64,000 nt of DNA from Desulfovibrio mangrovi (lineage in GTDB: Bacteria > Desulfobacterota > Desulfovibrionia > Desulfovibrionales > Desulfovibrionaceae): positions 3,038,001-3,102,000 of the forward strand of contig NZ_CP104208.1 of NCBI RefSeq assembly GCF_026230175.1, written 5' to 3'. The notes below the pieces were generated by a model. That model saw only the letters and a program-made list of their open reading frames with translations. It was not told the origin of the DNA and did no database searches. Shown in pieces: positions 1 to 64,000 of this stretch (its first letter is position 1; each line of letters begins with the position of its first letter). The position numbers and the translations under genes were made by a program.

Positions 1-324
1 AAAGATGACATAGGGAATGCCCATGCGGCGGGCCATGGGGCCGAACAGGTCCGGCGCCCTGTAATAACTGTGGTAGGTGAACCACAGGTCGGGGCGCAGG
101 CCGTTGCCGCTGTCGCACAATCTGCGGACGGCGCTGCGGGCGCGCAGATAGGCGGGCCATCTGGCGGGCTGCTTCCATATCCAGTCCGTTGAGAGGTGCG
201 GCACCGTTGCCGGACTATGGCCATGTCCGGCGAAGTAGTCGAAAAGATCCTGCGCAATGGTCACGTCCCCGGAGGTGCGGGGATGATTCAGCGGTTTGAA
301 GGGAGTGCAGAATGCCATGCGCAT
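1..324 (-). CDS. Glycosyltransferase-like protein, partial (cut by window edge)
   Basis: The reverse strand is open from an ATG at 324 to the window edge, giving 108 N-terminal residues. It begins MRMAFCTPFKPLNHPRTSGD, followed by an amphipathic helix and a tryptophan-rich stretch. This is the usual look of the N-terminal Rossmann half of a GT-B (GT4-like) glycosyltransferase, but the catalytic C-terminal half is outside the window, so family membership is inferred. It lies 32 bases downstream of the stop of the next minus-strand glycosyltransferase (357-1619), so the two are probably co-transcribed. The codon use resembles its neighbours. Confidence 0.6.
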   Translation of the reverse strand, partial: MRMAFCTPFKPLNHPRTSGDVTIAQDLFDYFAGHGHSPATVPHLSTDWIWKQPARWPAYLRARSAVRRLCDSGNGLRPDLWFTYHSYYRAPDLFGPMARRMGIPYVIF

Positions 325-356
325 GATCGTGTTCCTCGGAGCGGAGAGCCGGAGCC

Positions 357-1619
357 TCAGTTGGCGGAGCGGGGTACGTCGTTGTCGGCGAAAATGTCGC
401 CCAGCCTGCCGATGAGTACGCTGTTGTCAAAGACCTCGTGCACTTTGTCGCGGGCGGCCGGAATGACACGCCGACGCAGTTCCGCGTCCGTCAGTATGCT
501 GCGGATGCCTTCGGCAATGGCCTCAACGTCGCGGCTGGGAACAAGCATGCCGGTCACCCTGTCCTCCACAAGTTCGGGGACGCCGGAAACGTTGGTGGAC
601 ACGACGGGAACGCCCATGGCCATGGATTCCGCAATAACGTTGGGAATGCCGTCGCGATCACCGTCCTTTGCTTCCATGCAGGCCAGCACGAAAGCCTGGG
701 CCGTGCGGAAATATTCCAGTACCTGGTCATGCGCAATTGTGCCGGTGAACTCCACCTCATTGTCCAGTCCCAGCTTGTCGACCAGCTGTTTGAGCTGTTT
801 GCGGTCTGCGCCGTCGCCTATGAGGGCGTAGCGGAAATCCAGCCCCTCCTTTTTCAGCAGTGCGAGGGCGTGCAGAATGTCCGGCAACCCCTTTTTTTCC
901 ACAAAGCGGGCCACCGTCATGATGCGGTAGGGCGGCTCGGCGGGCTGTTGTTCCCGCAGGGCGGCTGCGCCATTGAAAAGCGAAAGGTCAATGCCGTGGT
1001 AGATTTTATGAATATGTTCCGGACGTTCGGTCAGGGTGTCGAGAAATAGCTTGTTGTATCCCGTGCAGGTCACTGCGAAGCGGGCAAGTGCCAGTTTTTC
1101 GCGGATGCGTTCGGGTGCCTGTGTGTAGATGTCCTTGGCGTGGGCTGTAAAACTGAACGGAATGTCCAGAAATAGTGCGCCATACAGTGCGACCGTGGTT
1201 GGCGTGTGGGCAAAGTGGGCATGCAGGTGCGCCACCTCCAGTCCTTGCGCCTTGTTGGCCAGAAAACAACCTTGCATGAAATGTTTTAGCCACGTGTGCT
1301 TTTTGGGCGCTCCGGCGAAGCGCGAGCCCAGCATGCGCAGTCCCCTGGTGAAGCGTCTGGGGTGCGAGCAGGCGTAGGCCAGAGTGTTCCAGACAAGCGC
1401 GGGCAGTCCCCAGAGCATGGATTCCGGAAGATAGGTGACCCTGGCCTGTATGTCCCTGACGGATTCATGGGTGAAATTCTCGCGCGGCTTGCGCATGGAG
1501 AAAATGTGCACGGCAAAACCGTTTTTCTCCAAGCCTCGTATCTCATTGGATATGAACGTCTCGGAGATGCGGGGGTAGCCTTTGAGCACCATACCGAGAC
1601 GTTTGGTCTGTTCGGGCAT
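357..1619 (-). CDS. GT4-family glycosyltransferase
   Basis: A 420-residue cytoplasmic GT-B enzyme that should transfer a sugar from a nucleotide donor to a glycan or lipid acceptor. The N-terminal half opens with LGMVLKGYPRISETFISNEI, typical of WcaL/AmsK-like exopolysaccharide glycosyltransferases. The C-terminal half carries the GT4 donor-site pattern GIPNVIAESMAMGVPVVSTN, with the E-x7-E spacing class, followed by GVPELV and GMLVP. The start ATG at 1619 has an AAGGA Shine-Dalgarno and lies 3 bases beyond the stop of the 1623-2807 gene, which points to one transcript. Donor and acceptor are unknown. Confidence 0.85.
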   Translation of the reverse strand: MPEQTKRLGMVLKGYPRISETFISNEIRGLEKNGFAVHIFSMRKPRENFTHESVRDIQARVTYLPESMLWGLPALVWNTLAYACSHPRRFTRGLRMLGSRFAGAPKKHTWLKHFMQGCFLANKAQGLEVAHLHAHFAHTPTTVALYGALFLDIPFSFTAHAKDIYTQAPERIREKLALARFAVTCTGYNKLFLDTLTERPEHIHKIYHGIDLSLFNGAAALREQQPAEPPYRIMTVARFVEKKGLPDILHALALLKKEGLDFRYALIGDGADRKQLKQLVDKLGLDNEVEFTGTIAHDQVLEYFRTAQAFVLACMEAKDGDRDGIPNVIAESMAMGVPVVSTNVSGVPELVEDRVTGMLVPSRDVEAIAEGIRSILTDAELRRRVIPAARDKVHEVFDNSVLIGRLGDIFADNDVPRSAN

Positions 1620-1622
1620 TCG

Positions 1623-2807
1623 TTATTCCTTGCGAAACGCTGAGAGTCGGGAGCGCATGACGTCGAGTCCGGTCATGGGGAAGTCCTTGATGGCCTCGGA
1701 ATAGGATTGGGGAGCCTCAAGCAGGGCATCGATTTTTCTTCTGAGCGCTGCAGGTTCCAGCATATCCCACTTGAGATAATCGGCCAGTCCGGCTTTCTTG
1801 AGCACTTTGGCGCGGATGAGCTGCTCCTGTCTTGGGCTTTCCCGTGGTATGATGAGCGAAACCTTCTTGAGGGACAGGATCTCGCACACCGTGTTGTAGC
1901 CGCCCATGCTGACGATGACGTCTGCCGTGGCGATGATCTTTTCCATGCGTTTCTGGAAGGTGGAAAAGGCCACGCCGCATTTGCGTGCCCGCGCAGCGAG
2001 TTCGTCCTGCTGGGCCGAAGGAGCGAAGGGGCCGGAAATCAGGAGCGAGCGGAACGGTACGGAGCCGTTCTCTTCAATCATCCGCAGATAGCAGTCCAGC
2101 ATCTGGTAGCCGTCGCCGCCGCCTCCGGCGGTTACGACCACAAGCTTGGCGGTGTCCGGCTTGCCGTTGCCTCCAAGCTGCTTCACGTTGAACTTGCCGG
2201 TGGGAATGCTGCGGGGAATGTAGCCGGTGAAGATGCATTTTTCGGCGATATTGTCCGGAAATCCGTATTCCTTGATGGGGTCGTAGAAGGACTGGTTGCC
2301 GTATATCCAGACTTCGGAATACAGCTCATCCAGCACGTTGAAGTAGTTTTTTTGAACCCATTCCTCGTTGGTGGATTTCGCATCATCCAGAATATCCCTG
2401 AGGCCCAGAATGACCTTGGTCCTTGGGCGGGATGTGCGGAACCATTCCAGTATGGGGCGCACCTCTCCCTTCAGGCCCACAGGCACCTTATCCACAATGA
2501 ACATGCTGGGGTCGAAGGCTTTGGCAGTGGCGGTGATGATTTCCTGCCGGATGTCCAACGCGTGCTGGGGGTTAACCTTGATGGAATGTGGCGTGTAAAT
2601 CGTGTTGGACTGCTTGATCATGCCGGGAATCCGCACGAAATCTATGCCCGTGGGGAAGGCGAACCGGCCTACAATGGGGGAACCCGTCAGGATGAGTATG
2701 TTGACGTCCGTATCCAGCAGATGGCGGGCTATGGCCATGGTTCTGCGGATGTGACCCAGTCCGTATGTGTCGTGCGAGTACATCAGGATATTGAAAGTGT
2801 CTGGCAT
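1623..2807 (-). CDS. MurG-like (GT28-type) glycosyltransferase
   Basis: A 394-residue GT-B protein. The N-terminus ILMYSHDTYGLGHIRRTMAI has the Gly-rich turn and GHxxR motif of the MurG/PseG/COG4671 fold. The C-terminal half has the second glycine-rich turn (VVTAGGGGDGYQ) and the donor-binding segment VSMGGYNTVCEILSLKK, with PRESPRQEQLIRA closing the site. Length and motif order fit predicted glycosyltransferases of COG4671. It is first in a run of minus-strand sugar-transfer genes ending at the window edge. The start at 2807 has an AGAGGA ribosome site 8 bases upstream. Substrate unknown. Confidence 0.8.
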   Translation of the reverse strand: MPDTFNILMYSHDTYGLGHIRRTMAIARHLLDTDVNILILTGSPIVGRFAFPTGIDFVRIPGMIKQSNTIYTPHSIKVNPQHALDIRQEIITATAKAFDPSMFIVDKVPVGLKGEVRPILEWFRTSRPRTKVILGLRDILDDAKSTNEEWVQKNYFNVLDELYSEVWIYGNQSFYDPIKEYGFPDNIAEKCIFTGYIPRSIPTGKFNVKQLGGNGKPDTAKLVVVTAGGGGDGYQMLDCYLRMIEENGSVPFRSLLISGPFAPSAQQDELAARARKCGVAFSTFQKRMEKIIATADVIVSMGGYNTVCEILSLKKVSLIIPRESPRQEQLIRAKVLKKAGLADYLKWDMLEPAALRRKIDALLEAPQSYSEAIKDFPMTGLDVMRSRLSAFRKE

Positions 2808-2887
2808 GGGGGAATCCTCTGGGTATCATGGCCGCAATGCAGACGTTTGCGAGCAGAAGGTGGGGGCCACGAAATAATACTGCTTAC

Positions 2888-2935
2888 GTGTTCTGTAACA
2901 CAGTCTGATAGAAAAAACATAACGAATATCGTTAT
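2888..2935. promoter_or_regulatory. Two short palindromes upstream of the 2807 glycosyltransferase gene
   Basis: Two perfect inverted repeats lie 80-130 bases upstream of the minus-strand gene starting at 2807. GTGTT-CTGT-AACAC is at 2888-2901, and ATAACGA-ATA-TCGTTAT is at 2919-2935 in an AT-rich patch. They could be operators for a dimeric regulator of the 2807-1 transcript. The second could also form a weak hairpin, but it has no T-run. No regulator family is assigned. Confidence 0.3.
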
Positions 2936-3025
2936 AATGTAGGGGCTTTGAGTGAATGCGTTACTGCAAGCAAAACAGGATGCGGCAGGTGGATGCATTG
3001 GCAACAGACGTGCTGTGAATCTGCT

Positions 3026-4141
3026 TCAGCCAGCTGTCTTGTCCGGCGCGACAATGTCGCAGTATTCGAGAGCATCGGCTGTGCAGGTTGCCGATGACAG
3101 ACAGTCCGTGTTGCGGCCATAGAGGGCGATGTGCGGATGTTGCGCGCGGGCTTTGGCGAAAAGCTCTCTGGCGCGTTCTGTATCTCCCGCGATTGCGGCG
3201 AGTACCCCGAGATTGTTCAGCGCCGCAGAATGTGTGGGATCATGATCTGTGGCATGTGAGAAAGCTTGGCGTGCGGCATTCAGGTTGCCGGTCACGACAT
3301 TGCGCATTCCTTCGACAAACTGTTCCTGCGCTTCAGTCATCTGTACGTAATGCACACCCTGACAGGGACACCGGTCCACCTTGCAGGGTGTCAGCCCTTT
3401 TTCGAGCTGCACATTTCCGCCTACCGAGCCCATGTCCGTCCGGTCTCCAGGGCAGCGGAAAACAGTGCCGTCCGGCTCGAGGCGCAGAAAGGTGTAGCCC
3501 CCGTGGCACGGCACTCCCCTGAAATTGAAGACCATTTTGGTTCCGGCCTCCGTGTATTCCGAGAAGATGGCCTTGGCTTCGTCATTGTAGGCTTCGGGAT
3601 ATTTGCGCCCGTCTATGCGTCCCTTGAAAGGGCGCGGCACGATGGTCACGCCTTGCGCGGCGAGGAATTCCCTGTCTTCAAGGAATTGCTTTGTCAGTGA
3701 CGGGTGCACCACGTAATTGACGATGATGGGGAAGCCCCTCTCCTTCAGGGTGTGATAGTTGCGTATGAAGGCGTCTACGCCTTTGCGTTTGCGGCGCTCT
3801 TCAATGTGCAGCGAGGCGTAGATGTCATGCACCCGTTTGGGGTCAATGGTCTGCGCAAATTCTGCGATTCTGGAGCTGACGCTCAGATTGGTGTCCACAC
3901 CGATGATGTGACGTTCTGTTAATCTTGCGCAGATATTGACGAAGTCAGGGTAGATGAACGGTTCGCCTCCGGTCAGTCCCACCAGCCACTCCCCGCCTTG
4001 GGCGTCCATGAAATTCAGCAGCTTCTCGATGGGGAGCGTTTCTGTGACCGGGGAATTGTCATGGGGGAAATAGCAATAGTGGCAACTGAAGTTGCACTTT
4101 CTGGTCATGTTCCAGATGATGTGGCGTGTGGGCGCTGTCAT
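3026..4141 (-). CDS. Radical SAM/SPASM-like protein with C-terminal TPRs
   Basis: A 371-residue iron-sulfur protein. The radical SAM motif CNFSCHYC (C-x3-C-x2-C) lies near residue 15, and the SAM-binding GGE is in GLTGGEPFIYPDF. After the barrel come further cysteines (PCHGG, FRCPGD, PCKVDRCPCQG), as in SPASM or twitch domains that hold auxiliary Fe-S clusters. The last ~90 residues form TPR-like helices (ALNNLGVLAAIAGDTERARE). The ATG at 4141 is preferred over the one at 4147 because AGGA lies 6 bases before it but directly abuts the other. The TPR tail suggests a protein or peptide substrate, or a scaffold role. A PqqD-like gene lies 2.5 kb away on the other strand. Confidence 0.8.
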   Translation of the reverse strand: MTAPTRHIIWNMTRKCNFSCHYCYFPHDNSPVTETLPIEKLLNFMDAQGGEWLVGLTGGEPFIYPDFVNICARLTERHIIGVDTNLSVSSRIAEFAQTIDPKRVHDIYASLHIEERRKRKGVDAFIRNYHTLKERGFPIIVNYVVHPSLTKQFLEDREFLAAQGVTIVPRPFKGRIDGRKYPEAYNDEAKAIFSEYTEAGTKMVFNFRGVPCHGGYTFLRLEPDGTVFRCPGDRTDMGSVGGNVQLEKGLTPCKVDRCPCQGVHYVQMTEAQEQFVEGMRNVVTGNLNAARQAFSHATDHDPTHSAALNNLGVLAAIAGDTERARELFAKARAQHPHIALYGRNTDCLSSATCTADALEYCDIVAPDKTAG

Positions 4142-4273
4142 ATGCATTCCTGATGATGGAGAGGTGTCATTTCGGAAAGCGGCGTGAACAAATTCCGGAC
4201 GAATGACCAGAGTATCACAGGCTGCGTAACAACGGCAATGCTCTTGATAATTGCTGACTCGGTTAAGGAAAGA

Positions 4274-5749
4274 TTACATAAACTTGAGGAGTACGAGAGT
4301 GATGTCGTCCAGTTGTTGCGCCTTGCCGCGAAAGTGCGAGAGTGCGTTGGTGACGGCGTCTGCGATCTCCTGCGCGGGGTCTCCGGCATGCTTCCGTATG
4401 ATGGCTTTGACCCGCTCCTTACCGAAAAGCGCCCCATGATCGTTCATGGTTTCCCATATTCCGTCGGTGCCGATGAAGATGATGTCACCCGTCAGAAAAG
4501 TCCGGCAGCACTGTTCTTCATACTCCGTATCTTCCAGAACGCCCAAGGGCAGGCCTGCTGAGTGCAAGTCCGAGATTTCGCCTGACTCCGCATTGTAGAC
4601 GAGCGCAGGGTCGTGCCCTGCGGATGCCCAGTGTATTTCCTTGCTCACTTCATCGAGCTGCAGGGCATACAGCGTGACAAAGCGCCCCGTGCCATAGTTG
4701 TCCTTGGCCAGCAGCCTGTTCGCTCCTGTCAGGAGGGAGGCTGGCGTTGCCGCTGCTTCCGCCTGCATTCTCAAATAGGCCCGGGCTGAAGCCATGAGCA
4801 GGGCGGCTCCGATGCCATGCCCTGTGACGTCGCCTACCACGATGCTGATCTGGCTGGGGCGTTGGGCTCCTCCCTTCAGAAAATCGAAGAAGTCTCCGCC
4901 GGTTTCATCGCTGAACAGGCTCTGAAAGGCGATGTCCACATCGGCTATCTCTGGCTTTGCCACAGGGATGAGAGTCTGTTGTATCTGCTGGGCAATCTGC
5001 ATGCCTTCCATGAGTCTGAGTCTGTCACGCAGGGCATCAATCATGAGGTTGGTATGGCCGGCAATGAAGCCGAATTCGTCCCGCGTGGAAACGGGAACAT
5101 ATCTGTTCATATCGCCGTCGCTTACGTGCTTCAGCACGGAAGTCTGGGTTTTGAAGAGCAGCCGCAAGTTGCGGGCGTAAGAATAGATGAGGTTTATGAC
5201 ATAGAGGAGCAGCACGCCCATGACGAACGAAATCTCCATGAAGATGCTGCGTTTGAGCGTGCCGATGTTGGCGGCGGTGGCCCCTGCGGTGTTCAGCCAG
5301 TATATGTCGCGGTAAATGATCAGGATGACGATGGCGCTTACAGTCAGGGTGACAAGTGAGGCGAGCATGAAGAATTTGTGCGTAAGCGGGGAGAACCGTT
5401 GCGGGGGTGTCAGGAGGGCATCGCCTGAATGCAGGGCGGCAATGATGCCCGCATGTTCCGTCTCCAGCGCAAGATCCAAGGCGGTGAACAGGCCGAGCGT
5501 GATGGCGCCCAGCACCAGCTTCAGGCCGCTTTGTGCAAAGGGAAAACCAAAGGCGATGTAGTTGTAGAGGGCCATGACTATTCCGGCCGCAACGAACAGT
5601 CCGAAATCGAGCCGGACCTGTCTGCGGGAACGGTCCATGGGGAGCGATGAGGCAAGGATGTGCGAAAAGATGGCGGCACGGATGCCGTAGGCTGCGGCCA
5701 GCGGTATGGCTATGATGACGGCAAGCTGCCAGACTGGCAGCGAATCCAT
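4274..5749 (-). CDS. Membrane PP2C-type phosphatase (SpoIIE domain) with HAMP
   Basis: A 491-residue signalling phosphatase. About 200 residues of membrane segments come first, with hydrophobic runs near residues 8-25, 50-70, 80-95, 128-150 and 172-192. A HAMP-like linker follows (VSDGDMNRYVPVSTRDEFG), then a coiled connector (MEGMQIAQQIQQTLIP) and a SpoIIE/RsbU-type PP2C catalytic domain. Metal-binding aspartates are visible in GDFFDF, GDVTGHGIGAALLM, GTDGIWE and LDDITLVLL, so it should be active. Such proteins dephosphorylate anti-anti-sigma (STAS) proteins, but no STAS or RsbW gene is in the window. The input signal is unknown. Confidence 0.88.
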   Translation of the reverse strand: MDSLPVWQLAVIIAIPLAAAYGIRAAIFSHILASSLPMDRSRRQVRLDFGLFVAAGIVMALYNYIAFGFPFAQSGLKLVLGAITLGLFTALDLALETEHAGIIAALHSGDALLTPPQRFSPLTHKFFMLASLVTLTVSAIVILIIYRDIYWLNTAGATAANIGTLKRSIFMEISFVMGVLLLYVINLIYSYARNLRLLFKTQTSVLKHVSDGDMNRYVPVSTRDEFGFIAGHTNLMIDALRDRLRLMEGMQIAQQIQQTLIPVAKPEIADVDIAFQSLFSDETGGDFFDFLKGGAQRPSQISIVVGDVTGHGIGAALLMASARAYLRMQAEAAATPASLLTGANRLLAKDNYGTGRFVTLYALQLDEVSKEIHWASAGHDPALVYNAESGEISDLHSAGLPLGVLEDTEYEEQCCRTFLTGDIIFIGTDGIWETMNDHGALFGKERVKAIIRKHAGDPAQEIADAVTNALSHFRGKAQQLDDITLVLLKFM

Positions 5750-5755
5750 GAGCGG

Positions 5756-5821
5756 TCAGACTCTTCCGCCGTAAACCGAGAGTACCGCAGCGGCAATGAA
5801 ATAAAGCAGTATGGCACGCAT
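5756..5821 (-). CDS. Possible 21-residue membrane peptide upstream of the phosphatase
   Basis: An ATG at 5821 with GAGG 8 bases upstream opens a 22-codon frame ending at 5756, 6 bases before the phosphatase start at 5749. The peptide (MRAILLYFIAAAVLSVYGGRV) is almost entirely hydrophobic and would make one membrane helix. Close spacing and a ribosome site argue for a translated leader or small membrane partner. With so short a frame, chance is not excluded. Confidence 0.35.
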   Translation of the reverse strand: MRAILLYFIAAAVLSVYGGRV

Positions 5822-5926
5822 GGAAAGGCCTCGTTTCAGGTGAAAGTACTGCAATAGTGTACATTCCCAGTAACAGGTATTATACCAGTATAGCCATCAA
5901 CTCAAAAGAAACAGGGTGAGATTATC

Positions 5927-6574
5927 ATGAAGTTGTTCCCCCTTGTTGCGCATGCGGTTCCATATAGGAGCCTGTTCATTGCTGTTGCGGCTATTTTGGT
6001 GCTGCTTGGCGGTACTGTTGCGGCCGAAGCCGGACTTCCCAAAACATTGGCGAATATTACGTTGGGCGATCCTGTCACGAAATATGAGCCCATGATCATC
6101 GCGGGTTCCAAGGCACAGAACCGGGATATACAGTTCCTGAACGAAATGGATCTTGAACCTGCCGTCATTCCCGGAGTGCGGGGGGTGAGCATTGCCACGG
6201 GTAACAGCAGTCCCGAAGAGCGTGTGATCGTGGTGAAGTTGAAGTTCATAGACAGGAGTAAGGCTCTGTTTGATGCTCTGGAAGAGGAGTATCGCAACGC
6301 CTTTGGCGAGCCGCAGACGTGGCTTGGCGATGCTTTTCATAACGTCATTGCGTGGCAGTGGACGTTGACTGAAGGGGATGAAGAGGTTGAAATTGTTCTG
6401 ACCTATAGTAAGGATCCTGAATTGCGTCCGGGGGTTTCCGTCAAATTCGTGCTGCGCTCAGAGTGGAAGAGGGAACTTGATCGATATGCAAAGAAAAGCC
6501 AGACGCATGTGAAAGTGCCGTACATGAAGGGAAGATATACCAGGGAAAATCTGGCCCCCTTCGTTCCCCGCTGA
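5927..6574 (+). CDS. Secreted or membrane-anchored protein of unknown function
   Basis: A 215-residue protein with an N-terminal hydrophobic segment (about residues 15-35, ending LLGGTVAAEA) that reads as a signal peptide or anchor. The mature part begins LPKTLANITLGDPVTKYEPM, a pattern seen in small periplasmic proteins where 'ITLGD' leads a beta-strand repeat. It has no cysteines and no obvious catalytic motif. The basic C-terminus (KKSQTHVKVPYMKGRYTREN) is unusual. The ribosome site GGTGAG precedes ATG 5927. It is the first of three plus-strand genes diverging from the phosphatase. Family not recognised. Confidence 0.7.
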   Translation: MKLFPLVAHAVPYRSLFIAVAAILVLLGGTVAAEAGLPKTLANITLGDPVTKYEPMIIAGSKAQNRDIQFLNEMDLEPAVIPGVRGVSIATGNSSPEERVIVVKLKFIDRSKALFDALEEEYRNAFGEPQTWLGDAFHNVIAWQWTLTEGDEEVEIVLTYSKDPELRPGVSVKFVLRSEWKRELDRYAKKSQTHVKVPYMKGRYTRENLAPFVPR

Positions 6575-6649
6575 AGATCTTCGCAGACATTTCTCGCTCT
6601 TGTAACTTTTGAACCGCTTAAACGACCAGCCAGGTGAACCTGATTGCCC

Positions 6650-7045
6650 ATGAAAAACGGCTTTCCCGACACTGAACAGCTGCCCACCATGCACGAGGCT
6701 CTCTCGTGCATCCCCGTCCGCAATAGCGTTGTGGAGGAGTCTGTTGATGACAACGGACTGGTTCTGTTGCGCTACCCGCTCGCCTACAAGCCGTGGTTCG
6801 GCAAGCTGGCTGGCTTGTTCGGGTCATCACCGCAGGCTTTGGAAAAGCGTCTGCAGCTGGATGAACTGGGGAGCTTCTGCTGGCGGCTTATGAACGATAC
6901 CCGTTCTGTCAGGGAGATAATAGCCTGTTTCAGGGAGCATTATTCCCTGCAGGAAAGCGAGGCGCGTGATTCCGTCAGCGCCTTTGTCCGCGAATTGGGA
7001 CGGCGGGGGATCATTATTGTTACGGCTCCGGAGGATGTTCGTTGA
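6650..7045 (+). CDS. PqqD-family protein
   Basis: A 131-residue protein whose second half matches the PqqD fold: LDELGSFCWRLMNDTRSVREIIACFREHYS, then a helix and RELGRRGIIIV. PqqD-type proteins are RiPP recognition elements that hand a peptide to a radical SAM enzyme, but many stand-alone copies occur in glycan or peptide-modification loci. The N-terminal 50 residues (IPVRNSVVEESVDDNGLVLLRYPL) are the usual strand region. ATG 6650 is chosen over the in-frame TTG at 6644; the AGGTGA at 6632 could serve either. The stop overlaps the next start as TGATG, so the two genes are translationally coupled. Confidence 0.75.
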   Translation: MKNGFPDTEQLPTMHEALSCIPVRNSVVEESVDDNGLVLLRYPLAYKPWFGKLAGLFGSSPQALEKRLQLDELGSFCWRLMNDTRSVREIIACFREHYSLQESEARDSVSAFVRELGRRGIIIVTAPEDVR

Positions 7046-7944
7046 TGTTGAGCTATGATGCTTCGAATACCTTTGATTATGAGCTGCTTGCCCGGCAGCT
7101 CGGCCCGGATTTCCGTGAACGCGATGTTGTGATCGGAGCCTATTTTTCCGGCAGGGAGCATCCCCAGCATAAGGTGCGTGTGCAGGTGGAATCGTTCGAC
7201 TATGTCGCCGGATGGCTGATGAGTGCGGCCCGTCTCGGGTTGCATGTCCTGCTGCTGCACGACGGGCTGAGCGACAAGTTCATGCAGCGCTGCCATTTCT
7301 TTTTTGATGAACAGCGTCGAGGCAAGGGGAGCCTGCTGTTTGTCCGTTGTTCTCTGGGGCCTTTCACCGTTGCGGATGAACGTTTTCTGGTGGCCTGCGC
7401 TCTGCTGGAGCGCTTTCCCTGCCGCAGCGTGTTTATTGTGGATGTGTCTGATGCCTGGTTCGGCATGAACCCTGCCAAGCTGTTGCGGAAGAGATGCCTC
7501 TGGCAATATCTGGATACTTCCCGATTGCTGGCTGTCCGTAGCCTTTCGGACCTGCTGGCGTGGATTCGGACGCAGAAGCGTCACTGGGAACAGCGCAAGG
7601 AATACAATTTGTTCATGGGCGGGGAAGTCCGCAACATCGGGGAGAATCCGTGGATGCTTAAACACATCCGCAAGGTCTATGGCGCTCCCTTGCCCGAGCT
7701 TGGCGACAAGCCTTTGCTCAACTGCGGCATTGTGGGCGGGACGTGCGACACTGTGCTTGCCCTGCTGCAGGCCGTGCGGCGGGAAATGCTGGCCAACGGG
7801 GTGCTGGATACATTGAACGACATGGCCGTGTTTAACCGCTGCGTGTATGCTGATCCGCAACTTATTCCCTACACTAACGGCGTGCTCAACAGTCCGTGGA
7901 AAACGTGGGCCAAGTCCGGCAGGCACGTTGTCTTTCATAAGTAG
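7045..7944 (+). CDS. Probable GT-A-like nucleotide-sugar transferase
   Basis: A 299-residue protein starting at ATG 7045, with GGAGGA 9 bases upstream and a one-base overlap with the PqqD-like stop. Several elements resemble GT-A glycosyltransferases of the GMA12/GT34-like kind: an acidic VFIVDVSDAWFG in the DxD position, LLNCGIVGGTCDTVLALL (compare LNSGIFG) and LDTLNDMAVFNRCVY (compare DQ-x-AFN). No signal peptide is seen. The assignment rests on motif order only. Coupling to a PqqD-like protein is odd for a glycosyltransferase and could point to sugar modification of a peptide. Confidence 0.5.
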   Translation: MLSYDASNTFDYELLARQLGPDFRERDVVIGAYFSGREHPQHKVRVQVESFDYVAGWLMSAARLGLHVLLLHDGLSDKFMQRCHFFFDEQRRGKGSLLFVRCSLGPFTVADERFLVACALLERFPCRSVFIVDVSDAWFGMNPAKLLRKRCLWQYLDTSRLLAVRSLSDLLAWIRTQKRHWEQRKEYNLFMGGEVRNIGENPWMLKHIRKVYGAPLPELGDKPLLNCGIVGGTCDTVLALLQAVRREMLANGVLDTLNDMAVFNRCVYADPQLIPYTNGVLNSPWKTWAKSGRHVVFHK

Positions 7945-7967
7945 CTGAGTCGCTAGATAAATGTAAA

Positions 7968-8008
7968 AGGGGACGCGCGCTGTTGGGTGTGCGTCCCTTG
8001 GTTTTGTT
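7968..8008 (+). terminator. Rho-independent terminator after the PqqD/GT pair
   Basis: The core stem GGGACGC (7970-7976) / GCGTCCC (7991-7997) is extended by G-T and C-G pairs on the inside and followed by the T-rich tail TTGGTTTTGTTG. It lies 24 bases after the stop at 7944. Confidence 0.6.
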
Positions 8009-8205
8009 GTATGGGTGTGAGTGCGGTGTTGCAATGAGAATCGGAGCTGAAGACCCCCTGCCGGCAAAAGTCGCCCCTTTTCCGTACGCATATCTTATTG
8101 GAATGCCGGGACAGGTATTTCCATGGGGCTGCATGGCACTGAAGAGAGCGTCGGTTCAATCCCGTTCAGTTCCATAGAGGTGGTCTCGGCTCTTCGGACC
8201 ATCTG

Positions 8206-8403
8206 GTGGTGAAACCAAAGTGGACGGTTGCGCAAATCACGCCGTCCGGTGGGTTCAAGCTGCCGAAGGGAGCCCACCGGACTGTGCTTAAGGCGTTGGA
8301 GACAGCTCGGACTAAAGAACAGGAAATGGCCCTGAAGAAACTGGAAGAACGAAGTCTGGTCACAGTTACGGCATTCCGGGTCAAGGAACTGTTGGCCCAT
8401 TGA
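8206..8403 (+). CDS. Small hypothetical protein, 65 residues
   Basis: A GTG-started frame encoding a basic, lysine-rich peptide (KPKWTVAQITPSGGFKLPKG, then a charged helix ending in VKELLAH). The frame stays open upstream to 8143, so it may be the 3' remnant of a longer gene. No clear ribosome site and no recognised family. It sits at the edge of the AT-rich island, between a terminator and a convergent gene. The stretch 8009-8205 before it holds no recognisable feature. Confidence 0.3.
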   Translation: MVKPKWTVAQITPSGGFKLPKGAHRTVLKALETARTKEQEMALKKLEERSLVTVTAFRVKELLAH

Positions 8404-8431
8404 GAAGTCCACATCAAACCTCTAAGAACCA

Positions 8432-8458
8432 AAAAAGAATGGCTATGCGATTCTTTTT
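8432..8458. terminator. Possible bidirectional terminator at the island edge
   Basis: The perfect 9-bp stem AAAAAGAAT (8432-8440) / ATTCTTTTT (8450-8458) has a 9-base loop and lies between the convergent ends at 8403 and 8443. The stem is very AT-rich, so termination strength is doubtful. Confidence 0.4.
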
Positions 8459-9030
8459 GTTTGTGTCAGCCCTCCCGTATCCGCGTGAGTGTAGCTCTTG
8501 GCGCAAGCGGGACAGGCTAGTGAATCCCCAAGCTTTTCACCGCATTCGCACACCCAGCCTCGTACTCTGGCTGGATTTCCAAAAACCAGTGCATAAGCTG
8601 GAATATCTTTCGTAACAACAGAGCCTGCACCGACCATGGCATATGCACCGATGGTAACACCGCAAACGATGGTGCAATTTGCGCCAAGCGATGCTCCTTC
8701 GCAGACCCGGGTGTTACGGGCTTCGTCCATACGGTAAACGTGTGCTCTAGGATTAAAAACGTTGGTGAATACCATTGATGGTCCACAAAAAACGTTGTCT
8801 TCCAATGTAACACCTTTGTAGATGCTAACATTGTTTTGTATCTTGCAGCCATTGCCAACCGTTACATCCGGGCCGAGGACAACGTTTTGACCAATGTTGC
8901 ATTTTTTTCCGATGGAGGTTCCGGAAAGAACATGGCTGAAATGCCAAATCTTTGTGCCTTCACCGATGCTGGTACCTTCATCGACGTAAGAAGACTCATG
9001 TACAAAGTAGTTTTGTTCGAGGTCACTCAT
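8443..9030 (-). CDS. wbpD: UDP-3-amino-GlcNAcA N-acetyltransferase (WbpD/WlbB-like)
   Basis: A 195-residue left-handed beta-helix acyltransferase that should acetylate the 3-amino group of UDP-2-acetamido-3-amino-glucuronate. Hexapeptide repeats run from [10 protein letters not shown] through [20 protein letters not shown], and the family pattern [24 protein letters not shown] is present. The C-terminus has a zinc-ribbon-like CECGEKL...CPAC seen in WbpD-type enzymes. ATG 9030, preceded by AGGTG and 7 bases after the upstream stop, is preferred to the longer frame from 9108, which would overlap the dehydrogenase gene. It is last in a wbpE-wbpB-wbpD order. Confidence 0.85.
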
Positions 9031-9037
9031 ATTGCAC

Positions 9038-10087
9038 CTAGTATTCGAGGGGCAGCGAAACGGTACGGCCGTCTCTGGCAGAAAGGTACGCTGCAATAAG
9101 TACTTCAAGAGACTTCAGGCCTTCCCTGCCGTCTGTTTCCGGTTCAGCATCGCCACGGAAAACATCAACTACATTTTTGTAGTATAGAGGATGTCCGAAA
9201 CCATACACAGAGGTGGTTTCGTAACTCGCTGACTGCACATTGTCGTCGTAGGGCTGCTTGTCAGCAAAATCCCAAGTGAGTATCTCATTGGCAGCAACCC
9301 CGCCTACACGCACGGTGCCCTTCTCGCCGATAATGGTAATGGATCCTTCATAGTTTTTGGGGTACGTACACATGGTGACCGCCATCGAGCCCAGTGCACC
9401 GTTCCGCCAGCGTACGTTCATGACACCGGTATCTTCCACTTCTATATTGCGGTTGGTGGAGGTCATAGCTTGGATATCTGCTACGGGACCGATCAGCCAT
9501 TCAATCAGGTCTACGTAATGGCTCGCCTGGTTCATAAAAGCCCCGCCGTCCAGTTCCCATGTCCCACGCCACTTCGCTTGGTCATAGTAGGCTTGAGGAC
9601 GAGTCCAGAAAACGTTCAGGTGTACCATGTGCAGCCGTCCGAAACGGTTTTCATCCATAGCGCGTTTTAATAACTGCAGCGTTGCGTTCCTTCGGTTCTG
9701 TTTTACCACGAAGAGGCGAACCCGAGCTTCGTCGCAAGCTTTGACCATGCGTACTCCATCTGCCCAGCGGGTTGCCATAGGCTTTTCCGTAATAACACTA
9801 ATCCCTGCGCTGGCAGCTTCCACGGCTTGCTGGGGGTGCAGCCCGCTAGGGGTACACAGAGCCACAACGTCAGGCTTCAGCTTCGTCAAAAGGTCAGTAT
9901 AGGAACGATAGCATGGAACATTATAAGTCTTCTCGACTTGTTCAGCTGCGTCTTTGGAAATATCGCAAGCTCCAATGAGTTCCAGATCGTCAGGAAACTT
10001 GCGGATGGATTCAAAATGATTTTTGGAAATGCGTCCGCAGCCGATGACCGCAACTTTTATTTTACGATTCTTGATAATTGGTAACAT
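9038..10087 (-). CDS. wbpB: UDP-GlcNAcA 3-dehydrogenase (WbpB/WlbA-like, Gfo/Idh family)
   Basis: A 349-residue NAD(P)-dependent oxidoreductase. The Rossmann start [16 protein letters not shown], the family EKP ([10 protein letters not shown]) and the substrate-domain pattern [18 protein letters not shown] with the catalytic-region histidine are all present. In the WbpB step C3 of UDP-GlcNAc-uronic acid is oxidised so that WbpE can aminate it. The second ATG (10087), 6 bases after AAGGA, is favoured over 10093. Its C-terminal half is clearly paralogous to 12184-13242 (shared NGALGSM, GEKG, TWDF blocks). No WbpA dehydrogenase supplying UDP-GlcNAcA is in the window. Confidence 0.85.
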
Positions 10088-10145
10088 GTTCATTCCTTCA
10101 ATTTTGCTAATCCGCAGAATGGCGTAAATTACAAGTGTGCAGAGC

Positions 10146-11309
10146 TTAAATCTCTATAGAGGTCAACGTGTCCGCAATGAACGCAACGCTATCCTCTGAA
10201 AGATAGGGATGGAAGGGCACGCTGAATATTTCTTCCGATAACCTTGAAGCAACAGGGAAATCGTCGGGGTGATAGTTGTAAGACTTATAGGCGGTAAGGA
10301 ATGGGAGCGGAGTCGGGTAGTATATAGCAGTAGGAATACCGCGCTCCTTTAAGGCTTCCAAAACAGACTCTCTGTTGCTAGATAGTAAGGAGTATTGCGC
10401 CCAAGCACTTTTTCGGCCAATGGGGACACTCGGAAGAGTCAGATTTGAACAGGCAGCCAGGCGTGATTGATAAAGATCAGCAACCTGCTGCCGTCTTTCA
10501 AGTTCATCCTCAAAGACTTCAAGCTTCGCCAGCAAAATAGCCGCTTGAATAGTATCTAAGCGCCCATTCATGCCAATACGGATGTTGTCATACTTGTGCG
10601 CTCCTTTGCCGTGAACACGCAAAGACTTCATGACCTCCGCCAGTTCAGGGTCTTCTGTGAATACGGCTCCGCCGTCTCCGTAGCAGCCAAGAGGTTTGGC
10701 TGGGAAGAAGCTGGTAGCGGCAGCATCACACCCCATGGCGCACGCCCTGCGTCCATCCCATTCACATCCAAAAGATTGGGCAGCGTCCTGCAGGACATAC
10801 AATCCTGCACTTTTTGCAACGGGGATAATCTTTTCATAATGGGCTGCTATGCCGAACAAATCTACGGGGATGACCGCTCGAGGCACAAGGCGATGGCTGG
10901 TGGATAACTGAGGCAATGGGTGCAATGAGGCGTTTCCCGTCTCAACGGCTGCTATTGCATCTTGTAGCTTGTCGGGATCCATGCAGAAGGTCACGGGATC
11001 GACATCCACAAATATTGGCGTAGCGCCAAGCAGGGATACAACCTCTGCAGTAGCAAAGAAGGTAAAGTTGGGTACAAATACTGCGTCACCGGGGCCGATT
11101 CCCCATGCCATGAGTGGAAGCAGAAGCGCGTCCGTTCCAGAAGCACAGCTGAGGGCATGGGAAGCTCCGCAAAAAGAGGCCAATTCCTTCTCCAGTTGGT
11201 TTACTTCAGGCCCCATTATATATTTACCATGCTTAAGCACGGCATCAATTCGGTTACGAACTTCTTGTTCGATGCGTTCAAATTGAGCATTTAAATCAAC
11301 AAATTGCAT
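10146..11309 (-). CDS. wbpE: PLP-dependent sugar aminotransferase (WbpE-like, DegT/DnrJ/EryC1)
   Basis: A 387-residue aminotransferase expected to convert the 3-keto-uronic acid nucleotide to the 3-amino form. It starts MQFVDLNAQFERIEQEV, typical of WbpE. The PLP region includes SCASGTDALLLPLMAWGIGPGD, VDLFGIAAHYEKI, LQDAAQSFGCEWDGRRAC and the Schiff-base lysine in TSFFPAKPLGCYGDGGAV. The set wbpE-wbpB-wbpD reads as one minus-strand operon with gaps of 58 and 7 bases. The product would be UDP-2,3-diacetamido-2,3-dideoxy-glucuronate, usually destined for an O-antigen or a glycoprotein glycan. Confidence 0.88.
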   Translation of the reverse strand: MQFVDLNAQFERIEQEVRNRIDAVLKHGKYIMGPEVNQLEKELASFCGASHALSCASGTDALLLPLMAWGIGPGDAVFVPNFTFFATAEVVSLLGATPIFVDVDPVTFCMDPDKLQDAIAAVETGNASLHPLPQLSTSHRLVPRAVIPVDLFGIAAHYEKIIPVAKSAGLYVLQDAAQSFGCEWDGRRACAMGCDAAATSFFPAKPLGCYGDGGAVFTEDPELAEVMKSLRVHGKGAHKYDNIRIGMNGRLDTIQAAILLAKLEVFEDELERRQQVADLYQSRLAACSNLTLPSVPIGRKSAWAQYSLLSSNRESVLEALKERGIPTAIYYPTPLPFLTAYKSYNYHPDDFPVASRLSEEIFSVPFHPYLSEDSVAFIADTLTSIEI

Positions 11310-12183
11310 AATGATTCCCTTGAAGAGACAGGTTGTTCAACCAGAAAAGCAGCTGCACAGGAAAGCGTAAAAGGGATACCGCCAATCATCCAAATAAACA
11401 AGCTTGACGGGCAACGTTGAGGCACAGTAGGCTTCAGCGCTATCATTAATATCAGTAAGCCTGTCTTGCGGGGTGTCCCCTCGCCGCTCGCCATCAGGAT
11501 AAGGGCTTGGAGTCTCTTTTAGGTCGAATTGCCTGTCTTGTGGTCGTGAGTTTGAGCAATAGATAATTGGGCATCAAGCGGAGTCTGATCACTTCCTCTA
11601 TGAAAACTCTGTCTGCTTTTGATGACAGGCTCTGGCTTTGCTCCCGTGAGGTCTATTTGGGCTCGCCGTTACCGACCTGTGTTGGGGCGAAAGGTTTGTT
11701 GGTGGCCTGAGTGTGCATCTGTGAAAAAACAGCTTGAAAATATTGAGATGGCTTTGAACTGAAAAGGGCAAGGCATGTCAATCTTTTTGGTGTCCCTGCT
11801 CAGTATATAAGCGTTCTGCCTTTCGCGGAAAAGCATGGATTGAAAGTGCTTGAGGGATAATCCTCAGAGCGTTGAAGGCGAGGGTAGATGCATACACGCT
11901 GGGCCATCCTGCTTCTGCTGCAAGCCTTTTGACGGTTATGGCGATGGTGGCGTTGTACATATGTGAAGCTGGGGAGTTTGCCCCCCCCTCCTTGATTTGA
12001 ACGAGACAGAGGTCTGTTTTGGAATTAATGGATGGAAGCATTGCAGGATGCTTTTTTGTTGCCTAACTTATCCATTTTATTTTCATTTTAGTTTGAGATC
12101 GTGTTGCTAGAGGCGTGTAGCTACTATTGGAAAATTAGCTCGTATGCATCATAAAAACGTAATTTATTAAGAAGAGTGCTGTT
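11310..12183. other. Divergent spacer with no convincing gene
   Basis: This 874-base region separates the minus-strand wbpE operon from the plus-strand island genes, so it must hold both promoters, though I cannot place them with confidence. Short frames exist (for example 11600-11710 on plus and 11778-12041 on minus) but none has a ribosome site plus a recognisable product. Composition varies, and the middle looks like decayed coding DNA. Nothing resembling a JUMPstart element was seen. Confidence 0.4.
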
Positions 12184-13242
12184 ATGATTCGTTTTGGAAT
12201 AATTGGAGCAGGTAGAGTTGTTTCGCCAAGGTACGTTGATGTCTTTACACAGGAGCTTAAAGACACTTCTGTTGTTGCGGTGTGCGATTTGGTAAGAGAA
12301 AAGGCTGTGGATGTTTCGGCCAGGTTGGGAGCTGAGGTCGCTGTAGATAAAGAAGCGCTTTTGAAGCGCAGTGATATTGATGCAGTTATTATTGCCAGCG
12401 AGTCCGGCAAGCATTTTGAGCATGCCAAGCAGGCTTTGTTGGCGGGCAAGCATGTTGTTGTAGAAAAGCCGCCGTGCATGTTGCCAGCACAACTCGATGA
12501 GCTTGTTGCTTTAGCGCGTACGCAACAGCGTATGTTTGCACCCATTTTCCAGAACAGGTACAACCCCGCTATGCGTGCCGTTAAGCAGGCTGCGCAAGCC
12601 GGTCGTTTTGGAAAGATCGTACTTGCCACTTTCAGGCTGCGGTGGTGCCGTTACCAAGACTACTACGAGGATGGTTGGCATGGTACTTGGGCTATGGACG
12701 GCGGCGTGATTAACCAGCAGGCGATTCACCATGTGGATGCTCTCCAGTGGGTTTGCGGGCCAGTCAGCGAAGTGACGGCTTTTAAGGCCAACGCGTTGAA
12801 CAAGCTTGAAGCTGAGGATACCATGATTGCGAGTCTTCGGTTTGCCAATGGTGCGCTTGGTTCCATGGAAGCCACAACCGCTGCGCGGCCTAAAGATTTT
12901 GAAGCATCTCTTTCAATTGTTGGTGAAAAGGGACTCGTGGTGATCGGGGGCATCGCCCTGAACAAGATTGAAACATGGGACTTTATTGAGCGTCTTCCTG
13001 AGGATGACACAATTTCTCTGACCCATTCCCAAGAAGTTCCTACCGGCTATGGGCTGTCTCACGGGCCATTGTTGCAAGATATAGTAAGCAGATTGAACGA
13101 TGGTTCACTTGAGCCGCCTATCACTCCAGAAAGCTGCCGCCCGACTATTGAGCTTGTTCATGCGGTGTACCGCAGCATTGAAGACAGAATGCCTGTGCAG
13201 CTTAAAGATTCCCCGCTTTCTGTGCGGCTTGGAAGAGGCTAG
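12184..13242 (+). CDS. Gfo/Idh/MocA oxidoreductase, WbpB paralogue
   Basis: A 352-residue NAD(P)-dependent sugar dehydrogenase. It has the Rossmann motif FGIIGAGRVVSPRYVDVF, the EKP motif VVVEKPPCML and GTWAMDGGVINQQAIHHVDAL with the conserved histidine pair. Its C-terminal half matches the 9038-10087 WbpB-like protein block by block (EDT, NGALGSM, PK-x2-E, GEKG, TWDF, YG-x2-H-x-PL). It probably oxidises a sugar nucleotide at C3 or C4, but the substrate may differ. It is the first plus-strand gene and is 5 bases from the shikimate-dehydrogenase-like gene, so the two are one operon. Confidence 0.82.
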   Translation: MIRFGIIGAGRVVSPRYVDVFTQELKDTSVVAVCDLVREKAVDVSARLGAEVAVDKEALLKRSDIDAVIIASESGKHFEHAKQALLAGKHVVVEKPPCMLPAQLDELVALARTQQRMFAPIFQNRYNPAMRAVKQAAQAGRFGKIVLATFRLRWCRYQDYYEDGWHGTWAMDGGVINQQAIHHVDALQWVCGPVSEVTAFKANALNKLEAEDTMIASLRFANGALGSMEATTAARPKDFEASLSIVGEKGLVVIGGIALNKIETWDFIERLPEDDTISLTHSQEVPTGYGLSHGPLLQDIVSRLNDGSLEPPITPESCRPTIELVHAVYRSIEDRMPVQLKDSPLSVRLGRG

Positions 13243-13247
13243 TTGTC

Positions 13248-14276
13248 ATGACCTCTCCTTTGGATTGTATTTCTAACGTTGTAGACACTACGCGCGTTCA
13301 GTTTTACGCAGCTATTTTAGGTGCAAATCCTTCACAAGGGGCCCGTTCTCCCAAGCTTTGGAATGCAGCTTTTGCCAAGCTCGGTATCTCTGGGGAAATG
13401 GTGCCAATGGATGTAGCACCTGAGAAGCTAGGGGCGCTGGTGGATGCGTTGCGTGAGGATGCTCGGTTTATCGGCGGAGCAGTTGCAATGCCGTATAAGA
13501 CCGCCATTATCCCGTATCTCGACAGAGTTGATAAACAAGCGCAAGCTATCGGTGCTATAAATTGTATCTATAGGTCGGCGGAAGGCCTTGTGGGATGTAA
13601 TACCGATGGAGCTGGCGCCTTGTGGAGCTTGGAACAATCCGTTGGAAGTATAAAAGGTAAAAGCGTGTTGGCTATTGGCTGCGGCGGTGCCGGAGTTGCT
13701 GTCGCAACGCATATAGCTTATGCGTTGGGTGCTAGCGGAACGTTATTGCTTGCCAACCGTGATCCACAAAAGGCAGCCTATCTACAGAAAAAGTTGGAAG
13801 GTGTATGTGCGGTGCGAGTTGTTCCCACGCCGCCTTCTGAGGCTGATTTGAAAGATGCCCAGATTGTTGTTAATTGCACGAGCTTGGGTTTTGGCCCTAT
13901 CCTCGAGGCTGATGGCCGTGCTCAAAGTCAGCGTTTTTATACCCCACTGGCATTAGCAGATATCAACCCTTCCGTGCCTGCCGGGCCCAATGCTGAAGCT
14001 CGTTATTGTGCGGCCGCCAGTGCGGAGATAGGGGCGAATATGGCTGCATCCTTGCGGCTCCTTTCGGTGGCCTGTCCCGAAGTTGTTATGGATATTGTGT
14101 ACCAACCCCAGATAACCGCGTTGTTGGCGCTGGCTTCAATGTTCGGAGCTAAAACCGTGAATGGCTTGGGAATGAATTTAGAGCAAGCTGTTATTGCCTT
14201 TGATAAGGCAACTGCGGGAGTTGGGCTGCGTTCAAGTGACGTTAATGTTGTTCGTCAGGCTATGCAGGAACTTTAA
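13248..14276 (+). CDS. Shikimate/quinate dehydrogenase-like oxidoreductase
   Basis: A 342-residue protein, longer than typical AroE (~270). The catalytic lysine (MPYKTAI, K84), the catalytic aspartate (GCNTDGAGAL, D120), a dinucleotide loop (GCGGAG) and the terminal GLGMNLEQAV are present. The carboxylate-binding S-x-S of AroE is altered: the family S-K-S-P is ARSP here, and the usual histidine of SPxxHN is tryptophan (SPKLWNAAF). The NADP-selecting NRT reads NRD. It should reduce or oxidise a shikimate-like carbocycle, but a different substrate is likely. Its place between a sugar dehydrogenase and a DAHP synthase homologue, inside a glycan island, is unusual. Confidence 0.78.
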   Translation: MTSPLDCISNVVDTTRVQFYAAILGANPSQGARSPKLWNAAFAKLGISGEMVPMDVAPEKLGALVDALREDARFIGGAVAMPYKTAIIPYLDRVDKQAQAIGAINCIYRSAEGLVGCNTDGAGALWSLEQSVGSIKGKSVLAIGCGGAGVAVATHIAYALGASGTLLLANRDPQKAAYLQKKLEGVCAVRVVPTPPSEADLKDAQIVVNCTSLGFGPILEADGRAQSQRFYTPLALADINPSVPAGPNAEARYCAAASAEIGANMAASLRLLSVACPEVVMDIVYQPQITALLALASMFGAKTVNGLGMNLEQAVIAFDKATAGVGLRSSDVNVVRQAMQEL

Positions 14277-14295
14277 AGATAGTAAGGATAGAATT

Positions 14296-15222
14296 ATGAA
14301 GGATATTACCAAAAACGATATTCTTAACAATATTCCGCTTGTTTGCCGCCCCGATGTTCCCAGAGAAGTAAAGGCCGGGAACGTGAAGATCGGTGGGGAA
14401 GGGCTTGTTATTATGGCAGGCCCATGCACCGTTGAAGGGCGTGAGCAAATTCATGAGATTGCACACGCTGTAAAAGAATCCGGCGCTAATATGCTTAGAG
14501 GCGGCGTGTTTAAGCCCCTTACATTTCCCTACGGTGATCCTCTTGCCCAGCCGGATGCTGATTTGGGGCTTCCTGCTGTTGACAGAACCATAGTTCTTTC
14601 CCCTGAAGAGGCGTGGGTTGCTGCTGAGCGTCGGTATGGCTTTCTTCGCGATGCAGGCGATAAGTATGGTCTTGCTGTTGTTTCCGAAATTTTGCGTGCT
14701 GATCATGTGAAAAAAATGGAACCCTACGTAGACATGTTCCAGGTGGGGTATCGCCATATGTTTAATATGGATTTGATTCTTGCGCTGTGCGAAACGGAGA
14801 AACCCGTATTGTTGAAGCGTCACTATGGCGAGAGTCTGCGTTCCTTGTTGGGTGTTTGTGAGCATTTTGAAGTGCGCGGAAAAAGAAATTTTGCGGTATG
14901 TGAGCGCGGCGTAAGCGTTCCTCACACTCATAATGTTGATTCCCGAGCAGTGTTGGATATTCAGGCCATTCCTGCAATGCGAGAATATGCGCCCACTGTT
15001 CCGGTTATTATTGATCCTAGCCACGCGACATTTAAGCGTTCCTATGTTGCTGCCATGTCTCGCGCTGCTATTGCCGCTGGTGGAGATGGCCTTCTGATCG
15101 AGGTGCATGCCGATCCTGAAAATGCATGGGTGGACCCGCTTCAGGCGCTTGGGTTTGCCGCATTTGGCGAGCTTATGGGCGAAATGCGTGCTATTGGTAA
15201 GGTGCTTGGCAGGACTTTGTAG
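14296..15222 (+). CDS. DAHP-synthase-like (type I-beta/KDO8P family) enzyme
   Basis: A 308-residue TIM barrel that should condense phosphoenolpyruvate with an aldose phosphate to a 3-deoxy-2-ulosonate phosphate. Metal ligands are intact: Cys44 in MAGPCTVEGRE, His in DPSHATF, Glu in IEVHADPE and the following Asp. PEP-site residues appear as VLLKRHYGES and CERGV. The aldose-phosphate motif KPRTS of true DAHP synthases reads KPLTFPY (73-79), losing the arginine, and a ~25-residue insert follows. ATG 14296, with AAGGA upstream and 19 bases after the previous stop, is chosen over the longer frame. Role in this island: see findings. Confidence 0.8.
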   Translation: MKDITKNDILNNIPLVCRPDVPREVKAGNVKIGGEGLVIMAGPCTVEGREQIHEIAHAVKESGANMLRGGVFKPLTFPYGDPLAQPDADLGLPAVDRTIVLSPEEAWVAAERRYGFLRDAGDKYGLAVVSEILRADHVKKMEPYVDMFQVGYRHMFNMDLILALCETEKPVLLKRHYGESLRSLLGVCEHFEVRGKRNFAVCERGVSVPHTHNVDSRAVLDIQAIPAMREYAPTVPVIIDPSHATFKRSYVAAMSRAAIAAGGDGLLIEVHADPENAWVDPLQALGFAAFGELMGEMRAIGKVLGRTL

Positions 15223-15246
15223 CTTTGGGGTAAGCGTGGAATAATA

Positions 15247-15438
15247 ATGACGTATGATGGTGTGGAGATGCCTATACGTTTTACAGAGTATCCATGGCTA
15301 TCTGAAGACACTGGCTTTATTTATCGTGTTTGTAAGTTTAGAGAAGCAACCTTGATGCTTCCGTTCTTTAAAAAAGCCAAAAGGCTGCAAGTGGACTATG
15401 GAGGTCAAGCTTTGCTGTCGTCGGTGGGGAATGTATGA
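15247..15438 (+). CDS. Small hypothetical protein, 63 residues, coupled to the cytidylyltransferase
   Basis: An ATG-started frame 24 bases after the DAHP-synthase-like stop. Its stop TGA (15436-15438) overlaps the next gene's ATG at 15435, a coupling arrangement that supports real translation. The peptide is aromatic-rich (TEYPWLSEDTGFIYRVCKF) with a basic centre. No family was recognised. It could be a cofactor-like small subunit or a remnant. Confidence 0.45.
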   Translation: MTYDGVEMPIRFTEYPWLSEDTGFIYRVCKFREATLMLPFFKKAKRLQVDYGGQALLSSVGNV

Positions 15439-16166
15439 TGCGTAAAGTTCTGGCAGTAATCCCAGCTCGAGGGGGTTCAAAAGGAATTCCTCGAAAGAAC
15501 ATTATTGATATTGATGGGAAGCCTCTTGTGGCCTATAGCATAGAGGCCGCATTAAATGCAAAGAACATTGATAAGGTAATAGTTTCGACAGACGATGAAG
15601 AAATTGCGGCAATTGCGAAAAGCTATGGAGCAGAAGTTCCCTTTTTGCGCCCGCCGGAACTCTCTGGAGACAACATTACTTTGGCGTACGTTGTGCTGCA
15701 TGCGCTGCAATGGTATGACGAACGTGGCGAGGTGTTTGATGCAGTAATGTCTTTGCAGCCGACTGCACCGCTTATTTCATCCCAAACACTTACCGATGTT
15801 GTAAGTCTTTTTCACGCTAAAAATGCGAAAGCTGTTACAACAGTCTGCAAAGCTCCAACGCATCCTTATTTGGCAAAACGGCTATTAGAAGATCAAGAAA
15901 TAGAAGCATTTGTTGCGCCTCCGCCCGGAGCAGTCTTATTTCCCCGCCAGAAAAGAGAGCCAGCTTACGTAATCAACGGAGCAGTTTATCTTCGCGATAG
16001 AGAGCTGTTGGAAAATCTTGAAGCCAATAGCTATAATTTAGGTTCCAAACCGTATGCTGTCGTCATGAGCAGTGAAGAGTCTGTTGATGTGAATGAACCG
16101 TTTGACCTGAATATTGCAGCCTTTTTTCTTCAAAAACGACGTTCCGGAGATGCAGGTGAATCCTAA
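15435..16166 (+). CDS. CMP-sugar synthetase (NeuA/acylneuraminate cytidylyltransferase family)
   Basis: A 243-residue enzyme that activates a 2-keto-3-deoxy acid with CTP. The signature VIPARGGSKGIPRKNI is complete, followed by DIDGKPLVAYSIEAAL, VIVSTDDEEIA and the mid-protein SLQPTAPL. It lies two genes after the DAHP-synthase-like enzyme, so the acid it activates may be that enzyme's product rather than a nonulosonic acid. A second, fused cytidylyltransferase for the nonulosonate branch is at 21464. Starts at ATG 15435 or 15438. Confidence 0.88.
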   Translation: MMRKVLAVIPARGGSKGIPRKNIIDIDGKPLVAYSIEAALNAKNIDKVIVSTDDEEIAAIAKSYGAEVPFLRPPELSGDNITLAYVVLHALQWYDERGEVFDAVMSLQPTAPLISSQTLTDVVSLFHAKNAKAVTTVCKAPTHPYLAKRLLEDQEIEAFVAPPPGAVLFPRQKREPAYVINGAVYLRDRELLENLEANSYNLGSKPYAVVMSSEESVDVNEPFDLNIAAFFLQKRRSGDAGES

Positions 16167-16740
16167 GCGCTCATTTAGCGTAGCACTTGGCAAAGATGTG
16201 CAAATTCCATTTGACTCCGTTCTTAAGTGTCCGGAGATTTCAATTGGTGACAATACGCGAATTAATGGTGCAATTAACATTCGCGGGAATGCTAATTGCT
16301 CTATAGGAAATTACTGTGCATTTGGTTATGGAATTACAATTGTTACAACAAATCACCTAACCAGTTTTGCTAACCTTCAGGTTGCAATGAACCGAAAATT
16401 TGGCTTTTTGCCTCTTGAGCAGGCCGACTCGCCAGTTCGCATTGGTCATAATGTGTGGCTTGGTGACAATGTGACGGTATTGTCTGGAGTGACTATTGGA
16501 AATGGCGCAATCGTCGGTGCCGGTAGTGTTGTAACTAAAGATGTGCCCGCTTACAGCATAAATTATGGTGTGCCCGCAAAGTTTGGGCGGTTTAGATTTG
16601 CACCTGAAATTCAGCAAGTTCTTGAAGAAGTTGAATGGTGGTCTTGGTCTGACGACAAGATTGCCAGAAATGCAGTTTTTTTTAATTCCAACCTTGAACT
16701 TGTCAATGAGAAAACATTGCGCGAGCTCATTATTTCTTAG
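16150..16740 (+). CDS. Hexapeptide O-acetyltransferase (XAT/CatB-like)
   Basis: A 196-residue beta-helix acetyltransferase. Hexapeptide repeats run from ISIGDNTRINGAINIRG to [20 protein letters not shown], with the family catalytic loop around TTNHLTSF. The C-terminal EEVEWWSWSDDKI is typical of xenobiotic-acetyltransferase-type enzymes, which in glycan clusters put O-acetyl groups on sugars. ATG 16150 overlaps the previous gene by 17 bases; an in-frame TTG at 16114 is the alternative. Confidence 0.8.
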   Translation: MQVNPKRSFSVALGKDVQIPFDSVLKCPEISIGDNTRINGAINIRGNANCSIGNYCAFGYGITIVTTNHLTSFANLQVAMNRKFGFLPLEQADSPVRIGHNVWLGDNVTVLSGVTIGNGAIVGAGSVVTKDVPAYSINYGVPAKFGRFRFAPEIQQVLEEVEWWSWSDDKIARNAVFFNSNLELVNEKTLRELIIS

Positions 16741-16743
16741 TAT

Positions 16744-18081
16744 ATGCCAAATATATCAGTAATTGTACGTAGCCGTAATGAGGAACGGTGGATAAGCGCA
16801 TGTCTCGAAGGCATACGTTCACAAACTATCGAGTCCGAAATTATCGTTGTTGATAATGCAAGTACAGATAGGACTATTGAAAAGGCAAAATGTTTTTCAC
16901 CAAAGATTATTCAGCTGGGAGGAGGTGCCTTCCGGCCTGGATTTGCTATTAATGAAGGGATTAGGGCTAGCAGTGGTGAATTCATTGCCATAATATCTTC
17001 TCACTGCATTCCTGTTAACGAGTATTGGCTTGAGAATTTGTTGAGGAATTTTGAGACGCCGGAAGTTCTCGGAGTATATGGAAGGCAGGAACCTCTTCCA
17101 TTTACGAACGATCTAGATAAGCGCGATCTGATAAACGTTTTTGGGCTGGATAAAAAGATCCAATATAAAGATCCATTCTTCCATAATGCCAATAGTATGA
17201 TCAAGCGATCTACTTGGGAAGAGCACCCTTTTTGCGAAAATACCCTTCATATTGAAGATAGAATTTGGACACAGCAGCTCTTGAACGGTAAAAATTGTAT
17301 CGTGTACGAGCCTGAAGCCAGTGTGTACCACTATCATGGTATTAATCAGGGAAGAAATATAGCACGTGCTAGTAGGATTGTTCGTATTCTTGAGAGCATT
17401 CAACAGCCGCAGCGCCCAGATTTTATTCCTGGAGTTGATGTTGTTGCATTGATTCCTTCTCGCGGCGAGTTGCGGATGATGAATGGAAAGCCGCTTATCG
17501 ACAGAACCATCGCTGCGGCTAAACAGTCGTCAACAGTCAAGCGTATTGTTGTAACAACGGATAATGAAGTCACCGCAGAGCATGTGGTTTCTTTAGGGGC
17601 TTTGCCAATACTTAGACCTAAGGCCCTATCAAGGTCACATGTTGGCCTTGGGCTGGTGTACAAGCATGCTTTGGAAGAGCTCGCAAGGTCTGGTATTTAT
17701 TCTGATTTGTTTGTGCTAATGGAAGAAAAGTATGCTTTTCGTCCGGTTGATCTTGTGGACAATCTGGTTGAGGGGTTATTGCATGGCGGCTATTCGACAA
17801 CAACAGCCGTCTGCTCTGAGTATGGTTCTATTTGGAAACAAGCCGATGATGAGTTGCAACGAGTTGATGATGGCTTTAAGCCTTCTGTCGTTAAAGATCC
17901 TTTGTTCCTTGGGGTGAGCGGGCTTGGCGCCGTTACCAGTAGCGAATGGCTGCTTCAAGGAGAAAAATTTGGTCCTAAAGTCGGCTTGGTTCGTGTTGAT
18001 GCTCAGTATTCTCGGTATGCGATTGATGATGATCGTGATTTAGCTATTGCTGCCTTCATTGAGCAAAACAATATGATTTAG
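16744..18081 (+). CDS. GT2 glycosyltransferase fused to a degenerate NeuA-like domain
   Basis: A 445-residue fusion. Residues 1-225 are a GT-A family 2 glycosyltransferase (ISVIVRSRNEERWISACLEG, IIVVDNASTDRT, and HIEDRIW as the ED motif), although the usual DxD position reads ISSHC. From residue ~232 a cytidylyltransferase-like fold follows (VVALIPSRG...NGKPLIDRTIAAA, IVVTTDNEVTAEH). The nucleotide-binding stretch GSKGIPRKN is missing, with about nine residues absent between the SRG and GKP elements. The second half therefore probably does not bind CTP in the normal way and may serve to dock the CMP-sugar. Starts 3 bases after the acetyltransferase stop. Confidence 0.75.
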   Translation: MPNISVIVRSRNEERWISACLEGIRSQTIESEIIVVDNASTDRTIEKAKCFSPKIIQLGGGAFRPGFAINEGIRASSGEFIAIISSHCIPVNEYWLENLLRNFETPEVLGVYGRQEPLPFTNDLDKRDLINVFGLDKKIQYKDPFFHNANSMIKRSTWEEHPFCENTLHIEDRIWTQQLLNGKNCIVYEPEASVYHYHGINQGRNIARASRIVRILESIQQPQRPDFIPGVDVVALIPSRGELRMMNGKPLIDRTIAAAKQSSTVKRIVVTTDNEVTAEHVVSLGALPILRPKALSRSHVGLGLVYKHALEELARSGIYSDLFVLMEEKYAFRPVDLVDNLVEGLLHGGYSTTTAVCSEYGSIWKQADDELQRVDDGFKPSVVKDPLFLGVSGLGAVTSSEWLLQGEKFGPKVGLVRVDAQYSRYAIDDDRDLAIAAFIEQNNMI

Positions 18082-18249
18082 CAGGGGGGGTAGTCTCCTT
18101 CTCTCCTCTTTTTTCTGTCTTACCCAATTGGTGCTACTCAGCCCTCCCGATCAAAAGTGCATCTAAAGTTAGATATTGTTGCCTAAGGTGTTTGGTTTGT
18201 GGATGTATGCTGTGCAGGCGTTTATCATTTTTATATCAATGAGGAACAC

Positions 18250-18858
18250 ATGGGCAACGAAAGACCAAGTAGTTTTTATGACGAAGTGTATAAAAGAGGA
18301 GGTACTGGTAAGGCGTTTTTTAAGCATTACTCAGAATCTCTCTATTATGAATCATGGAATCTTGTCATATCTCTGTTAAAGGAAGATCAGCCTAAGCATG
18401 TTCTTGATATCGGGTGCGGTGTCGGGCAGTTTGCGCAAATGGCTCACGACTTGCTGCCTTCGCTTGAGGGATATGTAGGAGTGGATTTTAGTGAAACGGC
18501 GCTAGAAATGGCCGCTAAAAACTGTCCTCAAGCAACTTTTTTACGCAAGAACATTGTAGAAGAGTCTTTGGATGATTTGCTTTGCGACTTTATTGTTTGC
18601 CTTGAAGTTCTAGAGCATATAGAAGATGATCTGCCTCTTTTATATAATCTTCCAAAAAATGTAGATATTATTTTCAGTGTTCCTAACTATGATTCTCTAG
18701 GTCATGTCAGGCATTTTTCCAATGAAAAAGAGGTGCTTGATCGTTACGCAAGAGCAATAGACATTGTTAAAATATTTACCATAAGAATCAATGATGAAAA
18801 GGTGTTATATGTTGGAAGGGGGACGGTGAAATCTGGTGCGTCGACTTGTACCCCATAG
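18250..18858 (+). CDS. SAM-dependent methyltransferase (class I)
   Basis: A 202-residue methyltransferase. Motif I is VLDIGCGVGQFAQMA, followed by YVGVDFSETALEMAAKNCP and the motif IV region CDFIVCLEVLEHIEDD. It most resembles the UbiG/Methyltransf_12 type used for sugar methylation in glycan loci. ATG 18250 has GAGGA 5 bases upstream; a longer in-frame start at 18199 lacks support. It stands alone, with gaps of 168 and 179 bases on either side. Confidence 0.8.
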   Translation: MGNERPSSFYDEVYKRGGTGKAFFKHYSESLYYESWNLVISLLKEDQPKHVLDIGCGVGQFAQMAHDLLPSLEGYVGVDFSETALEMAAKNCPQATFLRKNIVEESLDDLLCDFIVCLEVLEHIEDDLPLLYNLPKNVDIIFSVPNYDSLGHVRHFSNEKEVLDRYARAIDIVKIFTIRINDEKVLYVGRGTVKSGASTCTP

Positions 18859-19037
18859 TTTTATTGAATTTCGATCTTGTGAGCTGTTATCCTATTAAAA
18901 GGATGAGAGCTGTGAAGGTTCACCGCTGTTAACGGTATGGAGTATTTGATTGATGTGTTTTAACTCCAGGCTCTAGTCGTGATAAAGCTGTCGCCCCCAA
19001 CATTAAACGAAACAATATGGTATGAATTGGTGATACT

Positions 19038-19991
19038 ATGAATTTTTTAGATATTACAGCAAAGATACATGGCAATGTTGTTCCTGTTCCGGCCCAGTTT
19101 AATGATGATTTGAGTCTAAACGTTGGTGGTATGCAGGAGCATGTTTCATTCTTGTTGGATCAGGGGGTTAAGGTTTTTTATCTTGCTCTTTCAGCATCTC
19201 AATTTGAATATATGACTAGCAAAGAGCGTCTCCAGGTAGTGAGAGGCGTTTGCAATGTTGTCGGTAGTAAAGGAACAGTTTTGGCTCAGCCTGTTACCAA
19301 TGGCTGGATCGACGGTCAAATTGAAGAAGCCAAGGCTATGATGGATGCTGGGGCAGATGTTTTGGTCGTCAAGCCTGTCGGCATCAAGGAAGGCGGGAAG
19401 TTTTTTAGCTGCACCTACAAGCGCGGTAAATATTCCCCGGAAAGGCATGATGATTTCTTCATAAGCTATATGGAGCGAATGGCGATTGAAACTCAAGCTC
19501 CTCTTGCTTATCACGATGCTCCTTTCAAAGGCGGGCAGGGGCTCTCTTTGGACGCCCTTTTGAAGATTGCTGAGATTGATAACACCGTATGCGTAAAGGT
19601 GCACGTGCCCGAGCCCAGTTCTATGCAGAAAGTATATGGCGCCTTAAAGGGGAAAGTGGCTGCATATGATGGTTTTGGGAAAACTCTACAGCTTTGGTCT
19701 CTGACATGGGGGGCAACGGGACGTCACACATGCTGGTCCTGGTTTGATCCTCAAGGAGACATGGAGTTCACCAAGCTGGTTATGACTGGAGATATCGCCG
19801 GTGCAGTCGAGCAGGTTAATCGCGAATGGCCCATCGCTCATGCAATTATCGAGACGGGCTTTCAAGGGTATATGGAGCTTATGAGCCTTGCTGGCCTTCC
19901 CTCTGGCCCGATTCGTATCCCCGGCGAAAGCTTGAGCAGCGCTCAAAAGGGAATGCTAAAAAAAGCTGCACAACAGGTTGGAATCATCTAG
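19038..19991 (+). CDS. DapA/NAL-family aldolase or lyase
   Basis: A 317-residue TIM-barrel protein of the DHDPS/N-acetylneuraminate lyase superfamily. The Schiff-base lysine is in VCVKVHVPEP, and the preceding catalytic tyrosine is in LAYHDAPF. The carboxylate-binding Thr-Thr of the family (GTTGE) is replaced by LSASQFEYM, so the keto-acid partner or the reaction probably differs from DHDPS. Family members form or break C-C bonds between pyruvate and an aldehyde, which would suit ulosonic acid metabolism. The substrate is not inferable. Confidence 0.78.
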   Translation: MNFLDITAKIHGNVVPVPAQFNDDLSLNVGGMQEHVSFLLDQGVKVFYLALSASQFEYMTSKERLQVVRGVCNVVGSKGTVLAQPVTNGWIDGQIEEAKAMMDAGADVLVVKPVGIKEGGKFFSCTYKRGKYSPERHDDFFISYMERMAIETQAPLAYHDAPFKGGQGLSLDALLKIAEIDNTVCVKVHVPEPSSMQKVYGALKGKVAAYDGFGKTLQLWSLTWGATGRHTCWSWFDPQGDMEFTKLVMTGDIAGAVEQVNREWPIAHAIIETGFQGYMELMSLAGLPSGPIRIPGESLSSAQKGMLKKAAQQVGII

Positions 19992-20178
19992 CCGTAGTCT
20001 ATCCTTGGTTTGCTGTTGAAGGCATTGTGGCCAGCTGCAAGTATGAGTTGCGTTATTCTGCACGTGTCTGGACTCTTTTCTGGACTTTTTATCCCGCTTC
20101 TCCGTGTACAGTGCGCTGGTCAGTATTTATGGGGCTTTTCATTTCTTTAGTTGGCAAAATGTTTGGCTTTTTCTCATT

Positions 20179-21282
20179 ATGAAAATAGTATTTCTTTCCC
20201 ATCATTACTACTTTTCGAATGCACGGGCTGGTTTTCACCATCTTGCAGAAGCCCTTCATGCTTCGGGGCACACTGTTGTGTTTGCCACTACCGGAATAAG
20301 CTGGCTGTCGTATTTACGCAGAGATCCAAGGGTCTGTAATCGCAGCTTCTTTCAAGATAGGAATACGATTCGTGAAGTTAAAGATGGCTTCTTGAGCTAC
20401 GTGCACTTTACTGCACTTCATCCACACTCCCTTGTATTTCCTTTTCTTAATCGGATTACTCACAGGTTTTTCGATGCATATGCATATGCTGATTTGGGAT
20501 TGTTGTTGCCTCACATAGAAGAGGCTGACTGTATTATTTATGAAAGCAGTCCTTCGCTGTTTTTATTTGAAAAATGCAAGCAAATTGCTCCTAGTGCCAA
20601 GCATGTGTATCGAGTTTCAGATGATATCCGTGTCTTACGTTCAACACATCCGCGCTTGATAGAAATTGAATCCACAATTTCTCCGATGTTTGATTTGGTC
20701 AGTGTTCCTTGTCAGTGCTTGGCTGACAAGTTCCCACACAAATCGAATGTTAAGTTGCAAAAGCATGGAATTGTGGAGGAGCTGTTTTCAGGTGCAACAT
20801 CTTCTCCTTACACGACTGATAAAAACTGTGTTTTTGTGGGAAACGCTTACCTTGACGAAGTGTTTGTAGAAGCTGCCTCTGCTGAGTGTTCTGATGTCAA
20901 TTTTCACATTATAGGTAACTTCCGTCCCAGAGTTTCTTCCGCCAATGTACACTACCATGGGGAAATGCCTTTTGCGAAAACCATCCCGTGGATAAAGTTT
21001 GCAGATGTTGGTTTGCAAACTCTTGCAATTTCACATGGTCGAGATATCTCATCCTTTACTGATACTAACAAAGTTCGACAGTATTCGTATTGCGGGCTCC
21101 CGATCGTGGCTCCTCAGGAGCTTCAGATTCAGCGGGAGGGCGTGTTTTATTATGATCGGCATGCTCCGGCGTCGTGTTCTGCCGCTGTTCGTAGTGCGCT
21201 TTCTGTGTCCAGAACGCCAGCTTTTGGGGGGGATGTCCAGACATGGAGGGAGGTTGCTCTGGAGATGATTGCGGCAGAGTAG
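20179..21282 (+). CDS. GT-B glycosyltransferase, GumK-like
   Basis: A 367-residue protein starting IVFLSHHYYFSNARAGFHHL, which resembles the N-terminal domain of GumK-type glucuronosyltransferases (GT70). The donor half holds NCVFVGNAYLDEVFVE, HYHGEMPFAKTIPWIKFADVGL and KVRQYSYCGLPIVAPQE, the last being a typical acceptor/donor closure in this group. ATG 20179 is preferred over the upstream frame start because homologous proteins begin at this strand. A uronic-acid donor would fit the wbpE-B-D pathway in the same island, but this is inference. Confidence 0.7.
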   Translation: MKIVFLSHHYYFSNARAGFHHLAEALHASGHTVVFATTGISWLSYLRRDPRVCNRSFFQDRNTIREVKDGFLSYVHFTALHPHSLVFPFLNRITHRFFDAYAYADLGLLLPHIEEADCIIYESSPSLFLFEKCKQIAPSAKHVYRVSDDIRVLRSTHPRLIEIESTISPMFDLVSVPCQCLADKFPHKSNVKLQKHGIVEELFSGATSSPYTTDKNCVFVGNAYLDEVFVEAASAECSDVNFHIIGNFRPRVSSANVHYHGEMPFAKTIPWIKFADVGLQTLAISHGRDISSFTDTNKVRQYSYCGLPIVAPQELQIQREGVFYYDRHAPASCSAAVRSALSVSRTPAFGGDVQTWREVALEMIAAE

Positions 21283-21463
21283 GTCGAATAGTGATTTTAT
21301 TTCGTATGTAACATGCTTTGGTTGCCTGGTCTGTTGTGGGGGTGGGTTGGTGAGCCTAAAGCTTGTGGGGCATAGGAGCAATTTGTTCAGACCGCGTCTT
21401 CCAAATAACAGTCTTATGGATTAAATATCTGGCTGCCATATTTTTAATTAATTTAGGGAAGTT

Positions 21464-23104
21464 ATGATAAACGTTTTAGCTATTATTCCGGCTCGGGGTG
21501 GCTCTAAGGGGGTGCCGAGAAAGAACTTGCGTCCTTTGGCAGGGAAGCCATTAATTTACTACGCAATAACAAGCTGCTTAGCCGCTCGGAATATTGCAAA
21601 GGTGGTTGTTTCTACCGATGACGAAGAGATAGCCCTTTTTGCTCAACGGTTTGGTGCAGAAGTGTTGATGCGTCCCGCTGAACTGGCTGGAGATGACATT
21701 CCTTTAGATCCCGTAATTGTCCATGCGGCACAGCAGTTCTCTGTTGATGAGGCGTATAGTGCCGTTGTCACAGTACAGCCGACATCTCCCCTGATTTCAG
21801 CAGCCGACATTGATTCCGCTCTGACGGTAATGCATGAGCTGCAGGCTGACACATTGTTGTCAGTTGTTGAGGATGCTCATCTGGAATGGACCATTGTGGC
21901 AGATGGAATGCCGAAGCCTCTTTATAAGGAGCGGGTGAACCGCCAGTTTTTACCGCCAAAATACAAAGAGACCGGTGCCGTTATTGCCTGTAATTGGCAA
22001 CAGCTTATGACGGGAACGCGTATAGGAAAGAATGTTGCCCTATATAAAATGCCCCCTGAGCGTGCCATTGATATCGATTCTGTTCTGGATTTTTATATTT
22101 GCGAGAGCCTGTTGCGTCAGAAACGCATAGTTTTTGTGGTGGCCGGGGATAAAAAAATTGGGTTGGGCCATGCATACCGAGCAACTTTGCTGGCGCATGA
22201 GCTTGTTCATCATCAAATCTGTTTTGTGTGTGAAGAGGATCAGCGAGAAGCTATTCAGGTTATCGAAAAATCAAATTATACCGTTTTCTCTGTGGCCAAG
22301 GGGCATATCCTCGACAAGATTGCAGAGTTGTCTCCGGAATTGGTGGTGAATGATATTCTTGATACCGATGTTTCGTATATCAAGGCGCTGAAGGCTTTAG
22401 GTGCAAAGGTTATTTGTTTTGAAGACCTCGGAAGTGGGGCTGGGGAAGCAGATTTGGTTGTGAATGCCCTGTATCCTACTGTGCTGCCAGCAAATAACGT
22501 GCTTTCCGGTTCAAAGTGGTTTTGTTTGCGTGATGAGTTTATCTATTCTCCTCACAAGTCAGGAGCTTGTGAAGGTGGCAAGCGATTCTTGTTGACCTTT
22601 GGGGGAGTGGATGAAGGGAATATTGCCTGTCGAGTGCTTACCTTGCTCGCAGATGAAATTCTATCTAGAGAATACGATATCGACGTAGTGCTTGGTCCTG
22701 GGTTTGGCCATCGTGATGAAGTCGACCGTATTGTCCGACATAATTCTGCAAGAATAAATGTGGTGCAAGGGACTACGCAAATCTCTGAATTTATGTTTAA
22801 CGCCACTGCCGCGATTACGTCTGGCGGCAGGACTGTTTATGAACTTATCAGCACAAAAACCCCGACCATAGTTATCTGTCAAAATGCGCGAGAAGTGACG
22901 CATACGGCAGCATCCAGCGAAAATGGAATTATTAATTTAGGGCACAATGTGTTGGTCTCTGATCAAATGATTCGTGATGCCGTGCTGACTGTTTTGGATA
23001 GTGATGAGATTCGACAGACGATGAGGCAGAAAATGGCCAAGTTGGATCTTAAAAATGGGAAGCAGGCGGTATTAAATGAATTTGAAAGACTTTTAAGGGG
23101 ATAA
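21464..23104 (+). CDS. Bifunctional CMP-nonulosonate synthetase / PseG-like hydrolase
   Basis: A 546-residue fusion. Residues 1-220 are an intact NeuA-type cytidylyltransferase (IIPARGGSKGVPRKN, VVSTDDEEIA, VQPTSPLISAADI). Residues ~225-546 are a GT28-like domain of the PseG kind: VVAGDKKIGLGHAYRATLLA with the GHxxR histidine, LTFGGVDEGN and the C-terminal SGGRTVYELISTKTPTIVI. PseG removes UDP from UDP-2,4-diacetamido-trideoxy-altrose just before the condensing enzyme acts. Fusion of the steps before and after the NeuB-like reaction, immediately upstream of the neuB-like gene, points to a pseudaminic-type nonulosonate route. Confidence 0.82.
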   Translation: MINVLAIIPARGGSKGVPRKNLRPLAGKPLIYYAITSCLAARNIAKVVVSTDDEEIALFAQRFGAEVLMRPAELAGDDIPLDPVIVHAAQQFSVDEAYSAVVTVQPTSPLISAADIDSALTVMHELQADTLLSVVEDAHLEWTIVADGMPKPLYKERVNRQFLPPKYKETGAVIACNWQQLMTGTRIGKNVALYKMPPERAIDIDSVLDFYICESLLRQKRIVFVVAGDKKIGLGHAYRATLLAHELVHHQICFVCEEDQREAIQVIEKSNYTVFSVAKGHILDKIAELSPELVVNDILDTDVSYIKALKALGAKVICFEDLGSGAGEADLVVNALYPTVLPANNVLSGSKWFCLRDEFIYSPHKSGACEGGKRFLLTFGGVDEGNIACRVLTLLADEILSREYDIDVVLGPGFGHRDEVDRIVRHNSARINVVQGTTQISEFMFNATAAITSGGRTVYELISTKTPTIVICQNAREVTHTAASSENGIINLGHNVLVSDQMIRDAVLTVLDSDEIRQTMRQKMAKLDLKNGKQAVLNEFERLLRG

Positions 23105-23106
23105 TC

Positions 23107-24174
23107 ATGAATACGGCATCACATTTCAATAAGAAACAATTTTTAATGCCCTATGTGATAGCAGAAATTGGTGTAAATCATGAGTGTTGCATGGACACTG
23201 CGAAGCGGCTTATTGAGGAGGCTGCTGAGGGTGGCGCGCATGCTGCAAAGTTCCAGGTTTATACAGCTGAGCGCATAGCATCAAAGCATAGTCCAGCCTA
23301 TTGGGATCAAACTAAGGAAAGTGCAAGTTCGCAGTTTGAACTCTTTAAACGTTATGATTTGTTTGGTGAGAAGGAATATGAAGAGCTTGCGCGCCATTGC
23401 CAAAAAAACAATATTGATTTTTTGGCTACTCCTTTTGATATCTATGCAGTCGAATTTTTAGACCATTTAATGGATGTATATAAAATAGCCTCTGCTGATA
23501 TTGCCAATATTCAGTTGTTGAGAGCTGTTGCCTCTAAGAATAAGCCTGTATTGCTTTCGACTGGAGCCGCTTTGTTGTCAGAAATTGCTTTTGCTGTTGA
23601 AACACTCCAGGCGGCTGGAGCTGGCGAGATTACATTGCTTCATTGTGTGTTGCAATATCCAACACCTGAAGATCATGCACAGTTACAGCAAATTGCAGTA
23701 TTAAAAAAACGCTTCCCAGAATTTTCTATTGGCTACTCTGATCATGTGCCTCCTGGAACGAATGGTATGCCCGCCTTAGACATGGCTACGTTACTAGGGG
23801 CTGTGGTTATTGAAAAACATTTCACGCATGACAAGACTCTTCCTGGCAATGATCATTATCATGCCATGAATAAGGAAGATCTTGCTGTTTTCATGCAGGC
23901 TAACAAGCAGCGATTGGCAATGTACGGTAGCGAGATTAAGCAGCTTGATCTTGAAAGTGCTGCACGGAAACATGCTCGTAGAAGCATTGTAGCAGCTACG
24001 AATATTGCCAAGGGAGAGCGGTTTACGGAGAAAAATTTAACGGTCAAGAGACCCGGCCATGGGATTAGTCCTATTCATTGGGATGAGCTCTTGCAATGCA
24101 AGGCTCAGAATGACATCAGCGGGGACGCCTTGATCTCGTGGAAGGATTGTGCCGAGGTCGTTGGTAATGAGTAA
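23107..24174 (+). CDS. Nonulosonate synthase (NeuB/PseI/LegI family)
   Basis: A 355-residue enzyme that condenses PEP with a 6-deoxy-diacetamido-hexose (or ManNAc) to a nine-carbon acid. The family start YVIAEIGVNHECCMDTAKRLI, GGAHAAKFQVY, ATPFDIYAVEFL, the metal and substrate region GYSDHVPPGT, and EKHFTHDKTLPGNDHYHAM are all present. The C-terminus is an antifreeze-like SAF domain (RRSIVAATNIAKGERFTEKNLTVKRPG). It starts 2 bases after the fused CMP-synthetase/PseG-like gene. PseB, PseC and PseH equivalents are not in the window, so the precursor must be made elsewhere. Confidence 0.88.
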   Translation: MNTASHFNKKQFLMPYVIAEIGVNHECCMDTAKRLIEEAAEGGAHAAKFQVYTAERIASKHSPAYWDQTKESASSQFELFKRYDLFGEKEYEELARHCQKNNIDFLATPFDIYAVEFLDHLMDVYKIASADIANIQLLRAVASKNKPVLLSTGAALLSEIAFAVETLQAAGAGEITLLHCVLQYPTPEDHAQLQQIAVLKKRFPEFSIGYSDHVPPGTNGMPALDMATLLGAVVIEKHFTHDKTLPGNDHYHAMNKEDLAVFMQANKQRLAMYGSEIKQLDLESAARKHARRSIVAATNIAKGERFTEKNLTVKRPGHGISPIHWDELLQCKAQNDISGDALISWKDCAEVVGNE

Positions 24175-25312
24175 CAGTCTTGATTCGTACGTTTTGTTGA
24201 CGGGAAGTGTCAATAATTCAGGTGATTACCTGATTAAATATCGCGGTAAAGATTTGCTTAGGAGTCTGCGGCCCGACCGTGAATTTATAGATATGGATCG
24301 TACCCGTCGCCTCACGGATGAACAGCTGGAAGTTATTAATCAATGTAAGGCGCTAATATTGCTTGGTGGGCCGGCCCTCCAGAAAGATGTCTATCCAAAC
24401 GTCTATCCGCTACGCGAGAGCCTTCAGGATATTAAGGTTCCAATCGTGACAATGGGGGTAGGCTGGAAGCATAAAGATGGTGACTGGCGGTCTGTGCAAG
24501 ACGATTATTTCATTCCTTCTTCAAGACAGCTTCTCGAGCGGCTTGCAGATAACGGTGGCATTGCTTCGAGCGTTAGAGATTACCGATCTCTTCATATTCT
24601 AATGCGTGCTGGTGTCGAGAATGTCATCATGACTGGTTGTCCAGCGTTATATGTTAAAGAGTGTTTTGATAAGCCTATCTGCTTTTCAAAACAGCCCGAA
24701 ACGATCATTTTGTCTGTTGGCGTTTCATTTGTTCATTCCTACAAAATGGAAGAACAAATGAAGCGTGTTTTTTCAACAGTGCGCGGCTTATATCCTAAAG
24801 CTAAGGTTTACGCTGCTTTCCATCATGCTTTCCAGCAGAAGGAACGTCAGGTTCCAAAGAGTTGGGAGAAAAAGCATCAGGATTTTTGGACGTGGTGTGA
24901 AGATGGGGGCATTGTTCCTGTGGATGTTTCTGGCTGTGCAGAAACAATGATCGATTTGTATGGTAGCGGTGATTTGCATGTCGGGTATCGCGTGCATGGT
25001 CACATTATGTCTTGCAGTGCGTCAATTCCATCTGTTTTGATTGCAGAGGATGGCAGGGGGAAAGGGCTTTATGAAGTTGTAGGGGGCGTTGTATTTGACG
25101 GATATCGTAATGTGGAGTCTAGCCTTGAGGCAAAGATTAAACAGCGATTGATATCTGTGGATCCGTATAATGTGCTTGAAGGGTTGCATAAGGATGTTTC
25201 CATCGCGTTGCAGTACGAGTCAGCTCATCAAAGTCCACGCATGAGCTTGGTGCGGAATAATATTAATAGTCATTACAATGCAATGAGACGTTTTATTCTG
25301 CAACTTCCATAA
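24167..25312 (+). CDS. Polysaccharide pyruvyl transferase family protein
   Basis: A 381-residue GT-B-like protein. It opens YVLLTGSVNNSGDYLIKYRG and contains LILLGGPAL, VTMGVGWKHKDG and a late GSGDLHVGYRVHGHIMSCSASIPSVLIAEDGRG, the pattern of CsaB-type pyruvyl transferases that put ketal-pyruvate on glycan residues. ATG 24167 overlaps the synthase stop by 8 bases, with GAGG 9 bases upstream. Some members are glycosyltransferases, so a sugar-transfer role remains possible. Confidence 0.75.
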   Translation: MSNSLDSYVLLTGSVNNSGDYLIKYRGKDLLRSLRPDREFIDMDRTRRLTDEQLEVINQCKALILLGGPALQKDVYPNVYPLRESLQDIKVPIVTMGVGWKHKDGDWRSVQDDYFIPSSRQLLERLADNGGIASSVRDYRSLHILMRAGVENVIMTGCPALYVKECFDKPICFSKQPETIILSVGVSFVHSYKMEEQMKRVFSTVRGLYPKAKVYAAFHHAFQQKERQVPKSWEKKHQDFWTWCEDGGIVPVDVSGCAETMIDLYGSGDLHVGYRVHGHIMSCSASIPSVLIAEDGRGKGLYEVVGGVVFDGYRNVESSLEAKIKQRLISVDPYNVLEGLHKDVSIALQYESAHQSPRMSLVRNNINSHYNAMRRFILQLP

Positions 25313-25349
25313 TGATTGGATCTTTCAGATGAGTTGGGGGCGATTGTAG

Positions 25350-26762
25350 ATGGTTGCAGAAAAACTGAGGTTGCTGGAAGGTAGTCGGGATATTCTGGAT
25401 TTTGCCACCGCTACGGGCATGTCCTTTTGGCCGCTTGTCAGAACTAAATTCTTCAAGATGGTTCGACAGCAGCTTGTCAGCGGGACTGCAGATGTCAGTT
25501 CGCCTCAATACAACGGCACAAGCCGGATGGTGAAATTGCGGCAAGTGCTTTGGGAACTTCCCGGAGCGATGATGTCTGCCTATCCTTCCAGGGAGATAGC
25601 ATTTGTTCCTTATCCGTTATGGGTGAAGACTGCCTCTGGAAGTCCTGTTGAAGCCGCACTGACCGAGCAGATACATTACTTCGCGGAGCGGGCGCTGGTT
25701 GTTGAAGAGCACGAGGCTAATATCGCTCTGTCTGACCCTGCGATCAAAACGGTTAATGTTTATTCCCTCCTTAAGATGTTGCGCTTGTCTTCGCTGTTTA
25801 CCCCCAACTCTTTCTTAGAAAAAATTGAGACGTTTTGTGATTTTATGGTTGACCGTGCGCAGCGGGAGCTGTCTGTGGTCATACCTCCTGAACACGTAAG
25901 CCATTTTAAAAAGTTTGCGCGTTGTGAAATAACTAATGCCGACAATAAGCGTCGTTTGTTTCGTAGGCTTTGGAAGAAAGTTTCTCCTAAGGTCATTTTT
26001 TACAGCAATGGGATGTACGGAGCGGAAAGCCCCAGTATCATCGCTGCGCGAGAGCTGGGTATTGTCACTGTTGAGTGTCAGCATGGCATGGTCTACAATA
26101 ATCACTATGCCTACCAGTGCTCAGACGTGATGTTGCAAGATCGTCGTTTTACAGATCTTTATCCTGAGTATTGTTTGACGTTTGGTCCATGGTGGAGTGA
26201 AAAAATTCAAATTCCGGCCAAAAAGCGCACGGTGGGGTATCCTTACCTTGACCGGAAGGTTGCCGAGCATCGCGCCACTGAAAAGAAGGTTATCTTTTTT
26301 GTTCCTACCGGAAAAACCTATCAGGCGTTTTTTGATCTGGCATGCACGGTGGCAAAGGCGTTTCCAAATGAACATTGTGTTATTCGGCCGCACCCCGTGG
26401 AGCGTGAACTTGCGGCCCGCTTAGCGCCTGGTGTGCAGGATATTCTGGAAACGGACTTGTCGCCCTCTGAGTATACAATGCTTGCTCGCGCGCATACGGT
26501 TGTGGGTGATATGTCTACTGTTCTTTTTACTGCTATTCCATTTGTTGATAATATTTTCTCTTGGCTGTCGCCAGCTACCGAGGCGTTTCTTGGTGGCGAT
26601 AATCCCTTTACTACATTCAAAAGTGTTGATGAGTTGTTTCAATTGCTTGAGAAGCGTTCTTCATCCTCTTCATGTGCAGAGCTTCAGAGTAAGTTGTTCG
26701 TTGATGGTTGGAAAAATAATTACAACAAGTTTCTTTTGGAAGATGTTGGCCTTAGTGAATAA
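25350..26762 (+). CDS. GT-B glycan transferase, TagF/KpsS-like C-terminus
   Basis: A 470-residue protein. The C-terminal half carries the pattern of CDP-glycerol glycerophosphotransferase-like and capsule enzymes: VECQHGMVYNNHYAY, a phosphate/donor region IFFVPTGKTYQAFFD, VIRPHPVERELA and GDMSTVLFTAIPFV. The N-terminal 200 residues show no recognised motif. It probably transfers a sugar or alditol phosphate to the growing chain. Translation from ATG 25350 is supported by GGGGG about 10 bases upstream. Confidence 0.65.
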   Translation: MVAEKLRLLEGSRDILDFATATGMSFWPLVRTKFFKMVRQQLVSGTADVSSPQYNGTSRMVKLRQVLWELPGAMMSAYPSREIAFVPYPLWVKTASGSPVEAALTEQIHYFAERALVVEEHEANIALSDPAIKTVNVYSLLKMLRLSSLFTPNSFLEKIETFCDFMVDRAQRELSVVIPPEHVSHFKKFARCEITNADNKRRLFRRLWKKVSPKVIFYSNGMYGAESPSIIAARELGIVTVECQHGMVYNNHYAYQCSDVMLQDRRFTDLYPEYCLTFGPWWSEKIQIPAKKRTVGYPYLDRKVAEHRATEKKVIFFVPTGKTYQAFFDLACTVAKAFPNEHCVIRPHPVERELAARLAPGVQDILETDLSPSEYTMLARAHTVVGDMSTVLFTAIPFVDNIFSWLSPATEAFLGGDNPFTTFKSVDELFQLLEKRSSSSSCAELQSKLFVDGWKNNYNKFLLEDVGLSE

Positions 26763-26814
26763 GGCCGGCATCAGTTGTTTTCATTTTGTAGCAGAAAACG
26801 GTGTGCAAGGTTAG

Positions 26815-28635
26815 ATGCAGTATAGAAATAATTATTATATATGTAGAGAGGTTTTATCTCGATTTTCCAGTAAAAGAAAAATCCAAGCTCTGGGTGTGTT
26901 AGTTCTTGTTTTCGCAACTGCTGGAGTAGAGATGGTTGTAGCTGGTGCTGTGTCTGCATTTGGACTTGCACTCTCTAGTCCTGAAAAGCTGTATAGTAAC
27001 AAGATTGTAGCGACTTTGTTCGATTTTTTTAAATTTGACAATGTTGAGCTTTCTAACGCCTCTGTGCTTGGTGGGGTGTTGTTCGTTGTTTTTCTGGCTG
27101 TGATAATTAAAAATATTTTTTTAGCGGTGCTTACATACTGTCAGGCGAGGTTTTCATATTCTTTTTCATATTCCATGGGGGCGGAGCTTCTAAAGTCATA
27201 CCTCAGAATGCCTTATGTCTGGCATTTAAATCAGAATACAGGTGAATTGGTTGCTGTTGTTCAGTATCGAAATACGATGAGTCGTTTTATTAACAATATG
27301 CTGCTTGCCATAACACAAGTCGTCAGTGCTGTTGTGCTTGTTGTAGGCGGGCTTCTTATTACACCAGAGCCGATGCTGATAATGCTTGGAATGATGGGGG
27401 TACTTGGACTGCTGGGCTATTCTTGTGCTCGGAAACAGGTTCACAACCATTCAAAAATTTTGGAAAAGACAAACAGGCGCATTAGCATGACAGTGCTAAC
27501 TACGTTGCAAGGCGTTAGAGAGATTTTTATTTACAACCAGCGCTCTAAGTCTATCGATAATTTTTGTAAGTTGGCGGCAGTGCAAAATCAAAGTCAGGCA
27601 CCTGTGTTGGTGTTTTCTTCATTTACCTTTTGGGTGCTTGAAGCTGGTGGAATGTTAACGCTTTTTGTCGTTTTTTGTTATATGTACCTGTCGGGCATGC
27701 CCTATGCCCAGATATTGAGTTCGCTTGCCCTGATGGCAGGGATTGCATGGCGTCTTTTGCCGTGTACTAACAAGCTCTCAACCGCCATGGTAAAAATGAA
27801 TAATTTGGCACCCTATTCCTCGGCCTTTCTCGAAAAGCTGTCGCTTCATGCCGATCATGCGAGAGATCGCGAAGAAGCAATGAGAGAGGGGGAGGCCCTT
27901 GTTTCTGACTCCCCGTTTGAGGAATTGTCGTTGTCCCACGTCGGTTTTACCTATCCGAACCAAAGTGTTGAATCGCTTTCAGATGTTTCGCTTTCTATCT
28001 CTCGGGGGCAGAAGGTTGGGATAATTGGGGCTTCCGGGGCAGGAAAGAGTACCTTGATCGGCCTTTTGACAGGGCTTTTGGTTCCGTCATCGGGGGATGT
28101 GTTTTTCAATGGAGCGGTTTGCACAAAGTCTTTGGCCAAGGGCCATGCAGTTTTTGGGTATGTTCCACAAACTCCATATCTTTTAGATGCCAGTCTGGCC
28201 GAAAATATCGCCTTTTCTAATTGGCAAGGGGTGATAAGCACCGAACGGGTCCGCGAGTGCTGCAAGCTTGCGGCGATAGACTTTGTTGACGCTCTTCCAG
28301 AGAAGCTTGAGACAAAGCTTGGTGAGCGTGGGGCGCGACTTTCCGGGGGCCAAATTCAGCGAGTTGCCATAGCTCGGGCGTTGTATAGTCGGCCAGATAT
28401 AGTGTTTTTTGACGAGGCAACAAGTGCTCTGGATGTAAAATCAGAGTCGTCAATCCTTAAAACCATTGATGACCTAGGCCGCTCCATGACGGTGGTTATC
28501 GTTGCGCATAGGCTTTCAACAGTCCAGGAATGTGATGTCCTGTACTGGTTGGACAACGGAAAAATTGTTGCTTCAGGCTCTCCGGATGAAGTTATAAATA
28601 CATATAAACAGCACTGCGAGCGAGAAATCATTTAG
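26815..28635 (+). CDS. ABC exporter/flippase (MsbA/PglK type), fused permease-ATPase
   Basis: A 606-residue half-transporter. Six membrane segments occupy residues ~20-330. The ATPase has Walker A GASGAGKSTLIG, the signature LSGGQIQRVAIARAL, Walker B IVFFDEATSALD and the H-loop VIVAHRLSTV. The dimer would flip a lipid-linked oligosaccharide from the cytoplasmic to the periplasmic leaflet, as PglK does. No Wzx or Wzy-like protein is in the island, so this is the likely flippase. It begins directly after an in-frame TAG, 52 bases from the preceding gene. Confidence 0.88.
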   Translation: MQYRNNYYICREVLSRFSSKRKIQALGVLVLVFATAGVEMVVAGAVSAFGLALSSPEKLYSNKIVATLFDFFKFDNVELSNASVLGGVLFVVFLAVIIKNIFLAVLTYCQARFSYSFSYSMGAELLKSYLRMPYVWHLNQNTGELVAVVQYRNTMSRFINNMLLAITQVVSAVVLVVGGLLITPEPMLIMLGMMGVLGLLGYSCARKQVHNHSKILEKTNRRISMTVLTTLQGVREIFIYNQRSKSIDNFCKLAAVQNQSQAPVLVFSSFTFWVLEAGGMLTLFVVFCYMYLSGMPYAQILSSLALMAGIAWRLLPCTNKLSTAMVKMNNLAPYSSAFLEKLSLHADHARDREEAMREGEALVSDSPFEELSLSHVGFTYPNQSVESLSDVSLSISRGQKVGIIGASGAGKSTLIGLLTGLLVPSSGDVFFNGAVCTKSLAKGHAVFGYVPQTPYLLDASLAENIAFSNWQGVISTERVRECCKLAAIDFVDALPEKLETKLGERGARLSGGQIQRVAIARALYSRPDIVFFDEATSALDVKSESSILKTIDDLGRSMTVVIVAHRLSTVQECDVLYWLDNGKIVASGSPDEVINTYKQHCEREII

Positions 28636-28684
28636 TTGAAATGCTGGCTTCTTACTATGCTCGTCGTTTAGCTGGGTGTGGATT

Positions 28685-29782
28685 ATGAATATCGCATATG
28701 TCTCAATTGTACCACCAAACCGGCTTGGTGCATTTTATAAGGTTAATAATCAGATGGATACCTGGCGTAAGCTTGGTCATCTGTGCACTCCTTTTTTTAT
28801 TACTGAGACGAAGGGGCCAAATTGCTACAGATTGTGGAAGCGTGGGAAGGCGTTAAATCCACAATTACGTTTGCTGTTTGCATTATATAGGCAGAATCCC
28901 GATGTTATCTATATGCGAGAAAATCATGTGAGCATTTTCTTTCAATTGCTACTGCTGTTCTTTGCGAAGCGCATTGTGCTAGAAATTAATGGTAATAGTG
29001 TTATTGAAACAGCCTTGGATGCTAGTGTATCTATCAAAAAGCGCTTTTACCATTTGCTCATGAGGGTATTGCAGCCACGTTCCATAAGTAGGGTTTTGGG
29101 TTGCGTATGCGTGACTCGTGAGTTGCACCAAGGAGTTGTAGTAGCTAGTCAGCAGAATAGTATTATCTCTCCGAACAGTGTTCCTTTGAAAAAGGATCGT
29201 GTACAAAAGAGTGGAAGGAGTGGTCATCCGTGCCGGCTGCTTTTTCTGGGAAGCCCTAAGCACAGCTGGCATGGGGTTGATAAGTTAGTTGCATTGGCAA
29301 AAGGATTAGGGGGCTTGTTTCATATCCATGTAGTAGGACCATCCCTTCATGAGGCCCGCCTCGATGCTGATATTTGTCCAACCAACATGACGTTTCATGG
29401 ATATCTTGAAAAAGAACAGATTGAGCAGCTTGTGCCGCAGATGGATATCGGTATTGGTTCCTGTGCCTTGCATCGTAAAGATATGTACGAGGCTTGCCCT
29501 CTTAAAGTGCGCGATTATTTAGCGTACGGCCTGCCGCTTCTTCTTCCCTATCTTGATACTGCATTTGTCGAATCTGCTCCTGACTGGGTGCTTACGCTTC
29601 CAAATGTGGAGGACGTGTTTAACAGCAGCGCTAATGTTGAATCGGTGCGCCGTTTTTGTGAAAATTTCCAGGGAATTGTTTTGAGCGATGATGATATTGC
29701 AGAGTATGTTGATTCCCATCTGTTGGAGGAGAGCAAACTTAAAGTAATCTCTTCTTGGGTGAATGATGCAAAACAAGCGTAA
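28685..29782 (+). CDS. Glycosyltransferase, GT4-like
   Basis: A 365-residue GT-B protein: N-terminal IAYVSIVPPNRLGAFYKVNNQMDTW, IVLEINGNSVIETAL (family ENG-type loop), donor half CRLLFLGSPKHSWHGVDKLVALA, then YEACPLKVRDYLAYGLPLLLPY, which replaces the classic E-x7-E with EACPLKVRDYLAYGLP. ATG 28685 is chosen over an in-frame codon at 28676. It overlaps the next gene by about 20 bases. Donor and acceptor unknown. Confidence 0.78.
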   Translation: MNIAYVSIVPPNRLGAFYKVNNQMDTWRKLGHLCTPFFITETKGPNCYRLWKRGKALNPQLRLLFALYRQNPDVIYMRENHVSIFFQLLLLFFAKRIVLEINGNSVIETALDASVSIKKRFYHLLMRVLQPRSISRVLGCVCVTRELHQGVVVASQQNSIISPNSVPLKKDRVQKSGRSGHPCRLLFLGSPKHSWHGVDKLVALAKGLGGLFHIHVVGPSLHEARLDADICPTNMTFHGYLEKEQIEQLVPQMDIGIGSCALHRKDMYEACPLKVRDYLAYGLPLLLPYLDTAFVESAPDWVLTLPNVEDVFNSSANVESVRRFCENFQGIVLSDDDIAEYVDSHLLEESKLKVISSWVNDAKQA

Positions 29783-31040
29783 ATCCCTTCCCGTGTGGTT
29801 TATTACGTATAAATTTCCGTACGATCATCGTCTTGCGCCTTCTCTTATCCCGGAGATTCGCGCTATGCGCGAGGCAGGGCTTGAGCTTGTCCTTTTGCCG
29901 TACGAAGCTGGTGACCAGTCTCTGTATCCACTTCCGCAAGGGGTGGCCTGTAATATGACTCTTAACGAGCATCCTGAGTCACATATCGTGTTTCGAGCGC
30001 TAAAAGGGCTGGTAAGCAAGTGGACGTGGAAAGAGTTTGTCGCCAAAGACAGGTTTAAGGCTTTAAAAACCTTAAATCATTTGATTAACCGTAGTTCCAG
30101 AGTAAGGCATTATGTGCCAATTCTTAAAAGAATGCTGGAAAAGGAAGTTAGAGAAAACGGGCAAGTTCCGGTTATTTATACCGACAGATTTGATGCCCTT
30201 ACGTACGCTGCTTGTTATTTGAAGCGATTTTTCCCGGAACTGCGTGTTGTTACTCGTGCTATAGGGTATGATATCTATCGGGAGAGATATCAGAATTGTT
30301 ATCCTCCTTTACGTTTGCAGTTTGCAAATATGCCGGACATGATTTGCCCCGTCACTGAAGTCGGAACACAATATCTTATTAAAGAGTATGGCATACCTTC
30401 CTGCTGTGTTCGCACTTATTTTCGGGGGGTTGCCGTCTCTGCGCAGCGATCGGGACCCGGGAGGCAGGGCGAGTTGCGACTTGTTTCTTGTTCGTTTTGC
30501 ACCCCCATAAAGCGCCTTCCTCTTCTCGTCCGCAGTGTGGCAGCGTACGCCGAAGCTCGTCCCAACCTTGTTGTTTACTGGACGCATATTGGGGATGGCG
30601 AGTTGTATGAGGAACTGCTGCTTTTGGCTCATGAATTGCTCGACGGTATCCCTAACGTTCGATGGGAAATGCCAGGACGTTTTAATCTTGATGAAATTAA
30701 GCAGTACTATAAAACCCATGCTGTAGATTCTCATATATTGATCAGTGAGCTTGAGGGGTTACCTAAATCCATAATGGAAGCGCAGGCTTTGGGGGTGCCT
30801 TCTGTTGCAACCAAGGTGGGTGGGGTTGCTGATATTGTTAATGAGAATACTGGGATAATGATCCCGCGAGATTTTTCGCAGCATGAGTTTGCTGCAGCTC
30901 TTGATGGTATCGTGTCTTTTCGTGATGATGCTGTGCGCGAGAAAATTCAGAAATACTGCGAAGAGTACTTCAGTGAAAATAATTCGCGAAAGTTTATCGA
31001 TGAAATTTTTTGGCGATTCTGCAATCACTTTCCTGTATAG
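29763..31040 (+). CDS. Glycosyltransferase, GT4 family
   Basis: A 425-residue GT-B enzyme. It starts PVWFITYKFPYDHRLAPSLIPEIRAM. Central features are RLVSCSFCTPIKRLPLLVRSVAAYAE and YWTHIGDGELYEELLLLA. The donor site HILISELEGLPKSIMEAQALGVPSVATKVGGVADIVNE gives a full E-x7-E. It is translationally coupled to the previous gene by overlap (ATG at 29763 or 29766). It probably adds one residue of the island's repeat unit. Confidence 0.85.
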   Translation: MMQNKRKSLPVWFITYKFPYDHRLAPSLIPEIRAMREAGLELVLLPYEAGDQSLYPLPQGVACNMTLNEHPESHIVFRALKGLVSKWTWKEFVAKDRFKALKTLNHLINRSSRVRHYVPILKRMLEKEVRENGQVPVIYTDRFDALTYAACYLKRFFPELRVVTRAIGYDIYRERYQNCYPPLRLQFANMPDMICPVTEVGTQYLIKEYGIPSCCVRTYFRGVAVSAQRSGPGRQGELRLVSCSFCTPIKRLPLLVRSVAAYAEARPNLVVYWTHIGDGELYEELLLLAHELLDGIPNVRWEMPGRFNLDEIKQYYKTHAVDSHILISELEGLPKSIMEAQALGVPSVATKVGGVADIVNENTGIMIPRDFSQHEFAAALDGIVSFRDDAVREKIQKYCEEYFSENNSRKFIDEIFWRFCNHFPV

Positions 31041-31070
31041 TTTTTACATTTTTCTAGTGTGTGTAAATCA

Positions 31071-32447
31071 ATGAAAAGTAGGGTTGTAATTGTTGTCGGA
31101 GAGTATACTCATCTGCACAAAGCGATGTATTTAGCAGGTTTTTTGGTAAATAAGGCTAAATGCGATGTCACAGTTGTTGCTGAAGAGTTGCCAAAGGATT
31201 CTAATTACTCATTTACCATCGTTGACGGTGTCGACTTTGTAGATGCAACAGGGTGGTGCGGTCCTGAGAAGGGAAAAATAGGAAAGTTGCTTGCAGATTT
31301 TTCTTCCATTGTCAAAAATTTCAATTATTTTAGGCTGTTTTACAGGTTGTGGAAAGCTTCTTCTGCTGATCAGAATATAGTAAAGACGGTCATGCGGTGG
31401 GCTCAGAAAATTGAGAATGTTAAAAAGCAAGCTGATACACTGTATCGAAAGAAGCAATTTGATGTCATTGTGATTGCTAAATGGCATTCCGCCTACAGTC
31501 CTGTATGGGCGGTGTTGGGGGAGCGATACAAGGCTCCTGTGGTTGCTTTTTTGCAAGCGGCAACTACATACGAGCGTTTGCGGCTGGTAACAGAAAAAGA
31601 TAATACCCCCTCCTCTCTAGTGCCTCTAGCTAGTCATTATTTGCCTAATTTTGTTGGGAAAAAATATTTTTCTGAAAGAAGAAGGCTTCCCCTCTATTTT
31701 GCTCATCTGATTACAGGGCTTTCACAGGCGACTCAATGGAGGCATTGCTCGTCTTCTTTGGTTTCAGCGTTTTTTTTGGAAAGCCAGTATGCGTTTGAGC
31801 ATTTCAAAGCTTATTTTGAGAAAACACCGGTGGTGGTCACGGGTGATCCGCAATACGATATGATTGCCGAATCGGACATACCGCTAGCCGTAAGAAGAGA
31901 GCGATATTTTGCACGATTTGGATTCTTGGAAGAGCTTAAGCTACTTGTTGCCTCTCCTCCCAAGGATTATATCAGCGTTGCCAACTCTGATGAGTTCAAA
32001 ACATATGAGGAGCTACTTGATTGCTGGCTGTCCTCCCTAAAAAAGTTACGAAATTATAATGTCTTAATATCTCTTCATCCTCGGCTTTCAGAACAAGTCA
32101 AATCGCGATTTGTTCGCGCTGGTTTTGCTGTTGTATATATGGAAAGTGATCAATGGCTGCCAGTTTGTGATGCTTTACTTGTTGATAGTGGTACAGTGGT
32201 TAAGCTTGCACGCGCGTTAGGCAAAATAGTTGTTTGCTACTCAATATGCGGTACGCCGCATATTGATGATGGCGTGTTGTTGGCCCAGACAGGTGCTGAG
32301 CTTGCTGAGTGTCTTGATAAAATTGATCGTCCGGAATTGTTAAATGAATTGAGCAAGAAAGCGTATTCTGGGAAAAATTATTGGGGTGAGAGCGGGCAAA
32401 GCAATGCGAATATTTGGCACGAGCTATCTTTGCTTCTTCGAAGATAG
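31071..32447 (+). CDS. Putative GT-B glycosyltransferase, unassigned family
   Basis: A 458-residue protein with a Rossmann-like start (VVIVVGEYTHLHKAMYLAGF) and a second nucleotide-binding-like half: KLLVASPPKDYISVAN, VLISLHPRLSEQVKSR and ALLVDSGTVVKLARALGKIVV. This order (HP-x-L and an acidic-Ser-Gly turn) recalls UDP-GlcNAc 2-epimerase-fold and capsule transferases. No known family is certain. It is the last plus-strand gene of the island. ATG 31071 is preferred to the in-frame GTG at 31059, though no clear ribosome site is visible for either. Confidence 0.6.
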   Translation: MKSRVVIVVGEYTHLHKAMYLAGFLVNKAKCDVTVVAEELPKDSNYSFTIVDGVDFVDATGWCGPEKGKIGKLLADFSSIVKNFNYFRLFYRLWKASSADQNIVKTVMRWAQKIENVKKQADTLYRKKQFDVIVIAKWHSAYSPVWAVLGERYKAPVVAFLQAATTYERLRLVTEKDNTPSSLVPLASHYLPNFVGKKYFSERRRLPLYFAHLITGLSQATQWRHCSSSLVSAFFLESQYAFEHFKAYFEKTPVVVTGDPQYDMIAESDIPLAVRRERYFARFGFLEELKLLVASPPKDYISVANSDEFKTYEELLDCWLSSLKKLRNYNVLISLHPRLSEQVKSRFVRAGFAVVYMESDQWLPVCDALLVDSGTVVKLARALGKIVVCYSICGTPHIDDGVLLAQTGAELAECLDKIDRPELLNELSKKAYSGKNYWGESGQSNANIWHELSLLLRR

Positions 32448-32542
32448 TTGGCGTGCAAGGTGGAATCCGCATCTCCCGTATGCAACAGGGTGTTTTCTAA
32501 CCAGTTGATATGGTAAATGTTCACACCCAGTTCACCGCAAAA

Positions 32543-32582
32543 GAAGGGGCCCGATTGTCTTGATGGATAACTGGGCCCTTTC
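32543..32582 (+). terminator. Terminator-like hairpin ending the polysaccharide island
   Basis: The stem GAAGGGGCCC (32543-32552) pairs with GGGCCCTTTC (32573-32582) with one G-T pair and a 20-base loop. It lies about 100 bases after the stop of the last island gene. The T-run is short, so strength is uncertain. Confidence 0.5.
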
Positions 32583-32640
32583 GTTAGGAAAATTTTTGTG
32601 GAGTCGGGGGTAGTTACTCCCCCCTTCCGCCAAACGCACA

Positions 32641-32676
32641 ATAAAAGCCCCCGTCCATACCATATGGACGGGGGCT
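32641..32676 (-). terminator. Strong terminator of the permease gene
   Basis: A perfect 14-bp stem (32646-32659 with 32663-32676, GC-rich core GCCCCCGTCC) with a 3-base loop, followed on the minus strand by TTTTAT. It lies 48 bases after the permease stop. Confidence 0.85.
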
Positions 32677-32723
32677 ATCATTACTCATCAGGACCGGTAA
32701 GCCCTGTCGTGAGGGTTTGCGTG

Positions 32724-34235
32724 TTATTTGGTAGCAGTCTGGGGCTGTGCCACACCCTGCGGATCCTGATCCTTGAAGAATACCGGAATGTCGCGGCTGC
32801 CAAGAATGCTTTCGCGCAGCGTGGTTTCAGGCAGCTTCGCCCACTCGGAACGGTTGGAGTAGTAGAAGAAAACGCCCATGACAACCCAGGTGAACATGCA
32901 CCAGCGGGATGCTTCGCTGATGTATGCGGGGGAGCCGGGAACGAGCAGCAGCACGATGGACAGCACGGAAGCCAGCGTGCCCATGGCGCAGCAGAAGAGA
33001 CGGGTGTTCAGTCCGCTCACGGCGTTACTGCCCAGCAGAACGCGGCGTGCGGCAAGACAGGTGAAGAGGTAGCCGATACCGGTACCCACGGAGCTCATGT
33101 CCACGATCCACACGACAACGGAGCGGCCAGCAAAGGGAGTCAGCAGCACGATGGCGATGGTGAACAGGATGGCCTTGTAGGGCGAGCGGTAGGTGGGATG
33201 GATGGCGCCGAACCAGGAGGGCAGAATGCGGCCACGGGCCATGCTGAGCAGCAGTCGGGAGGTGGCGATATAGAAGCCGTTGATACCGGTACACACCGCG
33301 CCCAGAACTGCGCAGGCCAGCACGACAGCGCCCATCTTGCCGAAGGCCATGGAGGCGACTTCGCCGGTGGCCCATGCGGTGCCGCCGGAAGCGCGCAGAG
33401 CGTCCATCTTGGCCAGCATTTCAGGATAGGGAATCGCGATGGCCACTGCCAGCGTCACGAGGGAGTAGAGCGCCACACCGCACAGGATGGCGACGATCAT
33501 GATGTTGCGTGCGCGGGCAGGGTCGAAGGTGAACTCTTCGGCTGCCTGTGGCACGGTATCGAACCCGACGAAAAGGAAGGGGGAGATGGCGAAGATGATC
33601 AGTACGCAGGAAAGGGCGGAGCGGTGCTCAGCGAACAGGGGCAGCAGGTTGCCCATATGCGCGGTTTCAAGCGATACGGCTCCCGTAAACAGGGCCAGAA
33701 TGCCGATGGTGAGCATGAAGGTGAGGACAACCTGGAATTGTCCGGCAAAGCTGGTGCCTCTGTAGTTGAGCCAGCCGAAGATGAGGGTGCCTGCGGTCAT
33801 CAGCAGGACTTCGCCCATGTATACGTCCCAACCGGCAATGGTGTACAGCGCCCCGAATTCGAATACGCCGGGGAAAAGGAAGCGGAAGATCAGAGCGAGG
33901 GCGGCTACGTCAATGCCGATGATGGCGACGTATCCGAGCACGAGCGCCCAGCCGCATACGAAGGCCGCAGTAGGGCCGAAGCCGACGTAGGCATAGGCGA
34001 ATGCACCGCCGGCAACGGGGGCGTATTTGATCATGTAGCTGTAGCAGACAGCTACAAAGCAAATAAGGAATGCCCCGACTGCAAAGCCGATCAGGGTGCC
34101 GAGAATGCCGGCCTGGGGCAGAAACATGTCGCCGGGTAAAACAAAACAGCCCCAACCTACGATGGCGCCAAGGGCCAGCGCCCATATCTGGGCGGGCGAA
34201 AACGATTTGTTCAGTTCCAATTGTTCTTGTGACAT
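32724..34235 (-). CDS. APC-family amino acid/amine permease
   Basis: A 503-residue inner-membrane transporter with about 12 hydrophobic segments. The APC start ALALGAIVGWGCFVLPGDMFLPQAG corresponds to the helix-1 substrate site. KYAPVAGGAFAYAYVGFGP, PFLFVGFDTVPQAAEEFTF and GFYIATSRLLLSMARGR are also family hallmarks. ATG 34235 is preferred over 34334 because the helix-1 start then falls ~20 residues in. It faces a sigma-54 promoter at 34486-34501 that belongs to the GRE regulon, so it probably imports the GRE substrate, which would then be an amino acid or amine-like compound. This is inference. Confidence 0.88.
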   Translation of the reverse strand: MSQEQLELNKSFSPAQIWALALGAIVGWGCFVLPGDMFLPQAGILGTLIGFAVGAFLICFVAVCYSYMIKYAPVAGGAFAYAYVGFGPTAAFVCGWALVLGYVAIIGIDVAALALIFRFLFPGVFEFGALYTIAGWDVYMGEVLLMTAGTLIFGWLNYRGTSFAGQFQVVLTFMLTIGILALFTGAVSLETAHMGNLLPLFAEHRSALSCVLIIFAISPFLFVGFDTVPQAAEEFTFDPARARNIMIVAILCGVALYSLVTLAVAIAIPYPEMLAKMDALRASGGTAWATGEVASMAFGKMGAVVLACAVLGAVCTGINGFYIATSRLLLSMARGRILPSWFGAIHPTYRSPYKAILFTIAIVLLTPFAGRSVVVWIVDMSSVGTGIGYLFTCLAARRVLLGSNAVSGLNTRLFCCAMGTLASVLSIVLLLVPGSPAYISEASRWCMFTWVVMGVFFYYSNRSEWAKLPETTLRESILGSRDIPVFFKDQDPQGVAQPQTATK

Positions 34236-34485
34236 ATCAGATTGTCTCTTCACGGTAATGAGTTCGCAGCTGGCATTCCCCGTATATTCAGCGGCAGCTT
34301 TTCGATGCAGATACTCCTCAGAAAATGCATCCATGAAACCTGCTGAACAGTGTCAGCACGATATACGTGTGACTACGTGAACGCCTTGCTGATTCCGGTT
34401 CCCCTATGACGGCAGAGGGCGAACAAAACCTCTGCACCCTTAATCCTGTTGTTTCAGCAACGAACGAGTAATTGGGAGCTCGGAG

Positions 34486-34501
34486 AGCAATTAGGGTGCC
34501 A
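34486..34501 (-). promoter_or_regulatory. Sigma-54 promoter of the permease gene
   Basis: On the minus strand the sequence reads TGGCAC-CCTAA-TTGCT, an exact match to the -24/-12 consensus with GG-N10-GC spacing. Transcription would start near 34474 and read into the APC permease at 34235. Confidence 0.85.
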
Positions 34502-34587
34502 ATACGTGAAATTCTTCACCAGCTATAGAACTCATTAATAATGATGGATATAATCTATCTGCAGACTTGGTCTCCTGTCTGAATCGC

Positions 34588-34620
34588 AAAGAATTTTTTC
34601 TTTTTAAGAAAAATTTTTTC
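34588..34620. promoter_or_regulatory. Activator-binding palindrome (UAS-1) of the GRE regulon
   Basis: The half-sites AAAGAATTTTTTC (34588-34600) and GAAAAATTTTTTC (34608-34620) flank a 7-base spacer. They match the site upstream of the GRE (37859-37890) at 12 of 13 and 11 of 13 positions. The -24 GG of the minus promoter is about 88 bases to the left and that of the plus promoter about 135 bases to the right, both suitable for enhancer binding. A further half-site-like AAAAGTTTCTTTC follows at about 34627. Confidence 0.7.
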
Positions 34621-34753
34621 ATTTCCAAAAGTTTCTTTCTCCGCCTCTTCCCGGCCACAACCGCACGTGAATATCAGCTCAAGGTCTGATTGCATTCCTG
34701 CGTCCTTGGGTGCCGAGACAATCCCCCTCGCCTTATGGACAATGCGCTGAAAG

Positions 34754-34769
34754 CGGCACCGGCCTTGCA
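34754..34769 (+). promoter_or_regulatory. Sigma-54 promoter of the DUF4125-TauE operon
   Basis: CGGCAC-CGGCC-TTGCA keeps GG-N10-GC and all but the first -24 base of the consensus. Transcription would start near 34780, about 85 bases before the ATG at 34866. Confidence 0.8.
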
Positions 34770-34865
34770 CAGGCGCAGGCTTATTGTTTTCGTGCGCATC
34801 AAGGCCCGCACGGGCGGGGAGAGGATGCAGCACCGCATGACCTGCGATCAGTACCGGAGGGCTAT

Positions 34866-35453
34866 ATGACGCAATCAAGCCGCGAGGCACTCATTTCGAC
34901 CATCATCGACCGTGAACTGGGCATGTTTCTGGCCGTCAGAAACCGCGACGGCGTATCCCTGTGTCAGGAGCGCCCGGAATCGTTCCGCATCATGCGGGAA
35001 ATCACCCATGGGGTGCTGTCCGAGGCCTTTCTCGCCTCTTACTTGTGCGACTTGGAACAAGCCGGGAACAATGGCCGCAACCTCATGACGGAAAAGTACG
35101 CCCTGATGGAAGGGCTCATTCCGCCTCTCTCCGACGCTCCGTCCATCAGGGAAATCGTGCGTGCGGAAAGCGAATGGCGCAAGGAGGTTGCGACGCAGTT
35201 TCCGAGAAGCGTGCAGCCGGATGGCCATGAAAGCTTCTGTCGCTACCTCGGCAGCGAGTTGCAGACCTATTCTGCGAGGACTCTTGCCGCCTACGCCGAG
35301 TGCGTGGAGGAAGCGCACCGCGAGCACCGGAACCTCGTGCGCGAGCGTTATGAACTGCTGATGCGGAAATTGGGGTATGAATCGCTGGCCAAATGTGAAG
35401 CCGTGTTGCAGGCCGGTCGGCAGCACGGGGCAACAGGGGCAGCCGATGCCTGA
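34866..35453 (+). CDS. DUF4125 family protein
   Basis: A 195-residue soluble helical protein with the DUF4125 pattern: LISTIIDRELGMFLAVRNRDG, CQERPESFRIMREITHGVLSEAFLASYLCDLEQA, GRNLMTEKYALMEGLIPP and a late Y-x2-L-x-RKLGYESLAKCE. The family function is unknown to me. ATG 34866 with GGAGGG 5 bases upstream replaces the longer frame from 34710, which would run through the sigma-54 promoter. It overlaps the TauE/SafE gene by 8 bases. Its sigma-54 promoter makes it part of the GRE regulon. Confidence 0.8.
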   Translation: MTQSSREALISTIIDRELGMFLAVRNRDGVSLCQERPESFRIMREITHGVLSEAFLASYLCDLEQAGNNGRNLMTEKYALMEGLIPPLSDAPSIREIVRAESEWRKEVATQFPRSVQPDGHESFCRYLGSELQTYSARTLAAYAECVEEAHREHRNLVRERYELLMRKLGYESLAKCEAVLQAGRQHGATGAADA

Positions 35454-36180
35454 TTTCGTAAACCTCCTTGTCTTCTGCATGTGGCTTGTGGGCGGCTTTG
35501 TTTCCGGCGTCAGCGGCATAGGCGGAGCCATGGTTGCGGTTCCTGTCGCCGCCATGTTCATTCCCATGCATGAACTGGTTCCCCTCAGCTGCATTCTGAA
35601 CGTTGTCATGGACTGCTGCATTGCCCTTATGCATTTCCGCCACTGCAGGGTGTCTGCAATGTGGCCCATGCTGGCAGGTTCCCTGCCCGGCGCGTTTGCC
35701 GGTCTGTATGTCCTGCAACTCGTCTCCGGGGCCGTGCTGCAGGGGGCCGTGGGGGCGCTGCTCCTGTACTATGTCTATTGGCAGCACTCCGTCCGCGTCA
35801 GGCAGGTGCAGGGCGAATCGTGGATGCGCGGCGGTGCGGCGGGATTCGGCGCGGGCCTGCTGGGAACGGCAATATCCTTCGACGGTCCGCCTGTCGGTGC
35901 ATACGGCCTCTACGCGGGCTGGAACCCCAGAGTCTTTCTGGGCACGCTGGGTGTTTTCTTCGTCATCCGGGGGACGATGACCTGCGTCCTGCAGGCCGGT
36001 GCCGACATGTACACACCGGCGGTGCTTGAATATGCGCAGTACGGCATACCGGCTACCATGCTCGGGACGCTGTGTGCGTTTCCCGTCACCAAGCATATCA
36101 ACCAGAACGCATTCCGGCGTGTACTGCTCGGCGTCATCGTGGCCGCCGGAGTCGTCTGTCTGGTGCGTTCCATGCTGTAG
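35446..36180 (+). CDS. TauE/SafE-family membrane exporter
   Basis: A 244-residue membrane protein with 7-8 hydrophobic segments and the duplicated TauE/SafE motif: VGGFVSGVSGIGGAMVAVPV near the N-terminus and GGAAGFGAGLLGTAISFDGPPVGAY in the second half. Members export sulfite, sulfoacetate or other organic anions. In this context it may remove an anionic product of the GRE pathway. ATG 35446 overlaps the DUF4125 stop, so the two are translationally coupled. TauE/SafE is a broad family, so a sulfonate link is only a hint. Confidence 0.85.
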   Translation: MPDFVNLLVFCMWLVGGFVSGVSGIGGAMVAVPVAAMFIPMHELVPLSCILNVVMDCCIALMHFRHCRVSAMWPMLAGSLPGAFAGLYVLQLVSGAVLQGAVGALLLYYVYWQHSVRVRQVQGESWMRGGAAGFGAGLLGTAISFDGPPVGAYGLYAGWNPRVFLGTLGVFFVIRGTMTCVLQAGADMYTPAVLEYAQYGIPATMLGTLCAFPVTKHINQNAFRRVLLGVIVAAGVVCLVRSML

Positions 36181-36224
36181 TCAGTCGCCAGCGCCCTAAG
36201 GTGCCGACAGCGGCATCCGGACAG

Positions 36225-36269
36225 TAAAAACCGACCGGCTTGCACCCTTCGTGCTCCGGTCGGTTTTTT
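36225..36269. terminator. Bidirectional terminator between TauE and the activator gene
   Basis: The stem ACCGACCGG (36230-36238) / CCGGTCGGT (36256-36264), with inner GCAC/GTGC pairing, is flanked by AAAAA on the left and TTTTTT on the right. It serves the convergent ends at 36180 and 36286. Confidence 0.8.
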
Positions 36270-36285
36270 GTGTATCCTGTAGTGG

Positions 36286-37782
36286 CTATTCGTCCTCGAT
36301 GCCGAGCTGCTTCATCTTGTACCGCAGTCCGGCTCCGGTAATCTGCATGATGCGCGCGGCCTTGGCCACATTGCCGCCCGTGACCCGCAGTACGTTGCGG
36401 ATGCATTCGGTCTCGTATTCCTGCAAGCAGCTCTTCAGCGGCACCACGCTGTTTCTCCTGACCTCGCGGTAGTCAAAAAAGCCTCGTGCGGAGCGTGGCG
36501 TATCGCCTGCTTCCTGCGGTGCCGCCGCCGAAACCGGCTCCCGCTTCGGAGCGCCAACAGCGCAGGCCTCGCGGAAGTGGCGCGGCAGGCAATCCCTGTC
36601 GATAACCGTACGGCCGCCGAGCAGGGCAAGGCTGCCCTCTATGACGTGGAGCAACTCGCGAACGTTCCCCGGCCAGTCGTAGTCCAGGAACATCTGACGC
36701 ACTTCCGGCGTCACGCCGATGGCGGCGGCCTGCGGATTTTGATCGGAGCGTTCGATGAACAGGCGCGCCAGCACGGGAATATCTTTTGTGCGTTCACGCA
36801 GGGGCGGCACGGCAAGACCGACCACGGCAAGGCGGTAGAAGAGGTCGCTTCTGAGAATGCCATGTCCCACGGCATTGAGCGGCGCTTCGTTCAGGATGCT
36901 GATGACCCGGACATCCACAGGAATCTCCGTGCGGGAGCCGAGGCGGCGCACCCGTTTTTCCTGCAGCACGCGCAGCAGCTTGGCTTGAAGTCCCAGAGGC
37001 ATGGAGTTCAGCTCGTCCAGAATCAGCGTGCCGCCGTTTGCTTCTTCGAACAGGCCGGGTTTGTCGGTTGCGTCCGTGTATGCGCCCTTTTCCGTGCCGA
37101 AGAGGATGGCTTCCAGCAGGTTTTCGGGAATGGCGGCGCAGTTCTCGGCAATCAGAGGGTTGTTGCGCCGTTCGCTGGCAGAGTGAATGGCCTGCGCGAA
37201 GACTTCCTTACCTGTGCCGCTTTCTCCCCAGATCATCACGTGCGAAGGCGACTGTGCCGCAGCGCGTGCTTCGGCAAGTACGTCAAGCAGCGCAACGTCG
37301 TCTCCGGCAATGCTGTCGAAGGTATAGTGCGCGGCGGGTTGTCTGAGCGGAGCGGGGGCTCCCGTACGACGTTTGCGTTCCACCAGCGGGGCAGAGCCGG
37401 TCCAGATGGTGAAGGCGATCACGCCGTCTTTCCGGCCATTGTCGTAGAGCGGGAAGAAGTCCGTCACCGTGCCGGCGAGGTAGTTGTTCGTCGTCTTGTA
37501 GAAGTAGGACTTCTTGAGGATCGGCTCGCCCTTCCGGAGGCATTCGATGGTCGGAATGCATTCCAGTTCATGCGGCACGTACAGCTCGGTGATGTGCCGT
37601 CCCTGCACATTGATGCGGCTGAAGCCGTCCACCCGCCGCTGGATGGGGTTCATGTATTCGCACATGCCGTCGGCATCCACCACGGCGACGCCAAGCCCCA
37701 TGTCGTCCCATATGGCGGTCATGGCCGGAGTCAGCACGCTTTTGCGGTTGATGTCGAAGAATCTGTTCTTGGTAAAATACAA
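36286..37782 (-). CDS. Sigma-54-dependent activator, PAS-AAA-Fis
   Basis: A 498-residue enhancer-binding protein, the likely activator of the three sigma-54 promoters nearby. A PAS domain lies at ~20-130 (GLGVAVVDADGMCEYMNP). The AAA+ domain lies at ~155-395, with Walker A GESGTGKEVFAQAI, Walker B GGTLILDELNSM and R-fingers in YRLAVV and PPLRER. A Fis-type HTH ends the protein (GGNVAKAARIMQITGAGLRYKMKQLG). The sigma-54 contact loop reads GAYTDA rather than GAFTGA. Translation probably starts at a TTG (37782) with GAGG 9 bases upstream. The PAS domain would sense the substrate or redox state. Confidence 0.88.
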   Translation of the reverse strand: MYFTKNRFFDINRKSVLTPAMTAIWDDMGLGVAVVDADGMCEYMNPIQRRVDGFSRINVQGRHITELYVPHELECIPTIECLRKGEPILKKSYFYKTTNNYLAGTVTDFFPLYDNGRKDGVIAFTIWTGSAPLVERKRRTGAPAPLRQPAAHYTFDSIAGDDVALLDVLAEARAAAQSPSHVMIWGESGTGKEVFAQAIHSASERRNNPLIAENCAAIPENLLEAILFGTEKGAYTDATDKPGLFEEANGGTLILDELNSMPLGLQAKLLRVLQEKRVRRLGSRTEIPVDVRVISILNEAPLNAVGHGILRSDLFYRLAVVGLAVPPLRERTKDIPVLARLFIERSDQNPQAAAIGVTPEVRQMFLDYDWPGNVRELLHVIEGSLALLGGRTVIDRDCLPRHFREACAVGAPKREPVSAAAPQEAGDTPRSARGFFDYREVRRNSVVPLKSCLQEYETECIRNVLRVTGGNVAKAARIMQITGAGLRYKMKQLGIEDE

Positions 37783-37858
37783 ATTTCACAACCTCGGTCG
37801 TATGGCGTCATTCACGGGGTAAGCACCTACTCTGCCGTTGCAGGGGGATGTAGAGCGA

Positions 37859-37890
37859 AAAGAAATTTTTCGCAAATGAAAAATTTCTTT
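37859..37890. promoter_or_regulatory. Activator-binding palindrome (UAS-2) upstream of the GRE
   Basis: A perfect inverted repeat: AAAGAAATTTTTC (37859-37871) and GAAAAATTTCTTT (37878-37890) around the spacer GCAAAT. The right arm ends 102 bases before the GG of the -24 element. It lies between the divergent activator gene and the GRE, the classical place for an enhancer. The near copy at 34588-34620 makes chance unlikely. Confidence 0.75.
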
Positions 37891-37991
37891 CCAAAACGAC
37901 TATTTTTTTCGCCTGCGTCTGTTCAGCTGTCGTGTCTGAAAGTCCTGTTAATTAGCGCTGTTGCTGCTGTTTTGGCGGAGTATGTGCAAAC

Positions 37992-38007
37992 TGGCACACC
38001 CCCTGCT
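37992..38007 (+). promoter_or_regulatory. Sigma-54 promoter of the GRE operon
   Basis: TGGCAC-ACCCC-CTGCT keeps the GG-N10-GC core; one -12 base differs from TTGCT. Transcription would begin near 38018, about 70 bases before the GRE start codon. Confidence 0.8.
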
Positions 38008-38088
38008 AGTGCCCAAAAGAACAAGCGAACGAAAACTCCTCTTAATCCTTAATTCAGCAACATATTCTCGCAAGATCAGGAGATATTC

Positions 38089-40551
38089 ATGTCCACTCTT
38101 TCCACAGTACAGGAAACCGAACCCCGGGCCGATGCCCCCAAGGGCTACGGCATCAACTGGGATACCGCGGAATCGCGGGTTAAGGAGCTCAAGGACTATC
38201 TGATGTCCGCCCCGCAGGTGATGGATCCCGAACGCCTGCAGTTCCTGAATGAAGTATACGATGAATTCCGTGGCGAATCCGTTTTCTATATCCGCGCCAA
38301 GCTGTTTGAGCGCGTACTGACCAAGAAGAAGATCTTCCTTGACGGCAACCCCATCGTCGGCACCCTGACCGGTGTGCGCGCAGGCGTTTACGCCTACCCC
38401 GAATGGAACGTGTCCTGGATCAAGGAAGAAATGCAGATGGCCAAGATGGCCTCCCTCGGTGAGATGAAGATTCCCACCGAGACGCAGGAACTTCTGGAAA
38501 AGACCTACAAGCTTTGGAAGGGTCGTACCTGCATCGACCTGAACAACGCGCTGTACAAGGAAAAGTACGGCGAGAATCCCAAGCAGTACGCAAAGGCGGG
38601 CATGTACTATGAGAACGTGTCCGTTGCCAGCGGCTCCGGTATTGCCGACTACGGTCTGGTACTGACCAAGGGCCTGCGTCACCTTATCAATGACGTGAGA
38701 AAGCGCTTCGAAGAGTGCCCCACCACCTTGGAAAACAAGGAAAAGCACGATCTGTATCGTGCCATGCTGGTTACCTTTGATGCGGTTATCGCCCACTCCC
38801 ACCGCTATGCCGAACTGGCTGAAAAGGCCGCCCTTGAGGAAGCCGATCCCAAGACCAAGGCCGAGCTGCTGGAAATCGCCGAAATCTGCCGCCGCGTTCC
38901 CGAACATCCGGCCCGCAACTTCCGCGAAGCCGTTCAGTCCTTCTGGTTCATCCACCTCGCCATTGAAGTGGAACAGATGGCCTGCGCCTGCTCTCCCGGA
39001 CGCTACGGCCAGTACATGTACCCCTTCTTCAAGAAGGACATCGAGGAAGGCAACCTCACCCACGAACAGGTGCTCACGCTGCTCAAGTTCCAGTGGATCA
39101 AGCACCTCGAACTGGGCGAATACCAGGGCAACTCCTACGCGCTGACCCTCTCCGGCCACACCGGCCAGAGCATCACCCTCGGCGGCGTTGACGCCGACGG
39201 CAACGATGCCAGCACCGAGCTGGAAGAGCTGCTGCTCGAGACCCAGATCCAGATGAAGAACATTCAGCCCACGCTGACCCTGCTCTATCATCCGAAGCTG
39301 AAGGACTCCTACATGCAGAAGGTGGTTGAGTGCATCCGCGGCGGTTCCGGCCAGCCCCAGATCCTCAACAACAATGCTGTCATCCAGCGTACTCTGGCCC
39401 GCTTTGCCCAGTACAAGGACGGCATCACGCTGGAAGACGCGCGTAACTGCGGCAACTATGGCTGCGTGTCCACCGGTGTTTGCGGCAAGGGCAGCTTCAT
39501 CACGCAGGAAGATCAGCCCTGTCTCGCCAAGGTCGTGGAACTGATGCTCCACAACGGCAAGTGCCCCGTGACCAAGAAGAAGGTCGGTGCCGAAAGCGGC
39601 GATCCGCTGCAGTTCGCAACCTTCGAGGACGCGTACGAAGCCGTGAAGAAGCAGCTCGACCACCTCTTCAACATCTCCCGCAAGCACTCCGACCTGAGCC
39701 AGATGGCCCGCGTGCATGTGGTGCCCAGCGTCTTCCGCTCCGCCATGTATGACGGCTGCATCGAGAAGGGGATGTGCGAAGAGGCCGGCGGCACCCGCTA
39801 CCCGCAGGTGAACCCCATCATGACTGCTGGCATCGACGCGGCAAACTCCCTGCTTGCCATCAGGCATCTGGTCTTCGACACCAAGAAGATCACCATGGAG
39901 CAGCTGCTTGAAGCCATCAAGGCCAACTTCGAAGGCTACGAAGACATTCGCAAGATGTGCTTCGAGGCGCCCAAGCACGGTAACGACAACCCCGAAGATC
40001 AGGCTCTGGTGCAGCGGTTCTACCGCGACGTGGACGCTATCCACCACGCTCAGGGCCCCGACTGTTTCGGCTATCGTACTCCGCTGGACGCCTACTCCCT
40101 GTCCTACCACAACTACTTCGGCGCACTGATGGGTGCCCTGCCCAACGGTCGCAAGGCCGGTGTGGCCCTGACCGACGGCAGCGTATCCGCAATGCCCGGT
40201 ACCGACCATGAAGGCGTTACCGCCCTCATCAAATCCGGTGCGGAAGCCATCGACACCGTCCGTTACGGAGCGAACCACTTCAACGTGAAGTTCTCCCCCT
40301 CCGTGCTGGAAGGTCCGCAGGGCGCACGTACCTTGATCTCTCTGATCAAGACCTATTGCGACTTCGGTGGTTCCCACATCCAGTTCAACTGCGTCAGTTC
40401 CGAGACGCTGAAGGAAGCGCAGGCGAAACCGTGTCAGTACTCTGATCTGATCGTCCGCGTGGCCGGCTTCAGTGCCTACTTCACCCGTCTGGACAAAGGT
40501 GTGCAGAACGAAATCATCAAGCGCACCGAATACGATTCCGGAAGGATGTAG
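38089..40551 (+). CDS. Glycyl radical enzyme of unassigned substrate
   Basis: An 820-residue PFL-like enzyme. The radical glycine is Gly793 in RVAGFSAYF near the C-terminus. The thiyl cysteine is Cys459 in NYGCVSTGVCGKG. In diol/choline/isethionate/hydroxyproline GREs and arylacetate decarboxylases the cysteine is followed by V-E; here it is V-S, so the usual general-base glutamate is absent and PFL's CC pair is also missing. ACACSPGRYGQYMYPFF and GSGQPQILNNNAVI fit the large GRE subfamilies. The start ATG has AGGAGA. It is first in an operon with its activase and a selenoprotein, under a sigma-54 promoter. The reaction is not assignable from sequence. Confidence 0.9.
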   Translation: MSTLSTVQETEPRADAPKGYGINWDTAESRVKELKDYLMSAPQVMDPERLQFLNEVYDEFRGESVFYIRAKLFERVLTKKKIFLDGNPIVGTLTGVRAGVYAYPEWNVSWIKEEMQMAKMASLGEMKIPTETQELLEKTYKLWKGRTCIDLNNALYKEKYGENPKQYAKAGMYYENVSVASGSGIADYGLVLTKGLRHLINDVRKRFEECPTTLENKEKHDLYRAMLVTFDAVIAHSHRYAELAEKAALEEADPKTKAELLEIAEICRRVPEHPARNFREAVQSFWFIHLAIEVEQMACACSPGRYGQYMYPFFKKDIEEGNLTHEQVLTLLKFQWIKHLELGEYQGNSYALTLSGHTGQSITLGGVDADGNDASTELEELLLETQIQMKNIQPTLTLLYHPKLKDSYMQKVVECIRGGSGQPQILNNNAVIQRTLARFAQYKDGITLEDARNCGNYGCVSTGVCGKGSFITQEDQPCLAKVVELMLHNGKCPVTKKKVGAESGDPLQFATFEDAYEAVKKQLDHLFNISRKHSDLSQMARVHVVPSVFRSAMYDGCIEKGMCEEAGGTRYPQVNPIMTAGIDAANSLLAIRHLVFDTKKITMEQLLEAIKANFEGYEDIRKMCFEAPKHGNDNPEDQALVQRFYRDVDAIHHAQGPDCFGYRTPLDAYSLSYHNYFGALMGALPNGRKAGVALTDGSVSAMPGTDHEGVTALIKSGAEAIDTVRYGANHFNVKFSPSVLEGPQGARTLISLIKTYCDFGGSHIQFNCVSSETLKEAQAKPCQYSDLIVRVAGFSAYFTRLDKGVQNEIIKRTEYDSGRM

Positions 40552-40562
40552 CGTTCCACTGC

Positions 40563-40593
40563 GAAGGAGGGGGCCCGCCCCGCCCCCTTCTTC
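40563..40593 (+). terminator. GC-rich intercistronic hairpin after the GRE
   Basis: GAAGGAGGGGGC (40563-40574) pairs with GCCCCCTTCTTC (40582-40593) with one G-T pair, then a pyrimidine-rich tail CGCCCCTTTTC. It lies 12 bases after the GRE stop and 74 bases before the activase. It probably acts as a partial terminator or 3'-end stabiliser, giving much more GRE than activase. Confidence 0.6.
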
Positions 40594-40667
40594 GCCCCTT
40601 TTCTCCGTGAGCGGAAAACCCCGTCGCCCACGGAAATGACTCCACAAGACCAAATGCGGAAGTGTTT

Positions 40668-41561
40668 ATGAATCAGGGAATGATTTACAATATCCAGCGT
40701 ATGTCCGTTCACGACGGCCCGGGACTGCGTACCACGGTGTTTTTGAAGGGCTGTCCGTTGAGCTGTCTCTGGTGCAGTAACCCTGAATCGCAGAAGACCA
40801 CGCCGCAGATGTTGTTCTTTGAGAACCTGTGCACAGGCTGTGGCGCTTGTGCACAGGCTTGCTCCAACGGGGCTGTGACCATGTTTGGCGGCAAGTCCGG
40901 CCGGGATGTCGGCAAGTGCATCGACTGCGGTCAATGCGCACAGGCCTGCCCGAACAAGGCCCGCGAGATGTCCGGTAAGCTGATGACCGTTGAAGAGGTC
41001 ATGGCCGTCGTACGGAAGGACGCTCTGTTTTATGACAACTCCGGCGGCGGTGTGACCTTCGGCGGCGGAGAACCCACCTCCGGCGGGCAATTCTTCCTGA
41101 ATCTGGCGCAGGCGGCGCGGGATGAAGGCTATCATGTCACGGTGGACACCTGCGGCTATTGTCCGGAGGAACGCTTCGATAAAACCATCGGGCTGACGAA
41201 CCTTTTCCTGTTCGACTGCAAACACATGCATTCGGGGCAGCACAAGGCGCTGACGGGCGTGGATAACGCAGTCATTCTGCGGAATCTTCGTGCGGCCTTG
41301 AGCTCCGGCACAGAAGTCCGCATCCGCATGCCGCTGATGCCGGACATGAACGACTCCGACGACAATCTTGCCGCCATGGCGGATTTTCTTGGTGAATTCA
41401 ACCGGAGCGAGATCGAGATCATGCCGTGCCACGCCTTTGGTAAAAGCAAGTATGTCGCACTGGGCAAGTCTCTTCCCGAGGTTTCCCAGTATGCGCCGGA
41501 ACAGCTGCATGCCGTTCTGGAGCGATTTGCCAAGCACGGGCTCAAGCCCGTCATGATATAA
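40668..41561 (+). CDS. GRE-activating enzyme (radical SAM)
   Basis: A 297-residue activase that abstracts hydrogen from the GRE glycine. It has IQRMSVHDGPGLRTTVFLKGC, the radical SAM cluster CPLSCLWC (C-x3-C-x2-C), an inserted pair of ferredoxin clusters (CTGCGACAQAC and CIDCGQCAQAC), FGGGEPTSGGQF as the SAM-binding GGE, and DCKHMHSGQHKALTG. The two extra 4Fe-4S clusters are typical of activases for GREs other than PFL. ATG 40668 has GGAAG 5 bases upstream. It is cotranscribed with the GRE and 28 bases ahead of the selenoprotein gene. Confidence 0.92.
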   Translation: MNQGMIYNIQRMSVHDGPGLRTTVFLKGCPLSCLWCSNPESQKTTPQMLFFENLCTGCGACAQACSNGAVTMFGGKSGRDVGKCIDCGQCAQACPNKAREMSGKLMTVEEVMAVVRKDALFYDNSGGGVTFGGGEPTSGGQFFLNLAQAARDEGYHVTVDTCGYCPEERFDKTIGLTNLFLFDCKHMHSGQHKALTGVDNAVILRNLRAALSSGTEVRIRMPLMPDMNDSDDNLAAMADFLGEFNRSEIEIMPCHAFGKSKYVALGKSLPEVSQYAPEQLHAVLERFAKHGLKPVMI

Positions 41562-41589
41562 TAAATAGTAGAATAAAGAGGACTTACAT

Positions 41590-41898
41590 ATGTTTGAGCT
41601 GACCGTCCCGGAGGAGATGCTTGATAAGCTCCGGAACATGCTGGAAGACGAGGATGAGGAAAGCTGTGTTCGACTGCGCGAGTATCAGGTTGGCGGTGGC
41701 TGACACGCCAAGATCGTGCTCGGTCTGGGCATAGACGAAGCGGATGAGGATGAAGATTTGCGGATTGACGTGAACGACGTTCCCTTCATCGCGGAAAAGG
41801 ATTTTGTTTCCAAGTACGGCAAGAAATATTCGCTGACGTACAGCGAAAGCAAGGAGGTCGTGCTGACCCCCTTGGAGGCTGAGCCGTTACAGCTGTAA
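41590..41898 (+). CDS. HesB/IscA-like selenoprotein (in-frame TGA = Sec38)
   Basis: A 102-residue protein if TGA at 41701-41703 is read as selenocysteine. ATG 41590 has AGAGGA 7 bases upstream. Before the TGA the frame gives MFELTVPEEMLDKLRNM and VRLREYQVGGG; after it HAKIVLGLGIDEADEDED, then IDVNDVPFIAEKDF and a final strand. This is the IscA/HesB fold with Sec at the first conserved cysteine of the family's GGGC motif. The C-terminal CGCG of IscA is absent. A SECIS-type hairpin follows the TGA. HesB-like selenoproteins are known from deltaproteobacteria. A role as iron-sulfur or redox partner of the GRE/activase is inferred from the operon. Confidence 0.85.
41701..41731 (+). promoter_or_regulatory. 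Bacterial SECIS element
   Basis: The TGA is followed by ACAC and, 13 bases after the TGA, by the mini-stem TGCTC (41717-41721) / GGGCA (41727-41731) around the loop GGTCT. Loop and spacing closely resemble the SECIS of E. coli fdhF, whose apical GGUCU contacts SelB. Confidence 0.8.
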
Positions 41899-41917
41899 TA
41901 CATATACGTATGCATGA

Positions 41918-41951
41918 GCCCCTTGCCGGACACGGCAAGGGGCTTTTTTTT
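41918..41951 (+). terminator. Terminator of the GRE operon
   Basis: An 11-bp perfect stem GCCCCTTGCCG (41918-41928) / CGGCAAGGGGC (41933-41943), a 4-base loop and eight Ts. It lies 20 bases after the selenoprotein stop. Confidence 0.92.
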
Positions 41952-42145
41952 CGTCATCCGTTTCCGGAACGCTGTGTTGGCATTGCCCGTATGCACCCTG
42001 GTTATCATGTTCCGAACAGTGCATGTATGGAACAGTTTACAGGCAGGCACGAGGCTGCCGGTCTGGGCGGAGGTCTGTCGTGACGGAGGGGCAATGCACT
42101 GTGCTGCGCTGTGTCTTCAGAATAATTTCGGATCAGGTGAATGCC

Positions 42146-43372
42146 ATGAAGATTGTGCGATGTATGCTTGTTTTCTTGCTGGTTCTCTCTTTGTCCGGGA
42201 GCTGTTTTGCGAAGGAATACTTTGTTGCACCGGATGGAGACGATGGCAACGATGGCTCGATAACGAGTCCGCTCAGGGACATTGAAAAGGCATTTTCGAA
42301 GCTCTCTGCCGGAGACACGTTAACCCTGTTGCCGGGAACGCATACTGTCGCCAGAACAATACGCTTGAATTTTCAGGGGACGCAGGAAGCCCCTGTTGTG
42401 CTGCAGGGCAGGCCAGGTGCAAAAATCCAAGGCGTCTTCGATAAACGCACGAACAAAAAACAGTTTGAGCCGGATGTCTATTGTACCGTGAACATGAAAG
42501 GAAAGTGGGGAATCGTACGGGATATCGAATTTGAAAAAATGGGCGGTTCCGGAATCAGCGGGCAAGTCATCAATTTTGTGTTCGAGAATCTGTATATCCA
42601 TGATTACAGCAATTACGGGATGTTGTTCGGTGACGGAGCTGGCAATGTGCGCATAGTGAACTGCGCAATTACGGGCTCTGCGATTGAGCATGGTGTGTAC
42701 CTGACAAAGAACTGTAAAAATTTTGTTTTTTCAGGATGCAGTTTTTCGGATACGGCGATCAACGGCATACATATGAACGGGAAATATGTCCGCGATGTTG
42801 TTATCGAAAAATGCTTCTTCTATGGCAACAGCAGAGACTGGGGTGCCTGTGTAACAATGATAAACGGCGCTACCAATGTGGTTGTGCGTAATAATGTTTT
42901 TTACAACAATCTTGGTCACCATTTCACGTTCGGGGCCGGCAGGGCTGTTGTTGAGCATAATACCCTGTACAACGATGGGGACAGAAAGGGGCAGATGTTT
43001 GTTGTTGTCGGCAGTATGCAGGACTGGGTGGTGCGCAACAATGTTGTTGCCCTCAATACCTACCCCGTCGACCTCAAGAACAAGGGGTTTGTCGCCCGAA
43101 AGCCGGTGTTCGACTACAATGCCTATTCCCGTGCGGCCTCTGATGTCGCGTTTTTCTCCGGGAACGGTCTGGAGCAGCATGGGGTGTTCAAAGCCGGGTT
43201 CGACTTTGCGGATGTCGGCCTCCTGCCCAGGTCTCCGCAGGGGCTTCAGCTTGAGAGCGGCAGCGACGGCGCTTCAGGGGCCCCCTTGCTTCCGTCGGTT
43301 GTTCATGACTTTGCGGGTAACAGGCGGGTCGAAGGCGGCTCGTACGGGGCATTTGCCTCGGCTGTCGAGTAA
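42146..43372 (+). CDS. Secreted right-handed beta-helix protein
   Basis: A 408-residue exported protein. The signal peptide is MKIVRCMLVFLLVLSLSGSC with cleavage near FAKE, and the cysteine in LSGSC makes a lipoprotein possible. The opening YFVAPDGDDGNDGSITSPLRDIEKAF is a DUF1565-like start of parallel beta-helix (pectate lyase/NosD-type) proteins. PbH1-like coils with VIEKCFFYGNS, VVVRNNVFYNN and WVVRNNVVALN follow. It probably binds or cleaves a polysaccharide outside the cell. ATG 42146 follows AGGTGA by 5 bases. It stands alone between two terminators. Confidence 0.78.
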   Translation: MKIVRCMLVFLLVLSLSGSCFAKEYFVAPDGDDGNDGSITSPLRDIEKAFSKLSAGDTLTLLPGTHTVARTIRLNFQGTQEAPVVLQGRPGAKIQGVFDKRTNKKQFEPDVYCTVNMKGKWGIVRDIEFEKMGGSGISGQVINFVFENLYIHDYSNYGMLFGDGAGNVRIVNCAITGSAIEHGVYLTKNCKNFVFSGCSFSDTAINGIHMNGKYVRDVVIEKCFFYGNSRDWGACVTMINGATNVVVRNNVFYNNLGHHFTFGAGRAVVEHNTLYNDGDRKGQMFVVVGSMQDWVVRNNVVALNTYPVDLKNKGFVARKPVFDYNAYSRAASDVAFFSGNGLEQHGVFKAGFDFADVGLLPRSPQGLQLESGSDGASGAPLLPSVVHDFAGNRRVEGGSYGAFASAVE

Positions 43373-43448
43373 GTCGCAGCAGGTGTAGGATCTTCTGCCG
43401 CAGCGGATGCCCGAAAGGTGTCATCCCTCTGTTGAACATATGAAAAAG

Positions 43449-43484
43449 CCAGCCGAATGGGGATTCAATTCCCCATCCGGCTGG
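43449..43484. terminator. Bidirectional terminator (beta-helix / GDPD genes)
   Basis: CCAGCCGAATGGGG (43449-43462) pairs with CCCCATCCGGCTGG (43471-43484) with one mismatch. AAAAAG lies on the left side and GTTTC on the right. It separates the convergent ends at 43372 and 43523. Confidence 0.8.
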
Positions 43485-43522
43485 TTTCATAATTGCCGCA
43501 GCCCCGCATAGGGGCTCTTTGT

Positions 43523-44464
43523 TTATCGTCCGAGATCTGCCAGCAGCCGTTCGGCCTCGGCATAATAGTCGGTGAAGACGCCGTCCACGCCCATGTCGGC
43601 CATGACGCGCAGTTCGGCAGGATCATTCACGGTGTAGACGAGCACGACCAGTCCTCGTGCATGGGCTTTGTCCACGAATGCCTTCGAGATGGTGCGGTAC
43701 CAGAGATTCAGAGAGACGGCGTTCATGGTCCGGGCCGCATCAAGCAGTTCATCCGCATAGTAGGCTCCGCCAAGGCAGGCCTCTACCTCTTCGATGAGAA
43801 GGGAACGGATGCGTGCATCGCTGCATGTTGTCTCGATGAGCGCAATGTTGTCGGCAAGCGAGGGAAAACGCGGGAGCATGTAGTCTTCATTGCCGTACGC
43901 GAACACCTTGGCGAAATACGGTTCCGCCTCTGTCCCCGTCTTCTCCACAAGGCGGTTGCGGCGTATGGCACCGTCCAGCAGGGCTATCTTCGCCTCCGGG
44001 CATACCTCGCGCAGCGCGGCAAGCTCCTGCCAGTTGAAGGAGCTGACCAGCAGGTCGGCGGTTACAAGTTTGCCGTCAGCGACATAGGCGTTGAAAAGCT
44101 CACCGGCCGGTCTGCCGGTGTTGTTTCCCTTCAGTTCCATATGAATGACGGGCCGCGTTTCCTGCGGCTGCGCAGCGAAGAAGTCGAAGACGTCGGCGAG
44201 GAAGGGGATACGGTCCTCACCCTGTGCGGGATCGCCGGCAAAGAGGCTTCTCAGCGTTGCGGCATCGGTCATGGAGACTTCGCCCTTGCCTGTGGAAACC
44301 TCTTCCAGCGCGAGGTTGTGCACCACCACAAGCTCTCCGTCCGCACAGAGCTGTACGTCGAACTCGATGGCCGGAACGCCTTCAGCCGTGACCCTTTCAA
44401 AGGAGCGTATGGTGTTCTGATTATATCCTGCGTACTTGCAGCCACGATGGCCTATCAGCAGCAT
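43523..44464 (-). CDS. Glycerophosphodiester phosphodiesterase family protein
   Basis: A 313-residue GDPD TIM barrel that would cleave a glycerophosphodiester to glycerol-3-phosphate and an alcohol. Family motifs: LLIGHRGCKYAGYNQNTIRSF (HRG and a divergent NQNT where ENT is usual), AIEFDVQLCADGELVVVHN (E-x-D, with HN in place of the usual HD) and HMELKGN. It is cytoplasmic (no signal peptide). ATG 44464 has GGAGA 6 bases upstream and lies 11 bases after the dctM stop, so it is co-transcribed with the TRAP transporter. This suggests the imported compound is a phosphodiester or yields one. Confidence 0.85.
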   Translation of the reverse strand: MLLIGHRGCKYAGYNQNTIRSFERVTAEGVPAIEFDVQLCADGELVVVHNLALEEVSTGKGEVSMTDAATLRSLFAGDPAQGEDRIPFLADVFDFFAAQPQETRPVIHMELKGNNTGRPAGELFNAYVADGKLVTADLLVSSFNWQELAALREVCPEAKIALLDGAIRRNRLVEKTGTEAEPYFAKVFAYGNEDYMLPRFPSLADNIALIETTCSDARIRSLLIEEVEACLGGAYYADELLDAARTMNAVSLNLWYRTISKAFVDKAHARGLVVLVYTVNDPAELRVMADMGVDGVFTDYYAEAERLLADLGR

Positions 44465-44475
44465 TGGAGTCTCCG

Positions 44476-45756
44476 TTAGATGAGGTTGGGAAGGAACATG
44501 ACCAGGCCGGGCACATAGGTCACCACCAGAAGGATCAGCACCAGCGCCACGATGAAGGGCCACACCTCGCGCACAAACTGCCCAACGGTCACCCCGGTGA
44601 TGGCGCAGGTGGTGAACATCATGGAGCCGAACGGCGGTGTTATGCCGCCGATCATGATGTTGACGATCATGACCAGGCCGAAGTGGATCAGGTCGATGTT
44701 CATGCTCTTGACCAGCGGCACCAGAAGCGGCGCCACGATGATCAGCAGGGCTCCGCCTTCCAGAAACATGCCGAGGACAAGCAGCAGCGCATTGATCACG
44801 AGCAGGATAAGCCACGGAGAATCGGAGAGGGCCAGAATGCCCTTGGTCAGCTCGTGCGGGATGCGTTCCCAGCTCATGTACTGCCCGAACACGGAAGCCG
44901 CGATGATGATGAGCATGACCGAGCTGGTGGAAAGCAGCGTACTCTTCATGATGATGGGAAAATGTTCCCATTTCAGCTTCTTGTAGATGAACGCTCCGAT
45001 GATGATGCAGAACAGAACCGCCATGGCCCCTGCTTCCGTGGGGGTGAATACACCGAAGCGAATCCCCACGATAATGCCGAGAGGCAGCAGCAGGCCCCAG
45101 ATGGACTCTCTCAGCTGCTTGATGATCTCATCGGCCGAGGCTCTCTTTTCGCGCGAGGGTTTGTAGTCCCGCTTTTTGGCGATCATGTGCACGGTCAGCA
45201 TGAGGCCGAAACACATGAGCAGGCCCGGCGTATAGCCGCCGATGAACATCTTGGCCACGGAGACCTGTGCGATGAGGGCGTAGATGATGAGGTTGATGCC
45301 GGGGGGAATGACCGGCGCAATGGCGGAAGAAGCGGCGGTAATGGCCGTTGCAAAGGGGGCACTGTAGCCGCGCTTGGTCATCTGCGGCACAAGGATCTTG
45401 GACTGCATGGCGGCATCGGCATTGGCCGAACCGGAGATGCCCCCCATGAGCGTGGAGAGCATGACGTTGACCTGAGCCAGCCCGCCGCGCATATGGCCGG
45501 TAAGCACCTCGGCCATTTTCATGAGGCTTGAGGTGATCCCGGAATAGTTCATGATTTCACCGGCCATGATGAAGAAGGGAATGGCCAGCAGCGGGAAGGA
45601 CTGGGTGGCGGTGATGAACTTCTGCAGAATCAGGTCCGGCGGCGTACCCACATCACCGAAGGTGAAATAGGCCAGCCCCGCGGCCAGCAGGGCGAAAGAA
45701 ATTGGGATGCTGGTGAAATAGAGCACCATTACGATGAGCAGAGGGAACGTGATCAT
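44476..45756 (-). CDS. dctM: TRAP transporter large membrane subunit (DctM)
   Basis: A 426-residue protein with about 12 hydrophobic segments and the DctM patterns FITATQSFPLLAIPFFIMAGEIMN, MLSTLMGGISGSANADAAMQSKIL, FATAITAASSAIAPVIPPGINLIIYA and GGITPPFGSMMFTTCAITG. It forms the Na+-driven transport channel with DctQ for the ligand delivered by DctP. It is followed by the GDPD gene. Confidence 0.93.
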   Translation of the reverse strand: MITFPLLIVMVLYFTSIPISFALLAAGLAYFTFGDVGTPPDLILQKFITATQSFPLLAIPFFIMAGEIMNYSGITSSLMKMAEVLTGHMRGGLAQVNVMLSTLMGGISGSANADAAMQSKILVPQMTKRGYSAPFATAITAASSAIAPVIPPGINLIIYALIAQVSVAKMFIGGYTPGLLMCFGLMLTVHMIAKKRDYKPSREKRASADEIIKQLRESIWGLLLPLGIIVGIRFGVFTPTEAGAMAVLFCIIIGAFIYKKLKWEHFPIIMKSTLLSTSSVMLIIIAASVFGQYMSWERIPHELTKGILALSDSPWLILLVINALLLVLGMFLEGGALLIIVAPLLVPLVKSMNIDLIHFGLVMIVNIMIGGITPPFGSMMFTTCAITGVTVGQFVREVWPFIVALVLILLVVTYVPGLVMFLPNLI

Positions 45757-45769
45757 GGCTTTTCTCCCG

Positions 45770-46255
45770 TTATCCTTCCTGTGCGCCGAACAGCTTGCGG
45801 ATGTCGCGGAGCAGGAAGGACAGGGCGTATATGGTCATCAGGGCAAATCCGACCGTCAGCGCAGTGTTCACATAGATCGCTGGAACATCGAGAACGGGCG
45901 TGCGCTTCAGCTGGTTTGCCTGAATGAAAAGGGTGCTGAGGTAGACGATGTAGCCGTTGATGACGACCATCAGGCCATCGATGATCACGGCAAGAAGGGC
46001 TCGCCACGGTCGGGGTCCGAGTTTCGTCACGAAGTCGATGCCGATATGCATCTTGTAGCGGTAGGCCGCGGCCGCACCGACGAAGACGCTCCAGATGAAG
46101 GCGGTTGTGGCCACTTCCTCGGCCCAGAAAAGGCCGCCTTGAAAGAGGTAGCGGAGCAAGACGTTCACGATGACGACCAGAACGGTAATGCAGAGGAAGA
46201 AACCGCTGATGATCAGGTCGAAATTTTTGAAAAGCGTTTTGGGTGTGATAGACAT
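45770..46255 (-). CDS. dctQ: TRAP transporter small membrane subunit (DctQ)
   Basis: A 161-residue protein with four membrane segments and the family pattern VLLRYLFQGGLFWAEEVATTAFIWSVFVGAA, which includes the conserved W-x-EE. It is encoded 13 bases before dctM. Confidence 0.9.
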   Translation of the reverse strand: MSITPKTLFKNFDLIISGFFLCITVLVVIVNVLLRYLFQGGLFWAEEVATTAFIWSVFVGAAAAYRYKMHIGIDFVTKLGPRPWRALLAVIIDGLMVVINGYIVYLSTLFIQANQLKRTPVLDVPAIYVNTALTVGFALMTIYALSFLLRDIRKLFGAQEG

Positions 46256-46269
46256 TGTTCACCAGAAAA

Positions 46270-46299
46270 GGCGCATGGGAGGCAGGCCTCCCATGCGCC
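46270..46299 (-). terminator. Intercistronic hairpin between dctP and dctQ
   Basis: A perfect 13-bp stem (46270-46282 with 46287-46299, core CATGGGAGG) with a 4-base loop, followed on the minus strand by TTTTCTGG. Placed after the binding-protein gene, it should give partial termination or mRNA protection and so excess DctP. Confidence 0.65.
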
Positions 46300-46311
46300 G
46301 GATAGTCGGGT

Positions 46312-47307
46312 TTAGCGCATTGCGTCCAGTTCAGAGAAGATGGCCTTGAACACGCCGGGGGTCATGCCGGGCTGTTCGGCATACAGGGGAGCCAGAGCCT
46401 TGCGGAAGGCGTCGCCGTCAACTTCGTTGAACTTCACGCCGTAGGATTCCAGTTCCTTCACAACGCCGCCGTGCTGGGACTTCAGGGTTTCAACCATGTG
46501 GTTTGCGCCCTTGGTGAACTCTTCCTGAATGATTGCCTGATACTTGGCAGGAATTTCGTTCCAGACCTTGGTGGAGATGTATACGCCGCAGGTGCCGAGA
46601 ATGTGGCGGGTGTTGGCCACGTTCTTGGTGGGACCTTCGTATACCTTGGTGCCGATGTTGGTGAACTCGGAACCTTCAAGGCCGTCAACCACGCCCTGCT
46701 GAACGGCGGAAAGGGTTTCGCCCCAGGGCAGGGGGGTGGCAACGGCGCCCATGGCGGTCAGGGTGTCGATGTAGGACTTGGAGCCGGGGGTTCTGATCTT
46801 CATGCCCTTGAGGTCTTCAGGCTTGGTGATGACCTTCTGGGTGATCAGGTTTCTGAAACCGTAAATGTAGTCGAGGGCGAGAATCTTGATGCCCTGCGCT
46901 TCAGCCTTGGCCTGCATGTCTGCCACCAGCTTGCTCCGGGTCAGCTTCACGTACTCGTCAAAGCTGCGATAGAGCATGGGGGCGTACAGTGCCTTGAAGT
47001 CGGGCACGTAGTCGCCGATGAAGGAAGGATCTTCCACGGAGATGAAATTCGCACCGCGAACCACCTGCTCCACGCCTTCCTTGTAAGCGGGCAGCTGTGC
47101 CTGCGGGAAGGTCTGGATTCTGATGGCGCCGTCGGTCTTTTCGAGAATGGACTCGGCCACTGCATCCATGGATTTGGTCAGCTGCTCTGCGGGGCTGAAT
47201 ACGTGGCTCAGCTTCAGGGTCAGCTTGTAGTCGTCAGCCATGGCCTGCGAGCCGATGGACAGGATGATGCCTGCACAAAGGACAGAAAGAATCTTCTTGA
47301 AGCTCAT
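46312..47307 (-). CDS. dctP: TRAP transporter periplasmic substrate-binding protein (DctP)
   Basis: A 331-residue protein with a signal peptide (ILSVLCAGIILSIGSQAMA, cut before DDYK). DctP features are LSHVFSPAEQLTKSMDAVAESI, QLPAYKEGVEQVVRG, the ligand-carboxylate arginine in LKGMKIRTPGSKSYIDTL, and PLPWGETLSAVQQGVVDGLEG. The ligand is therefore probably a carboxylate or other anion. The gene lies 85 bases downstream of the lacI-type gene on the same strand. Confidence 0.92.
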   Translation of the reverse strand: MSFKKILSVLCAGIILSIGSQAMADDYKLTLKLSHVFSPAEQLTKSMDAVAESILEKTDGAIRIQTFPQAQLPAYKEGVEQVVRGANFISVEDPSFIGDYVPDFKALYAPMLYRSFDEYVKLTRSKLVADMQAKAEAQGIKILALDYIYGFRNLITQKVITKPEDLKGMKIRTPGSKSYIDTLTAMGAVATPLPWGETLSAVQQGVVDGLEGSEFTNIGTKVYEGPTKNVANTRHILGTCGVYISTKVWNEIPAKYQAIIQEEFTKGANHMVETLKSQHGGVVKELESYGVKFNEVDGDAFRKALAPLYAEQPGMTPGVFKAIFSELDAMR

Positions 47308-47392
47308 ACTCTTCTCCTATTGGTGATGAATTGCCTGGAGGTAGTTGGTTGCCGCACCAATTTCAGCAGCCTGTTGCACACACCCCTTCACA

Positions 47393-48415
47393 CTAGTCCC
47401 CCTTGCCTCGCAGGTGAGGTGCGGAGGTTGTTGATTCACGGATGACCAGATCGATGTCCATCATGTCCTGTACCGGCTTTGTGGGCTTTTCCATGAGCTG
47501 CAGCAGCAGTTCGCAGGCGCGCTGCCCCATCTGATAGGCAGGCTGGCGGACGGTTGTCAGGGCCGGTACCATGTAGGAAGCCGTCGGCATGTCGTCAAAA
47601 CCGACGATTGAAAGATCTTCAGGCAGGGCAAGGCCTGCCTCCCTCGCGCCCTTGATGGCGCCGAGGGCGATATAGTCGTTGGAACAGAACACGGCAGTGG
47701 GTGGAGAGGGCAGGGCAAGCAGCCTCTTTATGGAATCCCGCCCGCCGGAAAGGGAGTATTCCGTCTGGACAAGCAGCTCTTTGTCGTACGGAATGCCGTG
47801 GTCTTTGAGGCACCGCTTGTAGCCGTGCCAGCGATGAAAGCTTCTGTCCGTGGTGGAGAAATTGCCCGCCACAATGCCGATGCGTCTGTGACCGAGGGAG
47901 ACAAGGTGTTCCGTGGCAATATAGCCGCCGCGGAAGTTGTCTACGCCCACGGCGGAAATGGGGCCGCCCTTTATGGTGCTGAAGAGAAGGACAAAGGGAA
48001 ACCCTTCGTCCACAAGGGATTTCAGGACTTCACCCTTGGGATTGGTGGTGGTGATGATGAGGCCGTCCACCTGACTTTCCCTGAGGACCTTGATCAGGTT
48101 TTCTTCCTGCGAGTAGTTGTAGGAGGTGTTGCCGAGAATGATCTTGATCTTGTTCCGGTCGGCATATTCCTGCACTCCGAGAGTGGAGTCGGAGAATACG
48201 GGGTTGTTGATGTTCGGAATAATAAGGCCGATGGTGTTGGAACGCTTGGTGGCAAAGCCGCGTGCAAGGGCGTTGTATTTGTAATTGCACTTCTCCATGG
48301 CAAGAAGAACCTTTACGCGGGTCGCTTCGCGCACTGTGTCCGGAAAGTTGATAACCCGTGACACCGTGGCGGTTGATACCCCGGCAAGTCGTGCGACATC
48401 GAGAATGGTACTCAC
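47393..48415 (-). CDS. LacI-family transcriptional repressor
   Basis: A 340-residue regulator. The HTH STILDVARLAGVSTATVSRVIN is followed by the hinge and a periplasmic-binding-protein-like sensor (NTIGLIIPNINNPVFSD, VDGLIITTTNP, AVFCSNDYIALGAIKGA, DDMPTASYMVPALTTVRQP). Start: GTG at 48415 with AAGGGG 6 bases upstream gives the normal VSTILDVA N-terminus. The ATG at 48430 lies inside the operator palindrome and lacks a ribosome site. It probably represses itself, the downstream TRAP/GDPD genes and the divergent hydrolase until the ligand arrives. Confidence 0.9.
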   Translation of the reverse strand: MSTILDVARLAGVSTATVSRVINFPDTVREATRVKVLLAMEKCNYKYNALARGFATKRSNTIGLIIPNINNPVFSDSTLGVQEYADRNKIKIILGNTSYNYSQEENLIKVLRESQVDGLIITTTNPKGEVLKSLVDEGFPFVLLFSTIKGGPISAVGVDNFRGGYIATEHLVSLGHRRIGIVAGNFSTTDRSFHRWHGYKRCLKDHGIPYDKELLVQTEYSLSGGRDSIKRLLALPSPPTAVFCSNDYIALGAIKGAREAGLALPEDLSIVGFDDMPTASYMVPALTTVRQPAYQMGQRACELLLQLMEKPTKPVQDMMDIDLVIRESTTSAPHLRGKGD

Positions 48416-48429
48416 AGCAAACCCCTTCA

Positions 48430-48443
48430 TGTAAACGCTTACA
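48430..48443. promoter_or_regulatory. LacI-type operator O1
   Basis: TGTAAACGCTTACA is a near-perfect palindrome with the central CG typical of LacI/PurR-type operators. It lies 15 bases upstream of the repressor's GTG start, a position suited to autorepression. Confidence 0.8.
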
Positions 48444-48586
48444 TTTTACTATCAGCCGCCTGTAAAGCGTGTCAACAGGCTTGTTTTTTCAGTTGCTGCT
48501 TTCTGCGCTTTATTGCCTGTTTTTATTGGCTTTGCGTGTCTGTTTGGGGCGAGAAGAGGCTTTTCTTCAGTTGAAAGCTCATGTAA

Positions 48587-48600
48587 TGTAAGCGTGTACA
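48587..48600. promoter_or_regulatory. LacI-type operator O2
   Basis: TGTAAGCGTGTACA matches O1 at 11 of 14 positions and lies 20 bases before the hydrolase start at 48621. The ~157-base centre-to-centre spacing would allow looping between the divergent promoters. Confidence 0.75.
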
Positions 48601-48620
48601 TTTCGATAAAGGATGTGTGA

Positions 48621-49919
48621 ATGAGCGGCAGTCGTTTGAGCCAGCTGACAGGACAGGTGCAGCGCATCGACCATGGCGGGTTGCATGTGGACCTTGTGCG
48701 TACGTCTAAGGGAACGGTGCGTATCGGCAGCATGCCGGACATCGCGAAGTTCCTGAAGGAGCATGGATTTCGTGAGGAAACGGTCGTCGTTCCGGACTGG
48801 GAGGTATCCCTTGCCGGAGACAACCGCACCGGCGAGGAGTTCATTCTCTGGCACGCGCAGGTAAGGGGCGGGCTGCGGAAGGAGTATGTCGGCCTGCCGG
48901 AGAACATGGAGCAGGTTCAGCACCATCTCGGGCGCATCTTTCCGTATTTCTTCGATGAGAAGCGGCTTTCCATCGTCCGCAAGAAATGGCTCGGCAACTG
49001 GTTTCATCCCAATGCGGCCGATCCGCTCTATCGCAATGGTGATCTGGAAATCCGTTGCGGCGCGGGCAACATCGTCCTCGCGGATGGCGGGCGGGTTGTG
49101 TATGATCGGACCGATCTTGCGCCGGCAGGCAATGCCGACGACGCAATAGAAGCTCTGCTGGCGACCGTTCCGCGCGACGGGGCGGAGCGTGATTGTCTGG
49201 AGGTCATTCCCGTCGGCTGCGGCAACGGGTTTCACGGTACGGTGGCGAACACCGTTGTCCGGTACGGCCGTCATGTCATCTGGATTGATCCCTGCGGTTA
49301 TCCGGCACATGCCCTTGCGCGTCACAACATCCATTGGGACGACATCACCCACTTCCTGTTCACGCATAGTCACGAAGATCATGTGCAGGGCTTTACCGTC
49401 TGTGTACAGCGGGCCCGCAAGTACGGGCGAAAGCTGAATTTGCTGGTGACCGACAGCATGTTCCGCCTGCTGCTGGATTTTTATACGCCGCTCTTTCCCG
49501 ACCTGAAGGAGCATGTGAACGTGCTGCCGCTGCATCCCGCGACACCGTTGCAGCTCGGGCCTGTGAAGATCGAGAGCCGCTGGAATCATCACATCCTGCC
49601 CTACGGCACCCTTGGCCTGAAGATATCAGCCGGTGGCAGAACCTTCGGCTATTCGGGCGACACCAAGTACGATGAGGCGATCAACCGCATTCTGAACCGG
49701 AAGGAGCTGACTGCCGAATGGTTTGCCGCCTGCGATCTGGTGTTCCACGAGATTGATTTTGATAATCCCCACAGTGTGCATACCCACTGGAAGCAGGTGG
49801 AATCGCTACAGCGCGCCATTTCCGGCAGGGTTCTGGGCTACCACACGCCTTATCTGGCCAACAGCCCCTTCCCTCTTGCCGAAGAGGGGCGGCGGTATGT
49901 GCTGGATGGGGGAGCGTAG
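48621..49919 (+). CDS. Metallo-beta-lactamase-fold hydrolase (UlaG/phosphodiesterase-like)
   Basis: A 432-residue cytoplasmic hydrolase. The metal site is complete: FTHSHEDHVQGF (H-x-H-x-DH), a histidine in RWNHHILPYG, the aspartate of GYSGDTKYDE and the final GYHTPY histidine. The ~200-residue N-terminal extension (VDLVRTSKGTVRIGSMPDI and onward) is unassigned. With a glycerophosphodiesterase and TRAP importer under the same LacI-type operators, a phosphodiesterase or lactonase step in catabolism of the imported compound is plausible. It is not a beta-lactamase in the resistance sense. AAAGGATG precedes the ATG. Confidence 0.8.
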   Translation: MSGSRLSQLTGQVQRIDHGGLHVDLVRTSKGTVRIGSMPDIAKFLKEHGFREETVVVPDWEVSLAGDNRTGEEFILWHAQVRGGLRKEYVGLPENMEQVQHHLGRIFPYFFDEKRLSIVRKKWLGNWFHPNAADPLYRNGDLEIRCGAGNIVLADGGRVVYDRTDLAPAGNADDAIEALLATVPRDGAERDCLEVIPVGCGNGFHGTVANTVVRYGRHVIWIDPCGYPAHALARHNIHWDDITHFLFTHSHEDHVQGFTVCVQRARKYGRKLNLLVTDSMFRLLLDFYTPLFPDLKEHVNVLPLHPATPLQLGPVKIESRWNHHILPYGTLGLKISAGGRTFGYSGDTKYDEAINRILNRKELTAEWFAACDLVFHEIDFDNPHSVHTHWKQVESLQRAISGRVLGYHTPYLANSPFPLAEEGRRYVLDGGA

Positions 49920-49960
49920 GGGGGGCGTTACTCCCTTACGCGGCAACACGATTCGTAGAA

Positions 49961-49994
49961 AGCGGTCAGGCTTGTTTAGCCTGACCGCTTTTTT
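49961..49994 (+). terminator. Terminator of the MBL-hydrolase gene
   Basis: AGCGGTCAGGCT (49961-49972) / AGCCTGACCGCT (49978-49989), a perfect 12-bp stem with a 5-base loop and a T-run. A partial second copy of the right arm with its T-run (CTGACCGCTTTTTC) follows at about 50016-50029. Confidence 0.9.
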
Positions 49995-50125
49995 GTTTGT
50001 GACGCGGAAGACGACCTGACCGCTTTTTCTTTTGCAAATAATGGTCTGACCTGTGCGGGGCTGGTAATTTTGGAAAGAGTCAGAAGAGGATGAGTTGTTT
50101 GTAATGGCTACAGCCCTTGACCTGA

Positions 50126-52399
<2,274 letters not shown>

Positions 52400-52436
52400 C
52401 CGGCCCCCTCGTTTGTGCATTACTGCAATACACTTC

Positions 52437-52464
52437 GCCGGATGGTGCCTGCGCTCCATCCGGC
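52437..52464 (+). terminator. Likely katG terminator
   Basis: A perfect 9-bp stem GCCGGATGG (52437-52445) / CCATCCGGC (52456-52464), then GTTTGTGTG. It lies 38 bases after the katG stop. The T-run is imperfect. Confidence 0.55.
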
Positions 52465-52615
52465 GTTTGTGTGTATCGGCCTTCCTCGAACGCCTGCCCG
52501 TTTCAGGGGGGACAGGGGGGGGACGTGGGCAATCCCGTACATCCGGTTTCATCGGGCTTCCGCACGTGGGGGGGCAGGCCGGAATGTCCCTCTTCCGGCT
52601 CTTCTCCGGTTGGGC

Positions 52616-53494
52616 TTAGCGCAGTTCCCGAATAACCTCGGCGGGGCTTTGTCCGAAGTAGCGCTTGAACTCGCGGCTGAACTGTGAAGGGCTTTCGTAG
52701 CCCACTTCATCGGCAGCGAGGTAGGCCTTCAGCTTTCGCTGCACGATCAGGTCCTTGGCGCGGGCCAGTCTGATCTTCTTGAGATATTGCAGGGGAGAGT
52801 CGGCCGTAATCTCCTTGAATGCCTTGTGGAAGGCGGAAACACTCATATGGGCGGAGTCTGCCAGTTGCTGCACGTCAAGCTTTGCAGAGTAGTTGCCCTC
52901 CATCATGCTGATCACACGGGCCACCTGCGAGAAGTTGCCGCTGCCCTTGGCAAGGGAATACAGCAGCGGGGCCTGCGTGCCGCAGAGCACTCTGTAGTAG
53001 ATTTCCCGTATCAGCCCCGGGGCCAGAATCCGGGTTTCCTGTTCCGAGCGTAGTGCCTTGAGCAGCTTGACCGTGGCGTCCCGCATGTCTTCGTCCATCA
53101 CGGAGGGGCCGAGGGCAAGCGGATAGCTGCCGCTCTCCGGCAGGACAAGATTGTCCGGCAGGTCCATCTGGCTGATCAGGTCGTTCAGCTGCAGCATGTC
53201 TATGTCTATGAACACGCCCAGCAGCGGTTCTTCTTCGCTGGGATGCGATTCGCACTCAAAGGGCATGGTCACGGACGTGACCAGATAGTTGTTCGCATCA
53301 TAGCGGAAGGACTGCTCGCCCAGATGTGCGATCTTGTGGCCTGAAACCACAATGCAGATTCCAGGATTGTACAAGATCGGTCTGCGGCGGACATGCTTGG
53401 TGTCCTTGAAAAAATACACTCCGGCCAGCGGTGACTCCACGGCACCGCCGTCCACCGTCGCCATATCCCTAACCAGTTCCACAAGAGCGGACAT
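52616..53494 (-). CDS. AraC-family regulator (YqhC-like)
   Basis: A 292-residue activator. The N-terminal ~180 residues are an AraC_N-type sensor (GVYFFKDTKHVRRRPILYNPGICIVVSGHK, IDIDMLQLNDLISQ). The C-terminal ~100 hold two HTHs (LDVQQLADSAHMSVSAFHKAFKEITADSPLQYLKKIRL and ADEVGYESPSQFSREFKRYFGQSP). Organisation and its divergence from a YqhD-like gene copy the E. coli yqhC/yqhD pair, where the regulator answers reactive aldehydes. ATG 53494 sits 8 bases after GGAGG, better than 53500. Confidence 0.88.
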   Translation of the reverse strand: MSALVELVRDMATVDGGAVESPLAGVYFFKDTKHVRRRPILYNPGICIVVSGHKIAHLGEQSFRYDANNYLVTSVTMPFECESHPSEEEPLLGVFIDIDMLQLNDLISQMDLPDNLVLPESGSYPLALGPSVMDEDMRDATVKLLKALRSEQETRILAPGLIREIYYRVLCGTQAPLLYSLAKGSGNFSQVARVISMMEGNYSAKLDVQQLADSAHMSVSAFHKAFKEITADSPLQYLKKIRLARAKDLIVQRKLKAYLAADEVGYESPSQFSREFKRYFGQSPAEVIRELR

Positions 53495-53668
53495 ATGCAT
53501 AGCCTCCGTTCGTTACGGAATAGTATGGACACCATTCTCCGTTATTATTCAACAGAAGATCGAACTGCGTGGAGGATTGGGCAAGGTTTAGAGAGAAATG
53601 GGTGTTCAAGGGGGCGCACGAACTCCTTACAAACGAGGGTACGTCAGAAGACACGAAAGGAGAACATC

Positions 53669-54856
53669 ATGAACTTTGAATTTCAGAATCCTACCCGGAT
53701 ACTATTTGGTGCAGGCGTGCTTGCACGTCTTGGCGAGGCAGCAGGCGAATATGGCAAGAAGGCCCTGCTTGTCACCGGCGGCGGCAGCGTCAAGCGAGGC
53801 GGCGTGTTCGACAGGGCCGTGGAAAGCCTGAAGGCTGCGGGCGTTTCCTATGTGGAATGCACGGGCATAGAGCCCAATCCGCGCATTTCTTCCGTTGTCC
53901 GTGGAGCGGACATTGCCCGCAAGGAAGGCTGCGATATGGTTATCGCCCTTGGCGGCGGCAGCGTTATGGACGCCTCCAAGGTTATTGCCGCAGCGGCACT
54001 GTATGATGGCGACCCGTGGGATATGATTATGCATGGGCAGGAACATGTGCATGTGCCCACACAGGCTCTGCCTGTCATTACGGTTCCCACGCTGGCGGCC
54101 ACCGGTTCGGAAGCCAACTGCGGCGCGGTTATCACCAATGAGAAGACCACGGTGAAATCCTTTGTCATGGCTCCGGCACTCTATCCGAAAGTTGCGGTGG
54201 TGGACCCTGAACTGACCGTGAGCGTGCCCGTAGACCAGACCGCATACGGCGTATGTGATCTTATCACCCATGTGACCGAGGCATATTTCAATGGCAGCGG
54301 TACCACGCCCCTTCAGGACCGTTTCGCAGAGGGCGTTATCCTCACGGCGCTTGAGTGGGGTCCCAAGGCCGTGGCTGACGGGAACGATCTTGAGGCACGC
54401 ACCCAGATTCAGTGGGCCGCGCTTGTGGCGCTTGTGGGCTGGGTCAACGTGGGCACCAACGGCGCGTATCCCGTGCATATGATGGAACACACGGTTTCCG
54501 CGTATCACGACATCACGCATGCGGCGGGGCTTTCGATCATCAATCCGGCATGGATGCGCTTTGCCGCCAAGGCGGAACCGGCCAAGTTTGTGCAGTTTGC
54601 CGAACGCGTGTTCGGGCTGAAGGCCCGCTCCGCCGATGATCTTGATTGCGCGCTGCAGGGCATTGATCTCTTTGAGACCTTTCTGCGTTCCATCGGATGC
54701 CCGACCCGCTTCTCCGAACTGGGTATCGGCGACGAACTGTTCGAGACTTATGCCAAGGATACCGTTGCAATCATGAATGACGGCAACGGCAGGCTGCCTG
54801 CCCGTCCGCCCATGAGCATTGATGATATGGTCAGCGTGTTCAAGGCCGCCCTGTAG
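53669..54856 (+). CDS. YqhD-like NADPH-dependent aldehyde reductase (Fe-ADH family)
   Basis: A 395-residue iron-type alcohol dehydrogenase. It starts MNFEFQNPTRILFGAGVLARLG, the usual YqhD opening. The coenzyme loop is GGGSVMDASKVIAAAAL. Metal ligands are the Asp and His of GVCDLITHVTEAYF and the histidines of MMEHTVSAYHDITHAAGLSI. It should reduce short-chain or reactive aldehydes to alcohols. AAAGGAGA lies just before the ATG. It diverges from the AraC-type regulator that probably activates it and is followed after 28 bases by a cupin gene. Confidence 0.9.
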   Translation: MNFEFQNPTRILFGAGVLARLGEAAGEYGKKALLVTGGGSVKRGGVFDRAVESLKAAGVSYVECTGIEPNPRISSVVRGADIARKEGCDMVIALGGGSVMDASKVIAAAALYDGDPWDMIMHGQEHVHVPTQALPVITVPTLAATGSEANCGAVITNEKTTVKSFVMAPALYPKVAVVDPELTVSVPVDQTAYGVCDLITHVTEAYFNGSGTTPLQDRFAEGVILTALEWGPKAVADGNDLEARTQIQWAALVALVGWVNVGTNGAYPVHMMEHTVSAYHDITHAAGLSIINPAWMRFAAKAEPAKFVQFAERVFGLKARSADDLDCALQGIDLFETFLRSIGCPTRFSELGIGDELFETYAKDTVAIMNDGNGRLPARPPMSIDDMVSVFKAAL

Positions 54857-54884
54857 CTGGCGGCGAAGTACGGAGGAAATGTCT

Positions 54885-55286
54885 ATGTCCCGGATACCTG
54901 AAGCGCCTCTCTTCCCGATGGGCGAAGAGTTCATTAACGATAACTTCAGCGGGGCCGTCTGGCTCAATATGCTGATTCCCCTCGGGTCCGATCTGCCCGT
55001 AGCCAATGTGACCTTTGAGCCCGGCTGCCGGAACAGTTGGCACGAGCATATGGGCGGGCAGGTGTTGCTTGTGACGAACGGTCGCGGGTATTATCAGGAG
55101 TGGGGCCAGCCTGCCCGTGAACTGCGGCCCGGCGATGTGGTGCAGATTCCGGCCCACGCCAAGCACTGGCACGGCGCAGCCAAGGATAGCTGGTTTTCCC
55201 ATATCGCCATCGAAATCCACCCTGAAAAAGGTCCGGCAACGTGGCTTGAGCCGGTGTCCGACGACATATATGACGCACTTGCCTGA
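54885..55286 (+). CDS. Cupin-domain protein
   Basis: A 133-residue single-domain cupin. Motif 1 reads TFEPGCRNSWHEHMGGQVLLVTNGRG (H-x-H with a downstream Q in place of the usual E) and motif 2 reads GDVVQIPAHAKHWHGA (histidine). It probably binds a metal ion. ATG 54885 is 7 bases after GGAGGA; the upstream ATG 54879 is too close. Cotranscribed with the YqhD-like reductase, it belongs to the aldehyde-response trio seen in many bacteria. Its reaction is unknown. Confidence 0.82.
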   Translation: MSRIPEAPLFPMGEEFINDNFSGAVWLNMLIPLGSDLPVANVTFEPGCRNSWHEHMGGQVLLVTNGRGYYQEWGQPARELRPGDVVQIPAHAKHWHGAAKDSWFSHIAIEIHPEKGPATWLEPVSDDIYDALA

Positions 55287-55357
55287 ACGCCAAACCTGAT
55301 GTGACAGGCCCTGCGTCCGGAGCCGCCGGTCTTGCCGGGGCTTCCCAGAGCATATGA

Positions 55358-55393
55358 AAAGGCCGGATGGATCATGCGATCCATCCGGCCTTT
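55358..55393. terminator. Bidirectional terminator (cupin / sulfite reductase)
   Basis: A perfect 16-bp stem (55358-55373 with 55378-55393, core GGCCGGATGG) with the 4-base loop ATGC, and A-run/T-run flanks, between the convergent stops at 55286 and 55414. Confidence 0.92.
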
Positions 55394-55413
55394 GGCATGC
55401 ATGTGAGAGTGGC

Positions 55414-56073
55414 TTAGGCCTTTACGGCAGCCAGCAGGGCTTCCTTGCCCAGTCGGGCCACGGTTGCGGCGGTGCGCTCACGTTTCTTGCCGTTCTCGCG
55501 GTAGAAGATCAGGGCTTTTTCCAGCAGCTTGAGCGCCTCGTCGGCACTGACGCTTTCGCCGATAAGCACGCCGGGGGCGGCGTTGCGGGTTGCGCAGCCG
55601 CCAAAGAGTACGTCCCAGCCCTTTGCCGTGGCAACAAGGCCGATGTCGCGGACGTAGCTCAGGCCGCAGCTCATCTTGCAGCCGGAAACGCCGCTCTTGA
55701 TCTTGAACGGATAGGGGCCGTTCTTCTTGACCAGAGCAACGATCGCGTTGCCCAGATCGGCGGTTTCCTGAATGCCGTATTTACAGATGCCTTTGCCCGG
55801 GCAGACCGTGGCGCCGGGGGCGCACTTTTCAACACGGGTGCCGAGGGCGTCGCAGATTTCATCCAGCTTGTCGGTGGGAATGCCTTCCAGATTCATGCGC
55901 TGACCGGTGGTGGCGCGCAGGGAGGGCAGGTTGTACTTCTCAATGACCTCTAAAACGCGGCGAAGCATGCCCGGGGTCATGAGCCCCTGATTGAGGCAGA
56001 GGCGCAGGGCATAGGTGTCGTCCTTGCGCTCAACAGGCATGACAATGACAGATTCGGTTGTGGTATTGTGCAT
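55414..56073 (-). CDS. Low-molecular-weight sirohaem sulfite reductase
   Basis: A 219-residue single-subunit nitrite/sulfite reductase of the small assimilatory type described from Desulfovibrio vulgaris. It has the ferredoxin-like half (LRLCLNQGLMTPGMLRRVLEVIEKY, LRATTGQRMNLEGI) and the coupled sirohaem/4Fe-4S cysteine pattern CAPGATVCPGKGICKYG then GVSGCKMSCG. It would carry out six-electron reduction of sulfite to sulfide with an unknown donor. AGGAGA lies 5 bases before the ATG. It stands alone, with no electron-donor subunit next to it. Confidence 0.9.
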   Translation of the reverse strand: MHNTTTESVIVMPVERKDDTYALRLCLNQGLMTPGMLRRVLEVIEKYNLPSLRATTGQRMNLEGIPTDKLDEICDALGTRVEKCAPGATVCPGKGICKYGIQETADLGNAIVALVKKNGPYPFKIKSGVSGCKMSCGLSYVRDIGLVATAKGWDVLFGGCATRNAAPGVLIGESVSADEALKLLEKALIFYRENGKKRERTAATVARLGKEALLAAVKA

Positions 56074-56302
56074 GATGTCTCCTGGAAATGAAGTCGATGC
56101 AGGCGCACCGGCTGAGGGGGCAAAATAGGACTATGCCGAGGTGAAGACCAGCACTTTTTACTTCAGGGTGTCATGACCGGATGCGTACCGGGAATCTCGG
56201 CAGGTAGGCGCGGGGGAAGGCAGCCAAGGGGCGGAGGCGTCAGGTCTTGTTCCCTTCGATTATGTTGGTTGACGATAATCGGAATGGTTAATAGCATGTA
56301 GT

Positions 56303-57964
56303 ATGAGCACCTCACACAACGTATTTTCTTTGCTATTCCCGGCAGCTATCTGTGTGGGCATAGTGATACTGCTTGTGAGTATCTTTCGATATTCCGGTCT
56401 GTTGAAGTCTGTACGCGGAATACAGCACGCAATCTATCAGGCTGCGACGAAGAGAATACGTTCCCTCATAGCGCTTATCGCGTTCTTTCTTTTGGGGTAC
56501 TCGACGTTTGTCGTGACGGTGTTTCTTGAAATCGATGTTTCATACGACCTGATCATTGTTCCCATTCTGTTCTTCGGGGCGTGTTTTGTTCTGGCAACTG
56601 CCGATATTACCGTACGAATTTTCAGGGAACTGCTGTCCGCCAATGTGCAGCTGGAAAAGATGGCCCTGAAGGATGTGCTTACGCAGTTGCCAAACAGAAG
56701 ACAGCTGGAATCGCGTTTGAACATTGCGATTGATGATGCAAAACAATCCGGAAGCATCGTCGGCCTGATGATGCTGGATATAGACAGGTTCAAGCGGGTC
56801 AACGACAGCTATGGCCACAGGTTCGGCGACGAGCTTCTGGTGGCCGCATCAGGCAAGATAATCCGATCAATACGGGAAAGCGCCTTTGTCGCACGCTTCG
56901 GCGGTGATGAATTTGCCGTTATCATCGACGATGCCAAGTCGTTTGATGAGGTGGTTGAAGAGGCCAGAAACGCAATACGCGCATTCACAAAGCCTGTTGT
57001 TGTGCGAGATCAGGAGATACGTCTGGGGCTTACTGTAGGTGTCTCCTTTTGTCCCAGAGACGGCGCGAGCGTTGATGAGCTTATCAAGAATGCCGATTTG
57101 GCAATGTATAATGCCAAGGATCGCGGCAAGAACACCTGTGCGGTTTTTTCCGGGGAAATGGTCGGGGCGGCCCAGCAGAAGCTGCAGCTGGAGTCCGAGC
57201 TGCGGGAAGCGCTGGTTCATAATGAGTTTGTTCTGCATTTTCAGCCGCAGATGGACATTTCCAGAGAAAAGGCCTTTGGCGTTGAGGCGCTTGTGCGGTG
57301 GCAGAAGAAGGATGGCAGACTGTGCCCGCCCATGGAGTTCATTCCCCTTGCTGAAGAGACCGGGCTGATCGTTCAGATGGACCTGTGGGCACTGAAGCAG
57401 GCATGCCGGACAGGTGCGGACTGGCATGCTCGCGGCATGCAGGTCAGAATGTCCGTGAACGCTTCTGCCATGCTTCTGGGGCGTGAGAATATCGTGAAGC
57501 AGGTGCTGCAGACTCTCGAAGAAACCTCTTTTCCGGCATCGTATCTGACCATGGAGATTACCGAAACGGCCCTGCTCCAGAACATCGACAGCGCGGTGGA
57601 AGTGATACGGCAGTTGAAAAACAAGGGTGTGGAGTTCTCTCTGGATGACTTCGGCACAGGATACTCTTCACTCAGCTACCTGCGCATGTTGCCGATTCGC
57701 GCGCTGAAGATCGATCGCAGTTTTATCAAGGATCTCTCCGTGTCCGGTCAGGGCGCGGAAACGCTTGTGCAATCCATTATCGGTCTTGCCGGCAGTCTGG
57801 GGATCGGGGTCGTTGCGGAGGGGGTTGAAACCGAGGAGCAGAGGGATTTTCTGAAGCGCCACGGGTGCTACCGGATTCAGGGCTACCTTTATTCGCCTCC
57901 ATTGTGTCAGCAGGACGCCGAAGAATGGCTTGGCAATCACATGGATAAGACGTTGCATTCCTAG
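56303..57964 (+). CDS. Membrane GGDEF-EAL cyclic-di-GMP protein
   Basis: A 553-residue protein. Three hydrophobic segments lie at about residues 8-28, 52-72 and 80-100. The GGDEF domain (~120-280) has an intact RFGGDEFAV and the substrate region DIDRFKRVNDSYGH. The EAL domain (~295-550) has GVEALVRWQ, MEITETALL, DDFGTGYSS and KIDRSFI. Both catalytic cores look intact, so it may make and degrade cyclic-di-GMP. There is no periplasmic sensor domain; the membrane part itself may sense. It stands alone and diverges from the sulfite reductase. Confidence 0.92.
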   Translation: MSTSHNVFSLLFPAAICVGIVILLVSIFRYSGLLKSVRGIQHAIYQAATKRIRSLIALIAFFLLGYSTFVVTVFLEIDVSYDLIIVPILFFGACFVLATADITVRIFRELLSANVQLEKMALKDVLTQLPNRRQLESRLNIAIDDAKQSGSIVGLMMLDIDRFKRVNDSYGHRFGDELLVAASGKIIRSIRESAFVARFGGDEFAVIIDDAKSFDEVVEEARNAIRAFTKPVVVRDQEIRLGLTVGVSFCPRDGASVDELIKNADLAMYNAKDRGKNTCAVFSGEMVGAAQQKLQLESELREALVHNEFVLHFQPQMDISREKAFGVEALVRWQKKDGRLCPPMEFIPLAEETGLIVQMDLWALKQACRTGADWHARGMQVRMSVNASAMLLGRENIVKQVLQTLEETSFPASYLTMEITETALLQNIDSAVEVIRQLKNKGVEFSLDDFGTGYSSLSYLRMLPIRALKIDRSFIKDLSVSGQGAETLVQSIIGLAGSLGIGVVAEGVETEEQRDFLKRHGCYRIQGYLYSPPLCQQDAEEWLGNHMDKTLHS

Positions 57965-58107
57965 CTTTTCTGTCCATCCCGTTTGCCTGTAACAGGATGT
58001 TCGGGTCTCTCCCCACCTTTCCTCGACATGGGCAGTTTCTTCTGTCCCTTCTCTATGCACCGGTTGCAATCAGTCCGGCTGCCAGCTCTTTTCCGCATGT
58101 GCGGTCT

Positions 58108-58701
58108 TCATTCGTTCAGGACTGCATCATCGGGATTCGGGCTTCTGTTTTCCCCATACCGTTCCACCGCATTGTGCGTTGCTCCTTTGGCGTTCAGTAC
58201 GCTGCTGAAGAGTATGAACCCCGTCACCGTGAATGCGGGGGCGGTCCACGTTGCGTGCCTGGCGGCAAAGGCCTTCAGTTCGGCTTTTTCCGCATGCTTC
58301 ATGCGGCCCAGGGTGATGTGGGGGACAAAGTATTCGGTCGTTACTGTCAACGCGGCCTGTCGCAAGGCGTCGTCTATGTCATTCTTCAAGTTCTGCAAGG
58401 GGTCGGATGCTTCCATGCCAGCCCAGAGTACGGCCTGCGGCTTTCTGAAGAAGTACCCGACCTTGTGCATCCGGAGCGGAAATGGCTTGAAGCGAACGCT
58501 TCGCAGCTGCCGGCGAATCCCTTCAGCCTGGTCCAATGTCACTTCTCCGATGAAGCGCAGGGTCAGGTGGAGGTTGTCAGGCGTTGCCCAGCGCGCGCGG
58601 GGCGGCTCCTCCTGCAGGGTCTTCAGGCTGGTCTTGACGACCTCGGGCAGTTCAATCGCCACGAACAGGCGGAGCGTGGTCCTCGGCATTGATTGCGACA
58701 T
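58108..58701 (-). CDS. thpR: RNA 2',3'-cyclic phosphodiesterase (ThpR/LigT family)
   Basis: A 197-residue 2H phosphoesterase that opens 2',3'-cyclic phosphates at RNA ends. Both H-x-T-x motifs are present: LHLTLRFIGEV and PHITLGRMK. The domain starts LRLFVAIELPEVVK. ATG 58701 with AGGA upstream is preferred to 58764. It is convergent with the GGDEF-EAL gene. Confidence 0.9.
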   Translation of the reverse strand: MSQSMPRTTLRLFVAIELPEVVKTSLKTLQEEPPRARWATPDNLHLTLRFIGEVTLDQAEGIRRQLRSVRFKPFPLRMHKVGYFFRKPQAVLWAGMEASDPLQNLKNDIDDALRQAALTVTTEYFVPHITLGRMKHAEKAELKAFAARHATWTAPAFTVTGFILFSSVLNAKGATHNAVERYGENRSPNPDDAVLNE

Positions 58702-58934
58702 CGTTTCTTCCTTTTCTTCCGATATCGATACTAACACACGGCAAGAGTGGTGCCGTGCCAGCATAATACCCTCTATGGCTTTGCTAAGGAACTCTGCGGC
58801 ATCAATCGTAACCGAATGCTACGGCAGGCAGTGATGCATCGCTTTGAAACCGTCTGTTATAATTGCCTTGCTCTTTCGCGATGGTACGCTACTATCTCAG
58901 CAAAATTTCCTTCATGCTACACAAAGAGCGGAAT

Positions 58935-61652
58935 ATGGTACGACGACAGCTACTCAAGCCTCTGGCAATGTCTCTTGTGCTGATTGCGACATTGTTCGCG
59001 ACCACAGCTGCAGAGTGTTCTGCACCTGCGGTTGCAGGCTTGCAGGAAGCGCCTCCCCGCCATGTATTGCTCATCAACTCCTATGACCAGCTTATGTCAT
59101 GGGTTGCCAATCTTACCAATGCGGCGAACGAAACGCTTGCTCCGGAAGAGAATAACCTCGTTCTGCACATCGAAAACATGGACACCAAGCGGTATCATTC
59201 CGAGGAGTATTACACCGCCTTCAGGGAAACGCTCCGAGCCAAATACCGCAGCACGCAGATCAGCCTCATTCTCTGTTCGGACAATAACGCCTTCGACTTT
59301 CTGCGCGCATACAGAAACGAATTGTTCCCCGGGGTGCCTGTGGTGTTCTGCGGCGTGAACGACTTCTCTCCTGAAATGCTCAAAGGGCTTTCAGGTTTCA
59401 CGGGAGTAGCCGAGGTGATTTCTCCGGGCGAAACCGTAAAGCTCATTCTGCGCCTGCATCCGGACACCAAGGAAATCTTCATCATCAACGACTATCTCAA
59501 GACCGGGCGCGCCTGGGAACAGAGCATCCGCAAGGAGCTTGAGCCGTTGCACCTTCCGGTCAAGTTCACCTACAACCGGAACCTGAGTCTGGCTGAACTG
59601 AAAGCGCAGCTCATGTCGCTGCCGCAGGAGACCGTGGTGCTGCTCGGCGTCTATTTTTCCGACCGGGACGGGCTTTCCCTGACGTATGAAACCGTTGGAG
59701 AGGCGCTTGCCGGAGCGGCCAGGGTGCCGGTCTATTGTCTGCTGGATTTCAACATCCGCGGCGGGATCATCGGCGGCAAGGTCATCAGCGGCTATCATCA
59801 GGGACAACTGATGGCCCAATACGCCATGCGAGTTCTCAAGGGCGAAAGGCCGGACAGCATTCCCCCCATGCAGAGTCCCGAAGCGAACCGATTCATCTTC
59901 GATTACAAAGGGCTCGTGCGTCACGGTATTCCCGAAGCCCATCTGCCGGAGGGGGCTGTAGTTCTCAATAAGCCCTTCTCCCTGTACGAGACGTACAGGT
60001 ATCAGACCTGGCTTGTGCTGTGCCTTATCATCACTCTTTGCATCACCATTATCGCCTTGCTGTCGAGCATGCGTCTGCGGGAGCAGGCAGAGCGTATGCA
60101 GCAGCGCTTCCGCCATGCCCTCGACCATGCCGGTGACAGCATTGTACTCTTTGATGCCGAAACCAGAAGCATTGTGGATGTCAATGTCACGGCCTGTGCC
60201 TCTCTCGGCTATACGCGGGAGGAACTGCTCACCAAGAAGCCTGAGGATCTCAATACCGTCTACAATACTCAGGAACTGCTGGATGATATGCAGAGACACA
60301 TTGCCGCGTCCATGGAAGCCGTTGTGATACAGACCCGCAACATAAGAAAGGACGGCAGCACATTTCCTGTGGAAGTGTCTTTGCGCACACTGCCGTCTTA
60401 TCAGGGGCAAGCCCCGCTCCTCATTGCTTCGGTTCGTGACATTTCGGAGCGCATGGAGGCGCAGGATCGTCTTGAAGGCCTGCAACGCATGCTGCAATTG
60501 ATCATAGATTCCATGCCTTCCATACTTGTGGCGGTGACGCGGGAGGGGTTCGTGCTGCAGTGGAACAAGTGGACGGAACAACAGACGGGACGTTCCTCGG
60601 ACAAGGCTCAGGGTAAGCACTTGAGTGACGTGTTTCCACGACTGGCTAAAGAAATGGGCAATATCCGCAAGGTCATTGATAGCGGCCAACCGGCAGAACG
60701 GCTGAAGGTGAAACGCTTTGATGCGGGGCGGACCCTGTGGGAGAACATTACCATATTTCCGCTGGCGGGACAGTCTGCGCAGGCTGCGGTCTTACGGGTG
60801 GACGACGTGACGGAGCGCGTCCGCATAGAAGACATGATGATCCAGACGGAAAAAATGATGTCCGTTGGCGGCCTTGCCGCAGGCATGGCCCATGAGATCA
60901 ACAATCCTCTTGGCGGCATTATTCAGGGGTTGCAGAATGTGCAGCGGCGGTTTTCTCCTGATCTGCCGGCCAACCGTGAGGTCGCCGAACGGCTGGATTG
61001 CAGTCTGGAAACCATGCATCGTTACATGGAAGAGCGCATGATCACGCGTATGCTGGAAGGCGCCTGGGAATCGGCCACCCGCGCTGCCCGCATTGTCGCT
61101 AACATGCTGGATTTCTCGCGTAGGACGGGAACCCATTTTGAACCCCATGAGATAAACGGGTTGCTGGAAGACTGTGTTGAACTGGTTTCATCTGATTATG
61201 ACCTGCGCAAGGGTATCGATTTCCGCAAGATCAGCATCGTCAGGGAGTTTGACAGCTCGTTGCCGCTGGTGAACTGCTGCCGTACCGAAATCGAGCAGGT
61301 GTTCCTCAATCTGATGAAGAATGCTGCCGAGGCCATGGCCATGGAGTCGGCGGATAGAAAACCTGAAATCATCCTGCGAACCAGAAGTCTTGGCGATAGT
61401 GTGCTCATTGAAATCTGTGACAACGGTCCCGGCATGGATGAAGAAACAAGCAAGCGCGTGTTTGAGCCGTTCTTCACCACCAAGCCTACCAATATGGGAA
61501 CCGGCCTCGGGCTTTCCGTTTCCTACTTCATTGTCACGGAGAACCATCACGGCAGCATTCAGGTTCTTTCCACAAAAGGGGAAGGAGCTACCTTCCGCAT
61601 CACGCTGCCTGTGTCGCATGCGGCGCAGAGTTTACAGGGGGCAGGCGAATAG
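58935..61652 (+). CDS. Sensor histidine kinase with ABC-binding-protein-like periplasmic domain
   Basis: A ~905-residue membrane kinase. A signal/anchor (LLKPLAMSLVLIATLFATTAA) leads into a ~300-residue periplasmic domain of the ABC-substrate-binding type (HVLLINSYDQLMSWVANLTNAANE, VFCGVNDFSPEML, ISGYHQGQLMAQYAMRVLKG). Then come a membrane helix (TWLVLCLIITLCITIIALLS) and two PAS domains. HisKA follows (GGLAAGMAHEINNPLGGIIQG, phospho-His in AHEINNPL), then the HATPase (NLMKNAAEAMA, DNGPGMDEE, GTGLGLSVS). No receiver domain and no response regulator gene lie nearby. Several in-frame starts exist; ATG 58935 with GAGCGGA upstream fits the signal peptide best. Confidence 0.9.
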   Translation: MVRRQLLKPLAMSLVLIATLFATTAAECSAPAVAGLQEAPPRHVLLINSYDQLMSWVANLTNAANETLAPEENNLVLHIENMDTKRYHSEEYYTAFRETLRAKYRSTQISLILCSDNNAFDFLRAYRNELFPGVPVVFCGVNDFSPEMLKGLSGFTGVAEVISPGETVKLILRLHPDTKEIFIINDYLKTGRAWEQSIRKELEPLHLPVKFTYNRNLSLAELKAQLMSLPQETVVLLGVYFSDRDGLSLTYETVGEALAGAARVPVYCLLDFNIRGGIIGGKVISGYHQGQLMAQYAMRVLKGERPDSIPPMQSPEANRFIFDYKGLVRHGIPEAHLPEGAVVLNKPFSLYETYRYQTWLVLCLIITLCITIIALLSSMRLREQAERMQQRFRHALDHAGDSIVLFDAETRSIVDVNVTACASLGYTREELLTKKPEDLNTVYNTQELLDDMQRHIAASMEAVVIQTRNIRKDGSTFPVEVSLRTLPSYQGQAPLLIASVRDISERMEAQDRLEGLQRMLQLIIDSMPSILVAVTREGFVLQWNKWTEQQTGRSSDKAQGKHLSDVFPRLAKEMGNIRKVIDSGQPAERLKVKRFDAGRTLWENITIFPLAGQSAQAAVLRVDDVTERVRIEDMMIQTEKMMSVGGLAAGMAHEINNPLGGIIQGLQNVQRRFSPDLPANREVAERLDCSLETMHRYMEERMITRMLEGAWESATRAARIVANMLDFSRRTGTHFEPHEINGLLEDCVELVSSDYDLRKGIDFRKISIVREFDSSLPLVNCCRTEIEQVFLNLMKNAAEAMAMESADRKPEIILRTRSLGDSVLIEICDNGPGMDEETSKRVFEPFFTTKPTNMGTGLGLSVSYFIVTENHHGSIQVLSTKGEGATFRITLPVSHAAQSLQGAGE

Positions 61653-61676
61653 GCTTCATCTCTGTCGCAGTGGGGT

Positions 61677-62747
61677 TCACTTCCTCAATGTCTTCTTTGT
61701 GCTGCGCACAAGCTTGCCGAACGCCCTGTCCTTTTTTCGTTTCTCCAGTCCTGACATGGCATGAAATTCCGACTCACTCCTCAGCTTGAGGTAGTTTTCA
61801 TATCTCTCTGTAGACAATTCTCCCCGCTCCAACGCAGCCCTGACGGCACAGTCCGGCTCCTGTCCGTGCCTGCAGTCAGCATAACGACATTTCTGCGCGA
61901 GGGCCTGAATGGATGTAAAGCCGGAACCGCCTTCGCCGGTTACATCCATCGAGTTCTGCGCGCCAAGCATGCCCAACTCCCGCATGCCCGGGGAATCTAT
62001 GATCATGGCACCGGCATCCAGCACCACCAGATGCCTGCGGGTTGTGGTGTGCGTTCCCTCTCCGGTACCGCTTACCGTCCGGACGGCAAAGGCCTCCTTG
62101 CCCAGCAGGCGGTTCACAAGGCTCGTCTTGCCCACACCGGAGGACCCCAGAAGACAATAGGTTCTGCCTGCCGACAGCAGGCTCGTAAGGTCATGCATCC
62201 CCTCGCCTGTCAGGACGCTTATGCCGACAGCGTCCACGCCGGTGATCGAGCGCACAAGGGAAAACTGCCGTTCAAGCTCCGCGCGCGTGACCAGATCCGT
62301 TTTCGTCAGAACGATGACCGCTTCAACGCCTCCTTCCGCCACCATGGAGAGATAGCGCTCAAGCCGGTTGGGATTGAAATCCGCATGACATGATTGCACG
62401 ATGAACGCGGTATCCACATTGGCCGCAATCATCTGCTCACTGTGCCCGGCTCCGGCTGCTTTACGCCGCAGCCATGTCTTTCTCGGCAGCACGTCATGGA
62501 TAATGGCTGAGGTGCCGTTGTCATAGTACCCCGCCATCACCCAGTCCCCCACGCAGGGCAGGTCGGAAGCGCATTCTGCACGGTAGGCAAATCGTCCTGC
62601 CAATTCCGCCAGCACCTCTCCGGCCCTGTTGCGGATGCGGCATGCGCCGCGGTCCACAGCGGTTACGCGGGCCGCTTCCCAGTCCGCAATGGCCTCTTGC
62701 GGCTCTCTGGCTGCAAACCATGCATCATATCCCAAGTAATCAAGCAT
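61677..62747 (-). CDS. rsgA: Ribosome small-subunit GTPase RsgA
   Basis: A 356-residue circularly permuted GTPase for late 30S maturation. An OB-fold domain is at ~40-100. G motifs appear in permuted order: G4 LTKTD, G5-like, G1 GSSGVGKTSL, G2 TTTRRHLV, G3 DSPGMRELG. The zinc-binding CRYADCRHGQEPDCAV is at the C-terminus. The length is normal. It ends 24 bases from the stop of the convergent sensor kinase gene. Confidence 0.95.
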   Translation of the reverse strand: MLDYLGYDAWFAAREPQEAIADWEAARVTAVDRGACRIRNRAGEVLAELAGRFAYRAECASDLPCVGDWVMAGYYDNGTSAIIHDVLPRKTWLRRKAAGAGHSEQMIAANVDTAFIVQSCHADFNPNRLERYLSMVAEGGVEAVIVLTKTDLVTRAELERQFSLVRSITGVDAVGISVLTGEGMHDLTSLLSAGRTYCLLGSSGVGKTSLVNRLLGKEAFAVRTVSGTGEGTHTTTRRHLVVLDAGAMIIDSPGMRELGMLGAQNSMDVTGEGGSGFTSIQALAQKCRYADCRHGQEPDCAVRAALERGELSTERYENYLKLRSESEFHAMSGLEKRKKDRAFGKLVRSTKKTLRK

Positions 62748-62903
62748 AGTATTCTCTTCCTATCGTCACGACATATTGTTCGTCGGCTTTCCGCAACGGT
62801 CAGCAACGTATGTCACACCATATGCCATACGCTGCTGACTGTTGTTTTCAGCGACTGCACCTGCTGCATCGTGAACAACGTCATCAGCAGTCCAGTAATG
62901 ACA

Positions 62904-63614
62904 TCAGGCCTTCTGGCCGGTAATCTGAACCAGCGCGAAGAACTTTCCGCCTTCTGCTTCCATCATGGGAATATCCCGCTGTGCATAAGGATTGGGGCTC
63001 TGCAGCCATTCGCTCCAGCTTTGCTGTAGGCAATCCATTTCACGGCAATGCTGCAGGCACAGATTGGGCTCCTGCGACCACAACTGGCGCCACCATGACA
63101 AGGGATGGAAGTTCATGTCCGGTTGTACATAAGGCTGCATGTCCTTCGGAATCCTGTCGCAGGAATAGCCTTCCTTCACGCCGCATACGGCAACGGCCAT
63201 GTGCCCGCCCTTCTTCAGGAACTGCATCAGGTACGGCAGCATGGTGTCATTGCAGCCGAAGTAGTTGTAGGAATCCACCGAGATGATCATGTCAAAGTAG
63301 CCGTGCGCAAACGGCAGACCCTTGGTGGCATCGACAGAAACCGGAATGATGTTCTGCGAAAGTCCCAGCGCCTCAAACCGGCCATGGTTGTCGGACGGCG
63401 AGACCCACAGGTCAGCGGCAAAGACCGTTGCGCCGAATTTCTCTGCCAGCAGGATGGATGATATCCCCATGCCGCATCCCAGATCCAGAATGCGCATCCC
63501 CTCCCTGATGGGGAGGTATGCGGTCAGTTCTTCCGCCACGCGCATGGCGTTGGGGCCCATCATGGTTTCAAGCAGGAACGCCTTGTTGTAGTTGTCTGTA
63601 AAAGGTGTGTGCAT
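62904..63614 (-). CDS. SAM-dependent methyltransferase (class I)
   Basis: A 236-residue methyltransferase with motif I ILDLGCGMGISSILLAEKFG, then VFAADLWVSP, IIPVSVDATKGLPFAHGYFDMIISVDSYNYFG and LKKGGHMAVAV. This resembles YjiE-neighbour/Methyltransf_11 type proteins that act on small molecules. ATG 63614 with GGAGG upstream is preferred to the frame start at 63734. The C-terminal half is rich in tryptophan and glutamine (HPLSWWRQLWSQEP). Substrate unknown. Confidence 0.82.
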   Translation of the reverse strand: MHTPFTDNYNKAFLLETMMGPNAMRVAEELTAYLPIREGMRILDLGCGMGISSILLAEKFGATVFAADLWVSPSDNHGRFEALGLSQNIIPVSVDATKGLPFAHGYFDMIISVDSYNYFGCNDTMLPYLMQFLKKGGHMAVAVCGVKEGYSCDRIPKDMQPYVQPDMNFHPLSWWRQLWSQEPNLCLQHCREMDCLQQSWSEWLQSPNPYAQRDIPMMEAEGGKFFALVQITGQKA

Positions 63615-63691
63615 TGTGTTGCCTCCTTGGTGTTTCAGCACACATACAGGGGATAGCCGCCGGAGGCATTCCACTCTTCGTGTATGAAACG

Positions 63692-63721
63692 AAAAAGCGC
63701 CCCGGCAGTTCCGGGGCGCTT
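63692..63721 (-). terminator. Terminator of the CD3324-type gene
   Basis: An 11-bp perfect stem AAGCGCCCCGG (63695-63705) / CCGGGGCGCTT (63711-63721) with a 5-base loop, followed on the minus strand by TTTTTC. Confidence 0.9.
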
Positions 63722-63726
63722 CAGCG

Positions 63727-63999
63727 TTAGTCATTGTTCATGACAGAGAGTATTTTGTACACGGCCTTGGCGGATAAGAAGTATTCCTCCGCCAGTGCGG
63801 ACACAGGGCATCCCGCCTTGCGTCTGGCCGCAATCTCGCGGTTTCTTTCCAGAAGCCGCTGCCTGCTTCGGGTGCATTCTCCCCACTGCTTTCTGTGTTC
63901 TTCCTTGCGGGGGATGTAGAGGCATTCGCCGTCGATATATTGCTGTATGGCGGCCAGCAAATGCTGCGGTAGCACCGAATGTGCATTTCTGTAGCCCAT
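63727..63999 (-). CDS. CD3324-family helix-turn-helix protein
   Basis: A 90-residue protein closely matching the small family typified by clostridial CD3324: MGYRNAHSVLPQHLLAAIQQYIDGECLYIPRK, then WGECTRSRQRLLERNREIAARRKAG and the HTH-like VSALAEEYFLSAKAVYKIL. It is probably a DNA-binding regulator. The family is common in Firmicutes, so its presence here may reflect transfer. The start at 63999, next to the window edge, matches the family start, so the gene is likely complete. Confidence 0.82.
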   Translation of the reverse strand: MGYRNAHSVLPQHLLAAIQQYIDGECLYIPRKEEHRKQWGECTRSRQRLLERNREIAARRKAGCPVSALAEEYFLSAKAVYKILSVMNND

Positions 64000-64000
64000 T

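Follow-up and report, generated by a model that had tools for sequence, protein, structure and literature searches.

Why would a bacterium keep homologues of a sugar dehydrogenase, a shikimate dehydrogenase and a DAHP synthase side by side among genes for a surface glycan? We addressed this question for a locus of Desulfovibrio mangrovi, within a window of 64,000 nucleotides (the whole stretch of DNA that was analysed) from a closed genome of 3.95 Mb on a single contig. A preliminary description of this DNA had proposed two models, (a) a CMP-activated 3-deoxy-ulosonic acid and (b) a carbocyclic shikimate-type substituent on the glycan. Our analysis suggests that the trio and the cytidylyltransferase encoded next to it probably form a pathway to an uncharacterised 3-deoxy-2-ulosonic acid of the surface glycan.

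Gene arrangement in the low-GC island

The three genes, here called GFO, AroEL and DAHPL, are adjacent and tightly spaced in the order and on the strand previously described, with gaps of 5 bp (13242/13248) and 19 bp (14276/14296). The CMP-sugar synthetase expected to follow the trio is present as CMPT, 212 bp 3' of DAHPL (Table 1). We moved the start of DAHPL from TTG 14194 to ATG 14296 because an MKD(I/L) start is kept in 17 of 17 sequences. The trio lies inside a low-GC island at about 8–32 kb, with 43–51% GC versus 53–60% outside. The arrangement exceeds chance because the set of GFO, AroE-like and DAHPL genes was found again in 10 other genomes from several phyla. An Rfam search of the window returned no RNA family.

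Table 1. Coordinates of the trio and of neighbouring glycan genes in the window
Feature	Coordinates	Strand	Basis or remark
WbpD/WbpB/WbpE-like genes (amino-uronate pathway)	8443..11309	-	divergent neighbour, outside the conserved DAHPL set
GFO, Gfo/Idh/MocA dehydrogenase of WlbA/WbpB type	12184..13242	+	Pfam, PDB matches, WbpB identity
AroEL, shikimate-dehydrogenase-fold reductase	13248..14276	+	Pfam, alignment, fold match
DAHPL, remodelled type I-beta DAHP-synthase-like condensing enzyme	14296..15222	+	Pfam, NCBIfam, alignment, tree, structure model
CMPT, PseF-like cytidylyltransferase	15435..16166	+	intact ARGGSKG(x)PRKN motif
AcT, hexapeptide acyltransferase	16114..16740	+	homologue in 4/17 loci
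GT2 glycosyltransferase fused to a cytidylyltransferase-like domain	16744..18081	+	homologues in 17/17 loci
DapAL, DHDPS/N-acetylneuraminate-lyase-superfamily protein	19038..19991	+	in 5/17 loci
PseF-PseG fusion (21464-23104) and NeuB (23107-24174)	21464..24174	+	classical ulosonate route, separate genes

Other genes of the window and of related loci deserve mention in their own right. A NeuB-type ulosonate route (PseF-PseG and NeuB) stands beside the DAHPL route in the window, and a NeuB gene also lies near the DAHPL set at two other loci (L010 and L011). Further along the window, positions 38089-41561 encode a glycyl radical enzyme together with its activase; among the models that fit this enzyme best are hydroxyproline dehydratase and sulfopropanediol dehydratase, at scores below half of the cut-offs. 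Genes for a TRAP transporter with a DctP-type binding protein (44476-47307) adjoin a glycerophosphodiester phosphodiesterase-like gene and a LacI-type regulator.

A remodelled synthase homologue and its putative helper enzymes

DAHPL is a member of the DAHP_synth_1 family (PF00793, 139.5 bits) and fits the NCBIfam models of the type I-beta subfamily, yet it stays below their cut-offs (256.8 versus 335 and 224.4 versus 267.75 bits). DAHP synthase structures are the best matches of its AlphaFold model (pLDDT 86.5), and the Foldseek alignment with 1vs1 (E 5.7e-26) identifies the type I-beta fold. The GPC, DPSH and (I/V)(E/D)(V/I)H regions with the metal and PEP residues are retained, and from this family membership we infer that DAHPL uses PEP. 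The KPR arginine of DAHP synthases binds the acceptor phosphate. Where the ordinary motif for the phosphate of E4P is KPR(T/S)S, all 17 DAHPL sequences read KPLTF. The loss of this arginine is the most telling of a wider set of changes: 31 residues are invariant in the 17 DAHPL and absent from the eight ordinary enzymes compared, among them R to L of KPR, S to F, G to H of KRG and R/K to H, and the clade has in common an insertion of ~22 residues after PYG. In a tree with 26 other PF00793 proteins (25 DAHP synthases and the KdsA-like protein of the window's genome), the 17 DAHPL formed a single fully supported clade (100/100) on a long stem, outside the ordinary DAHP synthases. Judged from these residues, DAHPL would condense PEP with a non-phosphorylated aldose into a 3-deoxy-2-ulosonate.

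GFO belongs to the GFO/IDH/MocA family (PF01408/PF22725) and carries the EKP/HxxD core. Its best PDB matches are 3q2k (219 bits), which we take to be WlbA, and 3q2i (198 bits), the next one scoring 65 bits. WlbA is a C3 dehydrogenase of a uronate. GFO is also 34% identical to the WbpB encoded at 9038-10093, so its earlier designation as a WbpB paralogue is borne out together with its kinship to the WlbA/WbpB UDP-GlcNAcA 3-dehydrogenases. By this kinship, GFO would oxidise C3 of the acceptor aldose or uronate.

AroEL has the Shikimate_dh_N (PF08501, 72 bits) and Shikimate_DH (PF01488) domains, but none of the NCBIfam cut-offs for AroE is reached (best 153.9 versus 252; TIGR00507 152.1 versus 200.2). 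The AroE-like and type I-beta DAHP-synthase-like assignments made previously therefore hold at the level of families, with both proteins under the NCBIfam cut-offs. The columns P(Y/H)K, NTD and Q are conserved in the alignment, so that AroEL retains its catalytic Lys and Asp as well as the C-terminal Gln. The S/T-x-S motif for the shikimate carboxylate reads A-x-S in nine AroEL of the main type; the window genome's own aroE has T-x-S, and the AroE proteins of loci L014 and L017 keep S-x-S. With Ala at the first carboxylate serine, a uronate substrate fits the main type less well. The fold of AroEL matches shikimate dehydrogenases and 5-ketofructose reductase (7cok), the precedent for a sugar reductase with the AroE fold (PMC7954740). 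We propose that AroEL is a 3-keto reductase.

Relatives, conserved neighbours and two exclusive modules

The DAHPL set is a rare, horizontally spread gene set. None of 198 other genomes of the family encodes DAHPL, and one relative (68% identity) was detected in the phylum. When 84,980 species genomes were scanned, 16 loci appeared at 58–72% identity, the phylum relative included, in Omnitrophota, Elusimicrobia, candidate-phyla bacteria (Uhrbacteria, Parcubacteria, Staskawiczbacteria), deltaproteobacteria, Desulfatibacillum and Sulfurovum; most of these genomes are incomplete metagenome-assembled genomes. Searches in two further phyla (380 and 384 genomes) added no relatives to those already known, plasmids had ordinary DAHP synthases only (at most 40% identity), and no DAHPL relatives were detected in viral contigs. 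A literature search found no paper on this gene combination or system.

We clustered all open frames of the 17 loci (the window and its 16 relatives), a neighbourhood survey that the preliminary description had suggested. GFO, AroE-like and DAHPL genes occur together at 11 of the 17 loci, and a GT2 gene accompanies DAHPL at all 17. The hallmark of a CMP-ulosonate pathway, a PEP-dependent synthase beside an intact cytidylyltransferase, was found at 16 loci, the exception (L021) being on an 8-kb contig. CMPT would, judging from its motif, activate the ulosonate as a CMP-sugar. At locus L012, a protein with the Kdo-transferase N-terminal domain (PF04413) is encoded two genes 3' of DAHPL, adjoining CMPT. 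No HAD phosphatase family is among the 25 commonest families of the 86 neighbour proteins, as expected if our model holds, because no phosphorylated ulosonate would then arise. The domain fused to GT2 has lost the nucleotide-binding motif ARGGSKG by deletion, a state conserved across phyla, and the GT2 of L014 is without the fused domain; this domain possibly has a CMP-sugar-binding or structural role. We know of no established GT2 enzyme that uses CMP-ulosonates. Every locus with AcT, whose real start is probably downstream of the listed TTG, also has DapAL, and we propose AcT as an optional decoration. DapAL is found with both types of helper module described below. The Sulfurovum locus has a mandelate-racemase/enolase-superfamily protein beside the CMP synthetase (L010:14679-15830), which hints at sugar-acid chemistry.

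The genes feeding DAHPL are of two kinds, GFO with the AroE-like gene at 11 loci and an IolO-like epimerase with an IolB-like isomerase at the other six. These two modules are mutually exclusive: none of the 17 loci has both and none has neither. IolB exceeded the NCBIfam equivalog cut-off at the two loci checked singly, and the IolO-like protein comes near its own (290.9 versus 300 in L012), with TM0416 as best PDB match; at L022, the IolO-like gene is ~8 kb away from the IolB-like gene. The AroE and GFO of L014 and L017 are ~28% identical to those of the window and stand in reverse order. A double recruitment of AroE and GFO at these two loci was not supported, as a single AroE clade was not rejected (p-AU 0.088, 0.166).

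On the best reading of this exchange, both modules probably yield one non-phosphorylated aldose. Only two DAHPL columns (30 and 276), neither of them a core residue, segregate with module type, so the acceptor is probably common to both. IolB is an isomerase between aldoses and ketoses of the uronate type. IolO, an epimerase of keto-uronates, acts on the carbon that matches C3 of a hexuronate (PMC12632266). By analogy, we hypothesise that C3 redox of an aldose on the one hand, and C3 epimerisation of a ketose with isomerisation on the other, would give one and the same C3-epimeric aldose. The acceptor is possibly a C3-epimerised hexuronate or hexose, such as alluronate or allose, the C3 position being suggested by the regiochemistry of distant relatives.

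The candidate pathway, its alternatives and known systems

In the pathway that we envisage, GFO would oxidise a single sugar carbon, for which C3 of a hexuronate or hexose is the likeliest candidate, and AroEL would reduce the same carbon again to give a rare epimer. DAHPL, having no arginine for an acceptor phosphate, would join the free aldose and PEP, CMPT would convert the resulting ulosonate into a CMP-sugar, and a glycosyltransferase, probably the GT2 fusion, would place the activated sugar on the glycan. In the six relatives with the other module, a ketose would be the starting point, and the IolO-like ketose-3-epimerase and the IolB-like isomerase, in place of GFO and AroEL, would turn it into the same aldose. 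Substrate, direction and each reaction we infer, as we do the chain length, which would be C9 for a C6 acceptor. Model (a) of the preliminary description is supported in its general form by the cytidylyltransferase and glycosyltransferase genes that consistently accompany DAHPL, the Kdo-transferase-type neighbour in one relative and the lost acceptor-phosphate motif. A more specific version is possible but doubtful: next to KdsA and NeuB, DAHPL might represent a third evolutionary lineage of ulosonate synthases, one that descends from DAHP synthase and accepts a free hexuronate. The pathway would then lead to an undescribed CMP-activated nonulosaric (two-acid) sugar, and its acceptor would come from one or the other of two unrelated enzyme pairs, interchangeable with each other, both of which set the C3 configuration.

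Several alternatives have to be weighed against this pathway. The two modules might make different acceptors for a permissive DAHPL, so that two ulosonic acids exist and no convergence. Enzymes of different classes commonly act on different substrates, the loci are not alike in some of their side genes, and the tree is compatible with differing numbers of module exchange at the p-AU values given above. Against this, only two DAHPL columns follow module type, and we consider this explanation unlikely, though with a tangible chance of being right. It is a lesser, slim chance that DAHPL takes a short or five-carbon free aldose, which would lead to a C7 acid, as in the heptulosaric acid of plant pectin, or to Kdo without phosphate intermediates. 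Nothing in the sequence fixes the chain length, and L012 has its PF04413 gene, but the relatives WlbA, IolO and IolB act on six-carbon sugars, and the window genome already has a kdsA-like gene and other CTP_transf_3 genes. For the heptulosonic chain length mentioned in the preliminary description we likewise found nothing in favour, the kinship of the helper enzymes pointing to a six-carbon acceptor.

The remaining two explanations both turn on aromatic biosynthesis. Ordinary aroF and aroE paralogues, duplicates captured in the island, would account for the clear family membership of the proteins, and an AroE-like enzyme reducing a cyclic ketone made from the DAHPL product, with an aminoshikimate or shikimate-type ring on the glycan, would account for the gathering of RifH/I/L-like enzyme classes and for the shikimate dehydrogenase Lys, Asp and Gln of AroEL. 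The genome has another aroE (2763212) and the archaeal-type dehydroquinate synthase DHQS-II (3428346); AroB (PF01761) and type II DAHP synthase are absent, and the sole other PF00793 gene, with a KANR motif, looks like kdsA. These findings rule out a housekeeping aroF/aroE, which the preliminary description had thought less likely, and the trio is not the genome's only aroF/aroE, the case that it had named as refuting its reading. DAHP from the window enzyme would find no AroB to use it. AroB is also missing from seven of the 16 relatives' genomes; in five candidate-phyla genomes, all metagenome assemblies without AroB, no AroE-like gene exists besides that of the cluster, which makes a shikimate role there unlikely. 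Captured paralogues are hardly credible, with all scores under curated cut-offs, motif changes kept across phyla and constant CMP-synthetase company. A carbocycle, that is model (b), is very improbable: an AroB-type cyclase is lacking from the genome, from those seven relatives and from the conserved set, IolO/IolB stand in place of the AroE-like gene at six of 17 loci, and the KPL motif speaks against the phosphorylated heptulosonate that AroB needs.

Kdo and sugars resembling sialic acid have a central place on bacterial surfaces, and two synthase families for such sugars are known. A third family, if our reading is true, would add a sugar class for glycan analyses to seek, with hosts that include candidate-phyla bacteria apparently devoid of a shikimate pathway, and would explain a gene group that is likely mis-annotated as aroF and aroE.

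Compared with known systems, DAHPL resembles type I-beta DAHP synthases (PF00793; PRK08673/TIGR01361; 1vs1, 1zco) in fold (TM by target up to 0.89), in PEP-side and metal-type residues and in about 37–40% identity, whereas KPR to KPL, TS to TF, KRG to KRH, the GIRTFE to HTH region, the insertion and the glycan-cluster context set it apart. AroEL has the AroE fold acting on a keto-sugar in common with 5-ketofructose reductase, at ~24% identity, although the reported role of that enzyme is 5-ketofructose reduction and not ulosonate synthesis. Likewise, the IolO and IolB homologues of the six relatives recall inositol catabolism, whereas they are found here in a glycan-biosynthesis cluster that is without the remaining iol genes. 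RifH is a type II DAHP synthase. The previously drawn parallel to the aminoshikimate (AHBA) pathway stands for the combination of enzyme classes in RifH/RifI/RifL and goes no further, since the conserved DAHPL set is without aminoDHQ synthase (AroB family), dehydratase and AHBA synthase. The Kdo pathway of KdsA, KdsC and KdsB also pairs a PF00793 synthase with a CMP transferase; unlike it, the DAHPL loci have no phosphatase among their common neighbours, DAHPL has no KANR phosphate motif, and CMPT is PseF-like rather than KdsB. With NeuB/PseI/LegI (PF03102), DAHPL would share the conversion of PEP and a free sugar into a 3-deoxy-2-ulosonate, followed by CMP activation, yet it is of another family and without the SAF domain, and a true NeuB is encoded 8 kb downstream. 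The system probably operates in the manner of the NeuB- or Kdo-type routes to a CMP-ulosonate, with a synthase that belongs to neither.
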